Assembly: GCA_035651995.1 (NCBI GenBank)
Contig: DASRER010000002.1
Span: 124,001 to 188,000, forward strand
Direction of reading: 5' to 3'
From: Terriglobales bacterium
GTDB lineage: Bacteria > Acidobacteriota > Terriglobia > Terriglobales > Acidobacteriaceae
Length of the DNA stretch: 64,000 nucleotides
Made by a program: the position numbers and the translations under genes. Each line of letters starts with the position of its first letter. Position 1 is the stretch's first letter. Shown here in pieces: positions 1 to 64,000 of this stretch. The notes under the pieces are model-generated. The model made no database searches. It was not told the origin of the DNA and saw nothing but the letters and a program-made list of their open reading frames with translations.

Positions 1-2
1 TT

Positions 3-164
3 GCCGAGGAGTCCCCCATGCCGAAACCGGAGACGGCCGCGGCGGGCGTTTACTGCGAAGCGGGCTGCCACAATATTCCGGTGAAGTACGGCAAAGTCAA
101 AATGAAGGACCAGCGCGCAGCAGCAAAGGTCAAGGAAACCGAAGCTGCGCTGCATTTCAAATAG
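3..164 (+). CDS. 2-oxoacid dehydrogenase E1 alpha subunit, C-terminal fragment
   Basis: The open frame runs in from the window edge and ends at TAG 162-164, giving about 53 residues of a C-terminus. The fragment includes a short Cys/His-containing stretch (VYCEAGCHNIP) and a Lys-rich tail. By itself it is not diagnostic. Its position seven bases upstream of an E1 beta gene, with an E2 gene further down, makes it most likely the end of the thiamine-diphosphate-binding E1 alpha subunit of a pyruvate or branched-chain 2-oxoacid dehydrogenase. The identity is therefore an inference from context. The start lies outside the window. Confidence 0.6.
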   Translation, partial: AEESPMPKPETAAAGVYCEAGCHNIPVKYGKVKMKDQRAAAKVKETEAALHFK

Positions 165-170
165 ATAAAT

Positions 171-1145
171 ATGGCGCAGGTCACCTATCTCGAAGCGATT
201 CGCCAGGGGCTCTGGGAAGAGATGGAGCAAGACCCACGCGTGTTCTGCATCGGCGAAGACATCGGCATCTACGGCGGCGCGTTCAAGGTGACCGATGGCT
301 TTATTGATCGCTTCGGGCCGGAGCGCGTGGTGGACACACCGATCGCTGAGGCGGCCATCGTGAGCGCGGCGTACGGCGCGTCGCTGACCGGATTGCGGCC
401 CGTCGCCGAGTTTCAGTTCATCGACTTCATCTCGTGTGCATTCAACCAGATCATCAACGTGCTCGCGAAATCGCACTACCGCTGGGGCGCGCCCGCGCCG
501 GTGGTGCTCCGCGGGCCGAGCGGCGGAGGCGTGCACGGCGGCCCGTTCCACTCGCAGAATCCCGAGATGTACTTTGTCCACACGCCCGGCCTGAAGGTCG
601 TGTACCCGGCCACAGCGTACGACGCCAAGGGACTGATCAAGTCGGCCATTCGCGACAACAATCCGGTTCTGTTCTTCGAGCACAAGTTCTTGTACCGCCG
701 CGTCAAGGAAGAATTGCCGGCGGAAGATTATGTGGTGCCCCTCGGCAAGGCGCGCGTGGCACGCACCGGCCAGCACATCAGCGTGATCACTTACGCTGCC
801 ATGGTGCACGTGGCGCTTGAGGCAGCGGAAGTCTTGGCGAAGGAAGGTATCGAGCTCGAGGTGGTGGACCTGCGCACGCTTCTTCCACTGGATCGCGAGG
901 CGATCGTCGAAACCACGCGGCGGACGAACAAAGTGATCATTCTGCACGAGGACACGAAGACGGGCGGAATCGCGGGCGAGATTACGTCCATCATTAACGA
1001 AGAGGCGTTTGACGACCTCGACGGGCCGATCGTGCGCATCGCGGCCCTCGACACGCCGGTGCCGTTTTCGCCGCCACTTGAGGAGTACTTTCTGCCCAAG
1101 GTCGCCGATGTGGTGGAGAAGGCGCGCTGGCTGCGGCGGCACTGA
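171..1145 (+). CDS. 2-oxoacid dehydrogenase E1 component, beta subunit
   Basis: A 324-residue protein of typical E1 beta length. With E1 alpha it forms the alpha2beta2 decarboxylase that uses thiamine diphosphate to decarboxylate pyruvate or a branched-chain 2-oxoacid and pass the acyl group to lipoyl-E2 in the cytoplasm. Family signatures are visible: the N-terminal GEDIGIYGGAF segment, the DTPIAEAAIV motif, the RGPSGGGVHGGPFHSQNPE region and a C-terminal transketolase domain with IILHEDTKTGG. The ATG follows the E1 alpha stop by seven bases, so the two are probably cotranscribed. Substrate (pyruvate versus branched-chain) cannot be decided from this sequence. Confidence 0.93.
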   Translation: MAQVTYLEAIRQGLWEEMEQDPRVFCIGEDIGIYGGAFKVTDGFIDRFGPERVVDTPIAEAAIVSAAYGASLTGLRPVAEFQFIDFISCAFNQIINVLAKSHYRWGAPAPVVLRGPSGGGVHGGPFHSQNPEMYFVHTPGLKVVYPATAYDAKGLIKSAIRDNNPVLFFEHKFLYRRVKEELPAEDYVVPLGKARVARTGQHISVITYAAMVHVALEAAEVLAKEGIELEVVDLRTLLPLDREAIVETTRRTNKVIILHEDTKTGGIAGEITSIINEEAFDDLDGPIVRIAALDTPVPFSPPLEEYFLPKVADVVEKARWLRRH

Positions 1146-1172
1146 CGCTTCAGGAAGCCGCAAGGAGATCTC

Positions 1173-1661
1173 ATGGCCAATCCTTCCGATGCGCTCGTCG
1201 CCGAACTGCTCCGCGGCCGTTACGTGGCGTCGCTCGCGACCGAGAACGCCGACGGAAGCATCCACATGGTTGCGGTGTGGTTCGCCCACCATGAGAAACA
1301 TCTGTACGTGGCGACTTCATCTCGCAGCCGGAAGGCACGCAACATAAGCGCCAAGCCCAAGGCTTCTCTGATGATTGACGTTCGCGGTGCAGAGGGGCGT
1401 GGCGTAACCGCGTCTGGATTCGCGCGCGTCATCGGCGGCCAACGCTCACGCGAGTTGAACGCCCGCATCTATGATCGCTATCTGAGCAGCGAAGCGATGG
1501 CCGACCCACGCGTTGGCCCTGTGTTTGCACAGTGGAATGACGTGACCATCGAGATTGCGCCCTCGTCCTGGATTTCCTGGGACGTGCGCGTGGCCGACCG
1601 CGAGGTATTCGGCGGCGCATTCGCCAGCAGTCCCGACTACATGCTGCCCCGGCAGCTCTGA
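1173..1661 (+). CDS. Pyridoxamine 5'-phosphate oxidase-fold protein
   Basis: A 162-residue protein with the PPOX/FMN-binding split-barrel pattern: an N-terminal helix (ALVAELLRGRYVASLAT) followed by strands with HMVAVWFAHHEKHLYVAT and ASLMIDVRGAEGRGVTASGFARV. Such proteins bind FMN, F420 or heme and act as small oxidoreductases or nitroreductase-like enzymes. The exact cofactor is not evident. It starts at an ATG preceded by AAGGAGA 27 bases after E1 beta, so it probably belongs to the same transcript, although a role in the dehydrogenase complex is not expected. Its stop codon overlaps the Shine-Dalgarno sequence of the next gene. Confidence 0.75.
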   Translation: MANPSDALVAELLRGRYVASLATENADGSIHMVAVWFAHHEKHLYVATSSRSRKARNISAKPKASLMIDVRGAEGRGVTASGFARVIGGQRSRELNARIYDRYLSSEAMADPRVGPVFAQWNDVTIEIAPSSWISWDVRVADREVFGGAFASSPDYMLPRQL

Positions 1662-1669
1662 GGAGGCCT

Positions 1670-2047
1670 GTGCCCTACCTGCTGAAGACCGAGCCTTCCG
1701 AATACAGTTTCGACGATCTTGCCAAGGACAAGCAAACAGTATGGGACGGCGTGTCGAACCCGGTCGCGCTCAAGAATCTCCGGGCCATGAAACCTGGCGA
1801 CAAGCTGGTGATCTACCATACTGGCGACGAGCGACGCGTGGCCGGGACGGCCAGCGTGGTTTCGGTCGACGCAGCGGACCCGAAGTCTCCACAGGTGGAG
1901 ATCAAGGCGGGCCGAAAGTTCGCTGAAGGCAAGACGCTCTCCGACGTGAAAGCCAGCAAGCTCTTCGCCGACTCGCCGCTGGTGCGGCAAGGCCGCTTGT
2001 CGGTGGTGCCCTTGAGCGACGCTCAGTATCGCTGGCTTACGGAGTAG
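1670..2047 (+). CDS. EVE domain-containing protein
   Basis: A 125-residue single-domain protein matching the EVE/PUA-like fold: N-terminal YLLKTEPSEYSFDDL, then TVWDGVSNPVALKNLRAMKPGD, then the LVIYHTGDERRVAGTASVV strand pair. EVE domains read modified bases in DNA or RNA, and bacterial members are often linked to restriction or RNA-modification contexts. A specific ligand cannot be assigned. The start is GTG at 1670, chosen because AGGAGG at 1661-1666 lies directly upstream and the protein begins exactly where EVE proteins begin. It is closely coupled to the PPOX-fold gene. Confidence 0.88.
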   Translation: MPYLLKTEPSEYSFDDLAKDKQTVWDGVSNPVALKNLRAMKPGDKLVIYHTGDERRVAGTASVVSVDAADPKSPQVEIKAGRKFAEGKTLSDVKASKLFADSPLVRQGRLSVVPLSDAQYRWLTE

Positions 2048-2052
2048 CGGGC

Positions 2053-2193
2053 ATGATTCGCAAAACGCCGAAGGGCTACGTCCTGTATTCCAAGTCCACG
2101 CCTCGCCGGCGTCTCGGCGGGCCGTACAAGACGCGTGCCGAGGCGGTGAAGCGGGAGCGCCAGGTGCAGTTTTTCAAGCGGCGCAAGGGATAA
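2053..2193 (+). CDS. Small basic protein of unknown function (46 aa)
   Basis: An ATG frame of 46 codons starts five bases after the EVE gene and ends at TAA 2191-2193. The product is strongly basic (about one third Lys/Arg) with a beta-strand-like start (GYVLYSKST), a helix around KTRAEAVKRERQ and a basic end (FFKRRKG). Short proteins of this outline are common in bacteria and phages, but I cannot name a function. Tight spacing and codon use like its neighbours support a real gene; the lack of any strong motif lowers certainty. Confidence 0.6.
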   Translation: MIRKTPKGYVLYSKSTPRRRLGGPYKTRAEAVKRERQVQFFKRRKG

Positions 2194-2236
2194 GGGGTAG
2201 GCGTGGACGCCAGCGGCCCCTGAAACACCTCCTATA

Positions 2237-2242
2237 TATAAT
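2237..2242 (+). promoter_or_regulatory. Probable -10 box upstream of the E2 gene
   Basis: TATAAT lies inside an AT-rich pocket (cctatatataatg) in an otherwise GC-rich gap. No good -35 hexamer was found at 16-18 bases, so only the -10 is called. It would start a transcript with a leader of about 45 bases before the E2 ATG at 2296, giving E2 a promoter separate from E1. Confidence 0.45.
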
Positions 2243-2295
2243 GACCGGTTGGCCGCACTCGGCCCGATTTCACCGGCGCAGCGCGGAAGGTCCTT

Positions 2296-3654
2296 ATGGC
2301 AACTGATGTGATCATGCCCCAGATGGGCGAATCGATTTTTGAAGGCACCATCACCAAGTGGCTCAAGAAGCCCGGCGACAAGGTGCAGCGCGATGAGCCG
2401 CTTTTCGAGATTTCGACCGACAAGGTTGACGCCGAGATTCCCGCACCGGCGTCCGGCGTGCTGCGCGAGATCAAGGTTGGCGAGGGCAACACCGTCCAAG
2501 TGAACACCGTCGTCGGCGTTATCGACGCCGATGGCGCGGGCGCCTCAGCCGCGCCGGCCGCCCACAAAGCCGCACCGGCAAAAAGCGAGGCCGCGAAACC
2601 TGAGCCAGCCAAGTCGACCGGCGCCAGCAAAGGGGGCGCCGCAGCGACCGACGGCGCAGCGGCAAAAACAGGGCCGACGTCGGCCCCACAACCGCGCGCA
2701 GCCAAGGAAGTCATTGAGTTTCCCGCCGAAGAGGAGCGCGACGTGCGCTCGTCACCGCTGGTGCGCCGGCTGGCACGTGAGAACAACATCAATCTGGAGG
2801 AAGTGTCGGGCACGGGCGCGGGCGGGCGGGTCACGAAGGAAGATATCCAAAACTACTTGCAGAACCGCGGCGCTCAGCCGGAGAGGCGGCCCGCGGCTGC
2901 TGCCGCTGCGCCGCAGGCCGCGGCGGGCGCGGCAGCGCCGGCGATCGTCCCCGGTGAGATTGTGGCAATGTCGGCCATGCGCAAGAAGATTGCGGAGCGC
3001 ATGGTCGAATCCAAGCGCACGAGCCCGCACGTCCACACAGTCTACGAAGTGGACATGACGCGCGTTGCGCAAATTCGCGAGCGTAACAAGAAGACCTGGG
3101 AGCAGCGGAATGGCACGCGGCTCACGTTCATGTCGTTTATCGCCCGGGCGACGGTCGCTGCCATCCAGCAGCATCCGATCGTGAATTCGTCGGTCGAGGG
3201 CGACAACATTCACTACCACCGCAACATCAATCTCGGGATCGCGGTGGCGCTCGACTGGGGATTGATTGTGCCGGTGGTAAGACGAGCCGAAGAGCTGAAC
3301 TTTCTCGGGTTGCAACGCGCGGTGAACGACCTCAGCGAGCGAGCGCGCACCAAGCGCCTTGCACCGGATGACGTCGCCGGCGGAACATTTACCATCACCA
3401 ACCCGGGCAGCATCGGTGGGCTGTTTGGCCTGCCCATTATCATGCAGCCGCAAGTCGCGATCCTGGGCATAGGCGGAATCGTGAAAACGCCCGTGGTGAT
3501 CAGCGACGAAGAAGGCACCGACTCGATCGCCATCCGCAGCATGATGCACGCCGTGCTCGGCTACGACCACCGCATTATCGACGGCGCCGTAGCAGGGCAA
3601 TTCCTCGGAACGTTCAAGAGATTTCTCGAGACGTGGAGCGAGGACATCGGCTAG
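2296..3654 (+). CDS. Dihydrolipoamide acyltransferase (E2)
   Basis: A 452-residue E2 core enzyme that carries the acyl group from E1 to CoA. Domain order is visible. A lipoyl domain spans residues 1-78 with the lipoylated Lys43 in STDKVDAE. An Ala/Pro/Lys-rich flexible linker runs to about 145. The peripheral subunit-binding domain lies at about 150-187 (SSPLVRRLARENNINL, GAGGRVTKEDI). A second Ala-rich linker leads to the catalytic domain from about 215, which contains the active-site DHRIIDG (His425, Asp429). Together with E1 alpha/beta upstream it defines a dehydrogenase locus; no E3 gene lies in the window. Its stop codon shares CTAG with the convergent lysin gene. Confidence 0.94.
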   Translation: MATDVIMPQMGESIFEGTITKWLKKPGDKVQRDEPLFEISTDKVDAEIPAPASGVLREIKVGEGNTVQVNTVVGVIDADGAGASAAPAAHKAAPAKSEAAKPEPAKSTGASKGGAAATDGAAAKTGPTSAPQPRAAKEVIEFPAEEERDVRSSPLVRRLARENNINLEEVSGTGAGGRVTKEDIQNYLQNRGAQPERRPAAAAAAPQAAAGAAAPAIVPGEIVAMSAMRKKIAERMVESKRTSPHVHTVYEVDMTRVAQIRERNKKTWEQRNGTRLTFMSFIARATVAAIQQHPIVNSSVEGDNIHYHRNINLGIAVALDWGLIVPVVRRAEELNFLGLQRAVNDLSERARTKRLAPDDVAGGTFTITNPGSIGGLFGLPIIMQPQVAILGIGGIVKTPVVISDEEGTDSIAIRSMMHAVLGYDHRIIDGAVAGQFLGTFKRFLETWSEDIG

Positions 3655-4154
3655 CTCATCGCCGCGCTCTCCGAAGGCTCCGCTGGCTGCGGGGCCTTTT
3701 TTCTTTCAGCATCGAGCGCGTCGAGTTTGTGATTCCGATAGATGCTGAGAATCCTGGCCGCGTACGCCGGATCGGTAGCCCAATGTTTGGCGAGCGCTCT
3801 GACAAATTGCTGTGCGTCGGTCGCGACGGCTCGCGCTTCAGCGTAATGGCTCGACCGGAGGATGAGCGCGTCGCGAAACGCGAAACACTCGCCCATGCTG
3901 GCGAATCGAGCGAACTTGGCTGCGACTTTCTCTTCTTTGCCGTCCACGATTTCGCGCGTCGGCATCTCAATGAAATCTCTTCCGCGTACCGCCTTAATTC
4001 CGAAGTAGTTGTTGGCCTCGCGCGCCAGCGCAGATCCGCCAAAATTGCTTTCGAGCGCCGCCTGCGCGAGGGTAATCCCGGGCAACAAGCCGCTCGTCGC
4101 CGACGAAGCCAGCGCGGCAGCCGCCGCCGCCCGCAGGAATTGTTCGCGTGTCAA
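3651..4154 (-). CDS. Phage lysin, glucosaminidase-type
   Basis: A 167-residue peptidoglycan hydrolase of the FlgJ/mannosyl-glycoprotein glucosaminidase fold, expected to cleave the glycan backbone at host lysis. The signature AALESNFGGS places the catalytic Glu at residue 35; NNYFGIKA and the LSIYRNHKLD end fit the family. A much longer frame exists upstream, but it overlaps the neighbouring gene. I chose TTG at 4154 because it forms a TTGA overlap with the upstream stop codon and the domain begins at once. The last residues (KKAPQPAEPSES) are encoded by the E2 terminator on the other strand. Last gene of the leftward cluster. Confidence 0.75.
   Translation of the reverse strand: MTREQFLRAAAAAALASSATSGLLPGITLAQAALESNFGGSALAREANNYFGIKAVRGRDFIEMPTREIVDGKEEKVAAKFARFASMGECFAFRDALILRSSHYAEARAVATDAQQFVRALAKHWATDPAYAARILSIYRNHKLDALDAERKKAPQPAEPSESAAMS
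3674..3702 (+). terminator. Intrinsic terminator of the E2 gene, inside the lysin frame
   Basis: GGCTCCGC (3676-3683) pairs along its whole length (one G-U) with GCGGGGCC (3689-3696) around the loop TGGCT. Flanking AA/TT extends the stem, and TTTTTT follows at 3697-3702. It lies 20 bases after the E2 stop and reads as a rho-independent terminator only on the + strand. Confidence 0.8.
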
Positions 4155-4381
4155 GGCTGGTGCACTCGCGCTCGAAGATAGTCGAACACCAGGTGCGCGG
4201 CTGCGACCAAGGGCGCGAGTATCAGCGCGATGCCAGTTGCGCGCTGGATGGCCGTTTCGTGCTCCTCCACCTGAAGTTCGAGTCGCTGCAGTCGGCCGGG
4301 CTGCCCATTGCCGACGATGCTCAAGACCTGCGCCTTCAGGGTCGCCAGGTCCGATAGGACAATTTTTTCGAATTCGGTCAT
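4151..4381 (-). CDS. XhlA-like holin or holin-associated membrane protein
   Basis: A 76-residue protein with an N-terminal charged helix, a coiled-coil-like heptad region (LQRLELQVEEHETAIQRA) and one C-terminal membrane segment (GIALILAPLVAAAHLVFDYL). This layout is that of haemolysin XhlA-type phage proteins, which sit in the cytoplasmic membrane and help release the lysin. It lies directly before the lysin with overlapping stop/start codons, as expected for a lysis pair. Sequence identity to a named family is weak, so it could also be a spanin-like or tail-end protein. Its ATG overlaps the stop of the preceding tail gene (4378-4381). Confidence 0.55.
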   Translation of the reverse strand: MTEFEKIVLSDLATLKAQVLSIVGNGQPGRLQRLELQVEEHETAIQRATGIALILAPLVAAAHLVFDYLRARVHQP

Positions 4382-6696
4382 GCCGGGAACTCGATGTGAA
4401 ACGCTGTTGTGTATCGTGAGAATCTCGGCGGCGTGGAGCCGTCATAAGCTCGTAAGAAATAGTCGGAGAGCTGCGCCGGTCGTGGCAGGGTGAATTGTTG
4501 CGTCGCAAACCGTCCGATCAGACTTGCGCTATCCGTACCCCATCCCGAATCCAAGCGACGCACTTCCACACCTCCTCCGGCAGGGGGCGGCTGTCCAACA
4601 TCAATCGTGACCGTCCCGGAGCTGATGCTCACAGCCTCGGCATCCGGCAGCGACTCGGGCAGGGGCATTATGTCCGTCAGGTCGCGCGGCAGAACATCGA
4701 ACAACTGCTGGCTGCGCGCCGATACGAAGCGCATGCCGGTTGGCTCCGTTGCATCGTCGGAAAACATGACCTGGTAGCGATAGCGATCGTTCACCAGGTC
4801 GACGGCCGCGACGTTCACCTCGCGGACCACGGCGGTGAACTGGGCGCCGGCGGATGGCACGTCCAGAGCGATGGCGTCGCCAGGCATGATATCTCCGTTG
4901 GGGAGGAAGTCGCTCCACACGCTGTACTCACCGGAGCGGCGCGGCTGCACGGCGTCGTCGAGCAAGGCACGGGCTGCGTTCTCGCAGTCGGCGGCAGTGA
5001 ATGGCGCCGGATCCAGTACGTCGACGACGGCGGCACGCTGGCCGTCATCGCCGGGCGAGCTCAAGGCAGCGGCGCTGGCGGCGTCGGCCACGCGCGAGAT
5101 CGCAGGCGCAGTCCCGCGATACCGGACCGTGATTCGCTCCTGGAACTGCGGTTTGTGGCGCGCGAAGAACTGCAGAGCCGGGCCGCCAATGAGCTGGCAG
5201 TCGCGTTCATCCGCGACGGGCCCCACACGCAGCGTCCTGAAGGGATCGCCGGGCGCAGCAGCGCGCACTTCGACGTCCGGCCCGCGAGTGACTCGAGTGG
5301 TGGCAATGTCGCAGTGCATGTTGATCGCATTCACCGGCCCATAAACCGCGAATGCGGGCGATGAAACAACGCCATCGAACAGCACCAGCGGCGGCGCTGC
5401 GAGTGAAGCGGGATTGGCCGGATCAACATCACGCACTTCGAGCACGACTCGCGAGTTTGCCGCCACCAGACCGCCGCCACGCGGGTTACCGCTCGGATGC
5501 GCCTCGGAGTGGAAGCACTGCTCGCGGCGAGACATTTCCGGCGTGTAGATGCGCGTATATAACTCGTACGTGTGTCCGCCGGCCGTCGTCATTGGAGTGC
5601 CCACGATGGCTCCGCCGATCAGCGCGGAAATGGACGGCGGCCCTGCCGAAGTAGCGATCGCAAGTCCAGCAAAGCAGTTCGAAACGCTGATGTTTCCTTC
5701 ATACAGGCCGCCGAGAACACCTTGCGACGCGCCCGAGAAACTCACACTGCCGTGCGCCAGCAGCAGGGCGCCGGCAATTTCGAGCGGTTGCAAAAGAGCG
5801 GCTGTGGTTTCGCCGTCTGCGCCTGTGCCGCCGTTCACCCGCAGACGCGAGCCGCTCACGCTGATGGCGCCACCCGCATCCTGAACGTTCCAGCGTGCAG
5901 CATCAAGGGCCGAACCGTACTGCTCGTCGAGCACGATCGCGCTGTCTCGCAGGAACGCGCGCTGCGTCGTCTGAAAACTTGAGCCGACACCATCAGCGAA
6001 AAAGTATTCCCGGACATAGGCCGCCGGCCCCGGCGGACCTATCACGGTGACGTCATTGATCGCCGGAGGCTCAGTGTGCACGCTCAACCCGGCGGGCACG
6101 AACGTGGAGGACTGCGCTGACAGAACATGCGTCTGAGCGCCAATCGGGCGGAACGTAATGGATCCGCCACGGCACCGGTAGCTGGCCCGTGCGCGCGTGG
6201 CAAGGCTGGCGGCCAGTTGCGACCAGCGGCTGCCGCGATCTGGTGTGAACGCGGGCAGGATGTCGAGCGCGTCAACACCGTCGAGGTTAAAGGCGCCAGG
6301 CAGAAGCGTTTGTGTCAGCGATCTGAGCACGTCCCCGGCCGCCGCGTTGGTGAAAGCCAGCGTCGCCGGGATCGGCCGGCGATCCAGCAACGACTCGTCG
6401 CCGGCCGCGGTGACCGCAACCCGGTAGATCGGGCCTCGCTCTCCCCAACCCACGAAGTCGTAATCGGGAATTGCCGTGACGTAGCCCGTGAAGATTGATG
6501 AAGCATCTTCGCGCGCCAGCACAACGCGCGCGCTGGCACGAGGAATGGCGAGCAACGGGTCGGTGATCTGAAGCCGGAACCGGAATTCGTCGGGCGTATT
6601 CAGCCGGCGATGAACTTGCGGCAAAACTTCCGCGTCGAGCGCGGACGTGTAGTCGCGCAGTCCGGCGCCATCATGGTTGTCAACCAGCAGCTTCAT
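4378..6696 (-). CDS. Large phage tail protein, putative baseplate hub
   Basis: A 772-residue protein, the largest after the tailspike. Its N-terminal third (LLVDNHDG, RFRLQITDPLLAIPRASARVVLARED, IFTGYVTAIPDYDF) resembles tail hub/gp27-like domains, which open with a strand-rich ring that docks at the tail tip. The middle part has a jelly-roll look (residues about 235-420, Gly/Ser-rich), possibly carbohydrate-binding. The C-terminal part has further beta-rich repeats. It lies between the tube-like gene and the lysis genes, the usual place for tail-tip proteins. Named by context and general fold only. Confidence 0.5.
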   Translation of the reverse strand: MKLLVDNHDGAGLRDYTSALDAEVLPQVHRRLNTPDEFRFRLQITDPLLAIPRASARVVLAREDASSIFTGYVTAIPDYDFVGWGERGPIYRVAVTAAGDESLLDRRPIPATLAFTNAAAGDVLRSLTQTLLPGAFNLDGVDALDILPAFTPDRGSRWSQLAASLATRARASYRCRGGSITFRPIGAQTHVLSAQSSTFVPAGLSVHTEPPAINDVTVIGPPGPAAYVREYFFADGVGSSFQTTQRAFLRDSAIVLDEQYGSALDAARWNVQDAGGAISVSGSRLRVNGGTGADGETTAALLQPLEIAGALLLAHGSVSFSGASQGVLGGLYEGNISVSNCFAGLAIATSAGPPSISALIGGAIVGTPMTTAGGHTYELYTRIYTPEMSRREQCFHSEAHPSGNPRGGGLVAANSRVVLEVRDVDPANPASLAAPPLVLFDGVVSSPAFAVYGPVNAINMHCDIATTRVTRGPDVEVRAAAPGDPFRTLRVGPVADERDCQLIGGPALQFFARHKPQFQERITVRYRGTAPAISRVADAASAAALSSPGDDGQRAAVVDVLDPAPFTAADCENAARALLDDAVQPRRSGEYSVWSDFLPNGDIMPGDAIALDVPSAGAQFTAVVREVNVAAVDLVNDRYRYQVMFSDDATEPTGMRFVSARSQQLFDVLPRDLTDIMPLPESLPDAEAVSISSGTVTIDVGQPPPAGGGVEVRRLDSGWGTDSASLIGRFATQQFTLPRPAQLSDYFLRAYDGSTPPRFSRYTTAFHIEFPA

Positions 6697-6714
6697 GGAT
6701 TTTGTCGCAGCGCG

Positions 6715-7689
6715 TCAGTACAGAGCGGCCGAAGCCGCCGGAAAGTAGGCGCGATAGCTGAGCATCTGTTCGCTATCGATCGGATCGACGATGGGCAGGG
6801 CGCGGAAAGATGCCGGCAGTGAATAATTCTGCAGGCTGTCGGCAATTGCCTGACTAGTCTCGTTAGCGGGGGTCGCTGCCTGCAGCCTCGGATAATGGAA
6901 GCAGAGGCGGCCACCACCATCCTCGGGCACGACGAACAGAGCCGACCACTCCTGAAAGAACGAGCTGCCATCGCGGTCCGCAAATCCCACGATGCGCTGC
7001 ACGGCGGAGCCTGCCGGCGGCGCACCACCCAATAGTGGTTGCGCGAGGTCCAAGGAATTCGCTGTCAGCGTGGCGACTCGAGCGACGTTGAAACTGACCC
7101 TGCGAACGTAGTCCGTGTCGCTGTTCACGTCGACCGCCGCCTTGACACACGCGCCCGCGATTCCGGTGCCCACGTACCCAACTTGGCCGGCGTAGTCGAC
7201 GTCCACCGCGACCAGATCACCGGGGGAAAACGCCGCCAGGTCCGACACACTCAGCAACAACGAACTGGCGGTCGAACCGCCCAGCACGGGTCGCGCTGAC
7301 TGAGGCGTGTTCCCGCTGGAGTCTGCAACCAGGTCAGGGGCGAGCACATTCATGTGCTGCGTGCCGCAGGAAAGAGCCATCTGCAGCTTGCCCCACTGCC
7401 GGAAGTCGAACTCGACGCGTGCTTCCAGTTGCGCTCGAACCTGTGTGAGTGCCGCCGACTTGGCGCCGCCGCGCACGGCCGTCACGTTCGTCTCCGGCAC
7501 TCGCCTGAAGCGGTCAATCCAACCCAGGTCAACCCATGGTGCGGGCGGGGAGGTCAGGTCAAACATGCCGTCGCGCGCGAAATTGAAGACCGTGGGTGCG
7601 CCACTGGCACGATCGACAGGCGCGAAGTAAGCTCGCACGCGTGGCGCCAGCACCGACATGCTGCCGCGATTGGCCGAAGAGGCTGCCAT
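6715..7689 (-). CDS. Putative phage tail tube-like protein
   Basis: A 324-residue beta-rich protein without signal peptide or membrane segment. The segments PWVDLGWIDRFRR and VRAQLEARVEFDFRQWGKLQMALS recall the strand pattern of tail tube or tail terminator subunits. It follows a 181-residue tail-completion-like gene with a one-base stop/start overlap (TGATG) and precedes the hub-like gene. I do not recognise a specific family. A structural virion role is inferred from its place in the morphogenesis order. Confidence 0.45.
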   Translation of the reverse strand: MAASSANRGSMSVLAPRVRAYFAPVDRASGAPTVFNFARDGMFDLTSPPAPWVDLGWIDRFRRVPETNVTAVRGGAKSAALTQVRAQLEARVEFDFRQWGKLQMALSCGTQHMNVLAPDLVADSSGNTPQSARPVLGGSTASSLLLSVSDLAAFSPGDLVAVDVDYAGQVGYVGTGIAGACVKAAVDVNSDTDYVRRVSFNVARVATLTANSLDLAQPLLGGAPPAGSAVQRIVGFADRDGSSFFQEWSALFVVPEDGGGRLCFHYPRLQAATPANETSQAIADSLQNYSLPASFRALPIVDPIDSEQMLSYRAYFPAASAALY

Positions 7690-8234
7690 CAGTCTTCCAT
7701 CTCCGGCATGAAGAATACGGTTAGGGATGCGCTTGCCTGCAACAGCGCTCCCTGGCTCTGCGGCATGGTGAAGCGCGGGCGGGTCCAGACAATCCGGGTC
7801 CCCAGGTCAGTGGCCGGTGATTGGGTGTAGTCCCGTTTCTCAGCGAACGGCGGCGCGCAGATCTGGAGCAACTCGAGTTCGAGCGCGTTCACAGCGCGGC
7901 CTCGATCGTTCCCCGCTCCGCCGGCGACGCCGCCCGAGCTGAACGCGATTTTGCAATCCAGCGCCAGCAGCGGACGCGGGCTCGACTGGAAGTTATCCGC
8001 CGCGCGCAGCGCGCCCCATTGCAGGTAGAACGCGTTGGGAATGGCGCTCCGTTGCGAGATCGGCTGAGTGAAGTCGACCCCCACCACGCTTGGGTCAACT
8101 TCGGTCACGGCTTCGTTTTCCGGCGACACCACGGCCGGGCGGCTCTGGCCATCGAGGACGATCGTGCGCTCGGGATTCAGCGCCGACAGCCGATCGCGCA
8201 ACGTCACAAAGAATGTGTCTTTGGCAAATTGCAT
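7689..8234 (-). CDS. Putative tail completion/terminator protein
   Basis: A 181-residue protein. It begins MQFAKDTFFVTLRDRLSALNPER and contains a strand-rich core ending in QGALLQASASLTVFFMPEMED. Size, position (after the connector genes, before the tube-like gene) and the RDRL start fit tail completion or tail terminator proteins, which cap the tail or join it to the head. No motif gives a firm assignment. It shares one base with the downstream start codon, so translation is probably coupled. Confidence 0.45.
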   Translation of the reverse strand: MQFAKDTFFVTLRDRLSALNPERTIVLDGQSRPAVVSPENEAVTEVDPSVVGVDFTQPISQRSAIPNAFYLQWGALRAADNFQSSPRPLLALDCKIAFSSGGVAGGAGNDRGRAVNALELELLQICAPPFAEKRDYTQSPATDLGTRIVWTRPRFTMPQSQGALLQASASLTVFFMPEMED

Positions 8235-8258
8235 TTGGATCCTGTGAACTGCACCGGA

Positions 8259-8684
8259 TTACTCGCCCGCGGTGACGCGATAAACCGTGACGATCCCGCC
8301 GAACACTTCCACAGCCAGCCCGGAGATGTGCAGCAAGGAGCCCCCGTGCACGATGCCCAGCGAGGAGTTGAACAGTGTGGCCGCGGAGTCCAGGCCGCGC
8401 GCTTCCGCCAGCGCGTCCACCGCAGATGCAGACATGAGCAGTTCGTACCGCAGCGCGCCGGAGCGCGAATCGGGCGTTAATGGCAGAATGACCACCGGCG
8501 AGACCGGCGCGTCTTCCACCGGAATCGTGCTCAGGCCGAGTTGCACTGCTGTGGCATTGCCTGCGGGAATGCCCGGCAATCGAAGGCTCACTTCTGTGCC
8601 GCCAAGCATGCGCAACATCGCATTCGCGGCACGAACAAGAGCCTGACCGTGCAGCAGCTCGCGCGATGCGGCTTGCGCTGTCAC
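8259..8684 (-). CDS. Phage head-tail region protein, unknown
   Basis: A 141-residue protein. The longer frame reaching 8990 is rejected because its N-terminal part overlaps the connector gene and has shadow-like composition. The start is GTG at 8684, which overlaps the upstream TGA as GTGA. The product begins TAQAASRELLHGQALVRAANAMLRMLGG, then turns beta-rich with a Val/Leu/Ile-rich end (VVILPLTPDSRSGALRYELLMSAS). It stands where HK97-type phages carry head-closure or neck proteins, but I recognise no family. Confidence 0.55.
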   Translation of the reverse strand: MTAQAASRELLHGQALVRAANAMLRMLGGTEVSLRLPGIPAGNATAVQLGLSTIPVEDAPVSPVVILPLTPDSRSGALRYELLMSASAVDALAEARGLDSAATLFNSSLGIVHGGSLLHISGLAVEVFGGIVTVYRVTAGE

Positions 8685-9337
8685 GATGCCACCTTCTGCG
8701 CCACGTAAGGCGCGAGCAACGCCGTCACGGTTTGGTCGAAGATCGAATCCTGGAAATATTCCAGGTGCATGCGATCGATGGTGCTGGCGCGCACGTTCAG
8801 CGCCGGCGTCGCCTGCGCGTTCCGAATCACCTGCGCACAGGCGAACTTCACCGCATCCGGCACGTCGGCGAGGCCCGCCGTGTACGTGATTTCGATCTCG
8901 TTGTAGGCCAGGCCGAGCGGGCCCATGGGGAAGGTCAGCTCGCCGGTCTCGCTGAAGTAGTCGATCGCGGCGGGATCCACCATCGTCCACGTTCCCGGCA
9001 ATGTGAACGCTTGCGCAACGTCATATGCCAAGTCCGTGATCGGCGGCAGGTGAGTTGCCGAAGCAAACCCACCTTCGCCGCGGCGCGGCGTCGCGAACCG
9101 CGCGCGCGCTGAAACGATGGGTGACGTAGCGGGTGCTGACGCGGCCAGCGGCAAATAGCTCAACCGTGCCGTGTTCCGGCCCGCGGCGAGTCGCAGCCGC
9201 TCGACGTACTGCGCTATGCCCAGCGTGGACCGGCGGCAATGCGCGTCGAGCAGCGAGGATGCCGCCGTCACCCAAGCCTCGGGAAGGCTGGCCTCGAGGC
9301 CGTACGCCTCGTATTCCGATGGAGACAAGTAATTCAT
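8681..9337 (-). CDS. Putative head-tail connector (gp6-like) protein
   Basis: A 218-residue protein starting MNYLSPSEYEAYGLE, with a helical core around DAVKFACAQVIRNAQ and ASTIDRMHLEYFQDSIFDQTVTALLAPYV. Small helical proteins of this kind directly after the capsid gene are usually gp6/gp15-like head-tail connectors that bind under the portal. The C-terminal line of helices fits; the central beta-rich region (GELTFPMGPLGLAYNEIEI) is longer than usual. Start ATG at 9337, with AAGG close upstream. It is separated from the capsid gene by a 142-base gap that holds heptamer repeats. Confidence 0.55.
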   Translation of the reverse strand: MNYLSPSEYEAYGLEASLPEAWVTAASSLLDAHCRRSTLGIAQYVERLRLAAGRNTARLSYLPLAASAPATSPIVSARARFATPRRGEGGFASATHLPPITDLAYDVAQAFTLPGTWTMVDPAAIDYFSETGELTFPMGPLGLAYNEIEITYTAGLADVPDAVKFACAQVIRNAQATPALNVRASTIDRMHLEYFQDSIFDQTVTALLAPYVAQKVAS

Positions 9338-9445
9338 GGAAAGGTCTCAGGTTATTGGTTTCAGTTCCACGCAAGACAACCGCACTCAGTTCCCGGAAAG
9401 CAGACACAGTCGGACACTCTGCTCGCGATGCGAGACGCAACTGAC

Positions 9446-9473
9446 TGTGAACCGCGAACCGGGAACCGAGAAG
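9446..9473. repeat. Period-7 degenerate tandem repeat
   Basis: Four units in phase: TGTGAAC, CGCGAAC, CGGGAAC, CGAGAAG. The GAAC core is kept while the first three bases vary. It lies in the gap between the capsid and connector genes of the phage-like cluster and belongs to the same type as five other period-7 arrays in this window. Confidence 0.75.
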
Positions 9474-9479
9474 TGGTTT

Positions 9480-10457
9480 TTACCGGTCGACGTTCACGCG
9501 GTAGTGAGCGTAGGAAGCGCCCTTCACCACGACGCCGCCAAACTTCACCACCACCATCTGCGAGGCCAGGTTGCCGGTCATGCCGAGCTGAAAAACGCGC
9601 GGGTTGGGATCAGTGAGCCAGTGGTACTCGATCAGGTCCTCGCTCACGATGTACGCTGGCAGCACCGCCGAACCCGAGCCCGGAGTCCCGGTGTAGCCAA
9701 GCGCCCACTCCGGAATCAGCGGCAGCTCGCCGGCCTGGGTGGAAAGCGTCTTCACCGTGATGCCGCCGGCGATCTCCTTGGTGGAGAGCACGACGTTGAA
9801 TTCGGTCTTCATCTCGCGGTCGATCAGGTCGAGCAGGACCGGGTTCGCGTAGATCGCGGTGGGCCGCACTTCGAACGACGAGTTCGAAACCATCTGCGCG
9901 ATCGTGGACTTTAGACCATCAACGATGCTCTGGCTCGTGGTGATCGTGGCCACATTGCCGCCGTCGGTGATCTGGCCGGCCACGCCGTAATACTGCGCGG
10001 TGGTCGGACTGCTCAGCGACGTGTCGCTTCCGTTCCACAGGGCGACGTCGTGCGTACGCAGCAGGCCTTCCACAGAGTCCGCCAGGTCCTTCGCCTGCAG
10101 GAAGGCAAACTGGCTTTGCTGCGCGCCGATCTCAGCGTCGAACAGGTTGTAGTTGATCTGCGAGACGAGCGCCTTCAGTGGCACGCTGCGCTCGGAACGG
10201 CTCGGCGACCCGACCGTTGCCACGATGTTGCGCGGGTCGACGAACGCGTTGGCCGAGCTCGGCGAATTGATGGCCGTCTGCTCGAAGAAGCGTGACGGGT
10301 GACCGGTCGCCGGCACCTGCTTGATCCTTTGGCCAAAGGCCCCACGTCGGCGCACGATGTCAGTGACCTCGTTCTGGTAACGGTTGACCTCTACTGCGCC
10401 CGGCCCGAGAAAATCCGCCGCCGCGTGCAGGTCGAGAAACTGTGCTGTCATTTTCAC
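9480..10457 (-). CDS. Major capsid protein
   Basis: A 325-residue protein with the usual size and place of an HK97-fold capsid subunit, just after a coiled-coil scaffold-like gene. Features that fit: an N-terminal helical arm (YQNEVTDIVRRRGAFGQRI), an extended loop region (SRFFEQTAINSPSSANAFVDPRN), and a central domain with PTAIYANPVLLDLIDREMK, a segment typical of SU10-like and related capsids. The end (MVVVKFGGVVVKGASYAHYRVNV) resembles the strand-rich A-domain close. No signal or membrane segment. The assignment rests on gene order plus these segments. Confidence 0.75.
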   Translation of the reverse strand: MKMTAQFLDLHAAADFLGPGAVEVNRYQNEVTDIVRRRGAFGQRIKQVPATGHPSRFFEQTAINSPSSANAFVDPRNIVATVGSPSRSERSVPLKALVSQINYNLFDAEIGAQQSQFAFLQAKDLADSVEGLLRTHDVALWNGSDTSLSSPTTAQYYGVAGQITDGGNVATITTSQSIVDGLKSTIAQMVSNSSFEVRPTAIYANPVLLDLIDREMKTEFNVVLSTKEIAGGITVKTLSTQAGELPLIPEWALGYTGTPGSGSAVLPAYIVSEDLIEYHWLTDPNPRVFQLGMTGNLASQMVVVKFGGVVVKGASYAHYRVNVDR

Positions 10458-10465
10458 CTCAGTCT

Positions 10466-10544
10466 GGTTGTCAGTTGTCGGTTGCCAGTTGGTGGAACCA
10501 ACCAGCGCCGGAACTGGCCACCGGCAACTGGCAACTGCGAACTA
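10466..10544. repeat. Paired inverted heptamer arrays between capsid and scaffold genes
   Basis: The left array (GGTTGTC, AGTTGTC, GGTTGCC, AGTTGGT; 10466-10493) and the right array (GGAACTG, GCCACCG, GCAACTG, GCAACTG, CGAACTA; 10510-10544) are period-7 and of opposite sense. GTTGCCAGTT can therefore pair with copies of AACTGGC/GGCAAC and form an extended imperfect hairpin. The right array runs into the stop codon of the scaffold-like gene. Confidence 0.7.
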
Positions 10545-11006
10545 GTCGATCAGCCCGGCGCGCGCCATTTCCGTCTTTACGGCGATGCGCTGCTCCACGC
10601 TAAGCGCGGCCAGCGACTTCTCAAGCGCAGCCGCGTCGAACCTGTCGTGCGCTTCCACGCCGTTTTTGGCGAGCAGCATGGTCATGGTCGGAGGCAGCGT
10701 CTTGCGCGCGGCGCGCTCCGCGAGCTGCGAGGCGCGCGCCTTCAGCTCGGAGTTGACGCGCTCGAGGTCGGCGACTCGGGCCTCGAGCTGCTCGCGGCAG
10801 GCCGCGCCGCTCTCGTCGATGGCGGCGACGATGCGGTCCACCTTGCTGCCGAGTTCGCTCTGCTGAGCCTCGATGTGCTGGATGACGCGCGCCATTGCGG
10901 CATCGAGCGCCTCGGCGGCGGCAGTGATGCGCTCCGCCGCTGCTGCCAATGCGGTAACGCCGATGTCGGGTTTGGGGCCGCGGTCGGTGCTGTCAGGTGT
11001 TTTCAT
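10542..11006 (-). CDS. Putative scaffolding protein
   Basis: A 154-residue, almost wholly helical protein. A long heptad pattern (AAAERITAAAEALDAAMARV through ELKARASQLAERAARK) occupies residues 20-105, followed by a compact end (MLLAKNGVEAHDRFDAAALEKSLAALS) that may be the coat-binding part. Coiled-coil proteins directly before the capsid gene and after the prohead protease gene are normally scaffolds. The sequence itself gives no family name. It starts at ATG 11006. Confidence 0.55.
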   Translation of the reverse strand: MKTPDSTDRGPKPDIGVTALAAAAERITAAAEALDAAMARVIQHIEAQQSELGSKVDRIVAAIDESGAACREQLEARVADLERVNSELKARASQLAERAARKTLPPTMTMLLAKNGVEAHDRFDAAALEKSLAALSVEQRIAVKTEMARAGLID

Positions 11007-11049
11007 CTGTGGTGTTGTCTCCTCGTTGCGAAATGGTTTTGTCCGTGTC

Positions 11050-11625
11050 TCAGACGTTGTGTGCGCTTACTACCGAAAACGACGCCTCGTTCTCCGGGCT
11101 TCCCAGTGCGATCCAGGTTGCGCCGTACGCAGCTTTCTCGCGCAGCAGCACGGCGGCTCCGGTAAACGTAAACTCCACCAGCGTCCACACAGCGGAGCGA
11201 ACATCGGCGACGCGCGCGTCGGCTACTTCGTACGACATGCCAAGGTCGCGCTGTCCGGCCCCGCGGATTCGCTGGACAACTTCAGGAAAATCGCGCGCGA
11301 AGAGATACCCGCGCACGTCGACCCGCGATGCGCCCGCAGCCGCGCTTCTGACCGGCACGATGTCCGCCGCGGTGATGATGCCCACCTTGCGGCGCGCGTC
11401 ATGGCCGTCGAGTTCGGGCGTGTAGTCCAGCGCCATGCCGAGCAGCGACGGCAGGGCGGCCTCCGCGGCGCGTCGCGTGAGCATCACGCGACGCCCGCGC
11501 GCGCCCGACGGCGCCTTGTCGGACGGCACGTCGAGCATCGTGAGCACGCCGTGGAATGGCTGCCGATTGGGATGCCGAGACACCCGTGGCATCTCGATCG
11601 CCATGGATTCGAGGTGAAGTCTCAT
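11050..11625 (-). CDS. Putative prohead maturation protease
   Basis: A 191-residue protein between portal and scaffold genes, where capsid maturation proteases lie. The order of candidate catalytic residues fits a serine herpesvirus-fold phage protease: His75 in LDGHDARRK and Ser131 in LGMSYEVADA. The N-terminus (RQPFHGVLTMLDVPSDKAPSG) matches the strand start of such enzymes, and FTGAAVLLREKAAY resembles their closing segment. It would cleave scaffold and capsid in the prohead. No sequence comparison was possible, so the catalytic residues are proposed by position only. Confidence 0.6.
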   Translation of the reverse strand: MRLHLESMAIEMPRVSRHPNRQPFHGVLTMLDVPSDKAPSGARGRRVMLTRRAAEAALPSLLGMALDYTPELDGHDARRKVGIITAADIVPVRSAAAGASRVDVRGYLFARDFPEVVQRIRGAGQRDLGMSYEVADARVADVRSAVWTLVEFTFTGAAVLLREKAAYGATWIALGSPENEASFSVVSAHNV

Positions 11626-11667
11626 GTTTTTTTGCCTGGTTTACGGTCGGAACTGTTCGCTATTTCG

Positions 11668-12861
11668 CTAGAGCGGCGGCAACCCACGCATCGCACGCGC
11701 CTCGTTCACCGTCAGCACACCGTTGCGCAGCAAAATTTCCTGGATCTGCACGTCCTCCATTTCGTTGCGGGCGTCCACGTCCGTAAAGACGAACTCCAGG
11801 TCGCCCCATCCGAGGCGCTTTTGAATCGCGCCACGCGACAGTTGCTCTGCGAACAGGCGCGCCGTCGGCACAATCGCAGTGCGAAACGCTTGGTCGCTCA
11901 GTTCGCCGGCGGTGGACCGGTTCACGTCGTGCTCCACTCCGAGCAGGAATGGCGGCAGGTCAAACGCATCCGCGATGATGCGCAGCAGGAACTCCTGCCA
12001 TTGCAGACGCAGGTCGGCGTCGGTGCCGCCGCCAAAGCGCAGCACTTCAGGTTTCGCGTCCACCGAGAGAATCGGAACTCGGCCGGTGCCTTCGATCTCG
12101 TCCTGCCACCACCGGATCAGCCGTTCGTGATGCGCTGGCGTCAGCCCTTGCAGCCACAGGGCGTACTGCACAACCGAGTTGCTCGCCAGGCGCGCCGCAT
12201 AGCGATGCGCACTGAGGAAGTTGTTGATCGTCTCGAACGCGACCTCCAATCGGCCGAGTCCAAACGGCGTGTGTGTGCGCGAATTCAGACGGATGTAGAT
12301 GAGCTCGTCGTCGTTGAGCGGAACCGTCGCCTTCTTGCCCATTTTTCCAGTCGCCTGTTCGTAGCGCGGCGAATCTGGACGCCCATCCCAATCGGCGCGC
12401 ACCATGATACTTGCGCCGTCCACGGGCCACAGCAGCAGCGGGCGCTCGTGGTTCCCCGTGAGCTGCACCTCGATGGCGCCGAACCCGCCCACGATCACGT
12501 CTTCCAGTACCTGCTCGGCGAACGACCGGAACGAATCTTCCGGATTTGGCGAGTCCAGGTTGTCGCTCAGGATGCGAATGCGCTCGCGAGCGCCCGGAAC
12601 CTCTGGCAGCGAGCGCCCGTTCTGCGGCTGGATACGCCAGCGCATGCCGGCCACGCGGTCCTTGACGATATTGATTGCCTTGCGCGCGATCGGCGTTTCG
12701 GCAAAGCGCCGCAGGTTCGCCTGCGTCGCCTTGGGCAATGCTTCCGGCCGCGCCCAATAGGGCTGCAACAGCGACGGCAGCGATTGTGTGCGCCGCTTTT
12801 GGCGCGCACCTGTGCCTGCGATGCGGCGCAGAGCGCCGCGCAACGTTTCTGCAATTTTCAT
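11668..12861 (-). CDS. Phage portal protein
   Basis: A 397-residue protein with portal features: the early ARKAINIVKDRVAGMRWRI segment, the FAEQVLEDVIVGGFGAIEVQ helix, IYIRLNSRTHTPFGLGRLEVA, and FDLPPFLLGVEHDVNRSTAGEL, the segment of Mu- and HK97-type portals that begins the long stem. It forms the dodecameric ring through which DNA is packed. It is normally next to the large terminase, but here two non-structural genes lie between them. Start ATG at 12861. Confidence 0.85.
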   Translation of the reverse strand: MKIAETLRGALRRIAGTGARQKRRTQSLPSLLQPYWARPEALPKATQANLRRFAETPIARKAINIVKDRVAGMRWRIQPQNGRSLPEVPGARERIRILSDNLDSPNPEDSFRSFAEQVLEDVIVGGFGAIEVQLTGNHERPLLLWPVDGASIMVRADWDGRPDSPRYEQATGKMGKKATVPLNDDELIYIRLNSRTHTPFGLGRLEVAFETINNFLSAHRYAARLASNSVVQYALWLQGLTPAHHERLIRWWQDEIEGTGRVPILSVDAKPEVLRFGGGTDADLRLQWQEFLLRIIADAFDLPPFLLGVEHDVNRSTAGELSDQAFRTAIVPTARLFAEQLSRGAIQKRLGWGDLEFVFTDVDARNEMEDVQIQEILLRNGVLTVNEARAMRGLPPL

Positions 12862-12898
12862 TGAGATTGAACTCGGGTAATTCGTTGACGCGTGAAAC

Positions 12899-13702
12899 CT
12901 ACAGCCGCAGTTCGCGCCGCGCCAGGTCAGCCGCTTTTGGCAGCTCGGCGCCGGTGATTACATGAACATTGCCGCGCCGCAGTGTTTCCAGCGCGAAGCC
13001 GATCTCATCGTCGTTCCTGTCGAGGCCGTCCTCCACCACCGCTGTCAGCTCGGCCTTGGTCCGGTCAACTCGCGCCATGCCCTCGGCAATTTGCGGGAAG
13101 CTGAAGGCGAGCACTTTCGCGGCGTCGATGTCGGTCTCCAGCGAGACAGCATGCAACAATTTGGTCACGCCGTTCGGGCGATAGCCGCAGTCGAGTTTCA
13201 ATGGGTCGCCCCGATAGGTGTACGGCGCTACCGGAATTCTCTTCTTCATCAGCGCCCACACTCCGGCGTTCTCGAACGCCGCCCTCATTCGACCCACCAG
13301 CACCGCGCGCCCGCCCGCCTCGCGTTCCCTGGCGCGAGGCGCCGGATCCAGATAAAGCCGCGCCAACTCCTCCACTTCGCGCTCGGGAGAATCGGTAAGG
13401 CAAGCGTTTGGCGCCGATGCCTGAATGCTTCCCGAGAATGACTCGCGCATCATGTCCAGCAGCCGCTCGCGGTCTTTCACCGACTCAAGCCGCGATCGCA
13501 GGTCGTTTTCCATCGCCGCCAGCATTTCGACGTCGGCCGCCGGATCGAGGCAGCGCACGCGCTTCCAATCGCGAGCGAACCGCACGTGCGCTGAGTCATC
13601 TGCGCGGCCCAGCAGCACGACGCCGATGTTCACAAACTCATTGCGCACCGCGTCGGGAACATAACGCAGCAACACGAACTCGCATTGTTGGCGATCGGCC
13701 AT
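12899..13702 (-). CDS. DUF3037-like protein paired with a HipA-like kinase
   Basis: A 267-residue protein with the look of the DUF3037 family: N-terminal CEFVLLRYVPDAVRNEFVNIGVVLL, then FARDWKRVRCLDPAADVEML. Its biochemical role is unknown. It follows the HipA-like kinase gene by 36 bases, and I recall kinases of the HipA_2 group and DUF3037 genes as frequent neighbours in bacterial genomes, so the two probably act together, perhaps as regulator or antitoxin and kinase. The C-terminal part (DRTKAELTAVVEDGLDRNDDE) has no motif I know. Its place inside a phage packaging operon is unusual. Confidence 0.7.
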   Translation of the reverse strand: MADRQQCEFVLLRYVPDAVRNEFVNIGVVLLGRADDSAHVRFARDWKRVRCLDPAADVEMLAAMENDLRSRLESVKDRERLLDMMRESFSGSIQASAPNACLTDSPEREVEELARLYLDPAPRAREREAGGRAVLVGRMRAAFENAGVWALMKKRIPVAPYTYRGDPLKLDCGYRPNGVTKLLHAVSLETDIDAAKVLAFSFPQIAEGMARVDRTKAELTAVVEDGLDRNDDEIGFALETLRRGNVHVITGAELPKAADLARRELRL

Positions 13703-13738
13703 GTTGCGTTTGACCTTGCCCGCGACAGCCGCAACCTG

Positions 13739-14587
13739 TTAGTCCGCGCTCGCTTCCGCCCGCCACTCCGGAAAAGGATCGCGCGACGATGTGCGAAACT
13801 CCTCGATCAACTCCCGCACCTGGCTCTTGCGCCGGATGAGGCCGTTGAGCAGCCGCTCCAGCGCATCCCAGTCGCCGCCGTACCACTCCGGTGGCACATC
13901 GTTGCCGCATTCCCAGATGGCCGAATCCTCGAGCTGTTCGATCCGTGTCAGGCACGGATCGAACGAGCCCCAGTCGCGAACACCCTCGTACACCTCGTTC
14001 CACGGATAGACGCCGCGCAACGGCGAGTCAGGAAATGTCCACTCACCTGCGTTGAAGCAGTACCCATGATCAATGAACGAAACCGTGTACTTGCGCTCGC
14101 GCGCCCTCTTCCAGAAGACTGCCTGCCGGCCGTTGGCGTTTGCCGTCCATTTATCGAACGCCAGCATGCCGGCAAAATCTGAAAGATTGCGCACTCGCTC
14201 CAAATGCGACTGCGGCAGCCAGTCGAGCACCTGGCCGTCGAACGGCGGCAGAATGTAACGTGAGCCGAACTGCAGCCCATCCGCGCACCGCTCGCTGCGT
14301 CCCGCCACCTGGATGGTCATCTCCGGGCTGTGCTCAATCAGCCAGGCGCTGACCTCCACGACTTCGGCCTTCGGGACCGGCAGGCCAACTTTTTCCGCCA
14401 GCCGAGTGGCCACCAGTTCGTTAGCCAGCACTCGCGGATGTTGGGGGTTGTTGCGGAATTTCACTACGTACAGGTTGCTGTCGGAGCAGCGCATCAGTTG
14501 CGATTGCGCTCCCCCGCGCATGCGTCGGACGTGTTGTATCGCTGCGATCGCCACGCCCTGTAAGCGTAGTGCCGAACAACAACTCAC
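13739..14587 (-). CDS. HipA-like Ser/Thr kinase
   Basis: A 282-residue protein of the HipA_2 kind. Kinase landmarks are in order: LYVVKF with candidate ATP-binding Lys43, the helix LANELVATRLAEKVGL with Glu57, a catalytic-loop-like FDKWTANANGRQ (Asp145, Asn150), and a DFG-like IDHG (Asp173). In characterised HipA toxins the substrate is an aminoacyl-tRNA synthetase; here it is unknown. The start could be GTG 14587 or, with better fit to relatives, GTG 14554. It lies 33 bases after the terminase gene and just before the DUF3037 gene, so it is transcribed with the virion genes. No HipB-like HTH partner is adjacent. Confidence 0.75.
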   Translation of the reverse strand: MSCCSALRLQGVAIAAIQHVRRMRGGAQSQLMRCSDSNLYVVKFRNNPQHPRVLANELVATRLAEKVGLPVPKAEVVEVSAWLIEHSPEMTIQVAGRSERCADGLQFGSRYILPPFDGQVLDWLPQSHLERVRNLSDFAGMLAFDKWTANANGRQAVFWKRARERKYTVSFIDHGYCFNAGEWTFPDSPLRGVYPWNEVYEGVRDWGSFDPCLTRIEQLEDSAIWECGNDVPPEWYGGDWDALERLLNGLIRRKSQVRELIEEFRTSSRDPFPEWRAEASAD

Positions 14588-14620
14588 CCCTCAATTTGCC
14601 CATCCGGGAGGGCCGCGATT

Positions 14621-16114
14621 TTACCTTAACCCGTGCCGAATCGGGAGGCTGAGGAACCGCAGTCCGCTTCGGGACACAGTTGACACTTCTTTGCGCACCG
14701 CTGCTGCGATGGCCATCGCCATGATCGCATCGTCGTGTGCACCCGACGCCGCACCGGCCGAACCATCCGGACGCCGCACAAACGTTCTGCACTCGCGCAA
14801 CAATCGCATACTGCTGAACAGTTGCGGCGCATCGCTCAGCAACACCGCGAACTGCTCCAGCATGTTCGGCCGCGATATGGCAGATGTGTACCAGCCCAGC
14901 TTCCCTTGCTGCTGGTAGATCTGCTGATAGTGCTCACTCGCCACCAGATGCGCGAGCACCGCCTGGCCGTGATTGTTGCGCTCCACGGCCAGCGTGGCGT
15001 GGTTGTACTCACGCCCCAATTTCGCGACCGCCGCAGCCAGCTCGCGCGGCGGCAAATGCCCGTAGAGTTCGGCGCACTGCAGGCCAGTCCTGGTCTCGAC
15101 GACCTGGGCACAGGAGAAGTCTCCCTCACTTCCGCCGCCGGCCGGGTCCACACCGATGGTGTAATCGCTGCCGGGCTGCGGCGGCCACCAGATAGCGAGC
15201 CGCTCGTTGTCGCGCATTTCCAGCGGAGGCGCGCAATCAGCCAGCCGGCGGTCAATCGTCGCGACGTCGAAGACGCACTCTCCCGACGCCAGAAAACAGC
15301 TCTCGGCGTCTTCGGCGAACTCCTGCCGCGCCAGACGGCCGAACTGCGCGACAATTTCGCGCCGAAACGCGATCTGCTCGTGCGAGAGCGACCAGCGTTC
15401 CGCGAGGACCTGCTCTTCCTCCGTCAACTCCAGTGCCTGTTCCAGCGGACGCCGGTACGTTGCCTCCCACCACCAGGGAAAGAAGTGGCGGACGTAGCCG
15501 CTGTGCTCCGCCTGTTGCCACTCCCGGAAAAAACTCCCGGCGGCGCCGCTGGGAGTGGACTCCAGCACAATTTCGCCGCCGGGAACAACGGCCGCGCGCA
15601 GTGACGCCAGCGTCTCCCCGGCGTCGCGCGGCCAGCGCGCAACCTCGGAGCAGTGCAGGTTGCGAATCGTGAGCCCGCGCCCGGCATTCGCGTCACCCGC
15701 CGACTCCACTCGGTACTCGCTGTCGAGCAGCGGAAACACAATCTGCCGGACGTTGGAACGCCGCGTTTGCAGCGCCCCGGTGCGTAGCGCTTCCGGCAGG
15801 TTCTCCAAGAAGCGATGCACGATGCGGAAAATCGCCTCCGCCGAACTGTGGTCGTGCGCTACTTGCACGGTCATGCACCCGGGCCGTGTGATCGTGTCGA
15901 TAAAAAACCGTGCCGCCACCCAGGTGGTGATTCCGACCTGGCGCGCCTTCAATACGATGTTGCGTGTCCCGGCCCGGCGCTCGAACTCGCGCTGCGTGGC
16001 TTGCGCCTGGAGCGGCACGCGTTGGCCCCTCTTATCGCGGACCCAGAGCAACCCTTCGATGAGTTGCAGCCTTGCGCCAAGTCTGGTGTCGCCGCGAAGC
16101 CACTCACCAAGCAA
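14621..16114 (-). CDS. Terminase large subunit
   Basis: A 497-residue DNA-packaging motor. The ATPase domain holds a Walker A-like KARQVGITT (about 56-64), a Walker B-like LHCSEVA with Glu157, and the coupling LESTPSG (184-190). The nuclease domain shows Asp323 in IGVDPAGGG, Glu378 in AVERNNHG and HDDA at 460-463. It cuts and translocates DNA into the prohead through the portal. The start is uncertain: the listed TTG has no ribosome binding site, and the reading frame continues upstream with coding-like sequence (ALCDRDELIL), so initiation may occur slightly earlier at a non-ATG codon. No small subunit was identified. Confidence 0.88.
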   Translation of the reverse strand: MLGEWLRGDTRLGARLQLIEGLLWVRDKRGQRVPLQAQATQREFERRAGTRNIVLKARQVGITTWVAARFFIDTITRPGCMTVQVAHDHSSAEAIFRIVHRFLENLPEALRTGALQTRRSNVRQIVFPLLDSEYRVESAGDANAGRGLTIRNLHCSEVARWPRDAGETLASLRAAVVPGGEIVLESTPSGAAGSFFREWQQAEHSGYVRHFFPWWWEATYRRPLEQALELTEEEQVLAERWSLSHEQIAFRREIVAQFGRLARQEFAEDAESCFLASGECVFDVATIDRRLADCAPPLEMRDNERLAIWWPPQPGSDYTIGVDPAGGGSEGDFSCAQVVETRTGLQCAELYGHLPPRELAAAVAKLGREYNHATLAVERNNHGQAVLAHLVASEHYQQIYQQQGKLGWYTSAISRPNMLEQFAVLLSDAPQLFSSMRLLRECRTFVRRPDGSAGAASGAHDDAIMAMAIAAAVRKEVSTVSRSGLRFLSLPIRHGLR

Positions 16115-16202
16115 AATCAGTTCGTCGCGGTCACAGAGTGCCTCTGGCCGGACTCTCAGATCCGGTCGCCGGCCGCGCCGGCTGCGCTCGCGTCAGCTCG
16201 TT

Positions 16203-16520
16203 TCACTTGTCCCTCCGCAACGTCGCCAGGCTCGTTTCCCTCGCGTCCTGCATCAGCAAATCCTTGGGAATGGCGATCATCAGTCCCTTCGTCAGCGGCG
16301 ATCGCAGAAACAGGAAGCATGCCGCGCCGGCTCCCGTCAGCAGCCCCGACCCAAGCGCAACCGGAAAAGTCTGTGCCGCAACCAGCGCCGTCCCCATCGC
16401 GAAGCTGAACGCCGTGCAGTAGCTCCACACCATCGCGAAGCAGAGCCGCGCCCATTCGTTCAGTCGGTGCGCTCGAACAAGCCCGACCACAAGGGCGGCG
16501 GCGCCGCTGAACGGATCCAT
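16203..16520 (-). CDS. Small membrane protein, unknown
   Basis: A 105-residue protein with an N-terminal amphipathic part, then two likely membrane segments (CFAMVWSYCTAFSFAMGTALV and FPVALGSGLLTGAGAACFLFL) and a charged tail. Its ATG directly follows the stop of the preceding 61-residue membrane gene, so the two are coupled. Two-segment proteins of this size in phages may be holins, but the lysis genes lie at the other end of the cluster, so this is only a possibility. Confidence 0.5.
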   Translation of the reverse strand: MDPFSGAAALVVGLVRAHRLNEWARLCFAMVWSYCTAFSFAMGTALVAAQTFPVALGSGLLTGAGAACFLFLRSPLTKGLMIAIPKDLLMQDARETSLATLRRDK

Positions 16521-16706
16521 TTAGTTTTTGCTTGCGGCAGTCGGGTGATACAGCAGCCCGCCCATGAACACCAGGAATGCGCCGAGTGACGTGAGCCCCG
16601 GATGCGTGGCCACGAACGCCGCGATCGCCGCCTGCACGCTCGGCACCTGCGCTATCGCCGTGAGCACGGCCGACGCGCTCAGCAACACTTTCGTGAGTTG
16701 CTTCAT
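16521..16706 (-). CDS. Small membrane protein, holin-like outline
   Basis: A 61-residue protein. ATG 16706 is chosen because a strong GGGAGGAG lies just upstream; the longer frame lacks this. It has an N-terminal hydrophobic stretch (VLLSASAVLTAIAQV), a short hydrophilic turn and a second stretch (LTSLGAFLVFMGGLLY). The first segment could be a signal peptide or a membrane anchor. It is coupled to the next membrane gene without a gap. Function unknown. Confidence 0.5.
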   Translation of the reverse strand: MKQLTKVLLSASAVLTAIAQVPSVQAAIAAFVATHPGLTSLGAFLVFMGGLLYHPTAASKN

Positions 16707-16743
16707 TGCTCCTCCCTTTTGGTTTTGTGGGTTCGCTGGATCT

Positions 16744-17496
16744 CTAGCTGCCTTTGAAGGTCGCCACAATGCAGGTCCAGAGATCGTTTGCACCCAGGCT
16801 GAACGTGGCTTTAGCAGCCTCGGTGGCGCTTACGGTCACATCTTCGCTGCCGATTTTTTCCGCCGATGTGCTCTGCCGTAGCGTCATCGGGTGCCCGTTG
16901 CCGTCGTTTCCGGCAGTAAACGTCTGCACGCCGCCGACGGATGCCGCGCCGAACACGAGTTCCTTCGCCTGCGTCGTGGTTGCGGTCGCGGTGCTGTCCG
17001 GCGCTGCGTTGGCCGCAGCGCCCGAACTTGCAGTTACCGTCTTGTCGAGCGGATCGCCAGTCGAAAGCACGCCGGAATACTCGAAAACCTGGCAACGCAC
17101 CGTTGCCGCCGCCCCTGACACGGTTCCGGTAACGGTGTTGGCTCCTCCGTTGATGTTCCAGGCGTACCAAACGAAGAGGCCGTGGCCATCGCTCGTCTGA
17201 TCCTGCGCTGCGGCCTGCGTCCAATGTGTGTTGCCCTGAGTGTCGGTGACCGAGGAAATCGCTCTTCCCGCGGCCGCCACACGAATCACGTAGATGGCCA
17301 GATTGCCGGCCGTACTGTTGCTCGAGTAACTCACCGCGCACGTGGTCGAGCTCCCGGGCGCGTTGTGGTTCGACTGCACATAGGTCGGCGTTCCGCCACC
17401 GCCAGCCGCGAGCGGCCGGCGCTTAACGATCGTGAGCTGCGCCGGGGCCGACACAACGACCAGCGCGGCCAGAGCCGATGTGAGAGCGCGCTTCAA
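16744..17496 (-). CDS. Exported beta-rich protein next to the tailspike
   Basis: A 250-residue protein with a clear signal peptide (MKRALTSALAALVVVSAPA) and a mature part of Thr/Ser/Gly/Ala-rich beta strands (SYSSNSTAGNLAIYVIRVA, FVWYAWNINGGANTVTGTVSGAA, ELVFGAASVGGVQTF). The outline is that of a jelly-roll adhesin or fibre domain. The start is TTG immediately after the tailspike stop codon (TAATTG), so translation may be coupled. A signal peptide is odd for a virion part. It may be an exported partner of the tailspike or a host-surface modifier. Confidence 0.55.
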   Translation of the reverse strand: MKRALTSALAALVVVSAPAQLTIVKRRPLAAGGGGTPTYVQSNHNAPGSSTTCAVSYSSNSTAGNLAIYVIRVAAAGRAISSVTDTQGNTHWTQAAAQDQTSDGHGLFVWYAWNINGGANTVTGTVSGAAATVRCQVFEYSGVLSTGDPLDKTVTASSGAAANAAPDSTATATTTQAKELVFGAASVGGVQTFTAGNDGNGHPMTLRQSTSAEKIGSEDVTVSATEAAKATFSLGANDLWTCIVATFKGS

Positions 17497-20400
17497 TTAC
17501 ATCGCCCTCCGAATCGTCAGCTCTACACCGATCAAGCGAGCGGTTGCCGCAATCGTATCGGCGGCGTCGTTGCCATCGCGAAACAGCTTGATGTGCAGCA
17601 GGTTTCCCGGATTACAGCCCGTAATCGTGGCTGCGCTAATCGACGACACCTGGACGCGGTTCGCCGTCCCGGGTGCCGCGGTCGTCACGGTCGAGGCCGT
17701 GTTGAATGCCGGATCATCGGTCGCGCTCGCTGCAACATCGGTGCAGGCTGTCGACAGCGACCACTTCGCATTGCCGCTCGTCGCGCTCGTCGTCCAGATG
17801 ATGCGGGCATCAATGTTCCCGGTGAAGTCTGCCGGAAGAAGAAGCGTGTTCTGCGCCGAGAACCCCCCCGACGTGTCGGCGTAATCGAGCACGCCCTTCT
17901 GGGTATTCGTGCCTGTCACGCAGGCAGGGGAAGCCGGCGTGGAGGTTGGGAGGTCCCAAAACGGCGACGCAGTCGCATTGTTGCATCCCGCGGCCGGCAA
18001 CCATACTTTGGTGGGGATCGTAATCACGTTGCCGCTACCCTCGGCGTCGAGCGTCTTGTTGGTCAGCGTCTCGGTGCTCGATGGCGAAACGTAGTCGGTC
18101 CCCGCCGTCGCGGCAGAAAAGGCCGACGTCCCGTTCCCCTTGACGATGCCGCTGATCGTGGTCACACCCGTGCCACCGTTGCCGACGGCGGTCGTGCCCG
18201 TTACATCGTTCGTATCGTTAAGCGCAACCTTCCTGGCAGCGGCATCGAGAGAGCCCGCCGTGCTGTGCCAAAAACCCGTGCCCGTCACCGACGAACCGCC
18301 GCCGCCGCACGGGGTGCCGGCGTCGCCAAGTTTGCCGCCGGCAACCCACTTCACGCAGTTGTCAGTTGTCGGATCCGCACCCAGGTCCGTGCTGGCGACT
18401 TTCACTCCGGGTACGCTGCCAAAGGCATCCTTCACCGCGGAAGTACCGAGCCCCAGGTTCGCCCGGGCCGTAGCGGCGCTGGCAAGGTCGCTCAAATTAT
18501 TCGTGGCTTTCAGGTAGGCCACGAGCGCTCCTGAGGCTACCCACCCGGTGTTTCCCGTGCCGGATTCCTTGAAGTAGATCGACGTTCCTGCTCCGCCGTC
18601 CGTGCGATACCACGTTGATCCGACGCTCGCCGCTACCACTCCCTCGGGAGACCCCGGGCCCGACATCGCGCACACACTCCCCGCACCGAAGCAGTAGCCC
18701 TTCGAGTCGATATGCACAATGTTGCTACCGCCCACAGCCACGTAGAACCCGGCATCGGAATCCGCCAGCCCAACCGAGAGCGAGTGCGTCCCCGCGTAAA
18801 ATCCGTAACCCAACGCGCTTCCAATTCGAATTCCAGGAGTTGCATTGTTTCCCGCTGGCGCTCGCAGCTGGCCGTCACAAATCGTGACTCCGTTCACCGA
18901 ACTCGGGAATTGATAGAAGTAGCAACCGCCCGCGGTCGCGATTTGAAACGCCAGATCGTTGCCGCTCGTGTAGCCACCGCTGCCGTTCTTGAATGTGAGC
19001 GCCGGCGCGGTATTGGTGCCGTCCTGAGCGATCGTCACCTGCGTGAACTTGCCTGTGTTCGGTGTGGTTGCTCCGATTGTGCCTGGATTGTTCCAGTCCG
19101 TGCTTCCGCCCCCACCGGAGCCGAAACATGTCTCCGTGCCCGATGAAGCTTTTTGGCAGAGCCCGCTGCCGCTCTTGACGTACGTCCAGAACTGCCCGCT
19201 CGGCGGATTCCCTGCCGGAGTGCCCTGCGCCACCGGCTGTGTAACGCCGCGGACTTTCACGATCGTGGTCTCGTTGTACGCCGGTTTCGAGTAGTTGTAG
19301 GGGCCAGCGGGATTCGTTGTGACGTCATAGCTGGTGCTCGTCGTGTTCGCGACGAGCCCCCAAAATGAGCCGTCAGCAGGGTTGGCCGCCAGAATGTCGT
19401 AGCTTGTCGCACCGGGGGCCGCCAACCACGAAAGAGCAACGTAGTTGTTCGCGTCATAGCTGGCAGGAGTCGCGCAATTCTGGTGCCGCACCATGGCCCG
19501 GTTGCCATTCGCGTCCTTCGCCACCAGCGCATACATCCGATTGGCGCCGCCGCCGGCGCCCACGACCGAGCAGGTCAGTCCCGGCTGCATGACCGAAGCA
19601 ATCTCGATTCCGCCGTGGTCAAGGCAGGTGCTTGTGCCGTCGATGGCGCACGGCAGGCCGCCAAGCTGTTGCGCCTGGTTTAGATCAAGATTGATGCCGA
19701 TCAGTGGCCGCCGGAGCCCATTGGTGTGCCGCGCCTGGATGCGCCCGGACCAGCTTTCGTAAACAGGCACGCCGCCTATTGTGAGCGGCGAGCCGGCAGC
19801 GGGAAGCGTCTGATCGCCGCCGAAGTCGTCAACCTGCGACTTCGCGAGCGCCAGGTCTTTCTCAATGTTGTAGCAACTAGACGCGACCGTCGTGCCGCGG
19901 CTGAGCATCCGCGTCTGGTTGTTATCCGGAAATCCCAGGAGCCTCAGCGACGGATCAGGACAGCCGCTTCCATCCTTCACAAAGTCGAAATTGTTGTTGC
20001 GAAAGTCGACCGTCGCGTTCAACGGCATGATCACGAAGGTCTTGGTCAGGTCTGGAGTGTTGGCGCCGAAATTATTCCCGGAAATCTCCAGCGGTGGCGT
20101 CGAACTCGCCGCGGTGCCGTCAATACCCTGCTTCGAGTTTTCGCTGATATTGCCTTTGAACGTGCTCGGGTCGGTCCACCCCGTAAGCTTGAAGTCGAGG
20201 TCGTTCGTGGTGAACTCGTTGTCCTCGATCTTCCAGCTGCCATTCAGTTCGGTGATCGCCACACGGCAGTTCCCGATGAAGTTTCCGGTGATCCGGATGT
20301 TCTTGGCATTGGGATTGTTGCCGATCGTGATGCAGTCCGTGAGCCGCGTAGCCGGAAGATCGAAGTTCCCGAAGAACGTGCTGTTCTCGAAGCGAATGTC

Positions 20401-21606
20401 TTCCTGGTTGTTCCCCGAGTTCGACGGCGAAATCGCCACCAGCTTCGCGCCGGCGCGCGATTTTGAATTGAAATAGTCGCGCTGAAAGAGGATGTCGCTG
20501 GTAATCAGGCTGCTTCCAGCCAGATTCTGGTCGATCCTCACCACCGTGCCGGCGAGCGTGCTGCTTCCCGTTGCCCAGCCGCAGAACGCCAGCCCCTCGA
20601 ACACCAGTCCGCGTGAACGGTTGATGTCGATCAGCACACCATCGTTCGCGCCCGCCCAATTGAAGCCCGCCGTCGTGCAGTCCGATGAACTGCCCTGGCC
20701 GGTGGGTGAGTAAAACTTGATCTTGTGGCGCAGATAAATCTGAACGCTTGTCGTGATCCTCATCCGAAAATTGGGCGGAACGAAGCCGCACCCGCCATCG
20801 GGGATCGCGTTGATCCACGCCTGGATCGCCGCGGAGTCATCGGTCACGCCGTCCCCCTTGGCGCCAGATGCGCGGACATCCGCGCATGGCCTCTGCGTGG
20901 CCAAATCGCTGACCGTCAATCGCCCCTGGCGCAGGTCCAGCACCGGCACACCAGCGGAGTTCGTATACGTGTCGGCGCCTGCATACGTCGAGGGGATCAG
21001 TACGGCGCCGCTCGTCCCCGCATCGTTGATCGCCGATTGGATGTTCGCGAACTGGCTCGCATAACGTACCGACGCCAGCGTGACCGGAGTGTCTCCCTGC
21101 CGGCCGAGCTTCGTCACCGTCACCGCATCCTGCGCCGCGTTCTGCGTGTCAACATAACTAACCGTGGCGTACTGCCCGGCTGAGGCGGTTGGTACCACCG
21201 AGGCGCGTATCGCCGACACCGTCGTCGGTGACGTGGTCGGCACAACCCAGGCTTCTGTGTTGGTCGTGCCGTCGTTCAATTTCAAGGTGGCTTTGTAGTA
21301 GGTACCCGGAGGCGTCGCTCCCTGATTGGGCGCCAGTGCCAGGTTCAGCGCGCCGCCGGGACCAAGTGTCACGCTCATCGCCCCCGCTGCGACGGCCTTG
21401 TGATCTGCTGTAACGAACGCGGGCCACGACAGAAGGATCGTCCCCTGCGCCGGTGCGCCGTCCGCGCGATACACAACGTCGTTGATTACCGTCGTTGCGG
21501 GCTGCGCGGCGTGCAGACAAGGCGTCAGCCAGACGCACAGCACGACGATGGCGGAAAAAGAAAGCCGCCCCGCGGGGCGGCTGAAATCAGTGCCGGTTTT
21601 TATCAT
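17497..21606 (-). CDS. Exported tailspike-like protein with pectate-lyase-type beta-helix
   Basis: A 1369-residue protein. Residues 1-33 form a signal peptide (SFSAIVVLCVWLTPCLHAAQ). About 240-600 carry a parallel beta-helix opening with ASGAKGDGVTDDSAAIQAW, the mark of Pectate_lyase_3 tailspikes and depolymerases. Then come fibronectin-like and Gly-rich fibre segments, phage-fibre-type repeats (ETLTNKTLDAEGSG) and a C-terminal domain. It would bind or cut surface polysaccharide. Start ATG 21606 with AGGA upstream. Two oddities: the signal peptide, unusual for a virion protein, and a terminator-like hairpin within the first 45 bases of the frame. It lies upstream of the terminase rather than with the tail genes. 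Confidence 0.7.
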   Translation of the reverse strand: MIKTGTDFSRPAGRLSFSAIVVLCVWLTPCLHAAQPATTVINDVVYRADGAPAQGTILLSWPAFVTADHKAVAAGAMSVTLGPGGALNLALAPNQGATPPGTYYKATLKLNDGTTNTEAWVVPTTSPTTVSAIRASVVPTASAGQYATVSYVDTQNAAQDAVTVTKLGRQGDTPVTLASVRYASQFANIQSAINDAGTSGAVLIPSTYAGADTYTNSAGVPVLDLRQGRLTVSDLATQRPCADVRASGAKGDGVTDDSAAIQAWINAIPDGGCGFVPPNFRMRITTSVQIYLRHKIKFYSPTGQGSSSDCTTAGFNWAGANDGVLIDINRSRGLVFEGLAFCGWATGSSTLAGTVVRIDQNLAGSSLITSDILFQRDYFNSKSRAGAKLVAISPSNSGNNQEDIRFENSTFFGNFDLPATRLTDCITIGNNPNAKNIRITGNFIGNCRVAITELNGSWKIEDNEFTTNDLDFKLTGWTDPSTFKGNISENSKQGIDGTAASSTPPLEISGNNFGANTPDLTKTFVIMPLNATVDFRNNNFDFVKDGSGCPDPSLRLLGFPDNNQTRMLSRGTTVASSCYNIEKDLALAKSQVDDFGGDQTLPAAGSPLTIGGVPVYESWSGRIQARHTNGLRRPLIGINLDLNQAQQLGGLPCAIDGTSTCLDHGGIEIASVMQPGLTCSVVGAGGGANRMYALVAKDANGNRAMVRHQNCATPASYDANNYVALSWLAAPGATSYDILAANPADGSFWGLVANTTSTSYDVTTNPAGPYNYSKPAYNETTIVKVRGVTQPVAQGTPAGNPPSGQFWTYVKSGSGLCQKASSGTETCFGSGGGGSTDWNNPGTIGATTPNTGKFTQVTIAQDGTNTAPALTFKNGSGGYTSGNDLAFQIATAGGCYFYQFPSSVNGVTICDGQLRAPAGNNATPGIRIGSALGYGFYAGTHSLSVGLADSDAGFYVAVGGSNIVHIDSKGYCFGAGSVCAMSGPGSPEGVVAASVGSTWYRTDGGAGTSIYFKESGTGNTGWVASGALVAYLKATNNLSDLASAATARANLGLGTSAVKDAFGSVPGVKVASTDLGADPTTDNCVKWVAGGKLGDAGTPCGGGGSSVTGTGFWHSTAGSLDAAARKVALNDTNDVTGTTAVGNGGTGVTTISGIVKGNGTSAFSAATAGTDYVSPSSTETLTNKTLDAEGSGNVITIPTKVWLPAAGCNNATASPFWDLPTSTPASPACVTGTNTQKGVLDYADTSGGFSAQNTLLLPADFTGNIDARIIWTTSATSGNAKWSLSTACTDVAASATDDPAFNTASTVTTAAPGTANRVQVSSISAATITGCNPGNLLHIKLFRDGNDAADTIAATARLIGVELTIRRAM
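21550..21581 (-). terminator. Terminator-like hairpin inside the tailspike signal-peptide codons
   Basis: A perfect 18-base palindrome, GCCGCCCCGCGGGGCGGC (21564-21581), is followed on the minus strand by TTTCTTTTT. It sits about 25 bases inside the tailspike frame and encodes part of residues 9-16. It has the form of an intrinsic terminator, with a very small loop, and could attenuate transcription entering the tailspike or end the upstream operon. Confidence 0.6.
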
Positions 21607-21648
21607 GAGTTCCTGTTTCGGCTCGGTCGCTACCTGACGAAGCTGCTG

Positions 21649-22107
21649 CTAGTCGTTCCCCGCGGGCGCATAGCTGCGCATGAAATTCTCCACGCTGCGC
21701 ACGTATACTTCCGCCAAATCCACGACGTTACGGCGGCTCACCAGCAAACGCTGCGCGTCCGCCAAACTCAAACCGCTCGCCCGCAATATCGCCAGCGTCA
21801 TCATCGGCGCGCGGTGAACGCCGGCGGCGCAGTGCACGAACAGCCGGGCTGCGTCGTTCTGCAACGCAGCGGTCGCAAACTCCACACCGCGCTGAAAAAC
21901 TTCGGGCGGCTTTGGCAGGAAGTCGTCATCCACAGGGTTCCACAGCACATCGATTCCGTAAGGATCAGCGAGTTTCCGGTCATCGAACTCCACCTGCATG
22001 TTGATGATGTGCGTTACCCCAGCGCGCACAACCTCAATCATGTTGGCTTCGTGCCAGATTCCGCCGCCCACGGCGATCCGCGGTGTCACCCACGTCAGGT
22101 CCATCAT
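21649..22107 (-). CDS. Dual-specificity protein phosphatase
   Basis: A 152-residue cysteine phosphatase. The signature VHCAAGVHRAP gives the CX5R loop with Cys93 and Arg99; an upstream Asp in NPVDDDF (about 60-62) is a candidate general acid. It would remove phosphate from Ser/Thr/Tyr residues or other phosphomonoesters in the cytoplasm. It lies 42 bases before the tailspike in the leftward phage operon, together with a HipA-like kinase further down, so it may tune kinase effects or host signalling. No signal peptide. Such enzymes are rare among phage structural genes. Confidence 0.85.
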   Translation of the reverse strand: MMDLTWVTPRIAVGGGIWHEANMIEVVRAGVTHIINMQVEFDDRKLADPYGIDVLWNPVDDDFLPKPPEVFQRGVEFATAALQNDAARLFVHCAAGVHRAPMMTLAILRASGLSLADAQRLLVSRRNVVDLAEVYVRSVENFMRSYAPAGND

Positions 22108-22169
22108 CAGGGTCGCGTCCGGCTCCGCGGCGGCGCTTTTCGCCCGCTCAGAGTCGGAGCGTTTCCATT

Positions 22170-22514
22170 CTAAATGCGGCCCTGCCCTAACTCGACTTTG
22201 CTGCCTTCGCGTACGTTACGTTGTTCCGTCTCCAGCCAGCTGATCAACTGCTTGGCCCAGTGGACACCGGCACGCTCGGTTTCCCCTGTCGCGTCCAGCG
22301 CCTGCCAGATATCAAACAGAAATCTCGCGTGCGGGCAGCTCTTTTCGGTTTGGGCCTCCCGAATGAACGTCTCCACAATGTCTGGAAGCGCCGCCGTGAT
22401 CTGGGCCACCACCTGCTCGCTAACGTCTGAACTGCCTGGCCCGGCCGTCATCTCCCTGCGTCCGGATTCGCCGGCTCGCCGGTTCATCGACCGAACGCTC
22501 GGAGCTTCGCGCAT
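22170..22514 (-). CDS. Phage-cluster protein of unknown function
   Basis: A 114-residue helical protein. The core runs SEQVVAQITAALPDIVETFIREAQ, then SCPHARFLFDIWQALDATGETERAGVHWAKQLISWLETEQ. Starts at 22514, 22487 or 22451 are possible, and the conserved-looking part begins after the last. I recognise no family. Position before the phosphatase and after the sigma-like gene suggests an early or regulatory role, or an unrecognised small terminase subunit, but nothing in the sequence shows DNA binding. Confidence 0.5.
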   Translation of the reverse strand: MREAPSVRSMNRRAGESGRREMTAGPGSSDVSEQVVAQITAALPDIVETFIREAQTEKSCPHARFLFDIWQALDATGETERAGVHWAKQLISWLETEQRNVREGSKVELGQGRI

Positions 22515-22632
22515 AAAACGAAAGCGCCGGGCGGCTCGCCGTTGTCCCGGCGTTCCCGGCGCTTCTCAATTCCTCAGCTTCACTTTCAGAATAGCAGGTT
22601 CGGTACCCAGAATGGGAAGGCAGTCACGAAAT

Positions 22633-23205
22633 TTATCTCGCGATGGCTGAAATGCTTACAACGTTTCCGGCCGATTTGGGGGCTTGACAACTTTTTTCCA
22701 CAACCTGGTGCCGCTCGAGCGGCAACAGCAATTTTCGACGAAGCAGGATCGCCGACAGCCGATCCAACGCCTCGGGAAATCTGACCCCCACTCGGCGGCG
22801 CGAGCAGCGCAGCAGGTCCGCCGCTTCCTCTTGGGTGTAGTTTTCCAGAACCACGCACGCGATCAGCTCGCGTGAAAACGGATCGAGCAGCTTCAGGCAG
22901 CGCTCCATGTCGTGCGTGAAAATCACCGCGTCTTCAAACGTGCTGGTGCGGTACGAGCTGACGCGCGCTCGAAAAAACTCGCGACCCACAAGCGACGGCA
23001 GCCGGCCCAGTTCCACCGAAAGGCGCAAAAACTTCCGCAACAGCGCTGTGGTCCGGTCGCGATATGCCGCGATTTCCGGCGGAGCGTCTGGCTCCTGCCA
23101 TTGCGCGGACGACTCCACTCTGTGCGGAGGCTTTCTGCTCCGGCTCGTGCACCCGCCGCCACCCGAAGCCAATACAGACATGCGCTCCACAGCGAGTGTG
23201 CTCAT
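22633..23205 (-). CDS. Sigma-70 region 4-like regulator
   Basis: A 190-residue protein. Its C-terminal half (LKLLDPFSRELIACVVLENYTQEEAADLLRC split around residue 120, then SRRRVGVRFPEALDRLSAIL) has the region 4 helix-turn-helix pattern of sigma factors and of ArpU/RinA-type phage late regulators. The N-terminal part lacks a clear region 2, so it may act as an activator rather than a full sigma factor. ATG 23205 is chosen over a longer frame because GAGGAGG lies just upstream and because the preceding gene stops in an ATGA overlap. Likely role: switching on the leftward virion operon. Confidence 0.65.
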   Translation of the reverse strand: MSTLAVERMSVLASGGGGCTSRSRKPPHRVESSAQWQEPDAPPEIAAYRDRTTALLRKFLRLSVELGRLPSLVGREFFRARVSSYRTSTFEDAVIFTHDMERCLKLLDPFSRELIACVVLENYTQEEAADLLRCSRRRVGVRFPEALDRLSAILLRRKLLLPLERHQVVEKSCQAPKSAGNVVSISAIAR

Positions 23206-23366
23206 ACGTTCCTCCTCAGTCTCGGCGCGGAGAGTTGCTGCTGGAGCTCTCTCCGGCATCGAAGACATTGCACTTCGTCGCTTTCGCATTTCCGAAAGAA
23301 CAACCCGCCACAACGTTCGCAATACTTCAATTCGAGCTTGGCGACTGCGAGTACCGCCACTGGCAT
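23202..23366 (-). CDS. Small zinc-ribbon protein
   Basis: A 54-residue protein with CERCGG and CLRC knuckles 17 residues apart, a treble-clef or zinc-ribbon pattern, between a short hydrophobic start and a Gln/Arg-rich end. Start ATG 23366 follows GAGGAGAC. Its stop overlaps the ATG of the sigma-like gene (ATGA), which suggests coupled synthesis and perhaps joint action on RNA polymerase or DNA. No family could be named. Confidence 0.6.
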   Translation of the reverse strand: MPVAVLAVAKLELKYCERCGGLFFRKCESDEVQCLRCRRELQQQLSAPRLRRNV

Positions 23367-23400
23367 GAGCGTCTCCTCGGTGAGAGTTGAACAACACAAA

Positions 23401-23455
23401 AGCCCTGTGCCGCCCGGCAACTTTGGCCGGTTCAGCCCAGGGCTCGTTTTTCTTG
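23401..23455. other. Two-tier hairpin in the leader of the zinc-ribbon gene
   Basis: AGCCCT (23401-23406) pairs with AGGGCT near 23439-23444. Inside, CCGGC pairs with GCCGG around a short loop, with an internal bulge on both sides. On the + strand it is followed by CGTTTTTCTT and so resembles a rho-independent terminator. On the minus strand it would form part of the 145-base leader of the zinc-ribbon gene. I could not match it to a known riboswitch. Confidence 0.5.
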
Positions 23456-23510
23456 CGAAGACCTGTGAGCTATTTAGTTTTACTCCGAGCGTTGTGCCGG
23501 CAGCTTCACC

Positions 23511-23741
23511 TCATAGCAGGCGAACGTCCGTGCGCCGGCTGAAGTACCCTTCTTCATACCCAGATTTCAATACCTTGCCGTTCTGCACAATCACACTCAG
23601 GCGCCCGGTGAACTGCAAATCTTCCAGGATGCGCTCCATGGCGGCCGACAGGAGTTCCGCATCGCGCACTTTCCGCCGAAACTCCAGAAATACCTGACCC
23701 GGCGCATGATGATGATGAGCCTGTGCGATTGGTGCGCCCAT
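23511..23741 (-). CDS. Small protein, first gene of the leftward operon
   Basis: A 76-residue protein. ATG 23741 is chosen for the AGGGGAGC just upstream. It has a His4 stretch near the start, a helix (VFLEFRRKVRDAELLSAAMERIL) and a short beta unit (GRLSVIVQNGKVLKSGYEEGYF) that resembles the compact DUF2292/YezD outline. The resemblance is weak. It is the first gene after the intergenic control region and faces the repressor, where lambda-like phages keep Cro or antirepressor genes, but no HTH is visible. Confidence 0.5.
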   Translation of the reverse strand: MGAPIAQAHHHHAPGQVFLEFRRKVRDAELLSAAMERILEDLQFTGRLSVIVQNGKVLKSGYEEGYFSRRTDVRLL

Positions 23742-23772
23742 TGCTCCCCTGCTCTCCTGTGAGAGATTGCCA

Positions 23773-23802
23773 GATATAACCCTCGAACTTGTGCATGCGC
23801 AA
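23773..23802 (-). promoter_or_regulatory. Predicted leftward promoter of the phage operon
   Basis: On the minus strand TTGCGC (23802-23797) and TATATC (23778-23773) stand 18 bases apart. Start of transcription is expected near 23766, about 25 bases before the ATG at 23741. The -35 element lies within a near-perfect palindrome, so repressor binding there would block it. Confidence 0.45.
23789..23802. promoter_or_regulatory. Candidate operator palindrome over the leftward -35
   Basis: TTGTGCATGCGCAA is a 14-base palindrome with a single mismatched pair. It covers the predicted leftward -35 element and lies between the two divergent promoters, a classic repressor site position. Confidence 0.4.
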
Positions 23803-23840
23803 ACGCCATGATCTGTCACATCGCCATAATGTCATTTGGT

Positions 23841-23862
23841 TATTCTTCCCGGCTTGAGAATA
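23841..23862. promoter_or_regulatory. Candidate operator inverted repeat
   Basis: TATTCT (23841-23846) and AGAATA (23857-23862) form perfect six-base arms around a ten-base GC-rich spacer, in the control region between the leftward operon and the repressor. The spacing suits a dimeric HTH protein. The arms differ from the other palindrome at 23789-23802, so either two regulators act here or one of the sites is fortuitous. Confidence 0.4.
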
Positions 23863-23901
23863 TCTGAACTGGAGTAACGCACGGCATTGGTGTCATGGTA
23901 C

Positions 23902-23931
23902 TTGCTCCCGACAATATCTTTTTGTTATAAG
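23902..23931 (+). promoter_or_regulatory. Predicted repressor promoter (leaderless transcript)
   Basis: TTGCTC (23902-23907) and TATAAG (23926-23931) are 18 bases apart. Transcription would begin at or next to the GTG start codon at 23938, and there is no Shine-Dalgarno sequence, so the mRNA is predicted to be leaderless, as in lambda cI from its maintenance promoter. Confidence 0.45.
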
Positions 23932-23937
23932 CACCGC

Positions 23938-24654
23938 GTGAAAATCAAGGCACTGCAAGAAAATCTTCGCCGCATCCTTTGGTCCCGCATTGATGCCGGT
24001 CAGCTCACCGGCCTGAAGCTTGCGCGTCAGGCCGGCTTCCAGCAAGCCCACGTCTCTAACTTCCTGAACCGCAAGCGGAACCTTAGCCTCGAGTCCATGG
24101 ACCGCATTCTCGCCGTTCAGCACTTATCTGTCCTCGACCTGCTTGACCCGGGTGAAGTCAGCAAGCGCGCAACCATCCTCCCTCCGAGTGACGATCAGTT
24201 CGACAATGTGCTTCTGGTTGACGCTCAAGTTGCCGCTCGCGATCCCCTCATCAGCAGCGAAAACGTCAAAGACATCCTCAAATTCAAGAAGCCTTTTCTG
24301 AAGAGGCTACGGCCTGATCCGCATGGATCACGCAATGGATGGCGGCGCTTTGTGATTCTGAAAGCCGACGCCCGCGAGGGAATGAGCATGTACCCCCGGC
24401 TGATGCCGGGCGCTACTCTGCTCATCGACCGGCATTACAACTCATTGCAGCCGTATCGTCGCGGGGAGTCGAACATGTATGCAGTCGCTGTCGACGACGG
24501 TTGTGTTGTCCGTTACGTGGAGCTCGCCGGCAAGAACCTCGTGCTTCGCCCGCACAATCAGGCATACGCAGTGGACGTGCTTCCCGTCGAAAGCGCTCGC
24601 GATGCCGCCGACCGCATCATCGGGCGTGTGTGCCACATCGGCATCGAGACGTAA
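23938..24654 (+). CDS. Phage repressor: HTH plus S24-type C-terminal domain
   Basis: A 238-residue protein. The N-terminal helix-turn-helix spans about 18-55 (TGLKLARQAGFQQAHVSNFL, then NRKRNLSLESMDRIL). A linker leads to a LexA/cI-like domain from about 140. The catalytic Ser motif is kept exactly (GMSMYP), but the partner Lys is Arg (VVRYVEL where LexA has VKRL), and the linker has no Ala-Gly or Cys-Gly cleavage pair. It may therefore not self-cleave. GTG 23938 is chosen because the upstream ATG frame crosses the promoter and has no ribosome binding site. It faces the leftward operon and probably represses it. Confidence 0.8.
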   Translation: MKIKALQENLRRILWSRIDAGQLTGLKLARQAGFQQAHVSNFLNRKRNLSLESMDRILAVQHLSVLDLLDPGEVSKRATILPPSDDQFDNVLLVDAQVAARDPLISSENVKDILKFKKPFLKRLRPDPHGSRNGWRRFVILKADAREGMSMYPRLMPGATLLIDRHYNSLQPYRRGESNMYAVAVDDGCVVRYVELAGKNLVLRPHNQAYAVDVLPVESARDAADRIIGRVCHIGIET

Positions 24655-24691
24655 GCTGCGCTGTGTCTGGCTTTGTTAAAATAGTTTCTTC

Positions 24692-24707
24692 GAAGCGGAT
24701 CCGCTTC
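24692..24707. promoter_or_regulatory. Perfect 16-base palindrome before the 70-aa gene
   Basis: GAAGCGGATCCGCTTC is a perfect palindrome located 10 bases after a TAAAAT -10-like box (24677-24682) and 17 bases before ATG 24724. The lack of a loop argues against a terminator; a protein-binding site is more likely. Confidence 0.45.
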
Positions 24708-24723
24708 AGCAGTGAGGCCAGCA

Positions 24724-24936
24724 ATGAATGATGTGGCAACGCCGGTGCTCGGGTCCCGGCGTAACGAAGACATCGCGCTCGACATGATGAAGTTCATCGC
24801 CGTGACCACTGGCTATGGCAAGACCGGCGCCGCTGCCGGATTCCAGGGCACCACCCCCGTGCGCGTCGACGAGTATGCCAACCACTTGCTGGAGCTCTAC
24901 GGCCGTTGCCTCGATGCCGTGAACGGTAAGCGCTGA
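24724..24936 (+). CDS. Small protein of unknown function (70 aa)
   Basis: A 70-residue soluble protein with a helix (NEDIALDMMKFIAVTTGYG), a Gly-rich turn (KTGAAAGFQG) and a second helix (VDEYANHLLELYGRCLDAV). The ATG at 24724 has GAGG upstream. I recognise no family. It is followed by a strong terminator and preceded by its own palindrome and -10-like box, so it forms a single-gene unit. It may be host-derived or the outermost gene of the phage-like element. Confidence 0.55.
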   Translation: MNDVATPVLGSRRNEDIALDMMKFIAVTTGYGKTGAAAGFQGTTPVRVDEYANHLLELYGRCLDAVNGKR

Positions 24937-24953
24937 CTCAAAAAAAAAACAAG

Positions 24954-24988
24954 AAGCCGCGGCCTGATTGACCGCGGCTTTTCTGTTT
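24954..24988 (+). terminator. Intrinsic terminator after the 70-aa gene
   Basis: AAGCCGCGG (24954-24962) pairs perfectly with CCGCGGCTT (24972-24980) around a nine-base loop, followed by TTCTGTTT. A run of A upstream lets it work partly in the opposite direction too, for the convergent histone-like gene. Confidence 0.85.
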
Positions 24989-25001
24989 AACACTTGATGT
25001 C

Positions 25002-25373
25002 TTACCGGCGCCGCTTCTTCGACCCGCCCTTTCTCTTGCCGCCGCGCTTCGCAGCGCGCTTGCTGCCGCCGCGGCGGGAAACCGCGCGTGCTTTCTTCTT
25101 GCCGCCGGCCTTACGGGCTTTCTTGCGTGCGCCGCCCTTCTTCTTTTTTGCAGCTGCTTTCTTGGGAGCGCGACGCGGCGGACTTGGGGGAGCTGCCGGC
25201 GTGGCAGCAGGAGCTTCGACGGCCCCGCCCGTCGCGGGCGCTCCGCCTCCGGCTTCTTCCTCTTCTTCCTCTTCCTCTTCGTAGTCTTCTACTTCCTCCC
25301 CGTAGGCGCCGGCGTCTCCGTAGTCATCCATTTCGTCGTCGCGAGCATAGAGGATCTCGTCGTCTGAGAACAT
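25002..25373 (-). CDS. Histone H1-like, Lys/Arg-rich nucleoid protein with acidic head
   Basis: A 123-residue protein in three parts. Residues 1-40 are acidic (SDDEILYARDDEMDD, then a run of Glu). A Pro/Ala linker covers 41-68. From 69 on it is almost only Lys, Arg, Ala and Gly (PKKAAAKKKK, KRGGKRKGGSKKRRR), like eukaryotic H1 tails and bacterial Hc1/AlgP-type proteins. It would bind DNA through the tail, with the acidic head giving self-masking or protein contacts. ATG 25373 follows AGGAGGAAG; the longer frame crosses the promoter. Low-complexity sequence makes homology weak evidence. Confidence 0.7.
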   Translation of the reverse strand: MFSDDEILYARDDEMDDYGDAGAYGEEVEDYEEEEEEEEEAGGGAPATGGAVEAPAATPAAPPSPPRRAPKKAAAKKKKGGARKKARKAGGKKKARAVSRRGGSKRAAKRGGKRKGGSKKRRR

Positions 25374-25482
25374 TACTTCCTCCTGAATCAAGACGTTTTC
25401 GGCTGAATACGCGCCGTTACAAGCGATTGCGGCATTGCCGCGCCACCGGGAAATACTGCGACCGCTACCGAACAGGCGCGGG

Positions 25483-25491
25483 ATTATAACA
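25483..25491 (-). promoter_or_regulatory. Extended -10 promoter of the histone-like gene
   Basis: On the minus strand TGTTATAAT forms an extended -10 box. A TTGACT further upstream is 21 bases away, too far for a normal -35, so the TG extension is probably what matters. The transcript would have a leader of about 100 bases. Confidence 0.5.
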
Positions 25492-25540
25492 CAGCGTTTT
25501 TTGGGCAAAAGTCAAAGGACGACAGAGAAGTTTTTCGTCC

Positions 25541-27439
25541 CTAGCGGCCGTTCACAACCAGCACGTCGCCAGGGTGCAACCGCGAACTTGTCTTGCCATT
25601 GTCCCGCTGCAAAGCAGCAACCGTGGTGTTGTACTGGTTGGCAATGCTGTACAGGGTCTCTCCCGGTCGCACCGTGTGGACCTGCCGGCCCGGAACACTC
25701 GAGGCGCGTAAGCTACTGGAAGATTTGGACTTGCGTCCCTTGTGCACAGAGCTCCCCGGCATCTTGCCGTTGTCGTCAGTCGGACGATGAATCAGCAGGA
25801 TACGGCCTCGGCGCAGGTCGTTTCCCTTGATTCGGTTCCACTTGCGTACCATTTCCGGCGGTACGCCCCACTCATCGGCGACCGAGGACACGGTATCGCC
25901 GCGGCGCACCTTGTAGCGGACAACCTGCCGTGAGTAGCTCGTGCGCTGCGGCTCTCGCCCGGGTGAAACCGGGATCACGAGCTTGGCATCTCTCGCCACT
26001 TCGTCTCCGTTCAGCCCGTTGACCTCGCTGATCGCCTTCACCGTGGTTCGATATTTCCGCGCGATGCTCGCCAGCGACTCGCCCTCGCCGACCTTGTGAT
26101 ACCGCCACCAAACGCGCATGTCGGCCGGGATCGCGGCGATGCTCGTCTCGTACTTTTCCCGAGTTCCAGCCGGCAGCTTCAGGTCGAACGGAGCGTCCTT
26201 CGGCGTTGTCATCCGCAGTAGGCTGGGATTCAGCTCCTGGAGTACAGCCACGGACGTATCCACGCACTCCGCAACGAGCCGCAAATCCACCGGATAATTG
26301 ATCGTCAGGCGGTCCGTTTCCACCGGCGCTTCCGGCCGAATCTGGTCCAGCCCATACTGCGCCGGGTTCTTCGCCATGATCGTGACTGCGACGATGATCG
26401 GCACATAGTTCTTGGTTTCCTTCGGCAACACGCTGCGCCGGTATAGCTCCCAGAAATCGGCGTATCCGGTCCGCTGCACCGCGTCCTGCACGGTGCCAGG
26501 ACCCGAGTTGTACGCTGCCATCGCCAGGTACCAATCGCCGAACTGGTTGTACAGGTCTTTCAGATGGCGAGCTGCCGCGCGCGTAGACTTCTCCGGATCC
26601 TGCCGCTCGTCGATCCACCAGTTACGCTGCAAACCATAACCCGAGGCGCGGCTGGCCACGAATTGCCACATCCCGCGCGCTCCTGCGCGCGACAACGCCA
26701 ACGGCTGGAATCCCGACTCCGCCTGCGCCAGGTAGATCAGGTCCTGCGGCACGCCTTCCTCGCGCAGCGTCTTCAGGATCATCTCACGATAGCGGCCCGC
26801 CCGCGTCAGCGCTCGCTCCAGCGTTCCGTGCCCTCGCGCAGACGAGAAGTAGTTGATGTATCCCGCGACCTCGTCGTTGAGCACCAGCGGGAGGTCCGAG
26901 TGCGTCTGTTTCACTTCGGCTTCCGCTTTGGCCTTCAGCTTCGGATCAACCGGGAACGTCACCTGCGCCGCTTCGTCAATCGGCGCCGGCTCCGCCTTCT
27001 GCTCGGTGAACCCGTCACCCTGCTTCAGCGCCAGCATCTCCAGGTTGTTGACGCCGGTCACCACCTTTTCGAACTCAGCCTGCAGGCGCTGGTCCGAACT
27101 CACGTTGATCGGCCCCGACACGAGCACGTTGAACGCGCGATCGAACGCCGCGCGCGCCGCCTCCAGGTGTCCCGCTGCGTACTCGTCCTGGCCTGCCTGG
27201 TACTCCTTCTCCGCTTGGCGAAGTGTCTCTTCGGCCGGATCGGTTTTCTGGACTACCGATTCGGGAGCTTTCGGTGGAGGCTGTTGCGGCGCTGAAGGAA
27301 CGACGTCGGGCGCCATCGCGGCCGCAGGAGGTGCTACAGCAACCTGCTTCTTTTCGGCTGTCTCGCAGCCGATGAGCAGCAGAAAAGCTGCAATCGTGCT
27401 CAGCAGGGCCGCCCGTTTTGGACCTATGTGCTTCAACAA
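25541..27439 (-). CDS. MltD-like lytic transglycosylase with three LysM domains
   Basis: A 632-residue lipoprotein. A signal ends at a lipobox (AFLLLIGC), followed by a Pro/Ala-rich stretch and a helical region. The SLT domain (about 235-370) carries the catalytic-Glu segment LIYLAQAESGFQPLALSRAG and MAAYNSGPGTV. Three LysM repeats follow, each with an N-terminal G(E/D)(S/T)(L/V) motif, the last at the C-terminus. It cleaves glycan strands at the outer membrane side of the periplasm. TTG 27439 is chosen because CAGGAG lies eight bases upstream and it puts the signal peptide at the N-terminus; a longer frame starts at 27571 and overlaps the next gene. Confidence 0.88.
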   Translation of the reverse strand: MLKHIGPKRAALLSTIAAFLLLIGCETAEKKQVAVAPPAAAMAPDVVPSAPQQPPPKAPESVVQKTDPAEETLRQAEKEYQAGQDEYAAGHLEAARAAFDRAFNVLVSGPINVSSDQRLQAEFEKVVTGVNNLEMLALKQGDGFTEQKAEPAPIDEAAQVTFPVDPKLKAKAEAEVKQTHSDLPLVLNDEVAGYINYFSSARGHGTLERALTRAGRYREMILKTLREEGVPQDLIYLAQAESGFQPLALSRAGARGMWQFVASRASGYGLQRNWWIDERQDPEKSTRAAARHLKDLYNQFGDWYLAMAAYNSGPGTVQDAVQRTGYADFWELYRRSVLPKETKNYVPIIVAVTIMAKNPAQYGLDQIRPEAPVETDRLTINYPVDLRLVAECVDTSVAVLQELNPSLLRMTTPKDAPFDLKLPAGTREKYETSIAAIPADMRVWWRYHKVGEGESLASIARKYRTTVKAISEVNGLNGDEVARDAKLVIPVSPGREPQRTSYSRQVVRYKVRRGDTVSSVADEWGVPPEMVRKWNRIKGNDLRRGRILLIHRPTDDNGKMPGSSVHKGRKSKSSSSLRASSVPGRQVHTVRPGETLYSIANQYNTTVAALQRDNGKTSSRLHPGDVLVVNGR

Positions 27440-27567
27440 GCTAGCCACTCCTGCTGGTTCGGGGGGCGCACCCGAACCGTGTTGCTGATTTTCCGAATCG
27501 TAGTATCGGTCCTCATCCAGGGTCAATCGAGGAATCGCCGGGCGCGTTGCATTCCGGTTACCGCGGG

Positions 27568-28761
27568 TCACGCCCGATCGAGTGCCTGCAACAGGTCGGC
27601 AGCCAGATCGTCTGGATTCTCGATGCCCACCGAGAGCCGCACTGTTGCCGCAGTCACGTCCATCAGCTTCAGCCGCTCCTTGCTCAGCCCGATGTGAGAC
27701 GACAGCGCCGGATAGCTCACCGTCGACTCAACTCCCCCCAGGCTGGTCGCCAGGTACCACAACTCCAGCGCGTTGATAAACCGGTCTGCCGCCCGCTCGC
27801 CGCCTCTGATCTCGAACGACACCATCATTCCGAAATCGCGCATCTGCCGCTTCGCGAATTCGTGCCCGTCGCAGTTCTCGAAGCCGGGATACATCACCCG
27901 CTCCACCTTTTCGTGCCCCAGCAGCGCTTCGGCGACCGCTGCGGCGTTCTGGCAGGCGCGCTCAACCCGGATCTCGAGCGTCTTGATCCCGCGCAGCAAT
28001 AAATACGATGCGCCCGGATCAAGGCACCCTCCCACCTGCTTCATAGAAGTCCGGGCACCGTCGATGAGCCGCTTGCTCCCGGCAAGCGCCCCGGCAGTGA
28101 CATCGCTATGGCCTCCCAGATACTTCGTCGCCGAATGCATCACCAAGTCAGCGCCGAGTTCGAGCGGCTTCTGCAGAATCGGCGTCGCGAAAGTGTTGTC
28201 CACCACCACGCACAGCTTGTGGCGCCGTCCAATCGCGCACAGCCGCTCCAGGTCAACGCATCGCAGCGTCGGATTCGTCGGCGACTCCAAAAAAAGCATC
28301 CGCGTGTGTCGCGTAATGGAGCGCTCCAGGTTGCCCAGATCTTTGTACGCCACGCACCGGACACTCACGCCAAAGCGCTTCAGCGTATCGTCAAACAGCT
28401 TCAGTGTTCCGCCATAGACATCCAGCATCGAAACGATCTCGTCGCCCGCCGAGCACTGGCTGAACACCGCGCTGGCCGTTGCCGCCATTCCGCTGGCCGT
28501 GACCAGGCAATCCTCGGCTCCCTCCAGGGCGGCAATCTTCAGCTCGGCCGCCCGCGTCGTCGGATTCGCATAGCGCGTATACATGTACGCATCGCTCTTG
28601 CCTTCGCTGATGCGGCGCAGTTCATCGAGTCCAGGCAAGGTGAAGACCGACGTCTGTGCGATCTCCGTTGTCAGCGGTTTCCTTCCGTGCCGGTCTTCGC
28701 CGGCGTGCACGCTGAGCGTCGAATTCCCCAACTGCCTCCGTCGCGACTCTTTGGCTCGCAT
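27568..28761 (-). CDS. PLP-dependent trans-sulfuration enzyme
   Basis: A 397-residue Cys/Met-metabolism enzyme of the cystathionine gamma-synthase/beta- or gamma-lyase family. Landmarks: the Tyr-containing YTRYANPTTRAAE near the N-terminus, SGMAATASAV, LESPTNPTLRCVDL, DNTFATP and the PLP-binding Lys213 in HSATKYLGGHSD. Family members form or cleave cystathionine, or sulfhydrylate O-acylhomoserine; which reaction applies here cannot be read from these motifs. It has its own ATG and a terminator hairpin from the upstream receptor gene just before it, so it is probably a separate transcript. Confidence 0.88.
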   Translation of the reverse strand: MRAKESRRRQLGNSTLSVHAGEDRHGRKPLTTEIAQTSVFTLPGLDELRRISEGKSDAYMYTRYANPTTRAAELKIAALEGAEDCLVTASGMAATASAVFSQCSAGDEIVSMLDVYGGTLKLFDDTLKRFGVSVRCVAYKDLGNLERSITRHTRMLFLESPTNPTLRCVDLERLCAIGRRHKLCVVVDNTFATPILQKPLELGADLVMHSATKYLGGHSDVTAGALAGSKRLIDGARTSMKQVGGCLDPGASYLLLRGIKTLEIRVERACQNAAAVAEALLGHEKVERVMYPGFENCDGHEFAKRQMRDFGMMVSFEIRGGERAADRFINALELWYLATSLGGVESTVSYPALSSHIGLSKERLKLMDVTAATVRLSVGIENPDDLAADLLQALDRA

Positions 28762-28774
28762 CGCGTCCTCCGTA

Positions 28775-28806
28775 AAAGAAAACGGGTCTCGCCGCGCGAG
28801 ACCCGT
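28775..28806 (-). terminator. Intrinsic terminator of the TonB receptor gene
   Basis: ACGGGTCTCG and CGAGACCCGT (28782-28806) form a perfect ten-base stem around a five-base loop, followed on the minus strand by TTTTCTTTT. It lies 20 bases after the receptor stop codon. Confidence 0.88.
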
Positions 28807-28826
28807 CGGTCCGGCAACTGCTCAAA

Positions 28827-31800
28827 TTACCACGAGAGCTTCAGCGCAAACTGGAACTGCCGCGGGTCAAACGCCGCCGTCGGCGTGCCCGCCTGCGTGT
28901 ACAGCGGGTTCACGTCGGCTACGTTGAAGCGGTTGATGATGTTGAACATGTCGACGATCCCGTCCAGTTTCATTCGCTCGCCCAGGTTGATCCGTCGCGA
29001 CATGCGCAGGTCCGTGAACACCACATTCGGCCGGATGCCCGCGTTGCGTCGCAGGTTTCCCGGGGCCGTTCCGTCAATGAAACATCCAGCCTGCAGGAAT
29101 CCCGTCGGCGAATACTTCGACGCCACCGGCAGGTCGCCGCACGAAGTCACTGCAGCATTCGCGGCCACAACATTCGGCCGGTCAGTGTTGGAACCGAAGT
29201 CGAAGTTGGTGTCGGCGCCCGTGAGAATGGCGAACGGCCGCCCGGATGCCGCTTCGACGATCGGTGCAATCGTCCAGTCGCTGAGCAGTCCGCTCATGAA
29301 TCCGCCGCTGCCTACCTTACCGCTTTGGTACACGCCGCTGATCACCAGCCGGTGACGCTGATCGAAGAGCGAGTTCGACCGCTCCGCGCCCGGGTTGAAG
29401 TTGTCTTGCGGCGAGAGCGGCGATTGCAGGTCGGTCGAGTCGTCGATCGTGTGCGACCACGTGTAGGAAACCAGGCCTTCATAGTGGTTGCTGAAGCGCT
29501 TCTTCAGATTGGCCGTCAGCCCGTGATACACCGAGCTGCCGCTCGCCACGTTCGGCGTCATCCCGCCAAACGGAACCGGCACGCCCATCCCGGTGATGCC
29601 GTAACGCTGCGCCACCGCCGCAATCAGCGGGGCCAGCGTCGGAATGGCCGGACAGGTAACGCCATTCGTCGTCGCTCCACAAAGAGCCGGATTCACTCCC
29701 GAGCGCCGGAAAAAGTTCATTACACCTGCTGACACCCAGGGCCCCTGTGGGCCTATGCCTGCGGGAAACAATGGATTCGATCCCACCAGTAACGGATTTG
29801 TTGCAAATCCAGCTTTGACTTGGGCTGGCACCGCCGGATCCGCCATTGCTGCACGCCAGTTCGAAACCAGCGCGTTGAAAATGGGCGGATTCGCATCAAT
29901 CGGCCGGTTCAGGTGCCGACCGCCGTTGAAGTTGTACGCGATACTGAGTGCCGTGTTGTGGCCAAAATCGTGCTCCACGCCCAGGTTCGCCTGGTGTGAA
30001 TACGCGTATTGGAAGTTCTTCGCCGTCGGAAAACCGAACGGCAGGATGGATAACGGAACGCCCGCCGTCAGAAAGTTCTGGTTTACGAAGACGGAATTCG
30101 GCAGCAGCGCATTGAATCGCTGCTCGTTCGGCAGGTAACCAAAGCTCGCCGGCAAACAGCCGAGCAAGCCTTGGAAAATCGTCGCCGCGTTGATTCCGGC
30201 AATCCCATTTCCGGTGCACGGCCCCGGCGATCCACCGGTAAACGCGAATGTCGCCGCCTGCGCGCCGTCGGCCACGTCAGAGTTGAACGCGAGCGCGAGT
30301 AGCGGATGGTCGTAGAACAATCCATACGACCCGCGCAGCACCGTCTTGCCGTCTTTCCAGGGATCCCACGCCAGTCCAATCCGTGGCGCAATATTGTTAT
30401 TGTCGCGCGGAATTCCCTGCGTGATTCCCAGCGCGTTCTGTGCCGCCTGTGACAGGCTGTTGATCGCTGGAAACTCCGGCGTGAACTCAATGTCGTAGCG
30501 CACTCCGTAGTTGATCGTCAGGTTCGGGCGCGCATGCCACGAATCCTGCCAGTAAACGCCGAGTGTGTTGTTCGTGAATGAGTCGTGCGGGTTTCCGATG
30601 CCCTGAATGAACACCTGCGGTAAGCCCAGCCCGTACGCCTGCACCGGGCTGAAGCTCGGAAACGCGCGGCCGCCCAGCGGTGTGGCGAATGCCGGATTCA
30701 GCGCCGCCGCCGGCAGTTCGCCGAAGTTGTACACGCCGCCGAAGTTGACGGTGAAATCCGCCTCCAGCGGCAGATGGTTCACATCCACTCCGAACTTAGT
30801 GTTATGGCTGCCAAGTGTCCACGAATAGTTGTCCGTGAACTGATATCGCTGCTCAGTGCGGTCCACGAAGCTGAACGGTTCGCGCCCGATGAACGCGAAT
30901 CCGGGAATGTTCACCGCCACGTTCGCGCCGCCCGGCGCCTGTGCAAAGTTGTAGAGCAACCCGCGCCGCGCGTACTGGAAGCGGAATTCGTTCAGCTTGT
31001 TGCTCCCGATCGTCCACGTGTCCTGCGCCGTGATTCCCGTGTCGCGGTACGTCTGCACCGAAGTGCGCGACAACGCGTTCTGCCCGAAGTTCTGCGTCGG
31101 TCCCTGCGCGTTTACCTGAATGCCGTCCACCGTGCTCGGGCTCGCCATGCCGCGCAACATGAGTTGATTGCTGTTGCTGAAACGATGATCAAGTCGCAGC
31201 GAATAGACCGTCGTCCCCTCAAAGACGGGGAAGTTTCCCGTCACCGAGTTCAGACCGACGAACGACGCCGGCATTGGAGCACAGACGGGCGTAGTCGGTT
31301 GGCAGGTCGATGGAAAGGCTGCCCGCCCGCCGAACGCCGCCGGTTGGACTCGATTCAGCGCCACCGACGAAGACGCGCCCGTCAGGAACAGATACCCCTG
31401 GAGCAGCGGTCCGGCCGCAGGGTTCGTCAACAATGCCGAGTTCGCCGCGAAGAACGACGCCTGTGCCGGCGTCACCTGGAATGTTCCGCCGGGAAACAAA
31501 CCCGGAATCGCCGGAATCGTCAGCGGCACCAGCCCGAAGTTGTTCGACCCGATGCTTGAAAATCCCGTCTCATGCCGCCGGGTCGTCTCAAACGAAAAGA
31601 ACACAAACGTCTTGTCCTTCTTGATCGGCCCGCTCACCGTCGCGCCCGTCTGAACCCGCGTGTAGGCAGGTTCTTTGACGGTGCTGAACGGGTTCACCGC
31701 CTGGATGTGGCGATTCCGCAGGTATCCGAACATCGTGCCGTGGAGCTGGTTCGATCCGCCGCGCGTGATGATGTTCACCACGCCGCCCGACGCACGTCCG

Positions 31801-32492
31801 TATTCCGGCGCGTAGCCGTTCGTGATGAGCTGAAACTCCTGCACCGCCTCCTGCGAAACCGTGGAGCGCACACCGTTCACCGAATTGTCGGTTGCGTCGG
31901 CACCGTCCACGTTCACCAGGTTGCCGCGTGCCCGCTGCCCGCCGATGTTCAACCCCGAGGTCGGCGCCGCGCCGATGCTGGGCGCCGTGTCCCGAGCCAC
32001 CTGCGAATTCGTCAGCGTGAAGTTGATGTAGTTGCGCCCGTTGATTGGCAAATTGTCAATGCGCGTCTGGTCCACCGTCGTCGCCACGGACGTGCGCTGC
32101 GCCTCCACCAGTTCCGCCCCAGCCGAAACCGTTACTTCGGTCGAAGCCGCCGCGACCTGCAACGTGATCGGGAACGACGCTACCTGGCCCACGTTCAGCG
32201 TCAGGGCCGAATCCACCATGCGGCTGAAGCCGGGCGCCTCCACCGTGAACGTGTACGTGCCGGCGGGCACGAGCAGAAAGCGATACGCGCCTGCGGCGTT
32301 GGTCTTCACGCTCTGCTCGGCGCCGTTCGCGTTGTTCTTCAGCTTCAGCGTGGCGCCACTGATAACGCCGCCGCTTTGGTCAGCCACCGTGCCGCTCAGC
32401 AGCGCGCCGGTAGACGCTTCCTGTGCCGCGATGGGTACGGCGAACGACACGACCAGCAGCAAGCACAAAACTGTTCCAACAATCTTCTTCAT
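28827..32492 (-). CDS. Oar-like TonB-dependent receptor with carboxypeptidase-regulatory domain
   Basis: A 1221-residue outer-membrane protein. Residues 1-23 are a signal peptide. A carboxypeptidase-regulatory-like Ig fold follows at about 30-115 (GTVADQSGGVISGATLKLKN, then GAYRFLLVPAGTYTFTVEAPGF). The plug is at about 120-250 (INGRNYINFTL, RASGGVVNIITRGGSN), and a large 22-strand barrel ends in a final aromatic strand (QFQFALKLSW). Such receptors are a hallmark of Acidobacteriota, where they are thought to import oligosaccharides or siderophores or to bind surfaces. The substrate is unknown. It is a single-gene transcript with its own terminator. Confidence 0.93.
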   Translation of the reverse strand: MKKIVGTVLCLLLVVSFAVPIAAQEASTGALLSGTVADQSGGVISGATLKLKNNANGAEQSVKTNAAGAYRFLLVPAGTYTFTVEAPGFSRMVDSALTLNVGQVASFPITLQVAAASTEVTVSAGAELVEAQRTSVATTVDQTRIDNLPINGRNYINFTLTNSQVARDTAPSIGAAPTSGLNIGGQRARGNLVNVDGADATDNSVNGVRSTVSQEAVQEFQLITNGYAPEYGRASGGVVNIITRGGSNQLHGTMFGYLRNRHIQAVNPFSTVKEPAYTRVQTGATVSGPIKKDKTFVFFSFETTRRHETGFSSIGSNNFGLVPLTIPAIPGLFPGGTFQVTPAQASFFAANSALLTNPAAGPLLQGYLFLTGASSSVALNRVQPAAFGGRAAFPSTCQPTTPVCAPMPASFVGLNSVTGNFPVFEGTTVYSLRLDHRFSNSNQLMLRGMASPSTVDGIQVNAQGPTQNFGQNALSRTSVQTYRDTGITAQDTWTIGSNKLNEFRFQYARRGLLYNFAQAPGGANVAVNIPGFAFIGREPFSFVDRTEQRYQFTDNYSWTLGSHNTKFGVDVNHLPLEADFTVNFGGVYNFGELPAAALNPAFATPLGGRAFPSFSPVQAYGLGLPQVFIQGIGNPHDSFTNNTLGVYWQDSWHARPNLTINYGVRYDIEFTPEFPAINSLSQAAQNALGITQGIPRDNNNIAPRIGLAWDPWKDGKTVLRGSYGLFYDHPLLALAFNSDVADGAQAATFAFTGGSPGPCTGNGIAGINAATIFQGLLGCLPASFGYLPNEQRFNALLPNSVFVNQNFLTAGVPLSILPFGFPTAKNFQYAYSHQANLGVEHDFGHNTALSIAYNFNGGRHLNRPIDANPPIFNALVSNWRAAMADPAVPAQVKAGFATNPLLVGSNPLFPAGIGPQGPWVSAGVMNFFRRSGVNPALCGATTNGVTCPAIPTLAPLIAAVAQRYGITGMGVPVPFGGMTPNVASGSSVYHGLTANLKKRFSNHYEGLVSYTWSHTIDDSTDLQSPLSPQDNFNPGAERSNSLFDQRHRLVISGVYQSGKVGSGGFMSGLLSDWTIAPIVEAASGRPFAILTGADTNFDFGSNTDRPNVVAANAAVTSCGDLPVASKYSPTGFLQAGCFIDGTAPGNLRRNAGIRPNVVFTDLRMSRRINLGERMKLDGIVDMFNIINRFNVADVNPLYTQAGTPTAAFDPRQFQFALKLSW

Positions 32493-32639
32493 GGCTTCGC
32501 CTCGCTGAAATCAGGTGTCCACGCAGACGAAAAGCGGCGTCTGTAATACGCAAGAATGAGGAGAATGGGTGTGCTGCAGGTTTTTACCTCATGCTGCTCT
32601 GCAAGGCAAGGCACAATGAGGTACTCGCAACGTTGTGCG

Positions 32640-33593
32640 CTAATGTTCCCCTCGGGGCTTCAGCTCGATGTGGTAGGCCTCGCGCTCTGCGCTCCGATAC
32701 CCCACCGCCATTCGCGGCGTGTTGTGCGCCATGCCGAAACGGCCCTGGGTATCGAGCACGATGATCCCGCCGTGCCCCGCCGCGCGCGACTTCAGATACC
32801 TGATCGCGTCCCACGCAACCGGCTCCGGCGCTCCGCCTGCTCCCACGCGATCCGCGGCCCACTTGCCGAGCACCAGCTTCATGATCGGCTCGCCCCAGCC
32901 CGTGAGCGATACCGCTGCGCTCGCGTTGTCGGCATAGCATCCGCATCCGATCAGCGACGAGTCACCCACTCGTCCCGGCGCCTTGTTCAGCGTTCCGCCC
33001 GTCGAGGTCGCCGCCGCCAGGTTGCCGTTCATGTCCAGCGCCACCGCGCCCACCGTGTCGTGCGACGTCGCAAAAATATCTTCGACGGCGCCGCCGTTCT
33101 GCGCGGTTCGCAGACGCTCGCGTTCGCGCTCCAGCACCAGTTCGCTGTTGTCGATCAGCGCAATCCCGTGTTCCTGCGCGAAGCGCTCCGCGCCGTCGGC
33201 GACAAAGTAAACGTGCTGGCTCTCCGACAGCACTTTGCGCGCCGCCCGAATCGGGTTCCGGATTCGCTCCACGCACCCCACGCCGCCGGCGCGCAGCGTT
33301 GCCCCGTCCATCATCAGCGCGTCCAGCTGCACTCGTCCGTCTCGGTTCAGAAAGCTGCCGCGGCCGGCGTCGAACGTGTCGTCGTCTTCCATGCTCACGA
33401 CGGCTTCTTCTGCTGCATCGAGCGCCGAGCCGCCGCGTTCCAGGACGCGCCAGCCAACCGCCAGCGCCGCCTTCACGCCGCGCAGGTGCGCCTCCACCAT
33501 GTCGTCGGGAATGGACCACGCGCCGCCGTGCACCACCAGCACCGGCACGGTGCTCCGCGGGGAACTCTGATTGTCCTGAGAGCAGTCGGTCAT
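32640..33593 (-). CDS. Isoaspartyl peptidase/L-asparaginase (Ntn hydrolase)
   Basis: A 317-residue type 2 asparaginase-fold enzyme that matures by cutting itself before a nucleophilic Thr. Features: VHGGAW near residue 22, GSALDAAEEAV, the self-cleavage site SHDTVGAVALD (Thr180), and the substrate-binding GRVGDSSLIGCGCYAD followed by VSLTGWGE. It removes beta-aspartyl links from damaged peptides and hydrolyses asparagine. The N-terminus is longer than usual by about 15 residues and has no signal peptide. It lies downstream of the phosphatidyltransferase gene on the same strand, 22 bases apart, so probably in one operon with GreA. Confidence 0.92.
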   Translation of the reverse strand: MTDCSQDNQSSPRSTVPVLVVHGGAWSIPDDMVEAHLRGVKAALAVGWRVLERGGSALDAAEEAVVSMEDDDTFDAGRGSFLNRDGRVQLDALMMDGATLRAGGVGCVERIRNPIRAARKVLSESQHVYFVADGAERFAQEHGIALIDNSELVLERERERLRTAQNGGAVEDIFATSHDTVGAVALDMNGNLAAATSTGGTLNKAPGRVGDSSLIGCGCYADNASAAVSLTGWGEPIMKLVLGKWAADRVGAGGAPEPVAWDAIRYLKSRAAGHGGIIVLDTQGRFGMAHNTPRMAVGYRSAEREAYHIELKPRGEH

Positions 33594-33615
33594 GAATGGA
33601 TGCGCCGCGGCGGGA

Positions 33616-34260
33616 TCACGCGCGCGACGACGCCGCTACCGGCTCGCGCGTTCCTTCCCTGAGCTGCGTCTGCTGGTACGTATACATGATGCGATGGATC
33701 ACGGTGATATTCGACAGCACCGCGATCACCCACAGCACCGGGGCCATGTGATTGAACAACGCCCCGATGATCACCAGCACGATCCGCTCCGGCCGCTCCA
33801 TGAAACCGACCTTGCACTGTCCAATCAGCGATTCCGCCCGCGCCCGCGTGTAGCTCACCATCACCGAGCCGGTCATCACAATCGCCACCATCACGATGTA
33901 GAAGAACCGGTTCGCGCGCGCGTAATAGACGAGCAATCCAAAGAAGAGCGCCAGATCGCTGTACCGGTCGACCACCGAATCGAAGAACGCCCCGAACTGC
34001 GTCACCTGTCCGGTCGCCCGCGCCACCCGGCCGTCCACCATGTCGAAGATTCCGGCCCCGATAATCACCAGACCGGCATAGAGAAACATGCGCTGCTGGT
34101 TTTCCGGCTTGGCATAACCGAACAGCACCGCCGCGCCGATATTGATTACCAGGCCGATGAACGTCAGCAGGTTCGGTGAGATGCGGGTCAGCGCCAGCCC
34201 GTGCACAATGCCGCGCAACAGCACACGTGAACCGCGCCCCACTGCGCTCGTCCAGGTCAT
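33616..34260 (-). CDS. CDP-alcohol phosphatidyltransferase
   Basis: A 214-residue membrane enzyme with the complete family motif D-x2-DG-x2-AR-x8-G-x3-D-x3-D (DMVDGRVAR, then FGAFFDSVVDRYSD) in the second third, and about six membrane helices (LLTFIGLVINIGAAVLFGY, VLVIIGALFNHMAPVLWVIAVL and others). It moves a phosphatidyl group from CDP-diacylglycerol to an alcohol such as glycerol phosphate or inositol phosphate; the acceptor cannot be fixed. Its ATG overlaps the GreA stop (ATGA), so the two are coupled. Confidence 0.9.
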   Translation of the reverse strand: MTWTSAVGRGSRVLLRGIVHGLALTRISPNLLTFIGLVINIGAAVLFGYAKPENQQRMFLYAGLVIIGAGIFDMVDGRVARATGQVTQFGAFFDSVVDRYSDLALFFGLLVYYARANRFFYIVMVAIVMTGSVMVSYTRARAESLIGQCKVGFMERPERIVLVIIGALFNHMAPVLWVIAVLSNITVIHRIMYTYQQTQLREGTREPVAASSRA

Positions 34261-34739
34261 TGGGCGCCGCCTGCCTCGTCGTAGATCGTCTTCAGCCTCA
34301 GCACTTCCAGTTCGCGCTCGCCGCTCGGCGTCACCACCGTCGCGCTGTCCCCGATCTTCTTTCCCATCAGGGCCCGGCCGATCGGAGACGTCGTTGAAAT
34401 CTTCCCGCGCGAGACGTCCGACTCCTCGCTCGTCACCAGTTGGTATTCAATTTCCTCTTCCTTGGTTTGGTCGAACACAACCACTGTCGAGCCCAGCCCG
34501 GCCCGGTCCTTCGGAATGTTGCTCATATTAATGAGCGAGAGCTCCGCCATGCGCTTTTTGAGCTGGCCCAGCCTGGCGCGGACAAACTCCTGCCGTTGCT
34601 TCGCCATGTGATATTCGGCGTTCTCGCTCAGGTCACCTAGCGCCACGGCCTTCTTCAATTCCTTGGGGAGTTCGTGGTTCAGCTCGTACTCCAGGCTTTG
34701 GATCTCGTCTTCCAACTTTTTCCGGATATGTTCTGGCAT
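34257..34739 (-). CDS. greA: Transcription elongation factor GreA
   Basis: A 160-residue factor that reactivates backtracked RNA polymerase by stimulating its RNA cleavage. The N-terminal coiled coil (residues 1-75) carries the acidic tip GDLSENAEYHMAK. The C-terminal FKBP-like domain includes VVVFDQTKEEEIEYQLV and ISTTSPIGRALMGKKIGD. ATG 34739 is preferred to TTG 34748 because GGAG stands in between as the ribosome binding site. First gene of a likely greA / phosphatidyltransferase / isoaspartyl peptidase operon, divergent from the CarD gene. A seven-base-pair hairpin lies in its leader at 34763-34780. Confidence 0.93.
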   Translation of the reverse strand: MPEHIRKKLEDEIQSLEYELNHELPKELKKAVALGDLSENAEYHMAKQRQEFVRARLGQLKKRMAELSLINMSNIPKDRAGLGSTVVVFDQTKEEEIEYQLVTSEESDVSRGKISTTSPIGRALMGKKIGDSATVVTPSGERELEVLRLKTIYDEAGGAQ

Positions 34740-34916
34740 GGGCTCCAAGTCCCGTCTGGTTGGCCGCTGAAGCCAGCGGCATGGGTCTTACTATCGGATT
34801 TTATTCTTACTGCGTCAGCTTGAACACCGCCAATCGCCCAATTGCGCGTCCGCTTATCCTCAACATTCTTAATGGTCGGACCGTCAACCGGTATCTCTGC
34901 TAATCCCTGTCTTCGC

Positions 34917-34945
34917 TTGACCTTGGCGTGTTTTCCACATATAAT
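34917..34945 (+). promoter_or_regulatory. Strong sigma-70-type promoter of the CarD gene
   Basis: TTGACC (34917-34922) and TATAAT (34940-34945) are exactly 17 bases apart. Transcription would start near 34952, giving a leader of about 31 bases before ATG 34983. One of the best consensus promoters in the window. Confidence 0.85.
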
Positions 34946-34982
34946 AATTCATGTCCCCCCTGCCCCCGGACGGGTGCCCTTC

Positions 34983-35510
34983 ATGAGTAGCGTTAACTTC
35001 CAGATTGGCGACAAGGTCGTATACCCGAATCATGGCGTCGGAATAATCGAGCAGATAAGCAGCCGGACCGTCGGAGCCACCGTCGAGCGGTTTTACCTCC
35101 TCAAGATTAAGTCCAGCAATCTCAAGGTGATGGTGCCTTTCCAGAACATCACCAGCGTCGGCCTTCGCCGGGTCATCAAGAACGGCGAGTGCCAGAAAAT
35201 CCTCGACTACCTTACCGACGGCAAGTGCGAGAACCATGCCGACTGGAAGTACCGGTTCAAGGAAAACTCCGAAAAAATGAGGACCGGGTCGCTGCTGGAG
35301 GTTGCCGGCGTCCTCAAGAGCCTGCTGATGCTCAACCAGAGCAAGCCCTTGTCCTTCCGCGAGAAGAAGATGCTGGAGCGGGCCCGCTACCTGCTGGTCA
35401 GCGAGCTGGCCATGGCCAAGAATCTCGACGAGGCCGACATCGAACATCTGCTGACCAAGGCCCTGGCCAAGTCGAACCTGCGCTTCCCTGAGATCATTGC
35501 CGAAGCGTAA
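34983..35510 (+). CDS. CarD-family transcriptional regulator
   Basis: A 175-residue regulator of the CarD/CdnL type. The N-terminal RNA polymerase-binding Tudor-like domain is at 1-70 (FQIGDKVVYPNHGVGIIEQI, then FYLLKIKSSNLKVMVPF). The C-terminal helical domain, which contacts promoter DNA, spans about 75-165. These proteins bind the RNA polymerase beta subunit and stabilise open complexes, often at rRNA and ribosomal promoters. ATG 34983 is chosen since the upstream frame contains the promoter and the domain starts here. It is divergent from greA, another RNA polymerase-binding factor. Confidence 0.92.
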   Translation: MSSVNFQIGDKVVYPNHGVGIIEQISSRTVGATVERFYLLKIKSSNLKVMVPFQNITSVGLRRVIKNGECQKILDYLTDGKCENHADWKYRFKENSEKMRTGSLLEVAGVLKSLLMLNQSKPLSFREKKMLERARYLLVSELAMAKNLDEADIEHLLTKALAKSNLRFPEIIAEA

Positions 35511-35530
35511 GCCTTCGCGCCTCTCGCCTG

Positions 35531-35562
35531 ACAAGAGCCCTCGTGCGAGGGGCCTTCTTGTT
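35531..35562. terminator. Hairpin between CarD and the permease gene
   Basis: ACAAGA-GCCCTCG (35531-35543) pairs with CGAGG-GGCCTTCTTGT (35546-35561) around a two-base loop with a small bulge. It lies 20 bases after the CarD stop between two convergent genes and may serve both. Confidence 0.65.
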
Positions 35563-35566
35563 CCTT

Positions 35567-35600
35567 AGCCAGCAGCCAGAAGCGAGCAGCCAGCAGCGTC
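35567..35600. repeat. Period-7 degenerate tandem repeat
   Basis: AGCCAGC, AGCCAGA, AGCGAGC, AGCCAGC and a partial AGCG unit, in phase, in the gap between the CarD and permease genes. The AGC start is kept while positions 4 and 7 vary. Confidence 0.75.
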
Positions 35601-35611
35601 TTTTCCCCTGT

Positions 35612-36724
35612 CTACTCGCCCAGCCACGCTCCCCACGGCCGCAGCGGCTCCACGTGGTCGAAGATGATCTTCATTGCCGCCGTGATCGGCACGGCTAGCA
35701 CCAGACCCATCGCTCCCCAGAGCCACCCCCAGAACAACAGCGCGAGCGTCACCGTCAGCGGGTTCAGCCGAACCCGGCTCCCTACGATCTTTGGGTAGAG
35801 CACGTTCAACGCAAAGATGTGCAGCGCGAAAACGGATGCCACGATCACCAGCGCGTCTTTGAATCCGATCTGCCCCAACCCGGCGACTAGCGGCGGCAAC
35901 ACCGCCAGCGGCACGCCCAGGTACGGCACCAGGCTCACGAACCCGCTGATCAACCCGATAAAGTAGAAGTACGGCAGACCCAGCGTCCCGAAAATGATGC
36001 TGGCCACGGCCGCCATAAAAAGGCCCACCAGCACGTTGCCCGCGATGAACGCACGGATCATGCGCGCGATCTCGCCCAGCGTTACGTACGCCGTGTTCCG
36101 GTTCTCCATCCGGAACAGCATCACGGTTGACGCCCGCACGTGCTCCTGCCAGCTCAGCATGAAGTACACCAGGAACGGTATGAAGCTGATGATGAAAATT
36201 GCTTCCGTCAGTGACCCCGCCCAGTTGCTCAGCCATCCCGTCCAATTCGGCGCCTGCTCCACTTTGACAGTGCGCACATCGCTCGGCGCGGGCAGCACGG
36301 TCTGCGTCGTCTTCTGAATGTCCTCTGCTTTCTTGCGGAAGCGCGCCACCGTTTGCGCCATCTTGGCGGAATACTTCGGCAGGTCGCGGACGAACTGCGA
36401 CGCCGCGCTGTACGAGTAGTACGTAAACCCGTACAACACGCCTGCCATCAGCAAGACCGAGATGAGAGACGCAATCGGCCGTGGAATCCGAAAACGTTCC
36501 AGCAAGTCCGCCACCGGCGCCAGGAGGAATGCGATCAAAATCGAGACCAGCAGCACCACGAACACCGGCTTGGCGAAGTAGCACGCCGCCAGCACCAGAA
36601 TCAGCGCGATCACGCTCAGCGCGACATTGCTCTTCTCGCCGCGCGCGCGAGGCACCGTGACCACCGCCGGACGCTCCAGCTCCCGTTCTTGCGCGCTGTC
36701 GAGTTCCACCGGCTCGCTGCTCAT
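35612..36724 (-). CDS. AI-2E/PerM family permease
   Basis: A 370-residue membrane protein of the AI-2E family. It has paired N-terminal helices (LSVIALILVLAACYFAKPVFVVLLVSILIAF split at residue 45), a large extracytoplasmic or coiled middle part (about 100-160, FRKKAEDIQKTTQTV), and a C-terminal block of five or six helices with GLISGFVSLVPYLGVPLAVL, the typical family segment. Members export small molecules or ions; the substrate is unknown. The ATG at 36724 stands seven bases after a TACCAT -10-like box with no clear ribosome binding site, so the transcript may be leaderless. Divergent from ruvX. Confidence 0.9.
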   Translation of the reverse strand: MSSEPVELDSAQERELERPAVVTVPRARGEKSNVALSVIALILVLAACYFAKPVFVVLLVSILIAFLLAPVADLLERFRIPRPIASLISVLLMAGVLYGFTYYSYSAASQFVRDLPKYSAKMAQTVARFRKKAEDIQKTTQTVLPAPSDVRTVKVEQAPNWTGWLSNWAGSLTEAIFIISFIPFLVYFMLSWQEHVRASTVMLFRMENRNTAYVTLGEIARMIRAFIAGNVLVGLFMAAVASIIFGTLGLPYFYFIGLISGFVSLVPYLGVPLAVLPPLVAGLGQIGFKDALVIVASVFALHIFALNVLYPKIVGSRVRLNPLTVTLALLFWGWLWGAMGLVLAVPITAAMKIIFDHVEPLRPWGAWLGE

Positions 36725-36761
36725 GCCGTTATGGTATTCCGATGCGGCTTGGCCGCGAACC

Positions 36762-36767
36762 TATAAT
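36762..36767 (+). promoter_or_regulatory. -10 box of ruvX (leaderless)
   Basis: A perfect TATAAT ends seven bases before the GTG start of ruvX at 36774, so the start of transcription should coincide with the start codon. No convincing -35 at 16-18 bases. Confidence 0.6.
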
Positions 36768-36773
36768 CGCCAT

Positions 36774-37226
36774 GTGTCGCTCGAAAGTACTGCCCCACCG
36801 TTGGACCGCGGTCGTATCCTGGCCCTCGATTTTGGCGCGCGCCGCATTGGGCTCGCCGTTTCCGACCCTCTGGGCGTGTCCGCCCAGGGATTGCCGACCC
36901 TGCACCGCAAGAACAAGCGCTCGGACTTGCAACACCTATCTGAGGTCGTCAGCCAGTACAAGGTTTGCGAAATCGTCGTGGGACTGCCGCTCCCGCTCAG
37001 CGGAACTCCCGGCGCCCAGGCTGAAAAAGTCCGAACCTTTGCCGGCGATCTCCGCAAGCAATTTTCCCTGCCCGTGCATCTTTGGGATGAGCGCCTCACC
37101 TCCGCCCAGGCCAATCGTCTCCTGCGCGAAACTGAGATGAGCATCCGGCGCCGCGGCCAGGTCGTCGACCAGATGTCGGCCGTCCTCATTCTCCAGTCGT
37201 TCCTGGACCACCGTCACTACCAGTGA
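36774..37226 (+). CDS. ruvX: Putative Holliday junction resolvase / pre-16S rRNA nuclease RuvX
   Basis: A 150-residue RNase H-fold nuclease (YqgF family). Motifs: ILALDFGARRIGLAVSD with the first catalytic Asp, IVVGLPLPLSGTPGAQAEKV, and the C-terminal LWDERLTSAQANRLL with Glu, then DQMSAVLILQSFLDHR with the last Asp. It takes part in 16S rRNA 5' maturation and possibly recombination. GTG 36774 is chosen from the -10 box directly before it; the longer frame upstream overlaps the permease promoter. It is followed by mltG 46 bases later, a common pairing. Confidence 0.9.
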   Translation: MSLESTAPPLDRGRILALDFGARRIGLAVSDPLGVSAQGLPTLHRKNKRSDLQHLSEVVSQYKVCEIVVGLPLPLSGTPGAQAEKVRTFAGDLRKQFSLPVHLWDERLTSAQANRLLRETEMSIRRRGQVVDQMSAVLILQSFLDHRHYQ

Positions 37227-37272
37227 CACCGGCTTCCGTCGACCAGGAACTCGCATCCGATACACTGCAGCC

Positions 37273-38250
37273 ATGCGGTCCCTCGTTCGATGGATGGCCG
37301 TGTTCCTGCTCGCCGCCGTTGCCTGGCTCGTATGGGCAATCCTGGTGCCGCGGCAGCTTGCCGCGCCAATCTCGGTCCTGCTTCGCAACGGCTGGTCATC
37401 GCGCCGCATCGCCGCCGAATTGCAGAACGGCGGCGTCATCCGCAGCTCCACCGCGTTCCTCATCGTTCACTACTTCAAACTGCGTCCGCTCAAAGCTGGC
37501 GAGTACGTATTCGACGGCTCTGTCAGCACCTCCCAGGCCTACGACAAGATTGCCCGCGGCGAAATCGCTTTCCACACCGTCGTCGTCCCTGAAGGCTACA
37601 ACATGTTCGACGTCGCCGCCGCCATCGAAGCCGCTGGCCTCGCCTCGCGCTCCGAGTTTCTTCAACAGGCCCGGACCGATGTCACCCTGATCTCCGATCT
37701 CGACCCCGAGGCGCGGTCCCTCGAAGGCTATCTTTTCCCCGATACGTACCGCTTCACGCGCACGCAATCCACGCAAGACATGATCGCCGCCATGGTGCGG
37801 CGCTTCCGCCAGGAAGCCGCGCACATTGGCCTGAACGCCAACGTGCACCGCATCGTCACTTTGGCGTCCATCGTTGAGAAAGAAACGGCAGTCCCGGAAG
37901 AACGCGCGCGCGTGGCCGGCGTATATACCAACCGCCTGCAGCGCAACATGGCGCTCGACGCCGATCCCAGCATCATCTACGCCGCGCTGCTCGATGGCCG
38001 CTACTCCGGCGCCATTCATCAGTCTGACCTGCAGGCGAATTCGCCATACAACACCTACAGATTTGCCGGCTTGCCGCCTGGACCCATCGCCAATCCGGGC
38101 GCCGATTCCCTGCGCGCGGCGCTCAACCCTGAGCCCAACGACTTCCTTTTCTTTGTCAGCGATGCCCAGGGGCACCACCGCTTCGCGCGCACCATGGACG
38201 AGCACAATCGCAACGTCGCTGCCTACCGGCGCGCGCTCAGCGACCGTTAG
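37273..38250 (+). CDS. mltG: Endolytic murein transglycosylase MltG
   Basis: A 325-residue inner-membrane enzyme with an N-terminal membrane anchor (WMAVFLLAAVAWLVWAILV), a LysM-like subdomain and the YceG catalytic domain: VVVPEGYNMFDVA, LEGYLFPDTYRF, VTLASIVEKETAVPEER (catalytic Glu) and the C-terminal PGPIANPGADSLRAAL. It cuts nascent glycan strands and sets their length. A TACACT -10-like box ends seven bases before the ATG, so a leaderless mRNA is likely. Downstream lies a 21-base tandem repeat. Confidence 0.93.
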   Translation: MRSLVRWMAVFLLAAVAWLVWAILVPRQLAAPISVLLRNGWSSRRIAAELQNGGVIRSSTAFLIVHYFKLRPLKAGEYVFDGSVSTSQAYDKIARGEIAFHTVVVPEGYNMFDVAAAIEAAGLASRSEFLQQARTDVTLISDLDPEARSLEGYLFPDTYRFTRTQSTQDMIAAMVRRFRQEAAHIGLNANVHRIVTLASIVEKETAVPEERARVAGVYTNRLQRNMALDADPSIIYAALLDGRYSGAIHQSDLQANSPYNTYRFAGLPPGPIANPGADSLRAALNPEPNDFLFFVSDAQGHHRFARTMDEHNRNVAAYRRALSDR

Positions 38251-38253
38251 CCT

Positions 38254-38295
38254 GCACCGTACCGTCCCGTCGCCGCACCGTACCGTCCCGTCGCC
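38254..38295. repeat. 21-base tandem duplication
   Basis: A 21-base unit (GCACCGTACC, then GTCCCGTCGCC) occurs twice with no difference, just after the mltG stop and before a TATACT -10-like box of the next gene. The unit is itself made of CCGT-type repeats. Confidence 0.9.
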
Positions 38296-38320
38296 GCGAT
38301 ATACTGACGGAACGTACTCA

Positions 38321-39265
38321 ATGAGGTTTCGGCGTCCATATAGCGTCCTCCTGCTCGCGATACTCCTTCTTCCCGCAACAGGATGCCTCTTCCGCACGCA
38401 CCGCGTTGAACCGCGGCCTACCGGCGCCACTCTGCGAGAAGCCACCAAGGACGACCTGGTTGAGCGCATCAACCTCGAGGCCTCCAAGATCCGCACGCTC
38501 GACGCCATCGTCGACATCGCCGTCAGCGTCGGCGGCGCCAAAAAAGGGAAGGTTACCGAGTATCGCGACATTCGCGGTTACCTTTTGGTCCGCGAACCTG
38601 ACCAGCTGCGGCTTATCGGCCTCTTTCCCATCGTCCGCAACCGGCTCTTCGACATGGTGAGCGACGGCCGCGAGTTCAAGCTCTCCATCCCGCCGCAGAA
38701 CAAGTTCGTGGTCGGCAGCAACGACGTGATCCAGCCCGCCAGCTCGGCTCTGGAAAACCTGCGCCCTCAGGCCATCTTTGACGCGCTTCTTCTGCATATG
38801 ATTGATCCCCAGAAAGAAATCAGCGTCCTCGAAGCTGGCACGGAAGATGTTATCGATCCGAAAACGAAGAAGACCTTCGAGCAGCCCGACTACATGATTG
38901 ACGTGATTCGTCACGGCGATAAGGATTGGTATCTCTCACGGAAGATCGTCTTCAGCCGCGTCGACCTCCAGCCCCACCGTCAGATCGTTTACGACAAGAT
39001 GGGCAATGTCGCCACCGACACGCGCTATGAAAAGTTCCGCGACTTCGGCGGCCTCAACTTCCCGTCAGTCATTCACATCTGGCGCCCTCAGGAGGAGTAC
39101 GACATCGTGCTCACCATCGAGAAGCTCCAGGCCAACGTTCCCCTGCGTGACGACCAGTTCGCGCTCCAGCAGCCGCCGGGATCGACCCTGGTGCGCCTGG
39201 GCGCCGGGCAGCCTTCCTTCACCTCCAGCGACGGCACGCATCCCCCAGCCGACAAGCCGAGGTAA
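38321..39265 (+). CDS. Lipoprotein with LolA/DUF4292-like fold
   Basis: A 314-residue protein with a lipoprotein signal (SVLLLAILLLPATGC, Cys22) and a large half-barrel-like region: LEASKIRTLDAIVDIAVSVG, YRDIRGYLLVREPDQLRLIG, FKLSIPPQNKFVVGS. This arrangement resembles LolA/LolB and DUF4292 proteins, which bind acyl chains of lipoproteins. A role in lipid or lipoprotein transport to the outer membrane is inferred. It is followed by an ABC permease of the lipoprotein/macrolide export type. The C-terminus is Pro/Ser-rich. The start ATG lies 16 bases after TATACT. Confidence 0.65.
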   Translation: MRFRRPYSVLLLAILLLPATGCLFRTHRVEPRPTGATLREATKDDLVERINLEASKIRTLDAIVDIAVSVGGAKKGKVTEYRDIRGYLLVREPDQLRLIGLFPIVRNRLFDMVSDGREFKLSIPPQNKFVVGSNDVIQPASSALENLRPQAIFDALLLHMIDPQKEISVLEAGTEDVIDPKTKKTFEQPDYMIDVIRHGDKDWYLSRKIVFSRVDLQPHRQIVYDKMGNVATDTRYEKFRDFGGLNFPSVIHIWRPQEEYDIVLTIEKLQANVPLRDDQFALQQPPGSTLVRLGAGQPSFTSSDGTHPPADKPR

Positions 39266-39291
39266 AGCTCTCACCGTTTACAATCGCCGCA

Positions 39292-40392
39292 ATGAACAAA
39301 TTGGTCCTCTCCAACCTGGTGCACCGCCCGCTGCGGTCGCTCATCAGCATTGTCGCCATCGGAATCGAGGTTACGCTCATCCTCGTCATCGTCGGCCTGT
39401 CGGTCGGGATGTTGAATGACGCCGCGGAGCGTCAGCGCGGTATCGGCGCCGACATCATGATCCAGCCGCCCGGATCGTCGTTCATCAGCACCATCAGCGG
39501 TGCGCCGGTTTCCATCAAGCTCGCCGACGTTCTTCGCAAACAGCCACACGTCGCCATGGTCTCGCCCGTCATAACCCAGCTCACGACGGGCGGAACGTTG
39601 GAAGCCATCACTGGCGTGGACCTGAACACCTATCCGTTGGGGCATCCGCTGAAATACCTCGCCGGTGGCCCATTTCAAAATCCGGACGACGTTATCGTAG
39701 ATGACGTGTGGGCGCGCTCGCACAACGCGCGTGTCGGGGACCGTGTGGACGTGCTGAATCACCAGGCGCGCATCTGCGGCATCGTGGAGCACGGTGTTGG
39801 CGGCCGCAGGCTGCTGCGGCTCGATACTCTGCAGGATTGGATCGGCGCTCCCGGCAAGGCGACCATCTTTTATGTGAAGGCCGACGATCCCGGCAACACC
39901 AACCTGATCGTTGACGAGCTAAGAAAGCTTCCCGGCATGGAGGGATACCAGATTCGGTCCATCGCCGATTACATGACCATGATGACGACGGAGAACCTGC
40001 CCGGCCTCTCGATTTTCCTCAACGTTGTCATCGGGATCGCGGTGATCATCGGCTTTATTGTGATCTTTCAGGCCATGTACACCGCTGTCATGGAGCGCAC
40101 TCGCGAAATCGGCATACTTAAGTCTCTCGGCGCCTCCAAGGTTTACATCGTGAACGTTGTTCTGCGTGAAACCGTGCTTTTGGCGATTTGCGGCGTAGCT
40201 GTCGGAATCGGGATTAGCTTCGCCACTCGCGGCGCGCTCGAGGCCCGCTTCCCCACGCTTCCCATCGAGATCGGCGCGCGCTGGCTCGTGCGCGCCGCCG
40301 GAATCGCTGTTGTCGGCGCGCTTCTGGGCGCGGTTTACCCTGCCTACAAAGCGGCTCGCAAGGATCCGATCGACGCCCTCGCCTATGAGTAA
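39292..40392 (+). CDS. MacB/FtsX-type ABC transporter permease
   Basis: A 366-residue permease with the MacB fold: one N-terminal membrane helix (LRSLISIVAIGIEVTLILVI), a periplasmic domain of about 200 residues, and three C-terminal helices in the FtsX domain (LNVVIGIAVIIGFIVIFQAM, TVLLAICGVAVGIGISF, AAGIAVVGALLGAVYP). Family members use mechanotransmission to move lipoproteins or small molecules across the envelope. The ATPase is not in this window, although the lipoprotein gene just upstream may work with it. TACAAT ends eight bases before the ATG, so the mRNA may be leaderless. Confidence 0.85.
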   Translation: MNKLVLSNLVHRPLRSLISIVAIGIEVTLILVIVGLSVGMLNDAAERQRGIGADIMIQPPGSSFISTISGAPVSIKLADVLRKQPHVAMVSPVITQLTTGGTLEAITGVDLNTYPLGHPLKYLAGGPFQNPDDVIVDDVWARSHNARVGDRVDVLNHQARICGIVEHGVGGRRLLRLDTLQDWIGAPGKATIFYVKADDPGNTNLIVDELRKLPGMEGYQIRSIADYMTMMTTENLPGLSIFLNVVIGIAVIIGFIVIFQAMYTAVMERTREIGILKSLGASKVYIVNVVLRETVLLAICGVAVGIGISFATRGALEARFPTLPIEIGARWLVRAAGIAVVGALLGAVYPAYKAARKDPIDALAYE

Positions 40393-40457
40393 GTTAAGTG
40401 GTTGAAAAACAAAGCTGTAGATGGCTTGAGCCGCTGACGGCTTGCCGCCTGGTAGGA

Positions 40458-40476
40458 AAGTAAGATATTCTTACTT
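40458..40476. promoter_or_regulatory. Perfect inverted repeat, operator candidate for the AbrB-like gene
   Basis: AAGTAAGATATTCTTACTT has eight-base perfect arms around TAT and contains a TAAGAT -10-like box. It ends 15 bases before the GTG start of the AbrB-like gene, with GGAGG in between. This is the usual place for autoregulation by an AbrB/MazE-type DNA-binding protein. Confidence 0.6.
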
Positions 40477-40491
40477 GCGGAGGCGTGCGTT

Positions 40492-41031
40492 GTGAAGGTT
40501 CCTCCGGAAAAGATCAAACCGGCCGTCGTCCGTCTGCGCCCTAAAAACCAGATCACACTGCCCAACTCCCTGGTCGAGCGGCTTGGGTTGGAACCCGACG
40601 ACTACCTCGAAGTCTGTATCGGGCCGCGCGGCGGTTTCGAGTGCGTGCCCGCCCGCTTCGTCCGCAGCGGGACTCGCGAGGCAGCCGCCGAAGAACGCCA
40701 GGTCGACGCCGAGTTGGCCGCCGGCGACTACCAGAGTTTTTCCAGCGTGGAATCCGCTCTCAAAGCGCTCGACGCGGCCGCCGCCGGCGCCAACCTCGAG
40801 ACCAAAGCCGAAGCAGCCTCTTTCGCCGAAGAGTCCCTCGCAATCCACCGGCAGCTCGAGCAGGCCGACCTCGCCATCCGCAACTTGAGCCGCCTGGTGG
40901 ACGACATGCGCACGCGCGCCAACGCCGTCTACGGGCGCACCGGCACGCCGCGGGAGGTTCGCCGCCAAAAGCCAAAGACCAAGAGCGCTCGCCGTCGGGA
41001 TGAACGGGATGAGCTTACGGCTGGTGACTGA
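40492..41031 (+). CDS. AbrB/MazE-like DNA-binding protein
   Basis: A 179-residue protein. Residues 8-58 form a SpoVT/AbrB swapped-hairpin domain (VVRLRPKNQITLPNSLVERL, then GLEPDDYLEVCIGPRGGFECVP). After this come an Ala/Glu-rich helical region, a coiled-coil-like stretch (ESLAIHRQLEQADLAIRNLS) and a Lys/Arg-rich tail. MazE-type antitoxins are normally about 80 residues; the long tail is unusual. The start is GTG with GGAGG upstream. It is preceded by a perfect inverted repeat and followed 44 bases later by a gene of RelE-like outline, so the pair may be a toxin-antitoxin module. Confidence 0.7.
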   Translation: MKVPPEKIKPAVVRLRPKNQITLPNSLVERLGLEPDDYLEVCIGPRGGFECVPARFVRSGTREAAAEERQVDAELAAGDYQSFSSVESALKALDAAAAGANLETKAEAASFAEESLAIHRQLEQADLAIRNLSRLVDDMRTRANAVYGRTGTPREVRRQKPKTKSARRRDERDELTAGD

Positions 41032-41075
41032 AACTTTGCGGCCGCATACAATGCCCGCGCGCTACTCTGCACGCC

Positions 41076-41396
41076 GTGGCTGACCTGGAAGTCGAAATCC
41101 GCATGCCCAATTCCTTTCGCAAGCGCTATGCCCTGCTGCTGCGCTCCCTTCGCGAGGAACAAGGCGACGAGGCGGCCATGGCCACTCGGCAAGCTTTTCA
41201 ACGCGCCCTCCAGGCGCTCCAGTCCAAGGGCTGGAAGAACGCCCCTCCGTTCAAGACGGAAGGTTTCACCGGATATCGCTTTTCGTATCCCCTCTCGGCC
41301 GACTATCTGCTCATTCTCGACGTGCAAACGTTCTTCAACGATGAGAAGCCCGTTCGGCGTGTTCTCACGCTCCGCCGTATCGCCCGCGCCGGCTAG
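41076..41396 (+). CDS. RelE-like small protein, possible toxin
   Basis: A 106-residue protein beginning at GTG 41076, with a TACAAT box at 41047-41052. An N-terminal helical part (NSFRKRYALLLRSLREEQ, then EAAMATRQAFQRALQAL) is followed by strands GYRFSYPLSADYLLILDV and a closing RRVLTLRRI, the order seen in RelE/ParE proteins. Catalytic residues typical of ribosome-dependent RNases are not clear. It follows an AbrB-like gene, suggesting a toxin partner; it could also be an unrelated conserved protein. The 3' end overlaps the convergent membrane-protein gene by four bases. Confidence 0.5.
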   Translation: MADLEVEIRMPNSFRKRYALLLRSLREEQGDEAAMATRQAFQRALQALQSKGWKNAPPFKTEGFTGYRFSYPLSADYLLILDVQTFFNDEKPVRRVLTLRRIARAG

Positions 41397-41683
41397 CCCA
41401 GTTTGCTGTAGAGATCGCAACCGAAGCCCAAAGTCATCAGACCGAATCCGAGCCGAGCCAGCACCACCGAGTGCCGGACCACGCCGCGCCGGAAGCGCTC
41501 ATAGGAGAGCGGTCGCCCGCCGCCCGTTCTTACCGGCACGCCGGCTGCGGCGGCATCCTCCGTGGCCGCTTTTGTGCCCTCGTCCACCACATCGCGCGAC
41601 TCGGCGGATAGCGCATCGATCGCCAGAATCACGCCCCCAAAAAAGTTCAGCAGTACACCCGCTACTTCGGCGTTGTTGCTCAT
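41393..41683 (-). CDS. Small membrane protein, unknown
   Basis: A 96-residue protein with hydrophobic segments at both ends ([19 protein letters not shown] and [19 protein letters not shown]) and an acidic-to-basic loop between ([30 protein letters not shown]). Predicted to span the membrane twice. I recognise no family. It is convergent with the RelE-like gene and divergent from rplM, so it stands alone. Confidence 0.55.
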
Positions 41684-41735
41684 CGGCTCCTCCCGGATCG
41701 CGAGTGTAGCAACCTCCGTTTTGCCCCGCCGTTCG

Positions 41736-41765
41736 TTGACAATCCGCTCTCAAGTCCTGTATCTT
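41736..41765 (+). promoter_or_regulatory. Promoter of the rplM-rpsI operon
   Basis: TTGACA (41736-41741) and TATCTT (41760-41765) with an 18-base spacer. The start would be near 41772, leaving a leader of about 105 bases before the L13 gene. Confidence 0.75.
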
Positions 41766-41876
41766 TTAGACTTTGCTGTACCTGCAGTTGCCCGCCTGGA
41801 GAACCCCTTTCTGTCGGTTCTGCGCGGAATGTGGGCTCAGCGGTCTTTCTTTGCGTCATTTTCTGGGAGAGTTCAG

Positions 41877-42317
41877 ATGTCAACCTATTTCCCCAAAGAG
41901 GGGGAAATTGCGCGCAAGTGGTTCGTCGTGGATGCCTCGGGGCAGACGCTCGGGCGCCTCGCTACGCGTGTCGCCAGCATCCTCGCGGGCAAGGAAAGCC
42001 CGCGCTACACGCCCTTCATTGACGTAGGTGACCACGTCGTCGTCGTGAACGCCGACAAGATCCGCCTCACCGGCATGAAGGCCGAGAGCAAGGTGTATCG
42101 TCGCTACACCGGCTACCCCGGCGGTCTGCGCTCGGAGGAGTTCCGCAAGCGCTTCGCGCGCCGTCCCGAAGACGTTGTTGAGGACGCCATCACCGGCATG
42201 CTGCCCAAAACAAAAATGGGCCGCGCCATGGCGAAGAAGCTGAAGGTTTATCGCGGCGATAAGCACCCGCACCAGGCCCAGCAGCCGCAGGCGCTGCAGG
42301 AAGCCAAGCGGGCATAG
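41877..42317 (+). CDS. rplM: 50S ribosomal protein L13
   Basis: A 146-residue protein of normal L13 length. Family segments: [42 protein letters not shown], and [21 protein letters not shown]. It binds 23S rRNA early in assembly. ATG 41877 is chosen because GGGAG stands just upstream and the product starts as L13 does; a longer frame is only the leader. It forms an operon with rpsI as in most bacteria. Confidence 0.96.
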
Positions 42318-42394
42318 TTTCAGGCGGGCCGTATTCGGCTCGCCTCATTTTTTGGAAAGGGTTGTCGCGGGACATCGCGCCCGCATCTGAAATC

Positions 42395-42790
42395 ATGGCT
42401 GATCTGGTTCAGTACTACGGCACGGGACGTCGCAAGTCGAGCATCGCTCGCGTGTTCTTGCGTCCCGGCTCGGGCGAGTTCACGGTGAACGGTCGCCCCT
42501 TCGACCAGTATTTCGTGACCGAGGCGCAGCGCAACACCGCCAAGCGCCCTCTCGCCATCGCCGAAGTCGGCAGCAACTTCAACGTTGTCGCCAATGTGTC
42601 CGGCGGCGGCGTCAACGGGCAGTCCGGCGCCGTCAAGCTGGGCATCGCCCGCGCGTTGCTGGAGTTCAACGTCGAGCTCCGCTCCAAGCTGAAGGCCGAC
42701 GGCCTGCTCTCGCGCGATTCCCGCGCTAAAGAGCGCAAGAAGTACGGCCAGAAGGGTGCGCGCAAACGCTTCCAGTTCAGCAAGCGCTAG
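42395..42790 (+). CDS. rpsI: 30S ribosomal protein S9
   Basis: A 131-residue protein: [19 protein letters not shown] at the start, the central [22 protein letters not shown] split, and the invariant C-terminus [17 protein letters not shown] whose last Arg reaches the P-site tRNA. ATG 42395 is preferred; the track-like longer frame has no ribosome binding site and non-S9 sequence. It follows rplM by 77 bases. Confidence 0.96.
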
Positions 42791-42806
42791 TTTGGGTTTT
42801 GGTTTT

Positions 42807-42844
42807 CAGTTCTTTTGAGAACTGAGAACTGGCAACTGAGAAAT
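42807..42844. repeat. Period-7 tandem repeat with hairpin
   Basis: GAGAACT, GAGAACT, GGCAACT, GAGAAAT in phase (42817-42844), preceded by CAGTTCT (42807-42813) which pairs perfectly with AGAACTG (42818-42824). It lies between rpsI and rpsB. Confidence 0.8.
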
Positions 42845-42848
42845 GATC

Positions 42849-42915
42849 TTTCCCGTTCCGCCTCTGGCGAAGCGGGGGCGGGAAAATAATCTGCTGCCGC
42901 GCTCGTGCCGGCAGC
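42849..42915 (+). promoter_or_regulatory. Two hairpins in the rpsB leader
   Basis: The first is TTTCCCGTTCCGC (42849-42861) pairing with GCGGGGGCGGGAAA (42872-42885), terminator-like for the rpsI transcript. The second is GCTGCCG (42893-42899) pairing perfectly with CGGCAGC (42909-42915), about 15 bases before the rpsB ribosome binding site. They could give S2 autoregulation or simply separate the two operons. Confidence 0.5.
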
Positions 42916-42940
42916 GGATGCAATCTATCGAGGAGGTTGT

Positions 42941-43843
42941 TTGGCTAACATCACCATGAAGGAGCTGCTCGAAGCGGGCGTCCACTTCGGGCACCAGACC
43001 AAGCGCTGGAATCCCAAGATGAAGGAGTTCATCTTCGGCGAGCGCAACGGCATTTACATCATCGACCTGCAGAAGACGCTCAAGATGTTCAAGGAAGCGT
43101 CCAAGTTCGTGCAGGACCTGGCCGCCGAAGGACGCATCGTCCTCTTCGTGGGCACCAAGCGCCAGGCACAGGACGCGATCGCCGAAGAAGCGCAGCGCTG
43201 TGGCATGTTCTACGTTAACCAGCGCTGGCTCGGCGGCCTGCTCACCAACTGGGTCACCGTCCAGAAGTCGGTCAAGCGCCTCAAAGAGCTCGACGACATG
43301 GCCACCGACGGCCGCTACGAGCTCCTTCCCAAGAAGGAAGTCATCAAGCTGGAGCGCGAGCGCAAGCACCTCCAGGCCAACCTCGCCGGCATCAAGCAGC
43401 TCAACCGTCTGCCCGACGCCATCTTCGTGATTGACTCCAACAAGGAGCAGATTGCCGTGCGCGAGGCCCGCAAGCTCGGCATCCCGGTCGTCGCCGTGGT
43501 TGACACCAATTGCGACCCGAGCGAGGTGGATTACGTAATTCCCGGCAACGATGACGCCCTGCGCGCCATCCGCCTGTTCGCCTCCAAGATTGCCGATTCC
43601 ATCGTCGAGGGCGCCCAGAGCGCGACCGACAAGCAGGCCGCGGAGTTCTCCGCCGCCGCCGAAGCAGGCGATGTCGCAACCGAGCCCGGCACAGAGATTT
43701 CAGGCGAGGGCAGCGGCGACTACGCTGCGGATTCCGAAGACGTCAGCATGGCCGACGTGCTCGGCGAGCCGGTGCGCAAGCACCCCGCAGCCGCTGAGAA
43801 CGCTCCCGAACCGGCAGAAGCGCGCCACGCCGAGACGCACTGA
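42941..43843 (+). CDS. rpsB: 30S ribosomal protein S2
   Basis: A 300-residue S2. The conserved core covers the first 230 residues: [35 protein letters not shown], the [13 protein letters not shown] segment and [20 protein letters not shown]. The C-terminal 70 residues are an extra acidic, Ala/Glu-rich tail ([19 protein letters not shown]), seen in various phyla. TTG 42941 is the start because GAGGAGG lies seven bases upstream and it gives the usual LANITMKEL beginning. It leads the rpsB-tsf-pyrH-frr cluster. Confidence 0.96.
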
Positions 43844-43892
43844 GCCAGGCCTGAATCTCCGCGCAACGCGCCGGAATCTAATGGCTATCAGG

Positions 43893-43968
43893 CCCGCGCC
43901 CGGGGCTTCGCGGCGCGGGTCAACCTATGTTCGGCCTCCCTGTTGAGGCCCCAGCGCCAACCGGCGCT
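43893..43968 (+). promoter_or_regulatory. Three successive hairpins in the tsf leader
   Basis: CCCGCGCC/GGCGCGGG (43893-43919), GGCCTC/GAGGCC (43933-43950) and AGCGCC/GGCGCT (43953-43968) are perfect stems in the 154-base gap between rpsB and tsf. No run of T follows directly, so control of tsf expression or mRNA processing is more likely than plain termination. Confidence 0.5.
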
Positions 43969-43997
43969 CAACACCAGAAAGGTCGAGTTGAGAATTT

Positions 43998-44684
43998 ATG
44001 GGTACAACCGCAGGAATGCCCGATCCCACACAGAGCCCCGTCTCCGCCGCCCAGGTTCGCGAACTACGCGACAAGACCGGCGCACCCATGATGGACTGCA
44101 AGAACGCCCTGAGCGAAGCTCGTGGCGACATGGACCAGGCCATCATCCTGCTGCGCAAACGCGGCATGGCGATTGCCGGCAAAAAGGCCGCCCGCGCCAC
44201 CACCGAGGGCTCGGTCTCGAGCTACATCCATGCCGGCGGCAAGATCGGCGTGCTCGTTGAGGTCAACTGCGAGTCCGACTTCGTCGCTCGCACCGACGAT
44301 TTCAAGGAACTGGTGAAGGACATCGCGATGCACATCGCCGCGTCCGACCCCAAGTTCATCCGCAAGGAAGACGTCACGCCCGAGGCCTACGAGCGCGAGA
44401 AAGACATTTACCGCTCCCAGGCTGCGCAGACCGGCAAGCCGGCGAACGTCATCGAGAAGATCGTGGAGGGCAAGATGAGCAAGTTCTACGAGGAGGTCTG
44501 CCTCTACGAACAGCCTTTCATCAAGGACCAGACCGTTTCGGTCTCGCAGCTCATCGCCGCCAAGATCGGCAAGCTCGGCGAGAACATCAGCGTCCGCCGC
44601 TTCGCCCGCTTCAAAGTCGGCGAGCCCGGCTGGACCATCGCCCAGACCAGGCAGGCCGACGCCGGCGATGCCTCCGCGAAGTAA
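43998..44684 (+). CDS. tsf: Elongation factor Ts
   Basis: A 228-residue factor that exchanges GDP for GTP on EF-Tu. The N-terminal UBA-like domain has VRELRDKTGAPMMDCKNALS; the core has VEVNCESDFVARTDDFKEL; the C-terminal part includes EKIVEGKMSKFYEEVCLYEQ and IKDQTVSVSQLIA. The length fits the short EF-Ts form with one core subdomain reduced. About ten residues precede the usual start. A terminator follows 22 bases after the stop, so pyrH is a separate unit. Confidence 0.95.
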   Translation: MGTTAGMPDPTQSPVSAAQVRELRDKTGAPMMDCKNALSEARGDMDQAIILLRKRGMAIAGKKAARATTEGSVSSYIHAGGKIGVLVEVNCESDFVARTDDFKELVKDIAMHIAASDPKFIRKEDVTPEAYEREKDIYRSQAAQTGKPANVIEKIVEGKMSKFYEEVCLYEQPFIKDQTVSVSQLIAAKIGKLGENISVRRFARFKVGEPGWTIAQTRQADAGDASAK

Positions 44685-44705
44685 CCGCCCGACAACACGT
44701 GATTC

Positions 44706-44740
44706 AACGGCGCAGCGCAAGCTGCGCCGTTTCACATTTC
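44706..44740 (+). terminator. Intrinsic terminator after tsf
   Basis: AACGGCGCAGC (44706-44716) pairs perfectly with GCTGCGCCGTT (44721-44731) around a GCAA tetraloop, followed by TCACATTTC. Strong stem but a weak T tract. Confidence 0.75.
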
Positions 44741-44823
44741 TGAGCGATTTCCGCAGCAGCTCGGCAACCAAATCAGCCGATTTCGCTTCAGTCTTTCTCG
44801 AGCTTTTTTCCGGAGAAAACTGA

Positions 44824-45312
44824 ATGATGAAACGCACTTTCGCCTGGGGACTCTCTCTCCTGCTGTTTCACACCGTTCTAGCAGCCGACGCCTTCGCCGT
44901 TACCTCTACCGTCACGCCGCCCACTCGTCAGGCGATCAAGGTCGCTGCCGCCGTGCAGCGCATCGGCAGCGGCGAATACTCGCTCGTTGCTCTCCGCCTC
45001 CACAACCGGGCCGTGATCAAGGGTTACGTTTCGGAGATCGGCGCCGATTCATTCACCGTCACCGACAACGACTCCGGCATCGAGCATCGCGTCCCTTACT
45101 CGACGGTCGCCCGCCTGCAGGGAATGAACCTGGTCAGCGGAACGCAGGCCGGCATTGGCGGCGGTTTCCGCGCCGGCGTTGCGCGTGTTGCCGGTTTCCT
45201 GCTGCCGATTCACACCCGGCCGGTCAACAACCTGACCACCGGCGAGAAAACCCTGCTTATCGGGATCGGGGTGGGGATCCTGCTGGCCATCATTCTGGCT
45301 AAAGCGCTCTAG
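44824..45312 (+). CDS. Exported protein with Sm-like beta unit and C-terminal membrane segment
   Basis: A 162-residue protein: signal peptide (WGLSLLLFHTVLAADAFA), a beta-rich middle (SLVALRLHNRAVIKGYVSEI, then GADSFTVTDNDSGIEHRVPY) whose strand order resembles an Sm/Hfq-type barrel, then a Gly-rich region and a C-terminal membrane helix (LLIGIGVGILLAIILA). The mature part would lie in the periplasm anchored to the membrane. I know of no function for this outline. It has an ATG with GGAGAAAAC upstream and lies between tsf and pyrH. Confidence 0.6.
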   Translation: MMKRTFAWGLSLLLFHTVLAADAFAVTSTVTPPTRQAIKVAAAVQRIGSGEYSLVALRLHNRAVIKGYVSEIGADSFTVTDNDSGIEHRVPYSTVARLQGMNLVSGTQAGIGGGFRAGVARVAGFLLPIHTRPVNNLTTGEKTLLIGIGVGILLAIILAKAL

Positions 45313-45326
45313 GCGACTCGCACGAC

Positions 45327-45605
45327 TTGCACCGGGCTCCCGGCAGCGTGCGGCGCATCGGCGAGTCTGCAACGGCGGCGATTTTGCGCGAACGTGAAGT
45401 ATTGCCCGGCGTCTGCGCCGTGGGCCTCACCTCCGGCGTGCCACTCGACAGCACCCGGCCCGTCTGCGTCGTTCCGCAACACCATCACCATACCAGCTAC
45501 CAGAAGCCGCTCACACTCATCGCCAACGACTCCATGCTCAGCGCTGACGACAAGAAGCAAGCCACCGAGCTGATCAACCAGCGCATCGCTGTTCTGCGGA
45601 AATAA
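45327..45605 (+). CDS. Doubtful small ORF (92 aa)
   Basis: An open frame of 92 codons from TTG 45327 in the gap between the exported protein and pyrH. It contains a His4 stretch (PQHHHHTSYQK) and ends in a helix (SADDKKQATELINQRIAVLRK) that looks protein-like. There is no ribosome binding site at the TTG, and an internal start is possible. No family was recognised. Listed because it fills a 380-base gap on the coding strand; it may not be a gene. Confidence 0.35.
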   Translation: MHRAPGSVRRIGESATAAILREREVLPGVCAVGLTSGVPLDSTRPVCVVPQHHHHTSYQKPLTLIANDSMLSADDKKQATELINQRIAVLRK

Positions 45606-45621
45606 TCGAAAACCAAATCAC

Positions 45622-45663
45622 CGGGTACCGGGAACTCTCCTCGATACTCGCCACTCGGTACTG
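45622..45663. repeat. Period-7 degenerate tandem repeat
   Basis: Six units in phase: CGGGTAC, CGGGAAC, TCTCCTC, GATACTC, GCCACTC, GGTACTG. It lies directly before the pyrH -10 box (45679-45684). Confidence 0.7.
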
Positions 45664-45678
45664 TTTTTTCGCATCGGC

Positions 45679-45684
45679 TATACT
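45679..45684 (+). promoter_or_regulatory. -10 box of pyrH (near-leaderless)
   Basis: TATACT ends nine bases before the ATG of pyrH. The intervening tgaaaactg has no ribosome binding site, so the mRNA would have almost no leader. The -35 region holds the end of the heptamer array and a T run. Confidence 0.5.
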
Positions 45685-45692
45685 GAAAACTG

Positions 45693-46406
45693 ATGCCTCC
45701 TGTCTTTAAGCGTGTTCTCATCAAGCTCTCCGGCGAGGCGCTGGCCGGCGAGCAGGGCTTTGGGGTGCAGCCGGCGCGCATTCATGCCATTGCCGGCGAG
45801 TTGCAGCAGGTGCAGGAACTTGGCGTGCAAGTCGCCATCGTGGTCGGAGGCGGCAACTTCTTCCGTGGCGTGGCCGAGCAGGCGCGCGACATGGACCGCG
45901 TTTCCGCCGACCACATGGGCATGCTTGCAACGGTCCTTAACGCCATCGCTCTTCAGGATGCGCTCGAGAAGCGCGGGGTCTACACGCGCGTGATGTCGGC
46001 GATCGAGATGAACCAGGTCGCCGAGCCCTTCATCCGGCGCCGCGCCATGCGCCACTTGGAAAAAGGCCGCTTCGTCATCTTCGCCGCCGGCACCGGCAGC
46101 CCGTACTTCTCCACCGACACCGCTGCATCACTCCGCGCCATGGAGATCAAGGCCGACGTCATCATGAAGGCGACCAAGGTTGACGGCATTTACGACGCCG
46201 ATCCGGTCCTGGTCAAAGACGCCAAGATGTTCGACCAGATCAGCTATCTCGACTTCCTCAAGCGCGGACTCAAGGTGATGGACGCGACCGCCATCTCGCT
46301 TTGCCGCGAGAACAACCTGCCCATCATCATCTTCAACCTGAACCGTGCGGGAAACATCAGGCGCGTCCTTACCGGCGAAAAAGTGGGATCGCTGGTCAGC
46401 GCCTGA
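45693..46406 (+). CDS. pyrH: UMP kinase
   Basis: A 237-residue enzyme that phosphorylates UMP to UDP. Motifs of the bacterial amino-acid-kinase fold: [17 protein letters not shown] at the start, [45 protein letters not shown] and [13 protein letters not shown]. Bacterial UMP kinases are hexameric, GTP-activated and UTP-inhibited. It lies between tsf and frr as in most bacteria, although here separated from tsf by 1 kb with an exported-protein gene. Confidence 0.96.
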
Positions 46407-46479
46407 GCCTTCTCGAACCGCTCGAATGCCCTGCGCGGCTGAGCTTCGCTTGCGGGGCTCTCCGCTGCGCGACCTGCTT

Positions 46480-46485
46480 TATAAT
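46480..46485 (+). promoter_or_regulatory. -10 box of frr
   Basis: TATAAT at 46480-46485 in the pyrH-frr gap. Transcription would start near 46492, 26 bases before the frr ATG, with GGCGGAG as ribosome binding site. No good -35 found. Confidence 0.5.
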
Positions 46486-46517
46486 CGTGCGTTTCACAGC
46501 CCGATCAGGCGGAGCCT

Positions 46518-47099
46518 ATGGCACAGTCAGCAAGCGTTCCCGCGCTCAAAGATACGTTTTCGCAGCTCAAATCGCGCATGGACAAAGCGGTGGAAGACTT
46601 CCGCCAGGCCATGACCGCGACCCGCACCGGCCGCGCCTCCGTCCACATGCTCGACACCGTCCGCGTGGAAGCCTACGGCACCGAGATGAAGCTCAACGAG
46701 CTCGGCCAGGTGCACGCGCCCGACGCGCAGCTCATCACCGTGCAGCCCTACGATCCCTCGCAGCTCGGGGCCATCGAGAAGGCCATCCGCTCCGCCGACC
46801 TCGGCCTCAATCCAAGCAACGACGGCAAGATCATCCGTGTGCCGGTGCCGCAACTCACCGAAGAGCGGCGCAAAGAGATGGTCAAGCACCTGCACAAGGT
46901 GCTCGAAGAGCATCGCACTGCGGTGCGCAACATCCGCCGTGACGGCAACGACCTGATCAAGAAAACCATGAAGGACAAAAAGATCAGCGAAGACGAAGAG
47001 CGCCGCGCGCTGGAGGAAATCCAGAAGCTCACCGACGCCGAGATCAAGAAGATGGAAGAGATGAGCGCGGCGAAGGAAAAAGAATTGATGCAGGGTTAG
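46518..47099 (+). CDS. frr: Ribosome recycling factor
   Basis: A 193-residue tRNA-shaped factor that splits post-termination ribosomes together with EF-G. The first helix (LKSRMDKAVEDFRQAMTATR), TGRASVHMLD, the beta-domain (VEAYGTEMKLNELGQVHAPD) and the C-terminal coiled coil (KKMEEMSAAKEKELM) are all present. Length is slightly above the usual 185. It completes the rpsB-tsf-pyrH-frr set. Confidence 0.96.
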   Translation: MAQSASVPALKDTFSQLKSRMDKAVEDFRQAMTATRTGRASVHMLDTVRVEAYGTEMKLNELGQVHAPDAQLITVQPYDPSQLGAIEKAIRSADLGLNPSNDGKIIRVPVPQLTEERRKEMVKHLHKVLEEHRTAVRNIRRDGNDLIKKTMKDKKISEDEERRALEEIQKLTDAEIKKMEEMSAAKEKELMQG

Positions 47100-47391
47100 A
47101 GGCGCTTCAGTCTCGGCGACACGGCGGGCAAGGTCAACCACGAATCCGACTCGATTCGTAAGACTGAGCAGTCGTGCCTGTTTTGCCACCCACTCAGTCA
47201 ATCTCGGAGTAATTCAAAACGAGCCATGCCAGGCCTCAGCGACTCGGGACTCCAGCTCAGGACGTGCCAGCGCGGCAAGCAGCAGACCACTGACGGTCCA
47301 CAGTCGCCAATCGAACATTCCATTCGCGGCGCTCGGGGGAAGAGGATACGCCGGCCGCTCACGGTTCACCGCCTGCGGTACACTTGGACGC
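47100..47391. other. Intergenic gap, no gene recognised
   Basis: About 290 bases between frr and the molybdopterin oxidoreductase. It holds a short inverted repeat (CGAATC/GATTCG near 47141-47158) and a TACACT box at 47379-47384. No tRNA, terminator or convincing open frame was found. Confidence 0.5.
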
Positions 47392-49512
47392 ATGAAGCGC
47401 GTCGTCCACGCCGCATGCCCGCACGACTGTCCTGACGCCTGCGGTGTGCTAATCACCGTGGAGCAGGTGAACGGGGCCGAACGGGCGACCAAGATACAAG
47501 GCGACCCATCCCATCCGGTGACGCGCGGCTTCTTGTGCGCCAAGGTCGCAAAGTACCTGGACCGCGTGTACTCGCCGGATCGCGTGCTGTATCCGCTGCG
47601 ACGTGTGGCGCCAAAAGGACCGTCCAGTGCCGCTTTCGAGAGAATCTCCTGGGATGCGGCCCTCGACGAAATCACCGCCAGACTGCGGGCCGTCTCCGAT
47701 GAGTTCGGCTCCGAAGCCATCCTTCCCTACTCTTACGGTGGAACGCTGGGCGTTCTCGGCAACGCTTCGATGGATCGCCGCTTCTTCCACCGGCTGGGCG
47801 CGTCGCAACTGGCGCGGACGATTTGCGCCACCGCCGGCGGCGACGCGCTGCTCTCGGTTTACGGACGCAAGCTCGGCACCGAGCCCGAGCAGTTCCGCTA
47901 CTCGAAAACCATCATCGCCTGGGGCGCGAACATTCACGGCGCCAACGTGCACCTGTGGCCCTTCGTCGAAGAGGCGCGGCGGGCGGGCGGACGGCTGATC
48001 GTCATCGATCCCTACAAGACGCGCACCGCGAGGGTGGCCGACTGGCACATCGCCATCAATCCCGGTACCGACGTGGCGCTCGCGTTGGCGATGATGCACG
48101 TGATCATCGGCGAAGGTCTGCACGACGCCGACTACGTGGAAAAACACGCGCATGGCTTCCCTGAACTGCGCGAGCGCGTGCGCGGGTACACGCCGGAGCG
48201 CGTTGCCACGTGGGTCGGCATCGCCGCCGCCGACATCGTAAAGCTGGCGCGCGAGTACGCCACGGCGCGTCCAGCCTCCATTCGCATGAACTACGGCGTG
48301 CAGCGCTCGGAGAATGGCGGCATGGCGGCGCGCGCCATCGCCATGCTGCCGGTGGTCACCGGCTCGTGGAAGGAAATCGGCGGCGGCTTGCAGCTCTCCA
48401 CCAGCGGCAGCTTCGTGCTCGACCGCGCCGCGCTGGAGCGTCCTGACCTGATGCAGAAGAGCCCGGCCGGCCGCGCCACGCGCGTGGTCAACATGTCGGC
48501 GCTCGGCTCGGCGCTGACCGAACTCAGCGGTCCGCCGGTGAAGGCGCTGTTCGTGTACAACTCCAACCCGGCGGCGGTCGCCCCCGACCACAACAAAGTC
48601 GTGCGCGGCCTGCTGCGGCCCGACCTGTTCACCGTGGTGCACGAACAGTTCCTCACCGACACGACCGATTACGCCGACATCGTCTTGCCCGCCACCACCT
48701 TCTTCGAGCACAAGGAGCTGCAGGCTTCTTACGGCCACTACTTCCTGCAAATGTCACACGCGGCGCTGGAGCCGCTGGGCGAGTGCAAGTCGAACGTGGA
48801 CCTGTTCCGCGCAATGGCATTGCGCATGGGCTTCGACGAGCTGTGCTTTCGCGAATCGGCGGACGAGATGATGGACGCGGCGCTGCGCACCGGCGATCCG
48901 TGGCTGGCGGGCATCGATCGCGCGCGGCTGGAGCGCGAAGGGCACGTGCGGCTTGCGCTCCCGTCTAACCGCGGAGGCGCGGAGACGCGGGGGACGACGG
49001 ATCAGAACTTTTTTTTGCCGTTCGCCAACGGCGGCTTCGCCACCGCGAGCGGCAAGGCGGAACTTTACAGCGAATCGCTCAATGCGGAGGGGCTCGATCC
49101 CGTCGCGTCGTTCGTTGCGCCGGAAGAGTCGCGTCACAGCCCGGCCGCGCGTGAATTTCCACTGGAGCTGCTTGGTCGCAAGGCCGACAATTTCCTGAAT
49201 ACTTCCTTCTGCAATCTGCCGTCGATCCAGGCCATGGAAGAAAACGGTGTGCTCGAGCTCAGCGCCGCCGACGCGGCCGCGCGCGGCATTCGCGACGGTG
49301 ACCGGGTGCGCGCGTTCAACCGTCGCGGCGAACTGCGCTTTACAGCCAAAGTGAATGGCGCCGTGAAGGCGGGCGTGGTCGCGGCACTGCTGAACTGGGC
49401 CAAGCTCGACCCGCAAGGCAAGAACGTCAACGTACTCACATCTGAGAAGCTGACCGACATCGGAGCCGGCGCCACGTTTTACTCTTGTCTGGTGGAAGTG
49501 GAACGCGCCTGA
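47392..49512 (+). CDS. Molybdopterin-dependent oxidoreductase, stand-alone
   Basis: A 706-residue DMSO reductase-family enzyme. The N-terminal [4Fe-4S] motif is HAACPHDCPDACG with the last ligand in GFLCAK. The molybdopterin guanine dinucleotide-binding domains follow (IIAWGANIHGANVHLWPF, RLIVIDPYKTRTA, LFVYNSNPAAVAPDHNK), and a C-terminal beta-barrel domain ends the protein (GDRVRAFNRRGELRF). No Tat signal, so it is cytoplasmic. No electron-transfer or membrane subunit lies next to it. The substrate is unknown. TACACT ends eight bases before the ATG, suggesting a leaderless transcript. Confidence 0.88.
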   Translation: MKRVVHAACPHDCPDACGVLITVEQVNGAERATKIQGDPSHPVTRGFLCAKVAKYLDRVYSPDRVLYPLRRVAPKGPSSAAFERISWDAALDEITARLRAVSDEFGSEAILPYSYGGTLGVLGNASMDRRFFHRLGASQLARTICATAGGDALLSVYGRKLGTEPEQFRYSKTIIAWGANIHGANVHLWPFVEEARRAGGRLIVIDPYKTRTARVADWHIAINPGTDVALALAMMHVIIGEGLHDADYVEKHAHGFPELRERVRGYTPERVATWVGIAAADIVKLAREYATARPASIRMNYGVQRSENGGMAARAIAMLPVVTGSWKEIGGGLQLSTSGSFVLDRAALERPDLMQKSPAGRATRVVNMSALGSALTELSGPPVKALFVYNSNPAAVAPDHNKVVRGLLRPDLFTVVHEQFLTDTTDYADIVLPATTFFEHKELQASYGHYFLQMSHAALEPLGECKSNVDLFRAMALRMGFDELCFRESADEMMDAALRTGDPWLAGIDRARLEREGHVRLALPSNRGGAETRGTTDQNFFLPFANGGFATASGKAELYSESLNAEGLDPVASFVAPEESRHSPAAREFPLELLGRKADNFLNTSFCNLPSIQAMEENGVLELSAADAAARGIRDGDRVRAFNRRGELRFTAKVNGAVKAGVVAALLNWAKLDPQGKNVNVLTSEKLTDIGAGATFYSCLVEVERA

Positions 49513-49578
49513 ACGCAAGAACCCCCTGCACAGCCGTTCTCTGGGGCGGGGATTCGTGTCTTTGACGTGCGCACCTGA

Positions 49579-49608
49579 TTGGCCAGCATGCACGAAGTCC
49601 CGTATAAT
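49579..49608 (+). promoter_or_regulatory. Promoter of the bamA gene
   Basis: TTGGCC (49579-49584) and TATAAT (49603-49608), 18 bases apart. Start near 49615, about 75 bases before the proposed GTG at 49691. It makes the farther upstream frame start at 49556 unlikely. Confidence 0.7.
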
Positions 49609-49690
49609 TCCGGTTTCCGCGAGTCCAAGACGAGGTTGTCCCATTTCTGCCTTGCATGCCCGGGACGCTCGCGCCGAAAGCGGGGGCGCG

Positions 49691-52630
49691 GTGTCCTGCA
49701 CGGAAAATAATGCATTCCAGTTTGGCTCCCCGGCACCTTGCTCGCGGAGGGCCCGTGCGCGCCTCTTCGTGCTGTGCCTTGCCGCAATCCTGCTTTCGGC
49801 CACTCTCGCGGTAGCGGCCCCCAAGCCGGCCGCTCCGGCTGCCGCCGCCGCTCCGCAGCAGCGGGAAGAGCTGATCACCGACATCCGCATCATCGGCAAC
49901 CGGCGAATTCCGGCTGAGACCGTGCGCGCCCGCATGTTCACCAAGGCGGGCGACGTCTTCGACCCGGTTTCCCTGGAGCGCGACTTCGCCTCCATCTGGA
50001 ACACCGGATACTTCGAAGACATCCGCTTCGAGCGCGAAGAGACCCCCAAGGGCGTGCGCCTCAACGTCTATGTCAAGGAAAAGCCGACCATCCGCGAGAT
50101 CAAGTACATCGGTCTGAATTCGGTCTCGCAGTCCGACGTGCTCGACCGCTTCAAGGAGCGCAAGGTCGGTCTCACGGTTGAAAACCAGTACGACCCGACC
50201 AAGGTGAAGCGCGCCGAGGTCACCATCCGCGAACTGCTCGCCGAGCACGGACGCCAGTTCGCCACCATCCGCACCGAAGTCCACCCAATTCCTCCGGCCG
50301 CGGTCGGGGTGAATTTCGTGGTGAAGGAAGGTCCGAAGGTCAAGGTCGGCAAAATCAGGATTGAGGGCAACAAAAAGGTCGGATCGAAGACCCTGGTGCG
50401 TGCAATGAAGAACTCGCACCCCATCGGCATACCGCACTCCATCGTACTGGAAAGCCTCTTCCACAAGACTTTCGACGCCACCAAGCTCAGCGAAGACGCC
50501 GAGCGCGTCCGCATGGCGTACCAGGACCGCGGCTACTTCAAGGCGCTGGTGCAGGAGCCGACCACGAAGATCCGCGACACCGGCGGCGGCTTCCGCATCT
50601 GGCCGTTCGGGGGCAAAGGCAAGGCGGTGGACATCACCGTGCCGGTGGAAGAGGGCGAGCGCTTCCGCCTGGGCCAGATCACCTTCAAGAACAACAAAGC
50701 CGTCACCAACACGGCGGGCCTGCGCAAGCTCTTCCAGTTGAAAGACGGCGACGTCTTCAACCGCACGGCCATCGCGAAGGGCCTCGACAACCTGCGCAAG
50801 GCCTACGGCGAGCTCGGGTACATCAACTTCACTTCGGTTCCCAACACCGAGATCGACGACGACAAGCGGCTGATCAACCTCGAAATCGATGTTGACGAGG
50901 GCAAGCAGTACTCGGTGCGGCGCATCGAGTTCAAGGGCAACACCACCACGCGCGACAAGGTGATCCGCCGTGAGCTGGCGCTGGAAGAAGGCCAGGTTTA
51001 CAACAGCCGCGCCTGGGAGTTCAGCGTCCTGCGCCTGAACCAGCTCAACTACTTCGAAGCGCTCAAGCCCGACCAGGACACCGAAACCAAGCGCAACGAC
51101 CAGGCTGGCACGGTGGACCTCACCTTGAAGGTAAAAGAGAAGGGCAAGAACAGCATCGGTTTAACGGGCGGCGTCAGCGGTCTGGCCGGATCGTTTATCG
51201 GCCTGAACTACCAGACCAATAACTTCCTCGGCCTCGGCGAAACGCTCACCATTCAAGCCGACGTCGGCAATCGCCAGCGCGACTTGCTTTTCGGCTTCAC
51301 CGAGCCGTACCTGTTCGACCGCCCGCTGCAGCTCGGGTTCACGGTCTACACGCGCCGTTACAACTTCGACCAGGCGCAGCAGTTCAACATCCTGGCCGGC
51401 CAGCGGCTGAACTTTTCCCAGTCGTTCCTGAACACGCTGCAGAATTACACGCAGTCGAGCACCGGCTTCACCGTCTCCGCCAGCTACCCGCTGCATCGCT
51501 CGCTCAAGCGAGTGGGCCTCACCTACGCGCTCGACAACACCAGCATCACCACCTTCAGCGACGCGAGCCGCGACCTGTTCGAGCAGCTCGCCTTCCGCAA
51601 CTTCGCCGGCCCGAACGCGCTCAAGGGCGTGGTCACCAGCAAGCTGCTGCCGGTGTTCTCCTACAACAGCGTTGACCGCAGCTACAACCCGCACAGCGGG
51701 AAGAGCCTGTTCCTCTCGGCCGACATCTCGGGCATTGGCGGCAACGTCGCCTCCATCCGGCCGGTGGTGGACTTCAAGCATTTCATCCCGCTGCGCCTCT
51801 TCAAGCCCGATCGCGAAGGGCGCAACGTGCTCGGCTACCACGTGCAGGGCGCCTTCCTCACCGGTTACGCTGGCAAAGTGGCGCCGCCGTTCGAGCGCTT
51901 CTACCTCGGCGGTGAAAACGATCTGCGCGGCTTCGACATTCGTTCCGTCTCTCCGGTCGCGTTCCTCGTCGACAAGATCGACTTCCCGCTCATCAACCCC
52001 GACGATCCATGCGCCACCAATCCCGCCACCCAGTGCACCGGCGTGCTCAAGGACCCGACCAACCCGCGCCGCGGCACGGTCACCGTCCCGATTCCGGTGC
52101 ATCGCATCGTCTTCCCGGGCGGCGACACCAGCATCGTCGGCAACGTGGAATATCGCATCCCGATCGCCGGCCCGGTGAACCTGGCCATCTTCACCGACCT
52201 CGGATTGAACTTTATTACGCGCTCCTCGCAGTTGCGCGTGAACGAAGACCAGCTGAACACGCTGAATACCAGCCCGTTCGGATGCCCCACGTTCGACGCC
52301 ACCTTCAACTGCGTTGGGACGAGCAGCTTCACCTTTGGCTCGGAGCTGAAGCCGATTTCCGGGACGAACTATCGGCCTCGCATGTCGACCGGTGTGGAAT
52401 TGCAGGTGCTGATGCCGGTGATCAACGCGCCCTTCCGCTTGTACTGGGCATACAACCCGCTGCGCCTGGACACGCTCACGACCACGCCGAGCGAGATCAC
52501 GCGCAGCATGTTCCCGGCCGGCGGCGCCGGCGACTTCACCTATCACCAGGCGCTGGCAACATGGGCCCCGAACTACCGGCTGAAGGAACCGCTGAAGACG
52601 TTCCGCTTCACGGTCAGCACTACGTTCTGA
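49691..52630 (+). CDS. bamA: Outer membrane protein assembly factor BamA
   Basis: About 979 residues. A signal peptide (LFVLCLAAILLSATLAVAA) leads to five POTRA domains (beginning at LITDIRIIGNRR, REIKYIGLNSVS, KVGKIRIEGNKK, RLGQITFKNNKA and SVRRIEFKGNTT) and a 16-strand barrel with the GGENDLRGFDIRS motif. It inserts beta-barrel proteins into the outer membrane. Two Cys pairs (CATNPATQC and CPTFDATFNC) lie in predicted outside loops. GTG 49691 is the proposed start from the promoter position; other GTG codons further on are possible. It is followed by the Skp gene, a classical pairing. Confidence 0.94.
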   Translation: MSCTENNAFQFGSPAPCSRRARARLFVLCLAAILLSATLAVAAPKPAAPAAAAAPQQREELITDIRIIGNRRIPAETVRARMFTKAGDVFDPVSLERDFASIWNTGYFEDIRFEREETPKGVRLNVYVKEKPTIREIKYIGLNSVSQSDVLDRFKERKVGLTVENQYDPTKVKRAEVTIRELLAEHGRQFATIRTEVHPIPPAAVGVNFVVKEGPKVKVGKIRIEGNKKVGSKTLVRAMKNSHPIGIPHSIVLESLFHKTFDATKLSEDAERVRMAYQDRGYFKALVQEPTTKIRDTGGGFRIWPFGGKGKAVDITVPVEEGERFRLGQITFKNNKAVTNTAGLRKLFQLKDGDVFNRTAIAKGLDNLRKAYGELGYINFTSVPNTEIDDDKRLINLEIDVDEGKQYSVRRIEFKGNTTTRDKVIRRELALEEGQVYNSRAWEFSVLRLNQLNYFEALKPDQDTETKRNDQAGTVDLTLKVKEKGKNSIGLTGGVSGLAGSFIGLNYQTNNFLGLGETLTIQADVGNRQRDLLFGFTEPYLFDRPLQLGFTVYTRRYNFDQAQQFNILAGQRLNFSQSFLNTLQNYTQSSTGFTVSASYPLHRSLKRVGLTYALDNTSITTFSDASRDLFEQLAFRNFAGPNALKGVVTSKLLPVFSYNSVDRSYNPHSGKSLFLSADISGIGGNVASIRPVVDFKHFIPLRLFKPDREGRNVLGYHVQGAFLTGYAGKVAPPFERFYLGGENDLRGFDIRSVSPVAFLVDKIDFPLINPDDPCATNPATQCTGVLKDPTNPRRGTVTVPIPVHRIVFPGGDTSIVGNVEYRIPIAGPVNLAIFTDLGLNFITRSSQLRVNEDQLNTLNTSPFGCPTFDATFNCVGTSSFTFGSELKPISGTNYRPRMSTGVELQVLMPVINAPFRLYWAYNPLRLDTLTTTPSEITRSMFPAGGAGDFTYHQALATWAPNYRLKEPLKTFRFTVSTTF

Positions 52631-52643
52631 GGCCGGCAGGAGT

Positions 52644-52673
52644 TTGACGGTGTACTCGGCACGAACCTATAAT
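52644..52673 (+). promoter_or_regulatory. Promoter of the Skp gene
   Basis: TTGACG (52644-52649) and TATAAT (52668-52673) with an 18-base spacer. The leader to ATG 52781 is about 100 bases. Confidence 0.8.
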
Positions 52674-52780
52674 GCAGGTACCGCTACCCTGAACTTTTCC
52701 GTCGTCCGCAGGGCCGCGCGCCCCGGCTCGAGAAGTATTTCAGGAATTTCGGCATCCGTTCCGAAGGAGTCCACACAAGA

Positions 52781-53503
52781 ATGAAACGCACGCTCACCGC
52801 ATTTTCTCTGTGCGCCATTGTCGCGCTCTCCGTGACCGCGCTGGCGCAGGGCGCAGCCGCCACCAGTCCCGGTGGCGCGGCCTCCGCGCCCCCCGTCGCC
52901 CCCAGCGGGTCCAGCAAGGTCGGAATCATCAATATTCAGCAGGCCATCCTGGCGAGCAATGAAGGCCGCCGGGACTTCGAAGCGCTGGCCAAGAAGTACG
53001 AGCCCCGCCAGGCCGAACTGCAGAAGGAAAACAACGAGATCGACGAGCTCAAGAAGCAGCTCAACACCCAGGGCGACAAGATGAATGACGACGCCAAGAA
53101 CTCGCTCGTCAAGCAGATCGAATCGCGCCAGCGCAAGCTTCAGCAGAATGCCGAGTCGTTCCAGTCTGACGCGCAGGCCGAGCAGAACGACCTGGCCAAC
53201 CGCATCGGCCAGAAGCTGATGACCACGCTCGACAAGTTCGCGAAGGAAAACGGCTACGGCCTCATTCTTGACGTCAGCACTCCCCAGAGCCCGGTGCTGT
53301 GGGCCAACGTTGATTCGGTGGACGTGACCAACGCGGTGGTGAACGCATACAACGTGCAGTCTGGCGTGCCCGCGCCTCCGGCCGCGGCGCCTTCGGCGAC
53401 TCGTCCGGCAGCGCCGGCGGCGCGCCCCGCCGGGACGGGAACGGCTCCGGTTCGTCCGGCAACGACGACACCGCCGGCAACAAATCCGCCTCCCAAGAAG
53501 TAA
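52781..53503 (+). CDS. Skp/OmpH-family periplasmic chaperone
   Basis: A 240-residue protein: signal peptide (FSLCAIVALSVTALA), a short beta unit (KVGIINIQQAILAS), a long tentacle-like coiled coil (residues about 60-140; YEPRQAELQKENNEIDELKK) and a second beta unit (YGLILDVSTPQSPVLWANV). This is the Skp trimer layout that shields unfolded outer-membrane proteins on their way to BamA. The C-terminal 45 residues are a Pro/Ala/Thr-rich extension not found in short Skp proteins. It follows bamA directly. Confidence 0.9.
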   Translation: MKRTLTAFSLCAIVALSVTALAQGAAATSPGGAASAPPVAPSGSSKVGIINIQQAILASNEGRRDFEALAKKYEPRQAELQKENNEIDELKKQLNTQGDKMNDDAKNSLVKQIESRQRKLQQNAESFQSDAQAEQNDLANRIGQKLMTTLDKFAKENGYGLILDVSTPQSPVLWANVDSVDVTNAVVNAYNVQSGVPAPPAAAPSATRPAAPAARPAGTGTAPVRPATTTPPATNPPPKK

Positions 53504-53618
53504 GAAAAAATCGGGGGATTCACGACGGCCGCCCGCTTTAGACGGTCGTTTTCTTTTGCGCGCAGGCGCCGACTTCGTCGCTCCGGTGTCAATCCATGCG
53601 AATGGAGGTGCCGCCGTG

Positions 53619-54350
53619 ATGTTCGCCGATTCTCTCCTCCACACTCACCCATCCACAGCGCGCCGCTGGACAACGCTCATCTCTTACGGGGCGGAGCTGG
53701 CCGCGGTGAGCGTGCTGGTTATCGCGCCGCTGCTGTACACGTCAGGCCTGCCACCTATGCGGCTCGCGTCACCGTTGCTGCACGTCCCGCTCGCCGGATC
53801 GTACGAGCCGCGCCCACCGGCCTCGGGCGCGACACAGCCTTCACACACTTCCTCTCTCACTCAGTTCACCGACACAAACATCCATGCGCCCGGGAGAATT
53901 CCGCCGCGCATCGCCACCGGGCCTGACGTCGAAGCGCCGCCCCCTGGAGCATTCGTCGGCTCGGGCAGCTCGGGCATTCCCGGCGCTGGCGGCGTCCCGA
54001 GCAGCATTTTCGGCGACGCGGCCGCTCCACCGCTCCCGGCGCCGCCGCGAGAGTCTCTCGGCGATCGGATAGTTGTCTCCAATCCCGAGCCTGCAAATGC
54101 GCTCAGCCAGCCTATACCCCAATATCCGCGCATCGCTGTGGCTGCGCACGTCGAGGGCGACGTAATTCTGAACGCCGTCATCGCGCGCGACGGCTCCATC
54201 GCGCGCCTGCACGTCGTCTCCGGACACCCCTGGCTGGCACAGGCGGCGCTCGACGCCGTACGCCAGTGGCGCTATCGGCCGTACTTCCTGAACGGCGCGC
54301 CGGTGGAGGTGGAAACCCAGATCACCGTCGTGTTCCGGATGGAACACTGA
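53619..54350 (+). CDS. TonB-like energy transducer
   Basis: A 243-residue protein with one N-terminal membrane helix (GAELAAVSVLVIAPLLYTSG), a Pro/Ser/Gly-rich periplasmic spacer (about 60-160) and a C-terminal TonB domain (YPRIAVAAHVEGDVILNAVI, then AALDAVRQWRYRPYFLNG). It would pass energy from ExbBD to outer-membrane receptors such as the Oar-like one in this window. Start ATG 53619 or GTG 53616, both behind GGAGG. ExbB/ExbD genes are not nearby. The spacer is short for reaching the outer membrane. Confidence 0.82.
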   Translation: MFADSLLHTHPSTARRWTTLISYGAELAAVSVLVIAPLLYTSGLPPMRLASPLLHVPLAGSYEPRPPASGATQPSHTSSLTQFTDTNIHAPGRIPPRIATGPDVEAPPPGAFVGSGSSGIPGAGGVPSSIFGDAAAPPLPAPPRESLGDRIVVSNPEPANALSQPIPQYPRIAVAAHVEGDVILNAVIARDGSIARLHVVSGHPWLAQAALDAVRQWRYRPYFLNGAPVEVETQITVVFRMEH

Positions 54351-54373
54351 GGGTGGTACTTTTTTCCGAACGC

Positions 54374-54383
54374 TTGTGGATAA
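54374..54383 (-). promoter_or_regulatory. Isolated DnaA-box-like site
   Basis: TTGTGGATAA is the exact complement of the consensus DnaA box TTATCCACAA. A second weaker match (TTGTGGAAGA) follows at 54386. Both lie in an AT-richer 250-base gap between the TonB-like and LepA genes. No cluster typical of an origin was seen. Confidence 0.3.
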
Positions 54384-54597
54384 GATTGTGGAAGATGTGC
54401 CGAGAGGGCTGCTGCGCCTACTCTCCCTAGGCGGCTATATAAATGCCATGTTAATGACGGGGATGCAGACAAGCTGTTGATTCGGCAGAGTTTTTATTGA
54501 AAGCAACAAGCCGGCACGGCCAAGTTATTTACTTCGTAACTGGCCCGAAAGCGCGCTCCTACGTTTTGCACACATGGCGGCCCACACCGCTATGAAT

Positions 54598-56403
54598 TTA
54601 TTGCCCTTCCGTCACACGCAGCACCGCCAGGAACGCCTCCTGCGGGATGTCCACCCGCCCGATGCGCTTCATCCGGCGCTTGCCTTCTTTCTGCTTTTCC
54701 AGCAGTTTGCGCTTGCGCGTGATGTCGCCGCCGTAGCACTTGGCGAGCACGTTCTTGCGCATGGCCGGAACGGTTTCGCGCGCGATCACCTTGCCGCCGA
54801 TCGCCGCCTGGATGGCGACCTCGAACATCTGCCGCGGGATCAGTTCCTTCATCTTCGCCGCCAGCGCGCGCCCGCGCTCGTACGCCGATTCGCGATGCAC
54901 GATGATGGAGAGAGCGTCCACCGGATCGCCGGCCACGAGAATATCGAGCTTCACCATCGGCGACTCCCACCAGCCCGACAGGTGATAGTCCAGCGAAGCG
55001 TAGCCGCGCGAAACCGACTTCAGCCGGTCGTAGAAGTCGAGCACGATCTCGTTCAGCGGCAACTCGTAGGTGAGCATGACGCGCGTGGAAGTGACGTACT
55101 CGAAATTCTTCTGCTTGCCGCGCTTCTCTTCGACCAGTTTCAGGATGCTGCCCACGTACTCCTCGTTCGTGAGGATCGTCGCCATGATAATGGGCTCTTC
55201 CACCTTGGCGATTTCGCTCTGCGGCAGCCAGCGCGAGGGATTGTCCACTTCAACCTTCGTGCCGTCGGTCCTGGTGATGATGTAGCGCACGCCAGGCGCC
55301 GTGGTGATCAGGTCGAGGTTAAACTCGCGCTCCAGCCGCTCTTGGATGATCTCCATGTGGAGCAGCCCGAGGAACCCGCAACGGAATCCGAAGCCCAGCG
55401 CTGCCGAACTCTCCGGCTCGAAGAAGAACGACGAATCGTTCAGCCGCAGCTTCTCCAAAGCCTCGCGCAGCAGGGTGTGCTCGTGCGCGTCCACTGTGTA
55501 GAGGCCGGCGAAGACCATCGGCTTGATGTCCTCAAAGCCCGGCAGCGGTTCGATGGCGGGCCGAGCGTCGTCGGTGATGGTGTCGCCTATCTTTGTGTCG
55601 GCCACATTCTTGAGATTGGCCATGAAAAAGCCGACTTCACCGGCCTTCAGTTCGTCCACTTCCACTGGCTTGGGCGTGAGGACGCCCAGCGTCTCAACTT
55701 CGGCCACGTGGCCGTTCGACCATAGGCGAATGTGCTGTCCGCGCCGCATCGTGCCCTGGAAGATTCGCGCCAGCACCACGACGCCACGGTAGGAATCAAA
55801 CCACGAGTCGAAAATCAGCGCTTGGAGCGGCAGCTTCGCCGAACCCTTCGGATGCGGAATGCGTCTTACGATCGCCTCCAGCACCTCCGGCACCCCGTCG
55901 CCGGTCTTCGCGCTCACCGGCAGCGCGTTCGACGCGTCAAGGCCGACGGCGCCCTCGATCATGTCTTTCGTCCGCTGAATGTCGGCGCTGGGCAGGTCAA
56001 TCTTGTTGATAACGGGAATGATTTCCAGTCCGTGATTGATCGCCAGATACGAGTTCGCCAGCGTCTGCGCTTCCACGCCTTGCGAGGCGTCCACCAGCAG
56101 CAGCGCGCCCTCGCACGAGGCGAGCGAGCGCGACACTTCGTAGCTGAAGTCCACGTGGCCTGGGGTATCGAGCAGGTTGAGCTGGTAGGTCTGGCCGTCG
56201 CGCGCGGTGTAGTTCATGCGCACGGCATGCGCCTTGATGGTGATGCCGCGCTCGCGCTCCAGGTCCATCGCGTCAAGCACTTGGGCCTGCATCTCGCGCG
56301 CGGTAAGCGCTCCGGTCAGCTCCAGCAGGCGGTCCGCGAGCGTGCTTTTGCCATGATCGATGTGGGCGATGATGGCGAAATTGCGGATGTGGGTGATGTC
56401 CAT
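54598..56403 (-). CDS. lepA: Translation elongation factor 4 (LepA)
   Basis: A 601-residue GTPase that back-translocates ribosomes. G-domain motifs are complete: [14 protein letters not shown] (G1), GITIKAH (G2), [11 protein letters not shown] (G3), NKIDLPSAD (G4) and VSAKTGDGV (G5). LepA-specific C-terminal parts follow ([40 protein letters not shown]). ATG 56403 gives the usual MDITHIRNF-type beginning; a longer frame starts at 56427. Single gene, divergent from the GAF-domain gene. Confidence 0.95.
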
Positions 56404-56595
56404 CGCGGCGGGGTCAGACCTGCTCACCGCTGACGCGCAGAGTTCGCGGGGCCTCTTTGCCTTGCAGATTCCCGGTGAAATCGGCGGCTCGGCGGTGAAT
56501 ACTTGATTCTAACAGGCGGCAGGGTTACTTCCGTGCCGCGTGCGGATTGCGCCGCGCCCGCGAAGCAACCTATGCTTGTCGAGAGAGGTTAGAAA

Positions 56596-57105
56596 ATGCC
56601 TGAGCGAGCCCTCGACGTTGTTCGTCCCCTGGCGGAGAAGCTGCCCGCGGCTTCCCTTTCTGCCGACGACTTGATGCGCAAGATCTGCCATCTGCTCCAC
56701 GAGCGCCTGCTCAAATACAACTGGGTCGGCTTCTACATGCTGGAAGGCGGCGCCGGCGGTGACACGCTGGTTCTCGGCCCGTTCGCCGGCAGCATGACGC
56801 CGCACACGCGCATCCAGCTGAACCAGGGCATCTGCGGCGCCGCCGCGTCGAGCGGCAGGACCATCGTCGTCGACGACGTAAACAGCGACCCGCGCTACCT
56901 GGCCTGCTCCATCGAAACCAAGTCGGAAATCGTCGTTCCGGTTTTCGTCGGCGGAAAAGTCGTGGGCGAGCTCGACATCGACAGCCATTTCCCCGCCGCA
57001 TTCAAAGACGACGACCGCGAATTCGTCGAATACTGCGCGGGGTTGGTCGGCAAAGCGCTGGAAGCGGAATCTAAGGCGCCGCAGAAGACGGCGACGACTC
57101 GCTAG
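56596..57105 (+). CDS. GAF-domain protein, free methionine-R-sulfoxide reductase type
   Basis: A 169-residue GAF protein. The segments KYNWVGFYMLEG, LVLGPFAG, NQGICGAAASSGRTIVVDDV and YLACSIETKSEIVVPVFV follow the fRMsr pattern, with both pocket Cys positions (GICG, LACS) kept. The enzyme reduces free methionine-R-sulfoxide through a Cys relay. If a third Cys is needed it is not evident, so a sensory GAF role cannot be excluded. Its 3' end overlaps the convergent treZ gene by 35 bases. Confidence 0.72.
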   Translation: MPERALDVVRPLAEKLPAASLSADDLMRKICHLLHERLLKYNWVGFYMLEGGAGGDTLVLGPFAGSMTPHTRIQLNQGICGAAASSGRTIVVDDVNSDPRYLACSIETKSEIVVPVFVGGKVVGELDIDSHFPAAFKDDDREFVEYCAGLVGKALEAESKAPQKTATTR

Positions 57106-58873
57106 CCGCAGCGAGAAAGATTCGCACCGCGTACCCATCCTCCTCCGAAGCCAGCGCTTCTTCCCAACCGGGCTCGCCGGGAGCATCTGCGCCTGGCGCA
57201 AGTGATGCCGTTACCCGCAGCACAGGCCTCACCGCCGCCACGTCGAGGAAGAGCATTTCGTTCACGATGCGTGCGCGGCACGTTCGCTCGGCAGGCAGCA
57301 CCACGCGCCGACGCAGGTCGAGCACGTCGCGATGCCACTTCAACATGGCGTTGTGACCGTGCAGCGCCAGGTCCCAGTTGAGCTTCGAGAGCTCGAAGGT
57401 CTGCGGGTCCTGCGGATCGGGCACCTCGTCCCAGTTGAATTCGCGGAATTCCCGGCGCCGGCCGTCGCCCACCGCGCGCTGCAGCTCGGGATCGCTGAAG
57501 TCGGTGAAGAAAAGGAACGGCGCAGCCTCGTCGTACTCCTGTCCCATGAAGAGCAGCGGCGTTTCCGGCGCGAGCAGCAGGAGCGCGGCCATCAGTCTGC
57601 GCACCCCGCGCGGGACAAGGTGGTGCAGCCGCTCGCCCAGCGCTCGATTGCCCACCTGGTCATGGTTCTGTATGCAGATCACGTGCTGCGGCAGGCGCAT
57701 GTCGCGCGCCGGTGTCCCGCGCGGCCGCTCCCAGAACTGGAAGTACTCTCCTTGATAGACGAACCCCTGCTCGAGAGCGCGGGCGATCTGCTCCGGACGC
57801 CCGAAGTCCTGGTAGTAGCCCCGCCGTTCTCCGGTGAAGTAAGCGTGTACCGCGTGGTGAAAGTCGTCGCTCCAGAGCGCATCCAGTCCGTAGCCGCCGC
57901 GCCTCGCCGGACGCACGATGCGCCCATCGTTTTCGTCGGTTTCGGCGATCACGCACACCGTCCGCCCCAGTTCGCGCGCCAGTTCCTGCACGTTTTCACC
58001 GATTTCCGCGAGAATGTGCGGTTGCGACGCGTCGTGCATCGTCTGCACGGCGTCGAGCCGCAGGCCGTCGAGGTGATACTCCGCGATCCAGTAGAGCGCG
58101 TTCTCGATCACGTAGCGCCGCACGCCTTGCGATCCGGGCCCGTCGTAGTTGATGGCGTTCCCCCAAGGCGTAGGATAGCGGCCGGTCAGATACGGACCGA
58201 ACATCGGCAGGTAGTTGCCCTCGTTGCCGAGGTGGTTGTAAACCACGTCGAGCACAACGGCCAGGCCGGCAGCGTGCGCTGCATTCACCAGCGTCTTCAA
58301 GCCCTCGGGCCCGCCGTAGCTCGCCTGCACCGCGTACCAGGCCACACCGTCGTATCCCCAATTGCGCGTTCCGGGGAACGCCGCGACCGGCATCAATTCG
58401 ATAACCGTAACGCCGACGTCACGCAGATATTCGAGCCGCTGGAGGATGCCGTCGAAAGTGCCTTCGCGCGAGAACGTGCCCACGTGCAGCTCGTAAAGGA
58501 CGTAGTCCTCCGGTCGCAACCCTCGCCAGGCATCGTCAGTCCAGCGAAACGCGTTGGGATCAACAATCTCGGTGGGCCCGTGGACTCCTTCCGGCAGCAG
58601 GCGCGAGACGGGATCGGGCACCGGTTTGCCGCCGTTCACGCGGTAAAAATAGCGGCCGCCGGGGCCGGCCTCCAGCAGCGCGGTAAACACGTCGCCCGCC
58701 TGGCGTTTCAGAGGAAACTCGCGGTAGCCGTCGCCGGCGCCGGGCTTGTCCAACAGGCGCACCACAAGCTCGCGCGCCGCCGGCGCCCACACGCGGACCT
58801 CGGTTCGGCTGCCGGACGTGATCGCGCCAAAGGTGGCGGTACGGGCTTGGATCCTCAACGATTTGAGCCGCAA
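57071..58873 (-). CDS. treZ: Malto-oligosyltrehalose trehalohydrolase
   Basis: A 600-residue GH13 enzyme that releases trehalose from maltooligosyl-trehalose. An N-terminal E-set domain (TEVRVWAPAARELVVRLLD) precedes the catalytic barrel with VLYELHVGTFSREGTF, VVLDVVYNHLGNEGNYLP, YHLDGLRLDAVQ (nucleophile Asp), and CVIAETDENDGRIV (acid Glu), the TreZ-specific set. The start is TTG at 58873 with AGG just upstream. TreY and TreX genes are not in the window; it is divergent from maf. Confidence 0.9.
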   Translation of the reverse strand: MRLKSLRIQARTATFGAITSGSRTEVRVWAPAARELVVRLLDKPGAGDGYREFPLKRQAGDVFTALLEAGPGGRYFYRVNGGKPVPDPVSRLLPEGVHGPTEIVDPNAFRWTDDAWRGLRPEDYVLYELHVGTFSREGTFDGILQRLEYLRDVGVTVIELMPVAAFPGTRNWGYDGVAWYAVQASYGGPEGLKTLVNAAHAAGLAVVLDVVYNHLGNEGNYLPMFGPYLTGRYPTPWGNAINYDGPGSQGVRRYVIENALYWIAEYHLDGLRLDAVQTMHDASQPHILAEIGENVQELARELGRTVCVIAETDENDGRIVRPARRGGYGLDALWSDDFHHAVHAYFTGERRGYYQDFGRPEQIARALEQGFVYQGEYFQFWERPRGTPARDMRLPQHVICIQNHDQVGNRALGERLHHLVPRGVRRLMAALLLLAPETPLLFMGQEYDEAAPFLFFTDFSDPELQRAVGDGRRREFREFNWDEVPDPQDPQTFELSKLNWDLALHGHNAMLKWHRDVLDLRRRVVLPAERTCRARIVNEMLFLDVAAVRPVLRVTASLAPGADAPGEPGWEEALASEEDGYAVRIFLAAASESSPSSAAP

Positions 58874-58933
58874 GACTGCCTACTCTAAGATGCCTGCTGC
58901 GGCGCATGCGCCCGACGAAATCTGGAATCTTTC

Positions 58934-59491
<558 letters not shown>

Positions 59492-59531
59492 GCGGGCGCG
59501 CCGGCGCCCGGCCGACGCGCGAACAGGCGAT

Positions 59532-59696
59532 CTACTTCTTTTCCGGCTCGGCTTCGCCGTCCTTCATGGCGCTCTTGAAGTTCTTGATGCCTTCGCCGAG
59601 GCCCTTGCCCAGGTCAGCAACCTTTCCTGGCCCAAAAATCAGCAGCGCAATCGCGAAGATGACCAGTAGTTCCGGGACCCCTAGTTTGCCAAGCAT
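59532..59696 (-). CDS. tatA: Sec-independent translocase protein TatA/E
   Basis: A 54-residue protein with the TatA layout: one N-terminal membrane helix ([20 protein letters not shown], containing the family FGP motif), an amphipathic helix ([18 protein letters not shown]) and a short charged tail. It forms the pore-like complex for folded Tat substrates. ATG 59696 with GGAGGAAGT is chosen; the longer frame has no ribosome binding site. TatB/C are not nearby. Confidence 0.9.
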
Positions 59697-59772
59697 ACTT
59701 CCTCCATCTGCAGGGGGAGCTGAGAATAGGATTCTAGGCGCTCCGCCAGCCCGAGTCAAAGCAACCAGCGCC

Positions 59773-60939
59773 TTACGGCGCAATGGCTTCGATCAGGGCA
59801 GCCAGCAGCGCCGTCCGGCGCGGGATTTCATCAATCAAGACCGATTCGTTCAGTGCATGGGCGCCTTCACCCACGCCGCCCAGTCCGTCCAGTGTCGGTA
59901 ACCCCAGCGCCGCAGTGAAGTTGCCGTCGGAGCCACCCCCGGTGGCGGCCTCGTCGAGCTTCCACCCGATCTCACCGGCGAGTTCCCGTGCCTGGCGGTA
60001 AAGCGCAATCACTCCCTTGCTGCGCTCCATCGGCGGACGATTCAGGCCGCCCGTGACCTCGAGCTTGCAATGCTTGTTCCTGGGCTTGAGCGAGCGGAAC
60101 TTGCGCTCGAGCACCGGACCGTCGGCGAGTCGGGCAATGCGGACGTCAACGTCCACGCTCGCCTCCGCCGCGACCACGTTGGTGCGCGTGCCGCCGCGAA
60201 TCACTCCCGGGTTCACCGTCATGCCGCGCTTCACATCGGTGAAGCGCGCAACCGCGAGCACCTGGCGCGCCAGCTCGAGGATCGCGCTCTGCCCTTTTTC
60301 GAAGTCCACACCCGAATGCGACGCGCGGCCCGTAACTTTTATCGTGTAGTCGCCCACGCCCTTGCGCGCGGTCTTGACGGCCGCGCCCTGCGCCGGCTCC
60401 AGCACCAGCACGGCAGCCGACTTCTTGGCCAGCGCCTCGGTGATCGGCCGCGACGATTCGCTCCCCACTTCTTCGTCCGTATTCAGCAACACGGAGACCG
60501 GCCGCGGCAGCGCGCCACCCAGCTCCTGCAGCCCTGAGATGGCGTACATCATCATCACGATACCGGTCTTCATGTCGAGCACGCCCGGTCCCCACAGCCG
60601 GCCGGAGTCGTTCCGCCACGGCATTCTCACCAGTGTGCCGGTGTCCCACACCGTGTCGTGGTGACCGAGCAGCATGATAGGCTTCGCCTTCGCGCGACCG
60701 CCGAAGTCCACCTGAAGATGATCTCCGTACTGCGAGGCGGAGTGAAACTTCACTTCGCCGCCAATCGCCTTGAACTTCTCCGCCAGCACGCGGCCCAGCC
60801 GGTCGACGGCGGCCTTGTCGCTGCTGGGAGATTCCATCTCCACCAGCTGCTGGATAGTGGCGATCATCTCCGGCTGGCGGCGATCGAAGTACTCGCGTAA
60901 TTCGGGCATTCGAGTGGAACGCTGGCTGTGCGCGGTCAT
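59773..60939 (-). CDS. M20-family metallopeptidase (glutamate carboxypeptidase-like)
   Basis: A 388-residue zinc hydrolase. Metal-binding segments: [23 protein letters not shown] with a ligand Asp, [15 protein letters not shown] with the catalytic Glu pair, and the dimerisation domain around [20 protein letters not shown]. Relatives release glutamate from folates or peptides; the substrate is not known here. No signal peptide. It is upstream of tatA on the same strand and divergent from the lipid A operon. Confidence 0.88.
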
Positions 60940-60968
60940 GGTGTGGGTCGGGGTGTGGCGGCATCTAC

Positions 60969-60974
60969 TATAAT
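60969..60974 (+). promoter_or_regulatory. -10 box of the fabZ-lpx operon
   Basis: TATAAT at 60969-60974, 27 bases before the fabZ ATG at 61002. A leader of about 20 bases is expected. No convincing -35. Confidence 0.55.
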
Positions 60975-61001
60975 TGCCACGATTCCTGTGAAGATATCAG
61001 C

Positions 61002-61532
61002 ATGAGCCAAACCACCGAAGCAACGCCGCCCGTGGCCGGCGCCGAAGCCATCCTCGACAACGCGGCCATCCAGCGCATCCTGCCGCACCGCTACCCCATG
61101 CTGCTGATCGATCGCGTGCTCGAAATCGAGCGCCGGCAGCGCATCGTGGCCATCAAAAACGTCACCATCAACGAGCCCTTCTTCGCGGGACACTTCCCCG
61201 GCTTCCCCATCATGCCCGGCGTGCTCATCGTGGAGGCAATGGCGCAGGCCGGCGGCGCGCTACTGCTCACCGAAGTTCCCGATCGCGACGAGAAGCTGAT
61301 GGTCTTCACCGGAATCGAGAAGGCGCGCTTCCGGAGGCCGGTATTGCCCGGCGATCAGCTGCGCCTGGTCATGGAGGTTCTGGCCTGGCGCACCACGGCA
61401 GTGCGCCTGCAAGGGCAGGCTTTCGTCGGCGAAAAGCTCGCGGCTGAGGCGATCATCACTTCTCAACTGGTGGACCGCGCCCGCGCCGAGGGCCGGCGCG
61501 GCTCGTCCACGCAGGAATCGCTATCGTCATGA
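61002..61532 (+). CDS. fabZ: (3R)-hydroxyacyl-ACP dehydratase FabZ
   Basis: A 176-residue hot-dog-fold enzyme for the dehydration step of fatty acid synthesis. The signature FFAGHFPGFPIMPGVLIVEA supplies His64 and, with the next residues, Glu78; LPHRYPMLLIDRVLEI is the usual N-terminal part. The C-terminal 25 residues form an Arg/Ser-rich extension. Its stop overlaps the lpxA ATG (ATGA), so both are coupled; balance between fatty acid and lipid A synthesis is a common reason for this grouping. Confidence 0.95.
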   Translation: MSQTTEATPPVAGAEAILDNAAIQRILPHRYPMLLIDRVLEIERRQRIVAIKNVTINEPFFAGHFPGFPIMPGVLIVEAMAQAGGALLLTEVPDRDEKLMVFTGIEKARFRRPVLPGDQLRLVMEVLAWRTTAVRLQGQAFVGEKLAAEAIITSQLVDRARAEGRRGSSTQESLSS

Positions 61533-62329
61533 GCGCGGTCGCCGGACAGTCTGTGCACATTCACCCCACCGCCGTCGTCGATCCGTCGGCGAAAGTCCCG
61601 GAGTCATGCCGCATCGGGCCGTACTGCACGGTCGGCGCCGCTGTCGAGATGGGCGAGCACTGCGAGCTGATCTCTCACGTCGTGCTCGATGGCCCGACGC
61701 GCCTGGGCAGCCACAACCGCATCTTTCCCTTTGCCTCCGTAGGCCTCGAGCCGCAGGACCTGAAATTTGCCGGCGAAAAAACATGGCTCGAGATCGGCGG
61801 CCACAACACCATTCGCGAGTTCGTCACCATTCATCGCGGCACAGTGGGCGGAGGCGGCATTACGCGCGTGGGCAGCCATTGCCTCATCATGGCGTACACG
61901 CACATCGCGCACGATTGCACGATCGGCGACCACGTGATCATGGCCAACGGCGCCACGCTCGCCGGCCACGTGACGGTCGAAGACTGGGCCACGGTCGGCG
62001 CGCTCTGCCCGGTCCACCAGTTCGTGCGCATTGGCGCGCACGCCTACATCGGCGGCGGCACGGTGATCACGCAGGACGTGCTGCCGTTCTCTCTCACCAG
62101 CGCCTCGCGGAACAACCGCGCCTATGGCGTGAACACCGTTGGCCTGGAACGCCGTGGGTTTTCCGCCGATCGCGTGAAGAAGATCCGCCACGCCTTCCGC
62201 GTGCTGCTCAACTCGAAGCTCAACATCGCCGACGCCCTCGAGAAGCTCAAGTCTGGGCCCGATGCCGGCGACGACGTTGCCAGGCTGCTGCGCTTCATCG
62301 AGACCTCCGAGCGCGGGATCATCAAGTGA
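61529..62329 (+). CDS. lpxA: UDP-N-acetylglucosamine acyltransferase LpxA
   Basis: A 266-residue left-handed beta-helix enzyme, first step of lipid A. Hexapeptide repeats cover residues 8-190, with the catalytic-His segment YTHIAHDCTIGDHV at about 123-136 and the SFGLE-like site ASVGLEPQDLKF. The C-terminal helical domain (VKKIRHAFRVLLNSKLN) is normal. If the downstream gene is GnnA, this enzyme might prefer amino-sugar acceptors. Its stop overlaps the next start (GTGA). Confidence 0.95.
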   Translation: MSAVAGQSVHIHPTAVVDPSAKVPESCRIGPYCTVGAAVEMGEHCELISHVVLDGPTRLGSHNRIFPFASVGLEPQDLKFAGEKTWLEIGGHNTIREFVTIHRGTVGGGGITRVGSHCLIMAYTHIAHDCTIGDHVIMANGATLAGHVTVEDWATVGALCPVHQFVRIGAHAYIGGGTVITQDVLPFSLTSASRNNRAYGVNTVGLERRGFSADRVKKIRHAFRVLLNSKLNIADALEKLKSGPDAGDDVARLLRFIETSERGIIK

Positions 62330-63186
62330 GCGAGCTGCGCCAGCGCCTGGGCGTGATCGCCGGCAACGGCAGCTTTCCTCTGCTCGTGGTGGACGCCGCC
62401 CGCAGCCGCGGCTACGATGTGGTTGTCGCCGCGATCAAGGAAGAAACGTTTCCCGAGATCGAGTCGCGCGGGGCTTCATCGGTTCACTGGATGTCCCTCG
62501 GTGAACTCTCGCGTCTGATCGAGACGTTCCAGCGCGAGGGTGTTCACCAGGCCGTCATGGCCGGCCAGGTGAAGCACAAGCAGATTTTTTCCAGCATCAA
62601 ACCCGACTGGCGCCTGGCCAAGCTGCTGCTCTCCCTGCGCACGCGCAACACCGACGCGCTGATCGGCGCGGTCGCCAGCGTCCTCGCCGGGGAAGGCATT
62701 ACGCTGCTCGACTCCACCGCGTTTCTGGAGCCGCTGCTGGCGCGCCCCGGCGTACTCACTCGCCGCTCTCCGAGCGAGCAGGAGCAGCACAGCATCGCTT
62801 ACGGCCGCGGCGTGGCGCGCCACCTGGCCCGCTTCGACATTGGCCAGACCGTGGTCGTGGCCGGCTCCGCCTGCGTCGCCGTCGAAGCCATGGAAGGCAC
62901 CGACGCGACCATTCGCCGCGCCGGCGAGATCATGGCCGCGCTCGGCGGCGCCGCATCCACGCTGGAGCGCGCGCTCATTGTGGTCAAAGTGGCAAAGCCC
63001 AACCAGGACATGCGCTTCGACGTCCCGGTCGTCGGCGCTGGGACCATCACCGCCATGCGCGAGGCCGGCGCCGTTTGCCTCGCGCTCGACGCGGGCAAAA
63101 CGCTTCTGCTCGACGGCGACGCCGTCATCGCCGCCGCCGACGCCGCCGGTATCGCCATCACTGCCGACGCGACTCCGCAAGCATGA
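62326..63186 (+). CDS. lpxI: UDP-2,3-diacylglucosamine pyrophosphatase LpxI
   Basis: A 286-residue LpxI (DUF1009) protein that hydrolyses UDP-diacylglucosamine to lipid X in bacteria without LpxH. N-terminal domain: RLGVIAGNGSFPLLVVDAAR. Middle: AVMAGQVKHKQIFSSIKPDW. C-terminal domain: GTDATIRRAGEIM, VVKVAKPNQDMRFDVPVVG, AGTITAMREAGAVCLALDAG, where the catalytic Asp lies in NQDMRFD. Start GTG 62326 overlaps the lpxA stop. Confidence 0.93.
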   Translation: MSELRQRLGVIAGNGSFPLLVVDAARSRGYDVVVAAIKEETFPEIESRGASSVHWMSLGELSRLIETFQREGVHQAVMAGQVKHKQIFSSIKPDWRLAKLLLSLRTRNTDALIGAVASVLAGEGITLLDSTAFLEPLLARPGVLTRRSPSEQEQHSIAYGRGVARHLARFDIGQTVVVAGSACVAVEAMEGTDATIRRAGEIMAALGGAASTLERALIVVKVAKPNQDMRFDVPVVGAGTITAMREAGAVCLALDAGKTLLLDGDAVIAAADAAGIAITADATPQA

Positions 63187-64000
63187 GCAACGACTCCAAC
63201 CCGTTGCGCGTTGCTGTGGTCGGCGTGGGCGCCTTCGGACGCAACCATGCGCGCGTGTACCGCGAGCTGGAGCAGGCGGGCGAACCGGTGCGGCTGGCCG
63301 CGCTCGTAGATCGCGATCGCGCCAAGGCCACCGCCCTCGTCGAGCAGCTCGGTGCCGACGCACCCGTCCCGGTGTTCGCCAGCGTTGCCCACCTGCTCGC
63401 CTCGAATGCTCAGATTGCCGCGGCCTCGGTTGCCGTCCCGACCCTAGACCACCACGCCACCGCTATCGAACTGATGAACGCCGGCGTGGACGTGCTCGTC
63501 GAAAAGCCGTTGGCTTCCACGCTCGCCGAAGCCGACTCGCTCATCGCGCTCGCCGCCCGTACAAAACGCATCGCGCAGGTCGGGCACCTCGAGCGCTTCA
63601 ATCCTGCGGTGCAGGCCGCCATCCCGCTGGTGCACACGCCGATGTTCTTCGAGGTGCACCGGCTCAGTGTGTTTTCGCCGCGCGCGCTCGACGTCGACGT
63701 GGTCCTGGACCTTATGATCCACGATCTCGACATCGTCCTCTCGCTCGTGCATTCGCCTTTGCGCGAAGTCCGCGCGGTCGGGATTCCGATCCTTTCCTCG
63801 AAGGTGGACATTGCGAACGCGCGCCTGGAGTTCGAGTCCGGATGCGTGGCGAACTTCACCGCCAGCCGTGTGAGCACCGAGCGCGTGCGCAAGTTGCGGC
63901 TGTTCCAGCCGCACCAGTACGTTTCACTCGACTACTCGCGGCAGGACGTCTTCGCCCTGTCGGTCGAAGCAGCCAAACCCGGCGACCCGCCTCCGGCTGC
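63183..64000 (+). CDS. Gfo/Idh/MocA-family dehydrogenase, 3' truncated
   Basis: The first 272 residues of an NAD-dependent sugar dehydrogenase; the end lies beyond the window. Rossmann fold VAVVGVGAFGRNHARVY, the EKPLASTLAEA motif and a beta-rich C-terminal domain (VHRLSVFSPRALDVDVVLDL). It is coupled to lpxI by ATGA. In Acidithiobacillus the GnnA dehydrogenase, together with aminotransferase GnnB, makes a UDP-diamino-sugar for lipid A and lies beside lpxA. Position therefore suggests a GnnA-like role, but other sugar dehydrogenases of lpx clusters are possible. Confidence 0.8.
   Translation, partial: MSNDSNPLRVAVVGVGAFGRNHARVYRELEQAGEPVRLAALVDRDRAKATALVEQLGADAPVPVFASVAHLLASNAQIAAASVAVPTLDHHATAIELMNAGVDVLVEKPLASTLAEADSLIALAARTKRIAQVGHLERFNPAVQAAIPLVHTPMFFEVHRLSVFSPRALDVDVVLDLMIHDLDIVLSLVHSPLREVRAVGIPILSSKVDIANARLEFESGCVANFTASRVSTERVRKLRLFQPHQYVSLDYSRQDVFALSVEAAKPGDPPPA

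Follow-up and report, generated by a model that had tools for sequence, protein, structure and literature searches.

A HipAD-type kinase-DUF3037 pair within a putative domesticated, GTA-like capsid cluster of Terriglobia

The window analysed here, a stretch of 64,000 nucleotides from a Terriglobales bacterium, carries a capsid gene cluster (Table 1) in which a kinase gene and a gene for a DUF3037 protein lie side by side on the (-) strand, kinase first, between the genes for the terminase large subunit (TerL) and the portal. This placement, already described in the initial annotation, is confirmed by the open reading frames, and the intergenic gaps along TerL, kinase, DUF3037 and portal are 33, 36 and 37 bases for the genes as first called. 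Dozens of genomes and metagenome contigs of independent origin show the identical four-gene order, which rules out an assembly artefact. A scan of window positions 11500-17000 found no promoter or terminator. That no HipB-type HTH gene is near, also claimed initially, is true of the operon, in which the neighbours of the kinase are TerL and DUF3037; the nearest HTH is found in a CI/S24-like gene at 23887-24654, ∼9 kb upstream.

Table 1. Genes of the capsid cluster and its flank, in window coordinates.
Feature	Position	Strand	Evidence and remarks
Host pyruvate dehydrogenase E2; flank marking the conserved chromosomal site	2296..3654	+	PF00198, 4e-80
Conserved gene at the end of the cluster that adjoins host pyruvate dehydrogenase E2	4378..6696	-	Conserved position
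Conserved cluster gene, function unassigned	6715..7689	-	Conserved position
Conserved cluster gene, function unassigned	7689..8234	-	Conserved position
Head-tail adaptor	8681..9337	-	phrog_442, 4.4e-12
Putative major capsid protein	9480..10457	-	Placed by position and by conservation of 75-83%; family searches gave no match
Coiled-coil protein, which from its position alone may be a scaffold	10542..11006	-	Weak coiled-coil-type matches; order conserved
Conserved cluster gene, which from its position alone may encode a prohead protease	11050..11625	-	Same place in nearly all cluster loci; no family match
Portal	11668..12861	-	PF04860, E=1.6e-46; in 131/200 genomes
DUF3037 protein, probable antitoxin/sensor, HipD-like	12899..13702	-	267 aa; PF11236, E=1.2e-22; PDC-M66B, 3.3e-10
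HipA_2 kinase, probable toxin	13739..14587	-	282 aa; PF20613, E=8.6e-13; PDC-M66A, 2.8e-11; AlphaFold2 pLDDT 86.7
Terminase large subunit	14621..16114	-	phrog_2 (PHROG 2), E=1.9e-27; in 127/200 genomes
Large tail-spike-like protein, length variable among relatives	17497..21606	-	Weak pectate-lyase-like match; position conserved
Dual-specificity protein phosphatase	21649..22107	-	PF00782, 4.8e-10; PDB profile match to VHR/PRL phosphatases; Cx5R intact (HCAAGVHR)
HTH + S24-like regulator of the cluster	23887..24654	+	PF00717, 4.7e-7; homologues adjoin the cluster in several upstream regions, also in another order

A Pfam profile search of the window proteins assigns the two products to HipA_2 and DUF3037, in agreement with the initial annotation, and adds a weak HipA_C match for the kinase. 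The active-site residues named in that annotation are conserved throughout an alignment of homologues: K43, D145, N150 and D173 are invariant (117/117), and position 57 is either E or D. Codons 1-11 of the gene as called are absent from the homologues; as these start level with the GTG at 14554, that GTG rather than 14587 is probably the true start, giving a product of 271 aa. The AlphaFold2 model of the kinase has a fold of the HipA/CtkA type, with structural matches to CtkA (Z 16.0), Shewanella HipA (Z 12.7) and Legionella HipT (Z 12.0), and together with the retained catalytic residues this suggests the kinase is likely active. Strong purifying selection on the kinase is indicated by its dN/dS: three close pairs give 0.03-0.06, and values as high as 0.19 occur in more distant pairs. 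In most close pairs the kinase is more conserved than TerL.

The DUF3037 model is locally confident (pLDDT 89.5, pTM 0.56). Its structural matches are mostly to PD-(D/E)XK-fold proteins and, with a best E of 2.7e-3, are too weak for a fold assignment, which we do not claim; the resemblance makes an inactive nuclease-like domain possible. Neither a HipB nor a DUF1829 partner domain was found by Pfam in this protein. A search of isolated phages with DUF3037 gave no match, and a pattern-based search of viral contigs with DUF3037 alone found no relative, since DUF3037 diverges too fast for this method. Four loci (L015, L168, L177 and L199) have a second, partial DUF3037 copy between the kinase and the full-length DUF3037 gene.

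Both proteins match the PADLOC-DB models for phage defence candidate M66, PDC-M66A and PDC-M66B, respectively, which identifies the pair, at the level of sequence, as HipAD (alias DS-6/PDC-M66), an already known two-gene toxin-antitoxin (TA) defence system. A kinase-DUF3037 pair is also carried by Retron-Sda1, in which strains deleted for the kinase lose defence against phage Bas51 and deleting DUF3037 proves toxic, leading its authors to read the two as toxin and antitoxin, respectively (PMC12548924). DS-6 was found by DefensePredictor and renamed HipAD; its catalytic residue is essential, and AlphaFold3 predicts a complex (PMC13092281). This published work on relatives backs the suggestion, made when the locus was first annotated, of a role in dormancy or as a toxin-antitoxin pair, and at the same time removes the suggestion of a new toxin-antitoxin type. 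Nor is the pair new to phages, as had been thought: in Escherichia phage PhiR5_1 the genes that immediately follow cI are annotated as a HipA toxin and a HipD antitoxin (HipA_2 9.7e-77 and DUF3037 7.6e-24 in Pfam), and many enterobacterial prophages of IMG/VR also carry the pair. The unexpected part is therefore the setting, not the pair itself.

An IMG/VR scan with the kinase retrieved 16 contigs, and in 15 of these a single order is found: terminase, kinase, DUF3037, portal, then the capsid genes. When the portal was used instead, in an independent scan, 22 contigs were retrieved at ≥58% identity, with the pair in place in 19; in three closely related metagenome contigs (L021, L023 and L026) the terminase directly precedes the portal, and these represent natural pair-less versions of the cluster. 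All 80 loci from a GTDB genome scan are acidobacterial by record title, and the complete terminase-kinase-DUF3037-portal order is present in 48 of them, many others being cut by contig ends. Within the host order, a profile search of draft genomes, some of which split the cluster between contigs, found the portal once each in 131 of 200 genomes (the gene being in two pieces in three) and TerL as a single copy in 127; the kinase was found in 175 and DUF3037 in 165, counts that may include some paralogues. How often the pair lies within terminase-portal operons, a question raised by the initial annotation, was surveyed in 29 twenty-kb regions chosen on the portal alone, and the kinase is located between TerL and portal in 28.

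Individual loci depart from this pattern. The kinase is incomplete in G134 (L295), which is one of the 28 counted above, and the portal of G060 has an internal stop, both signs of decay. The pair has relocated in one case (G064 C1:1481297, L314, and L294), and a different stretch of ∼1.4 kb separates terminase and portal. The tail-spike-like gene encodes homologues that range from ∼800 to 2400 aa between genomes. An orphan kinase, 48% identical to that of the window and without DUF3037, occurs at 7992-8798 of a phage-like contig with an integrase-like gene (L020, IMG/VR 3300037883_000322). In the largest genus sampled (L279/L280 with L348/L349, from G036 and G054) the cluster is rearranged, with capsid-tail genes before, and TerL, kinase, DUF3037 and portal after, the tail-spike gene.

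The four-gene block has thus been kept together in the largest genus despite the rearrangement of the cluster around it. The presence of the module is not a strict requirement of the cluster, given the three contigs that are without the pair and the placement of the pair elsewhere in G064.

Pyruvate dehydrogenase E2 adjoins the far end of the cluster in 21 of the 29 portal-chosen regions, and is also found in several regions that have the pair only. Distances between RpoB sequences correlate with those between kinases (Mantel r=0.85, n=31), and more weakly with those of terminase, portal, capsid and DUF3037 (r=0.64-0.79). The RpoB and particle-protein trees have 9 of 20 splits in common, against a random maximum of 3, so that congruence is far above chance but partial. 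Outside the host order, the cluster is carried by two genomes of one family from a different order of Terriglobia, in one case (L346) beside the same Cys/Met-metabolism enzyme, lytic transglycosylase (SLT) and regulator genes as in the window. No PF00589 integrase lies within ∼40 kb of the cluster in any of 12 genomes, among the matches listed, and the GC content of the cluster (62.8%) is that of its flanks (62.6 and 62.9%). Of the features expected of an active temperate phage, there is accordingly neither an integrase in or beside the element nor a distribution independent of host phylogeny; of those expected of a gene transfer agent (GTA), we find vertical inheritance, with a partial match of topology, and capsid and packaging genes with no integrase nearby. 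A fixed site, single copy, RpoB congruence, host-like GC and lack of an integrase are together the signature of a domesticated, vertically inherited, GTA-like element. In soil acidobacteria this phage-derived cluster has long been passed down in the same manner as any other gene of the chromosome.

The pair can outlast the particle genes. In at least five host lineages these are gone and the kinase is kept, together with DUF3037 in four of the five. Eight portal-less genomes (L307-L313 and L315) have the kinase, without terminase or capsid genes, at recognisably the same locus, DUF3037 being present in seven. Two such cases (G084, and G039 with G044) are nested within capsid-bearing clades in both RpoB and kinase trees, and mapping the capsid state on the RpoB tree requires at least five changes, which are most simply read as losses because the full cluster is present in the outgroup family. 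In one pair-only lineage the dN/dS of the kinase is 0.046.

The dual-specificity phosphatase gene retains its HCAAGVHR motif in all 27 loci where the phosphatase was found. It adjoins the kinase in several pair-only genomes, and in family f2 and some genera without capsid genes the phosphatase, kinase and DUF3037 form a compact operon with touching or overlapping genes. The phosphatase is not universal, as no copy was detected in one large host clade, nor in the cluster of the other order. Two host orders have the HTH + S24-like regulator next to the cluster. We considered and rejected an SOS-cleavable repressor for this gene: conservation of the serine position breaks down in one clade, and most aligned rows show no evident lysine where one would be expected. 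With its protease residues not conserved, the regulator is probably not cleaved in an SOS response. Profiles of the capsid and portal proteins found no match among PDB sequences.

Taken together, the presence of an anti-phage toxin module of known type between TerL and portal, and its retention in species without the capsid genes, suggest that it was built into a GTA-like element. We consider it fairly probable that a HipAD-type TA module has become a permanent component of a GTA-like capsid cluster, domesticated and vertically inherited, in Terriglobia and acts there as a growth-arrest switch. By analogy with the homologous systems in which deletion of DUF3037 is toxic, DUF3037 would hold the kinase inactive. 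Induction of the cluster, or a phage-like threat, might disturb DUF3037 and so free the kinase, which could then phosphorylate a growth-essential protein and bring about arrest or death of the cell. The outcome would be either particle production tied to arrest of the producer or abortion of a rival phage, and where the dual-specificity phosphatase is present it could reverse the phosphorylation and reset the switch. A more specific version, which we put forward only tentatively, is that an undescribed Terriglobia GTA has been controlled, since before the two orders split, by the defence-type TA kinase as its built-in switch, joined in some lineages by a cognate phosphatase, and that this switch times the growth stop of the producer or the release of particles.

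The main rival to the growth-arrest switch is a role in host defence. Homologues of the pair provide defence on their own (PMC12548924, PMC13092281), the pair alone survives in several lineages, and its retention without particle genes, like the phosphatase-kinase-DUF3037 operon of family f2, fits a host anti-phage or TA operon for abortive infection, with or without the phosphatase, whose position in the cluster would reflect history only and which would be functionally unconnected with the particles. A passenger of this kind would be expected to drift off, and yet, of the regions examined, G064 alone shows this; the pair stays between TerL and portal in nearly all genomes that have the cluster, those of the rearranged genus (L279/L280 with L348/L349) and of the other order (L346) among them. 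We regard such an operon as rather unlikely. The data do not separate it from a linked function: retention alone favours the defence operon, and long co-location with TerL and portal favours the link.

That same tight co-location, together with a kinase more conserved than TerL in most close pairs, could be taken to indicate an enzyme of particle maturation or packaging, with terminase, portal or capsid proteins as its phosphorylation substrates, DUF3037 as a chaperone and the phosphatase as its counterpart. Genomes that have lost terminase and portal still keep the kinase, so another target must exist, and its homologues are toxic or defensive (PMC12548924); we therefore find this role very improbable. 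We give least credence to the proposal of the initial annotation, by which an active prophage would carry the pair as cargo to exclude superinfecting phage or to impose dormancy while DNA is packaged. The pair does occur next to cI in lambdoid phages (L003; L130-L166), and IMG/VR lists the cluster among its viral contigs, but such a listing alone is no evidence of free phage, and the single copy, fixed site, RpoB-like phylogeny, host-like GC and absence of an integrase nearby led us to reject an active prophage. Overall, the identity of kinase and DUF3037, the intact active site and the toxin-antitoxin idea of the initial annotation have stood, and its suggestions of a new toxin-antitoxin type, of a pair not yet described in phages and of active-phage cargo have not.

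If the growth-arrest switch in a GTA-like cluster is correct, a new phylum, dominant in soils, joins the carriers of GTA-like elements, and the pair becomes the second case, after LypABC, of an immune module tied to such an element. The natural comparisons available (cluster with pair, cluster without pair and pair without cluster) make the question of what keeps a TA pair in a genome directly testable. The pair itself, and GTA-like elements as a kind, are already known. In the openly licensed literature we found no report of a GTA in Terriglobia, and no kinase-DUF3037 pair in any GTA, although earlier mention of either elsewhere is possible. Eichorst et al. (2018) reported prophage-like regions that are related between several Granulicella, Terriglobus and other acidobacterial genomes ('prophage' clusters 140 and 153) and read them as likely active prophages (PMC5900883). 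These may include the element of the window; a fixed site, host-like phylogeny and the kinase pair are not discussed in the passages of that paper on the clusters.

Comparison with characterised systems places the pair itself close to HipAD/DS-6/PDC-M66, with which it has in common two adjacent co-directional genes, the kinase first, matches to both PADLOC models and intact catalytic residues. It is only ∼20-30% identical to the lambdoid HipAD pair, and unlike known HipAD it lies within a capsid cluster that is inherited vertically, in some cases along with a dual-specificity phosphatase. DS-6B has a DUF1829 domain (PMC13092281), in contrast to the window protein, in which Pfam finds none. The kinase fold and the weak HipA_C match are likenesses to HipBA and HipBST (Z-scores to HipA and HipT as above), but the pair has DUF3037 in place of a HipB-type HTH or HipS partner. 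As in the GTAs RcGTA and CcGTA, the capsid cluster is vertically inherited and occupies a fixed site in the majority of species within a large clade, with host-like composition and no nearby integrase; it differs from them in belonging to another phylum, in being known from genes alone and in its built-in kinase-DUF3037 pair. A parallel to this last feature is provided by LypABC, an immune-like system that has been co-opted as a controller of a Caulobacter GTA and is needed for GTA-mediated lysis (PMC13236601). LypABC is a CARD-NLR-like peptidase system, made up of proteins of another kind than kinase and DUF3037.
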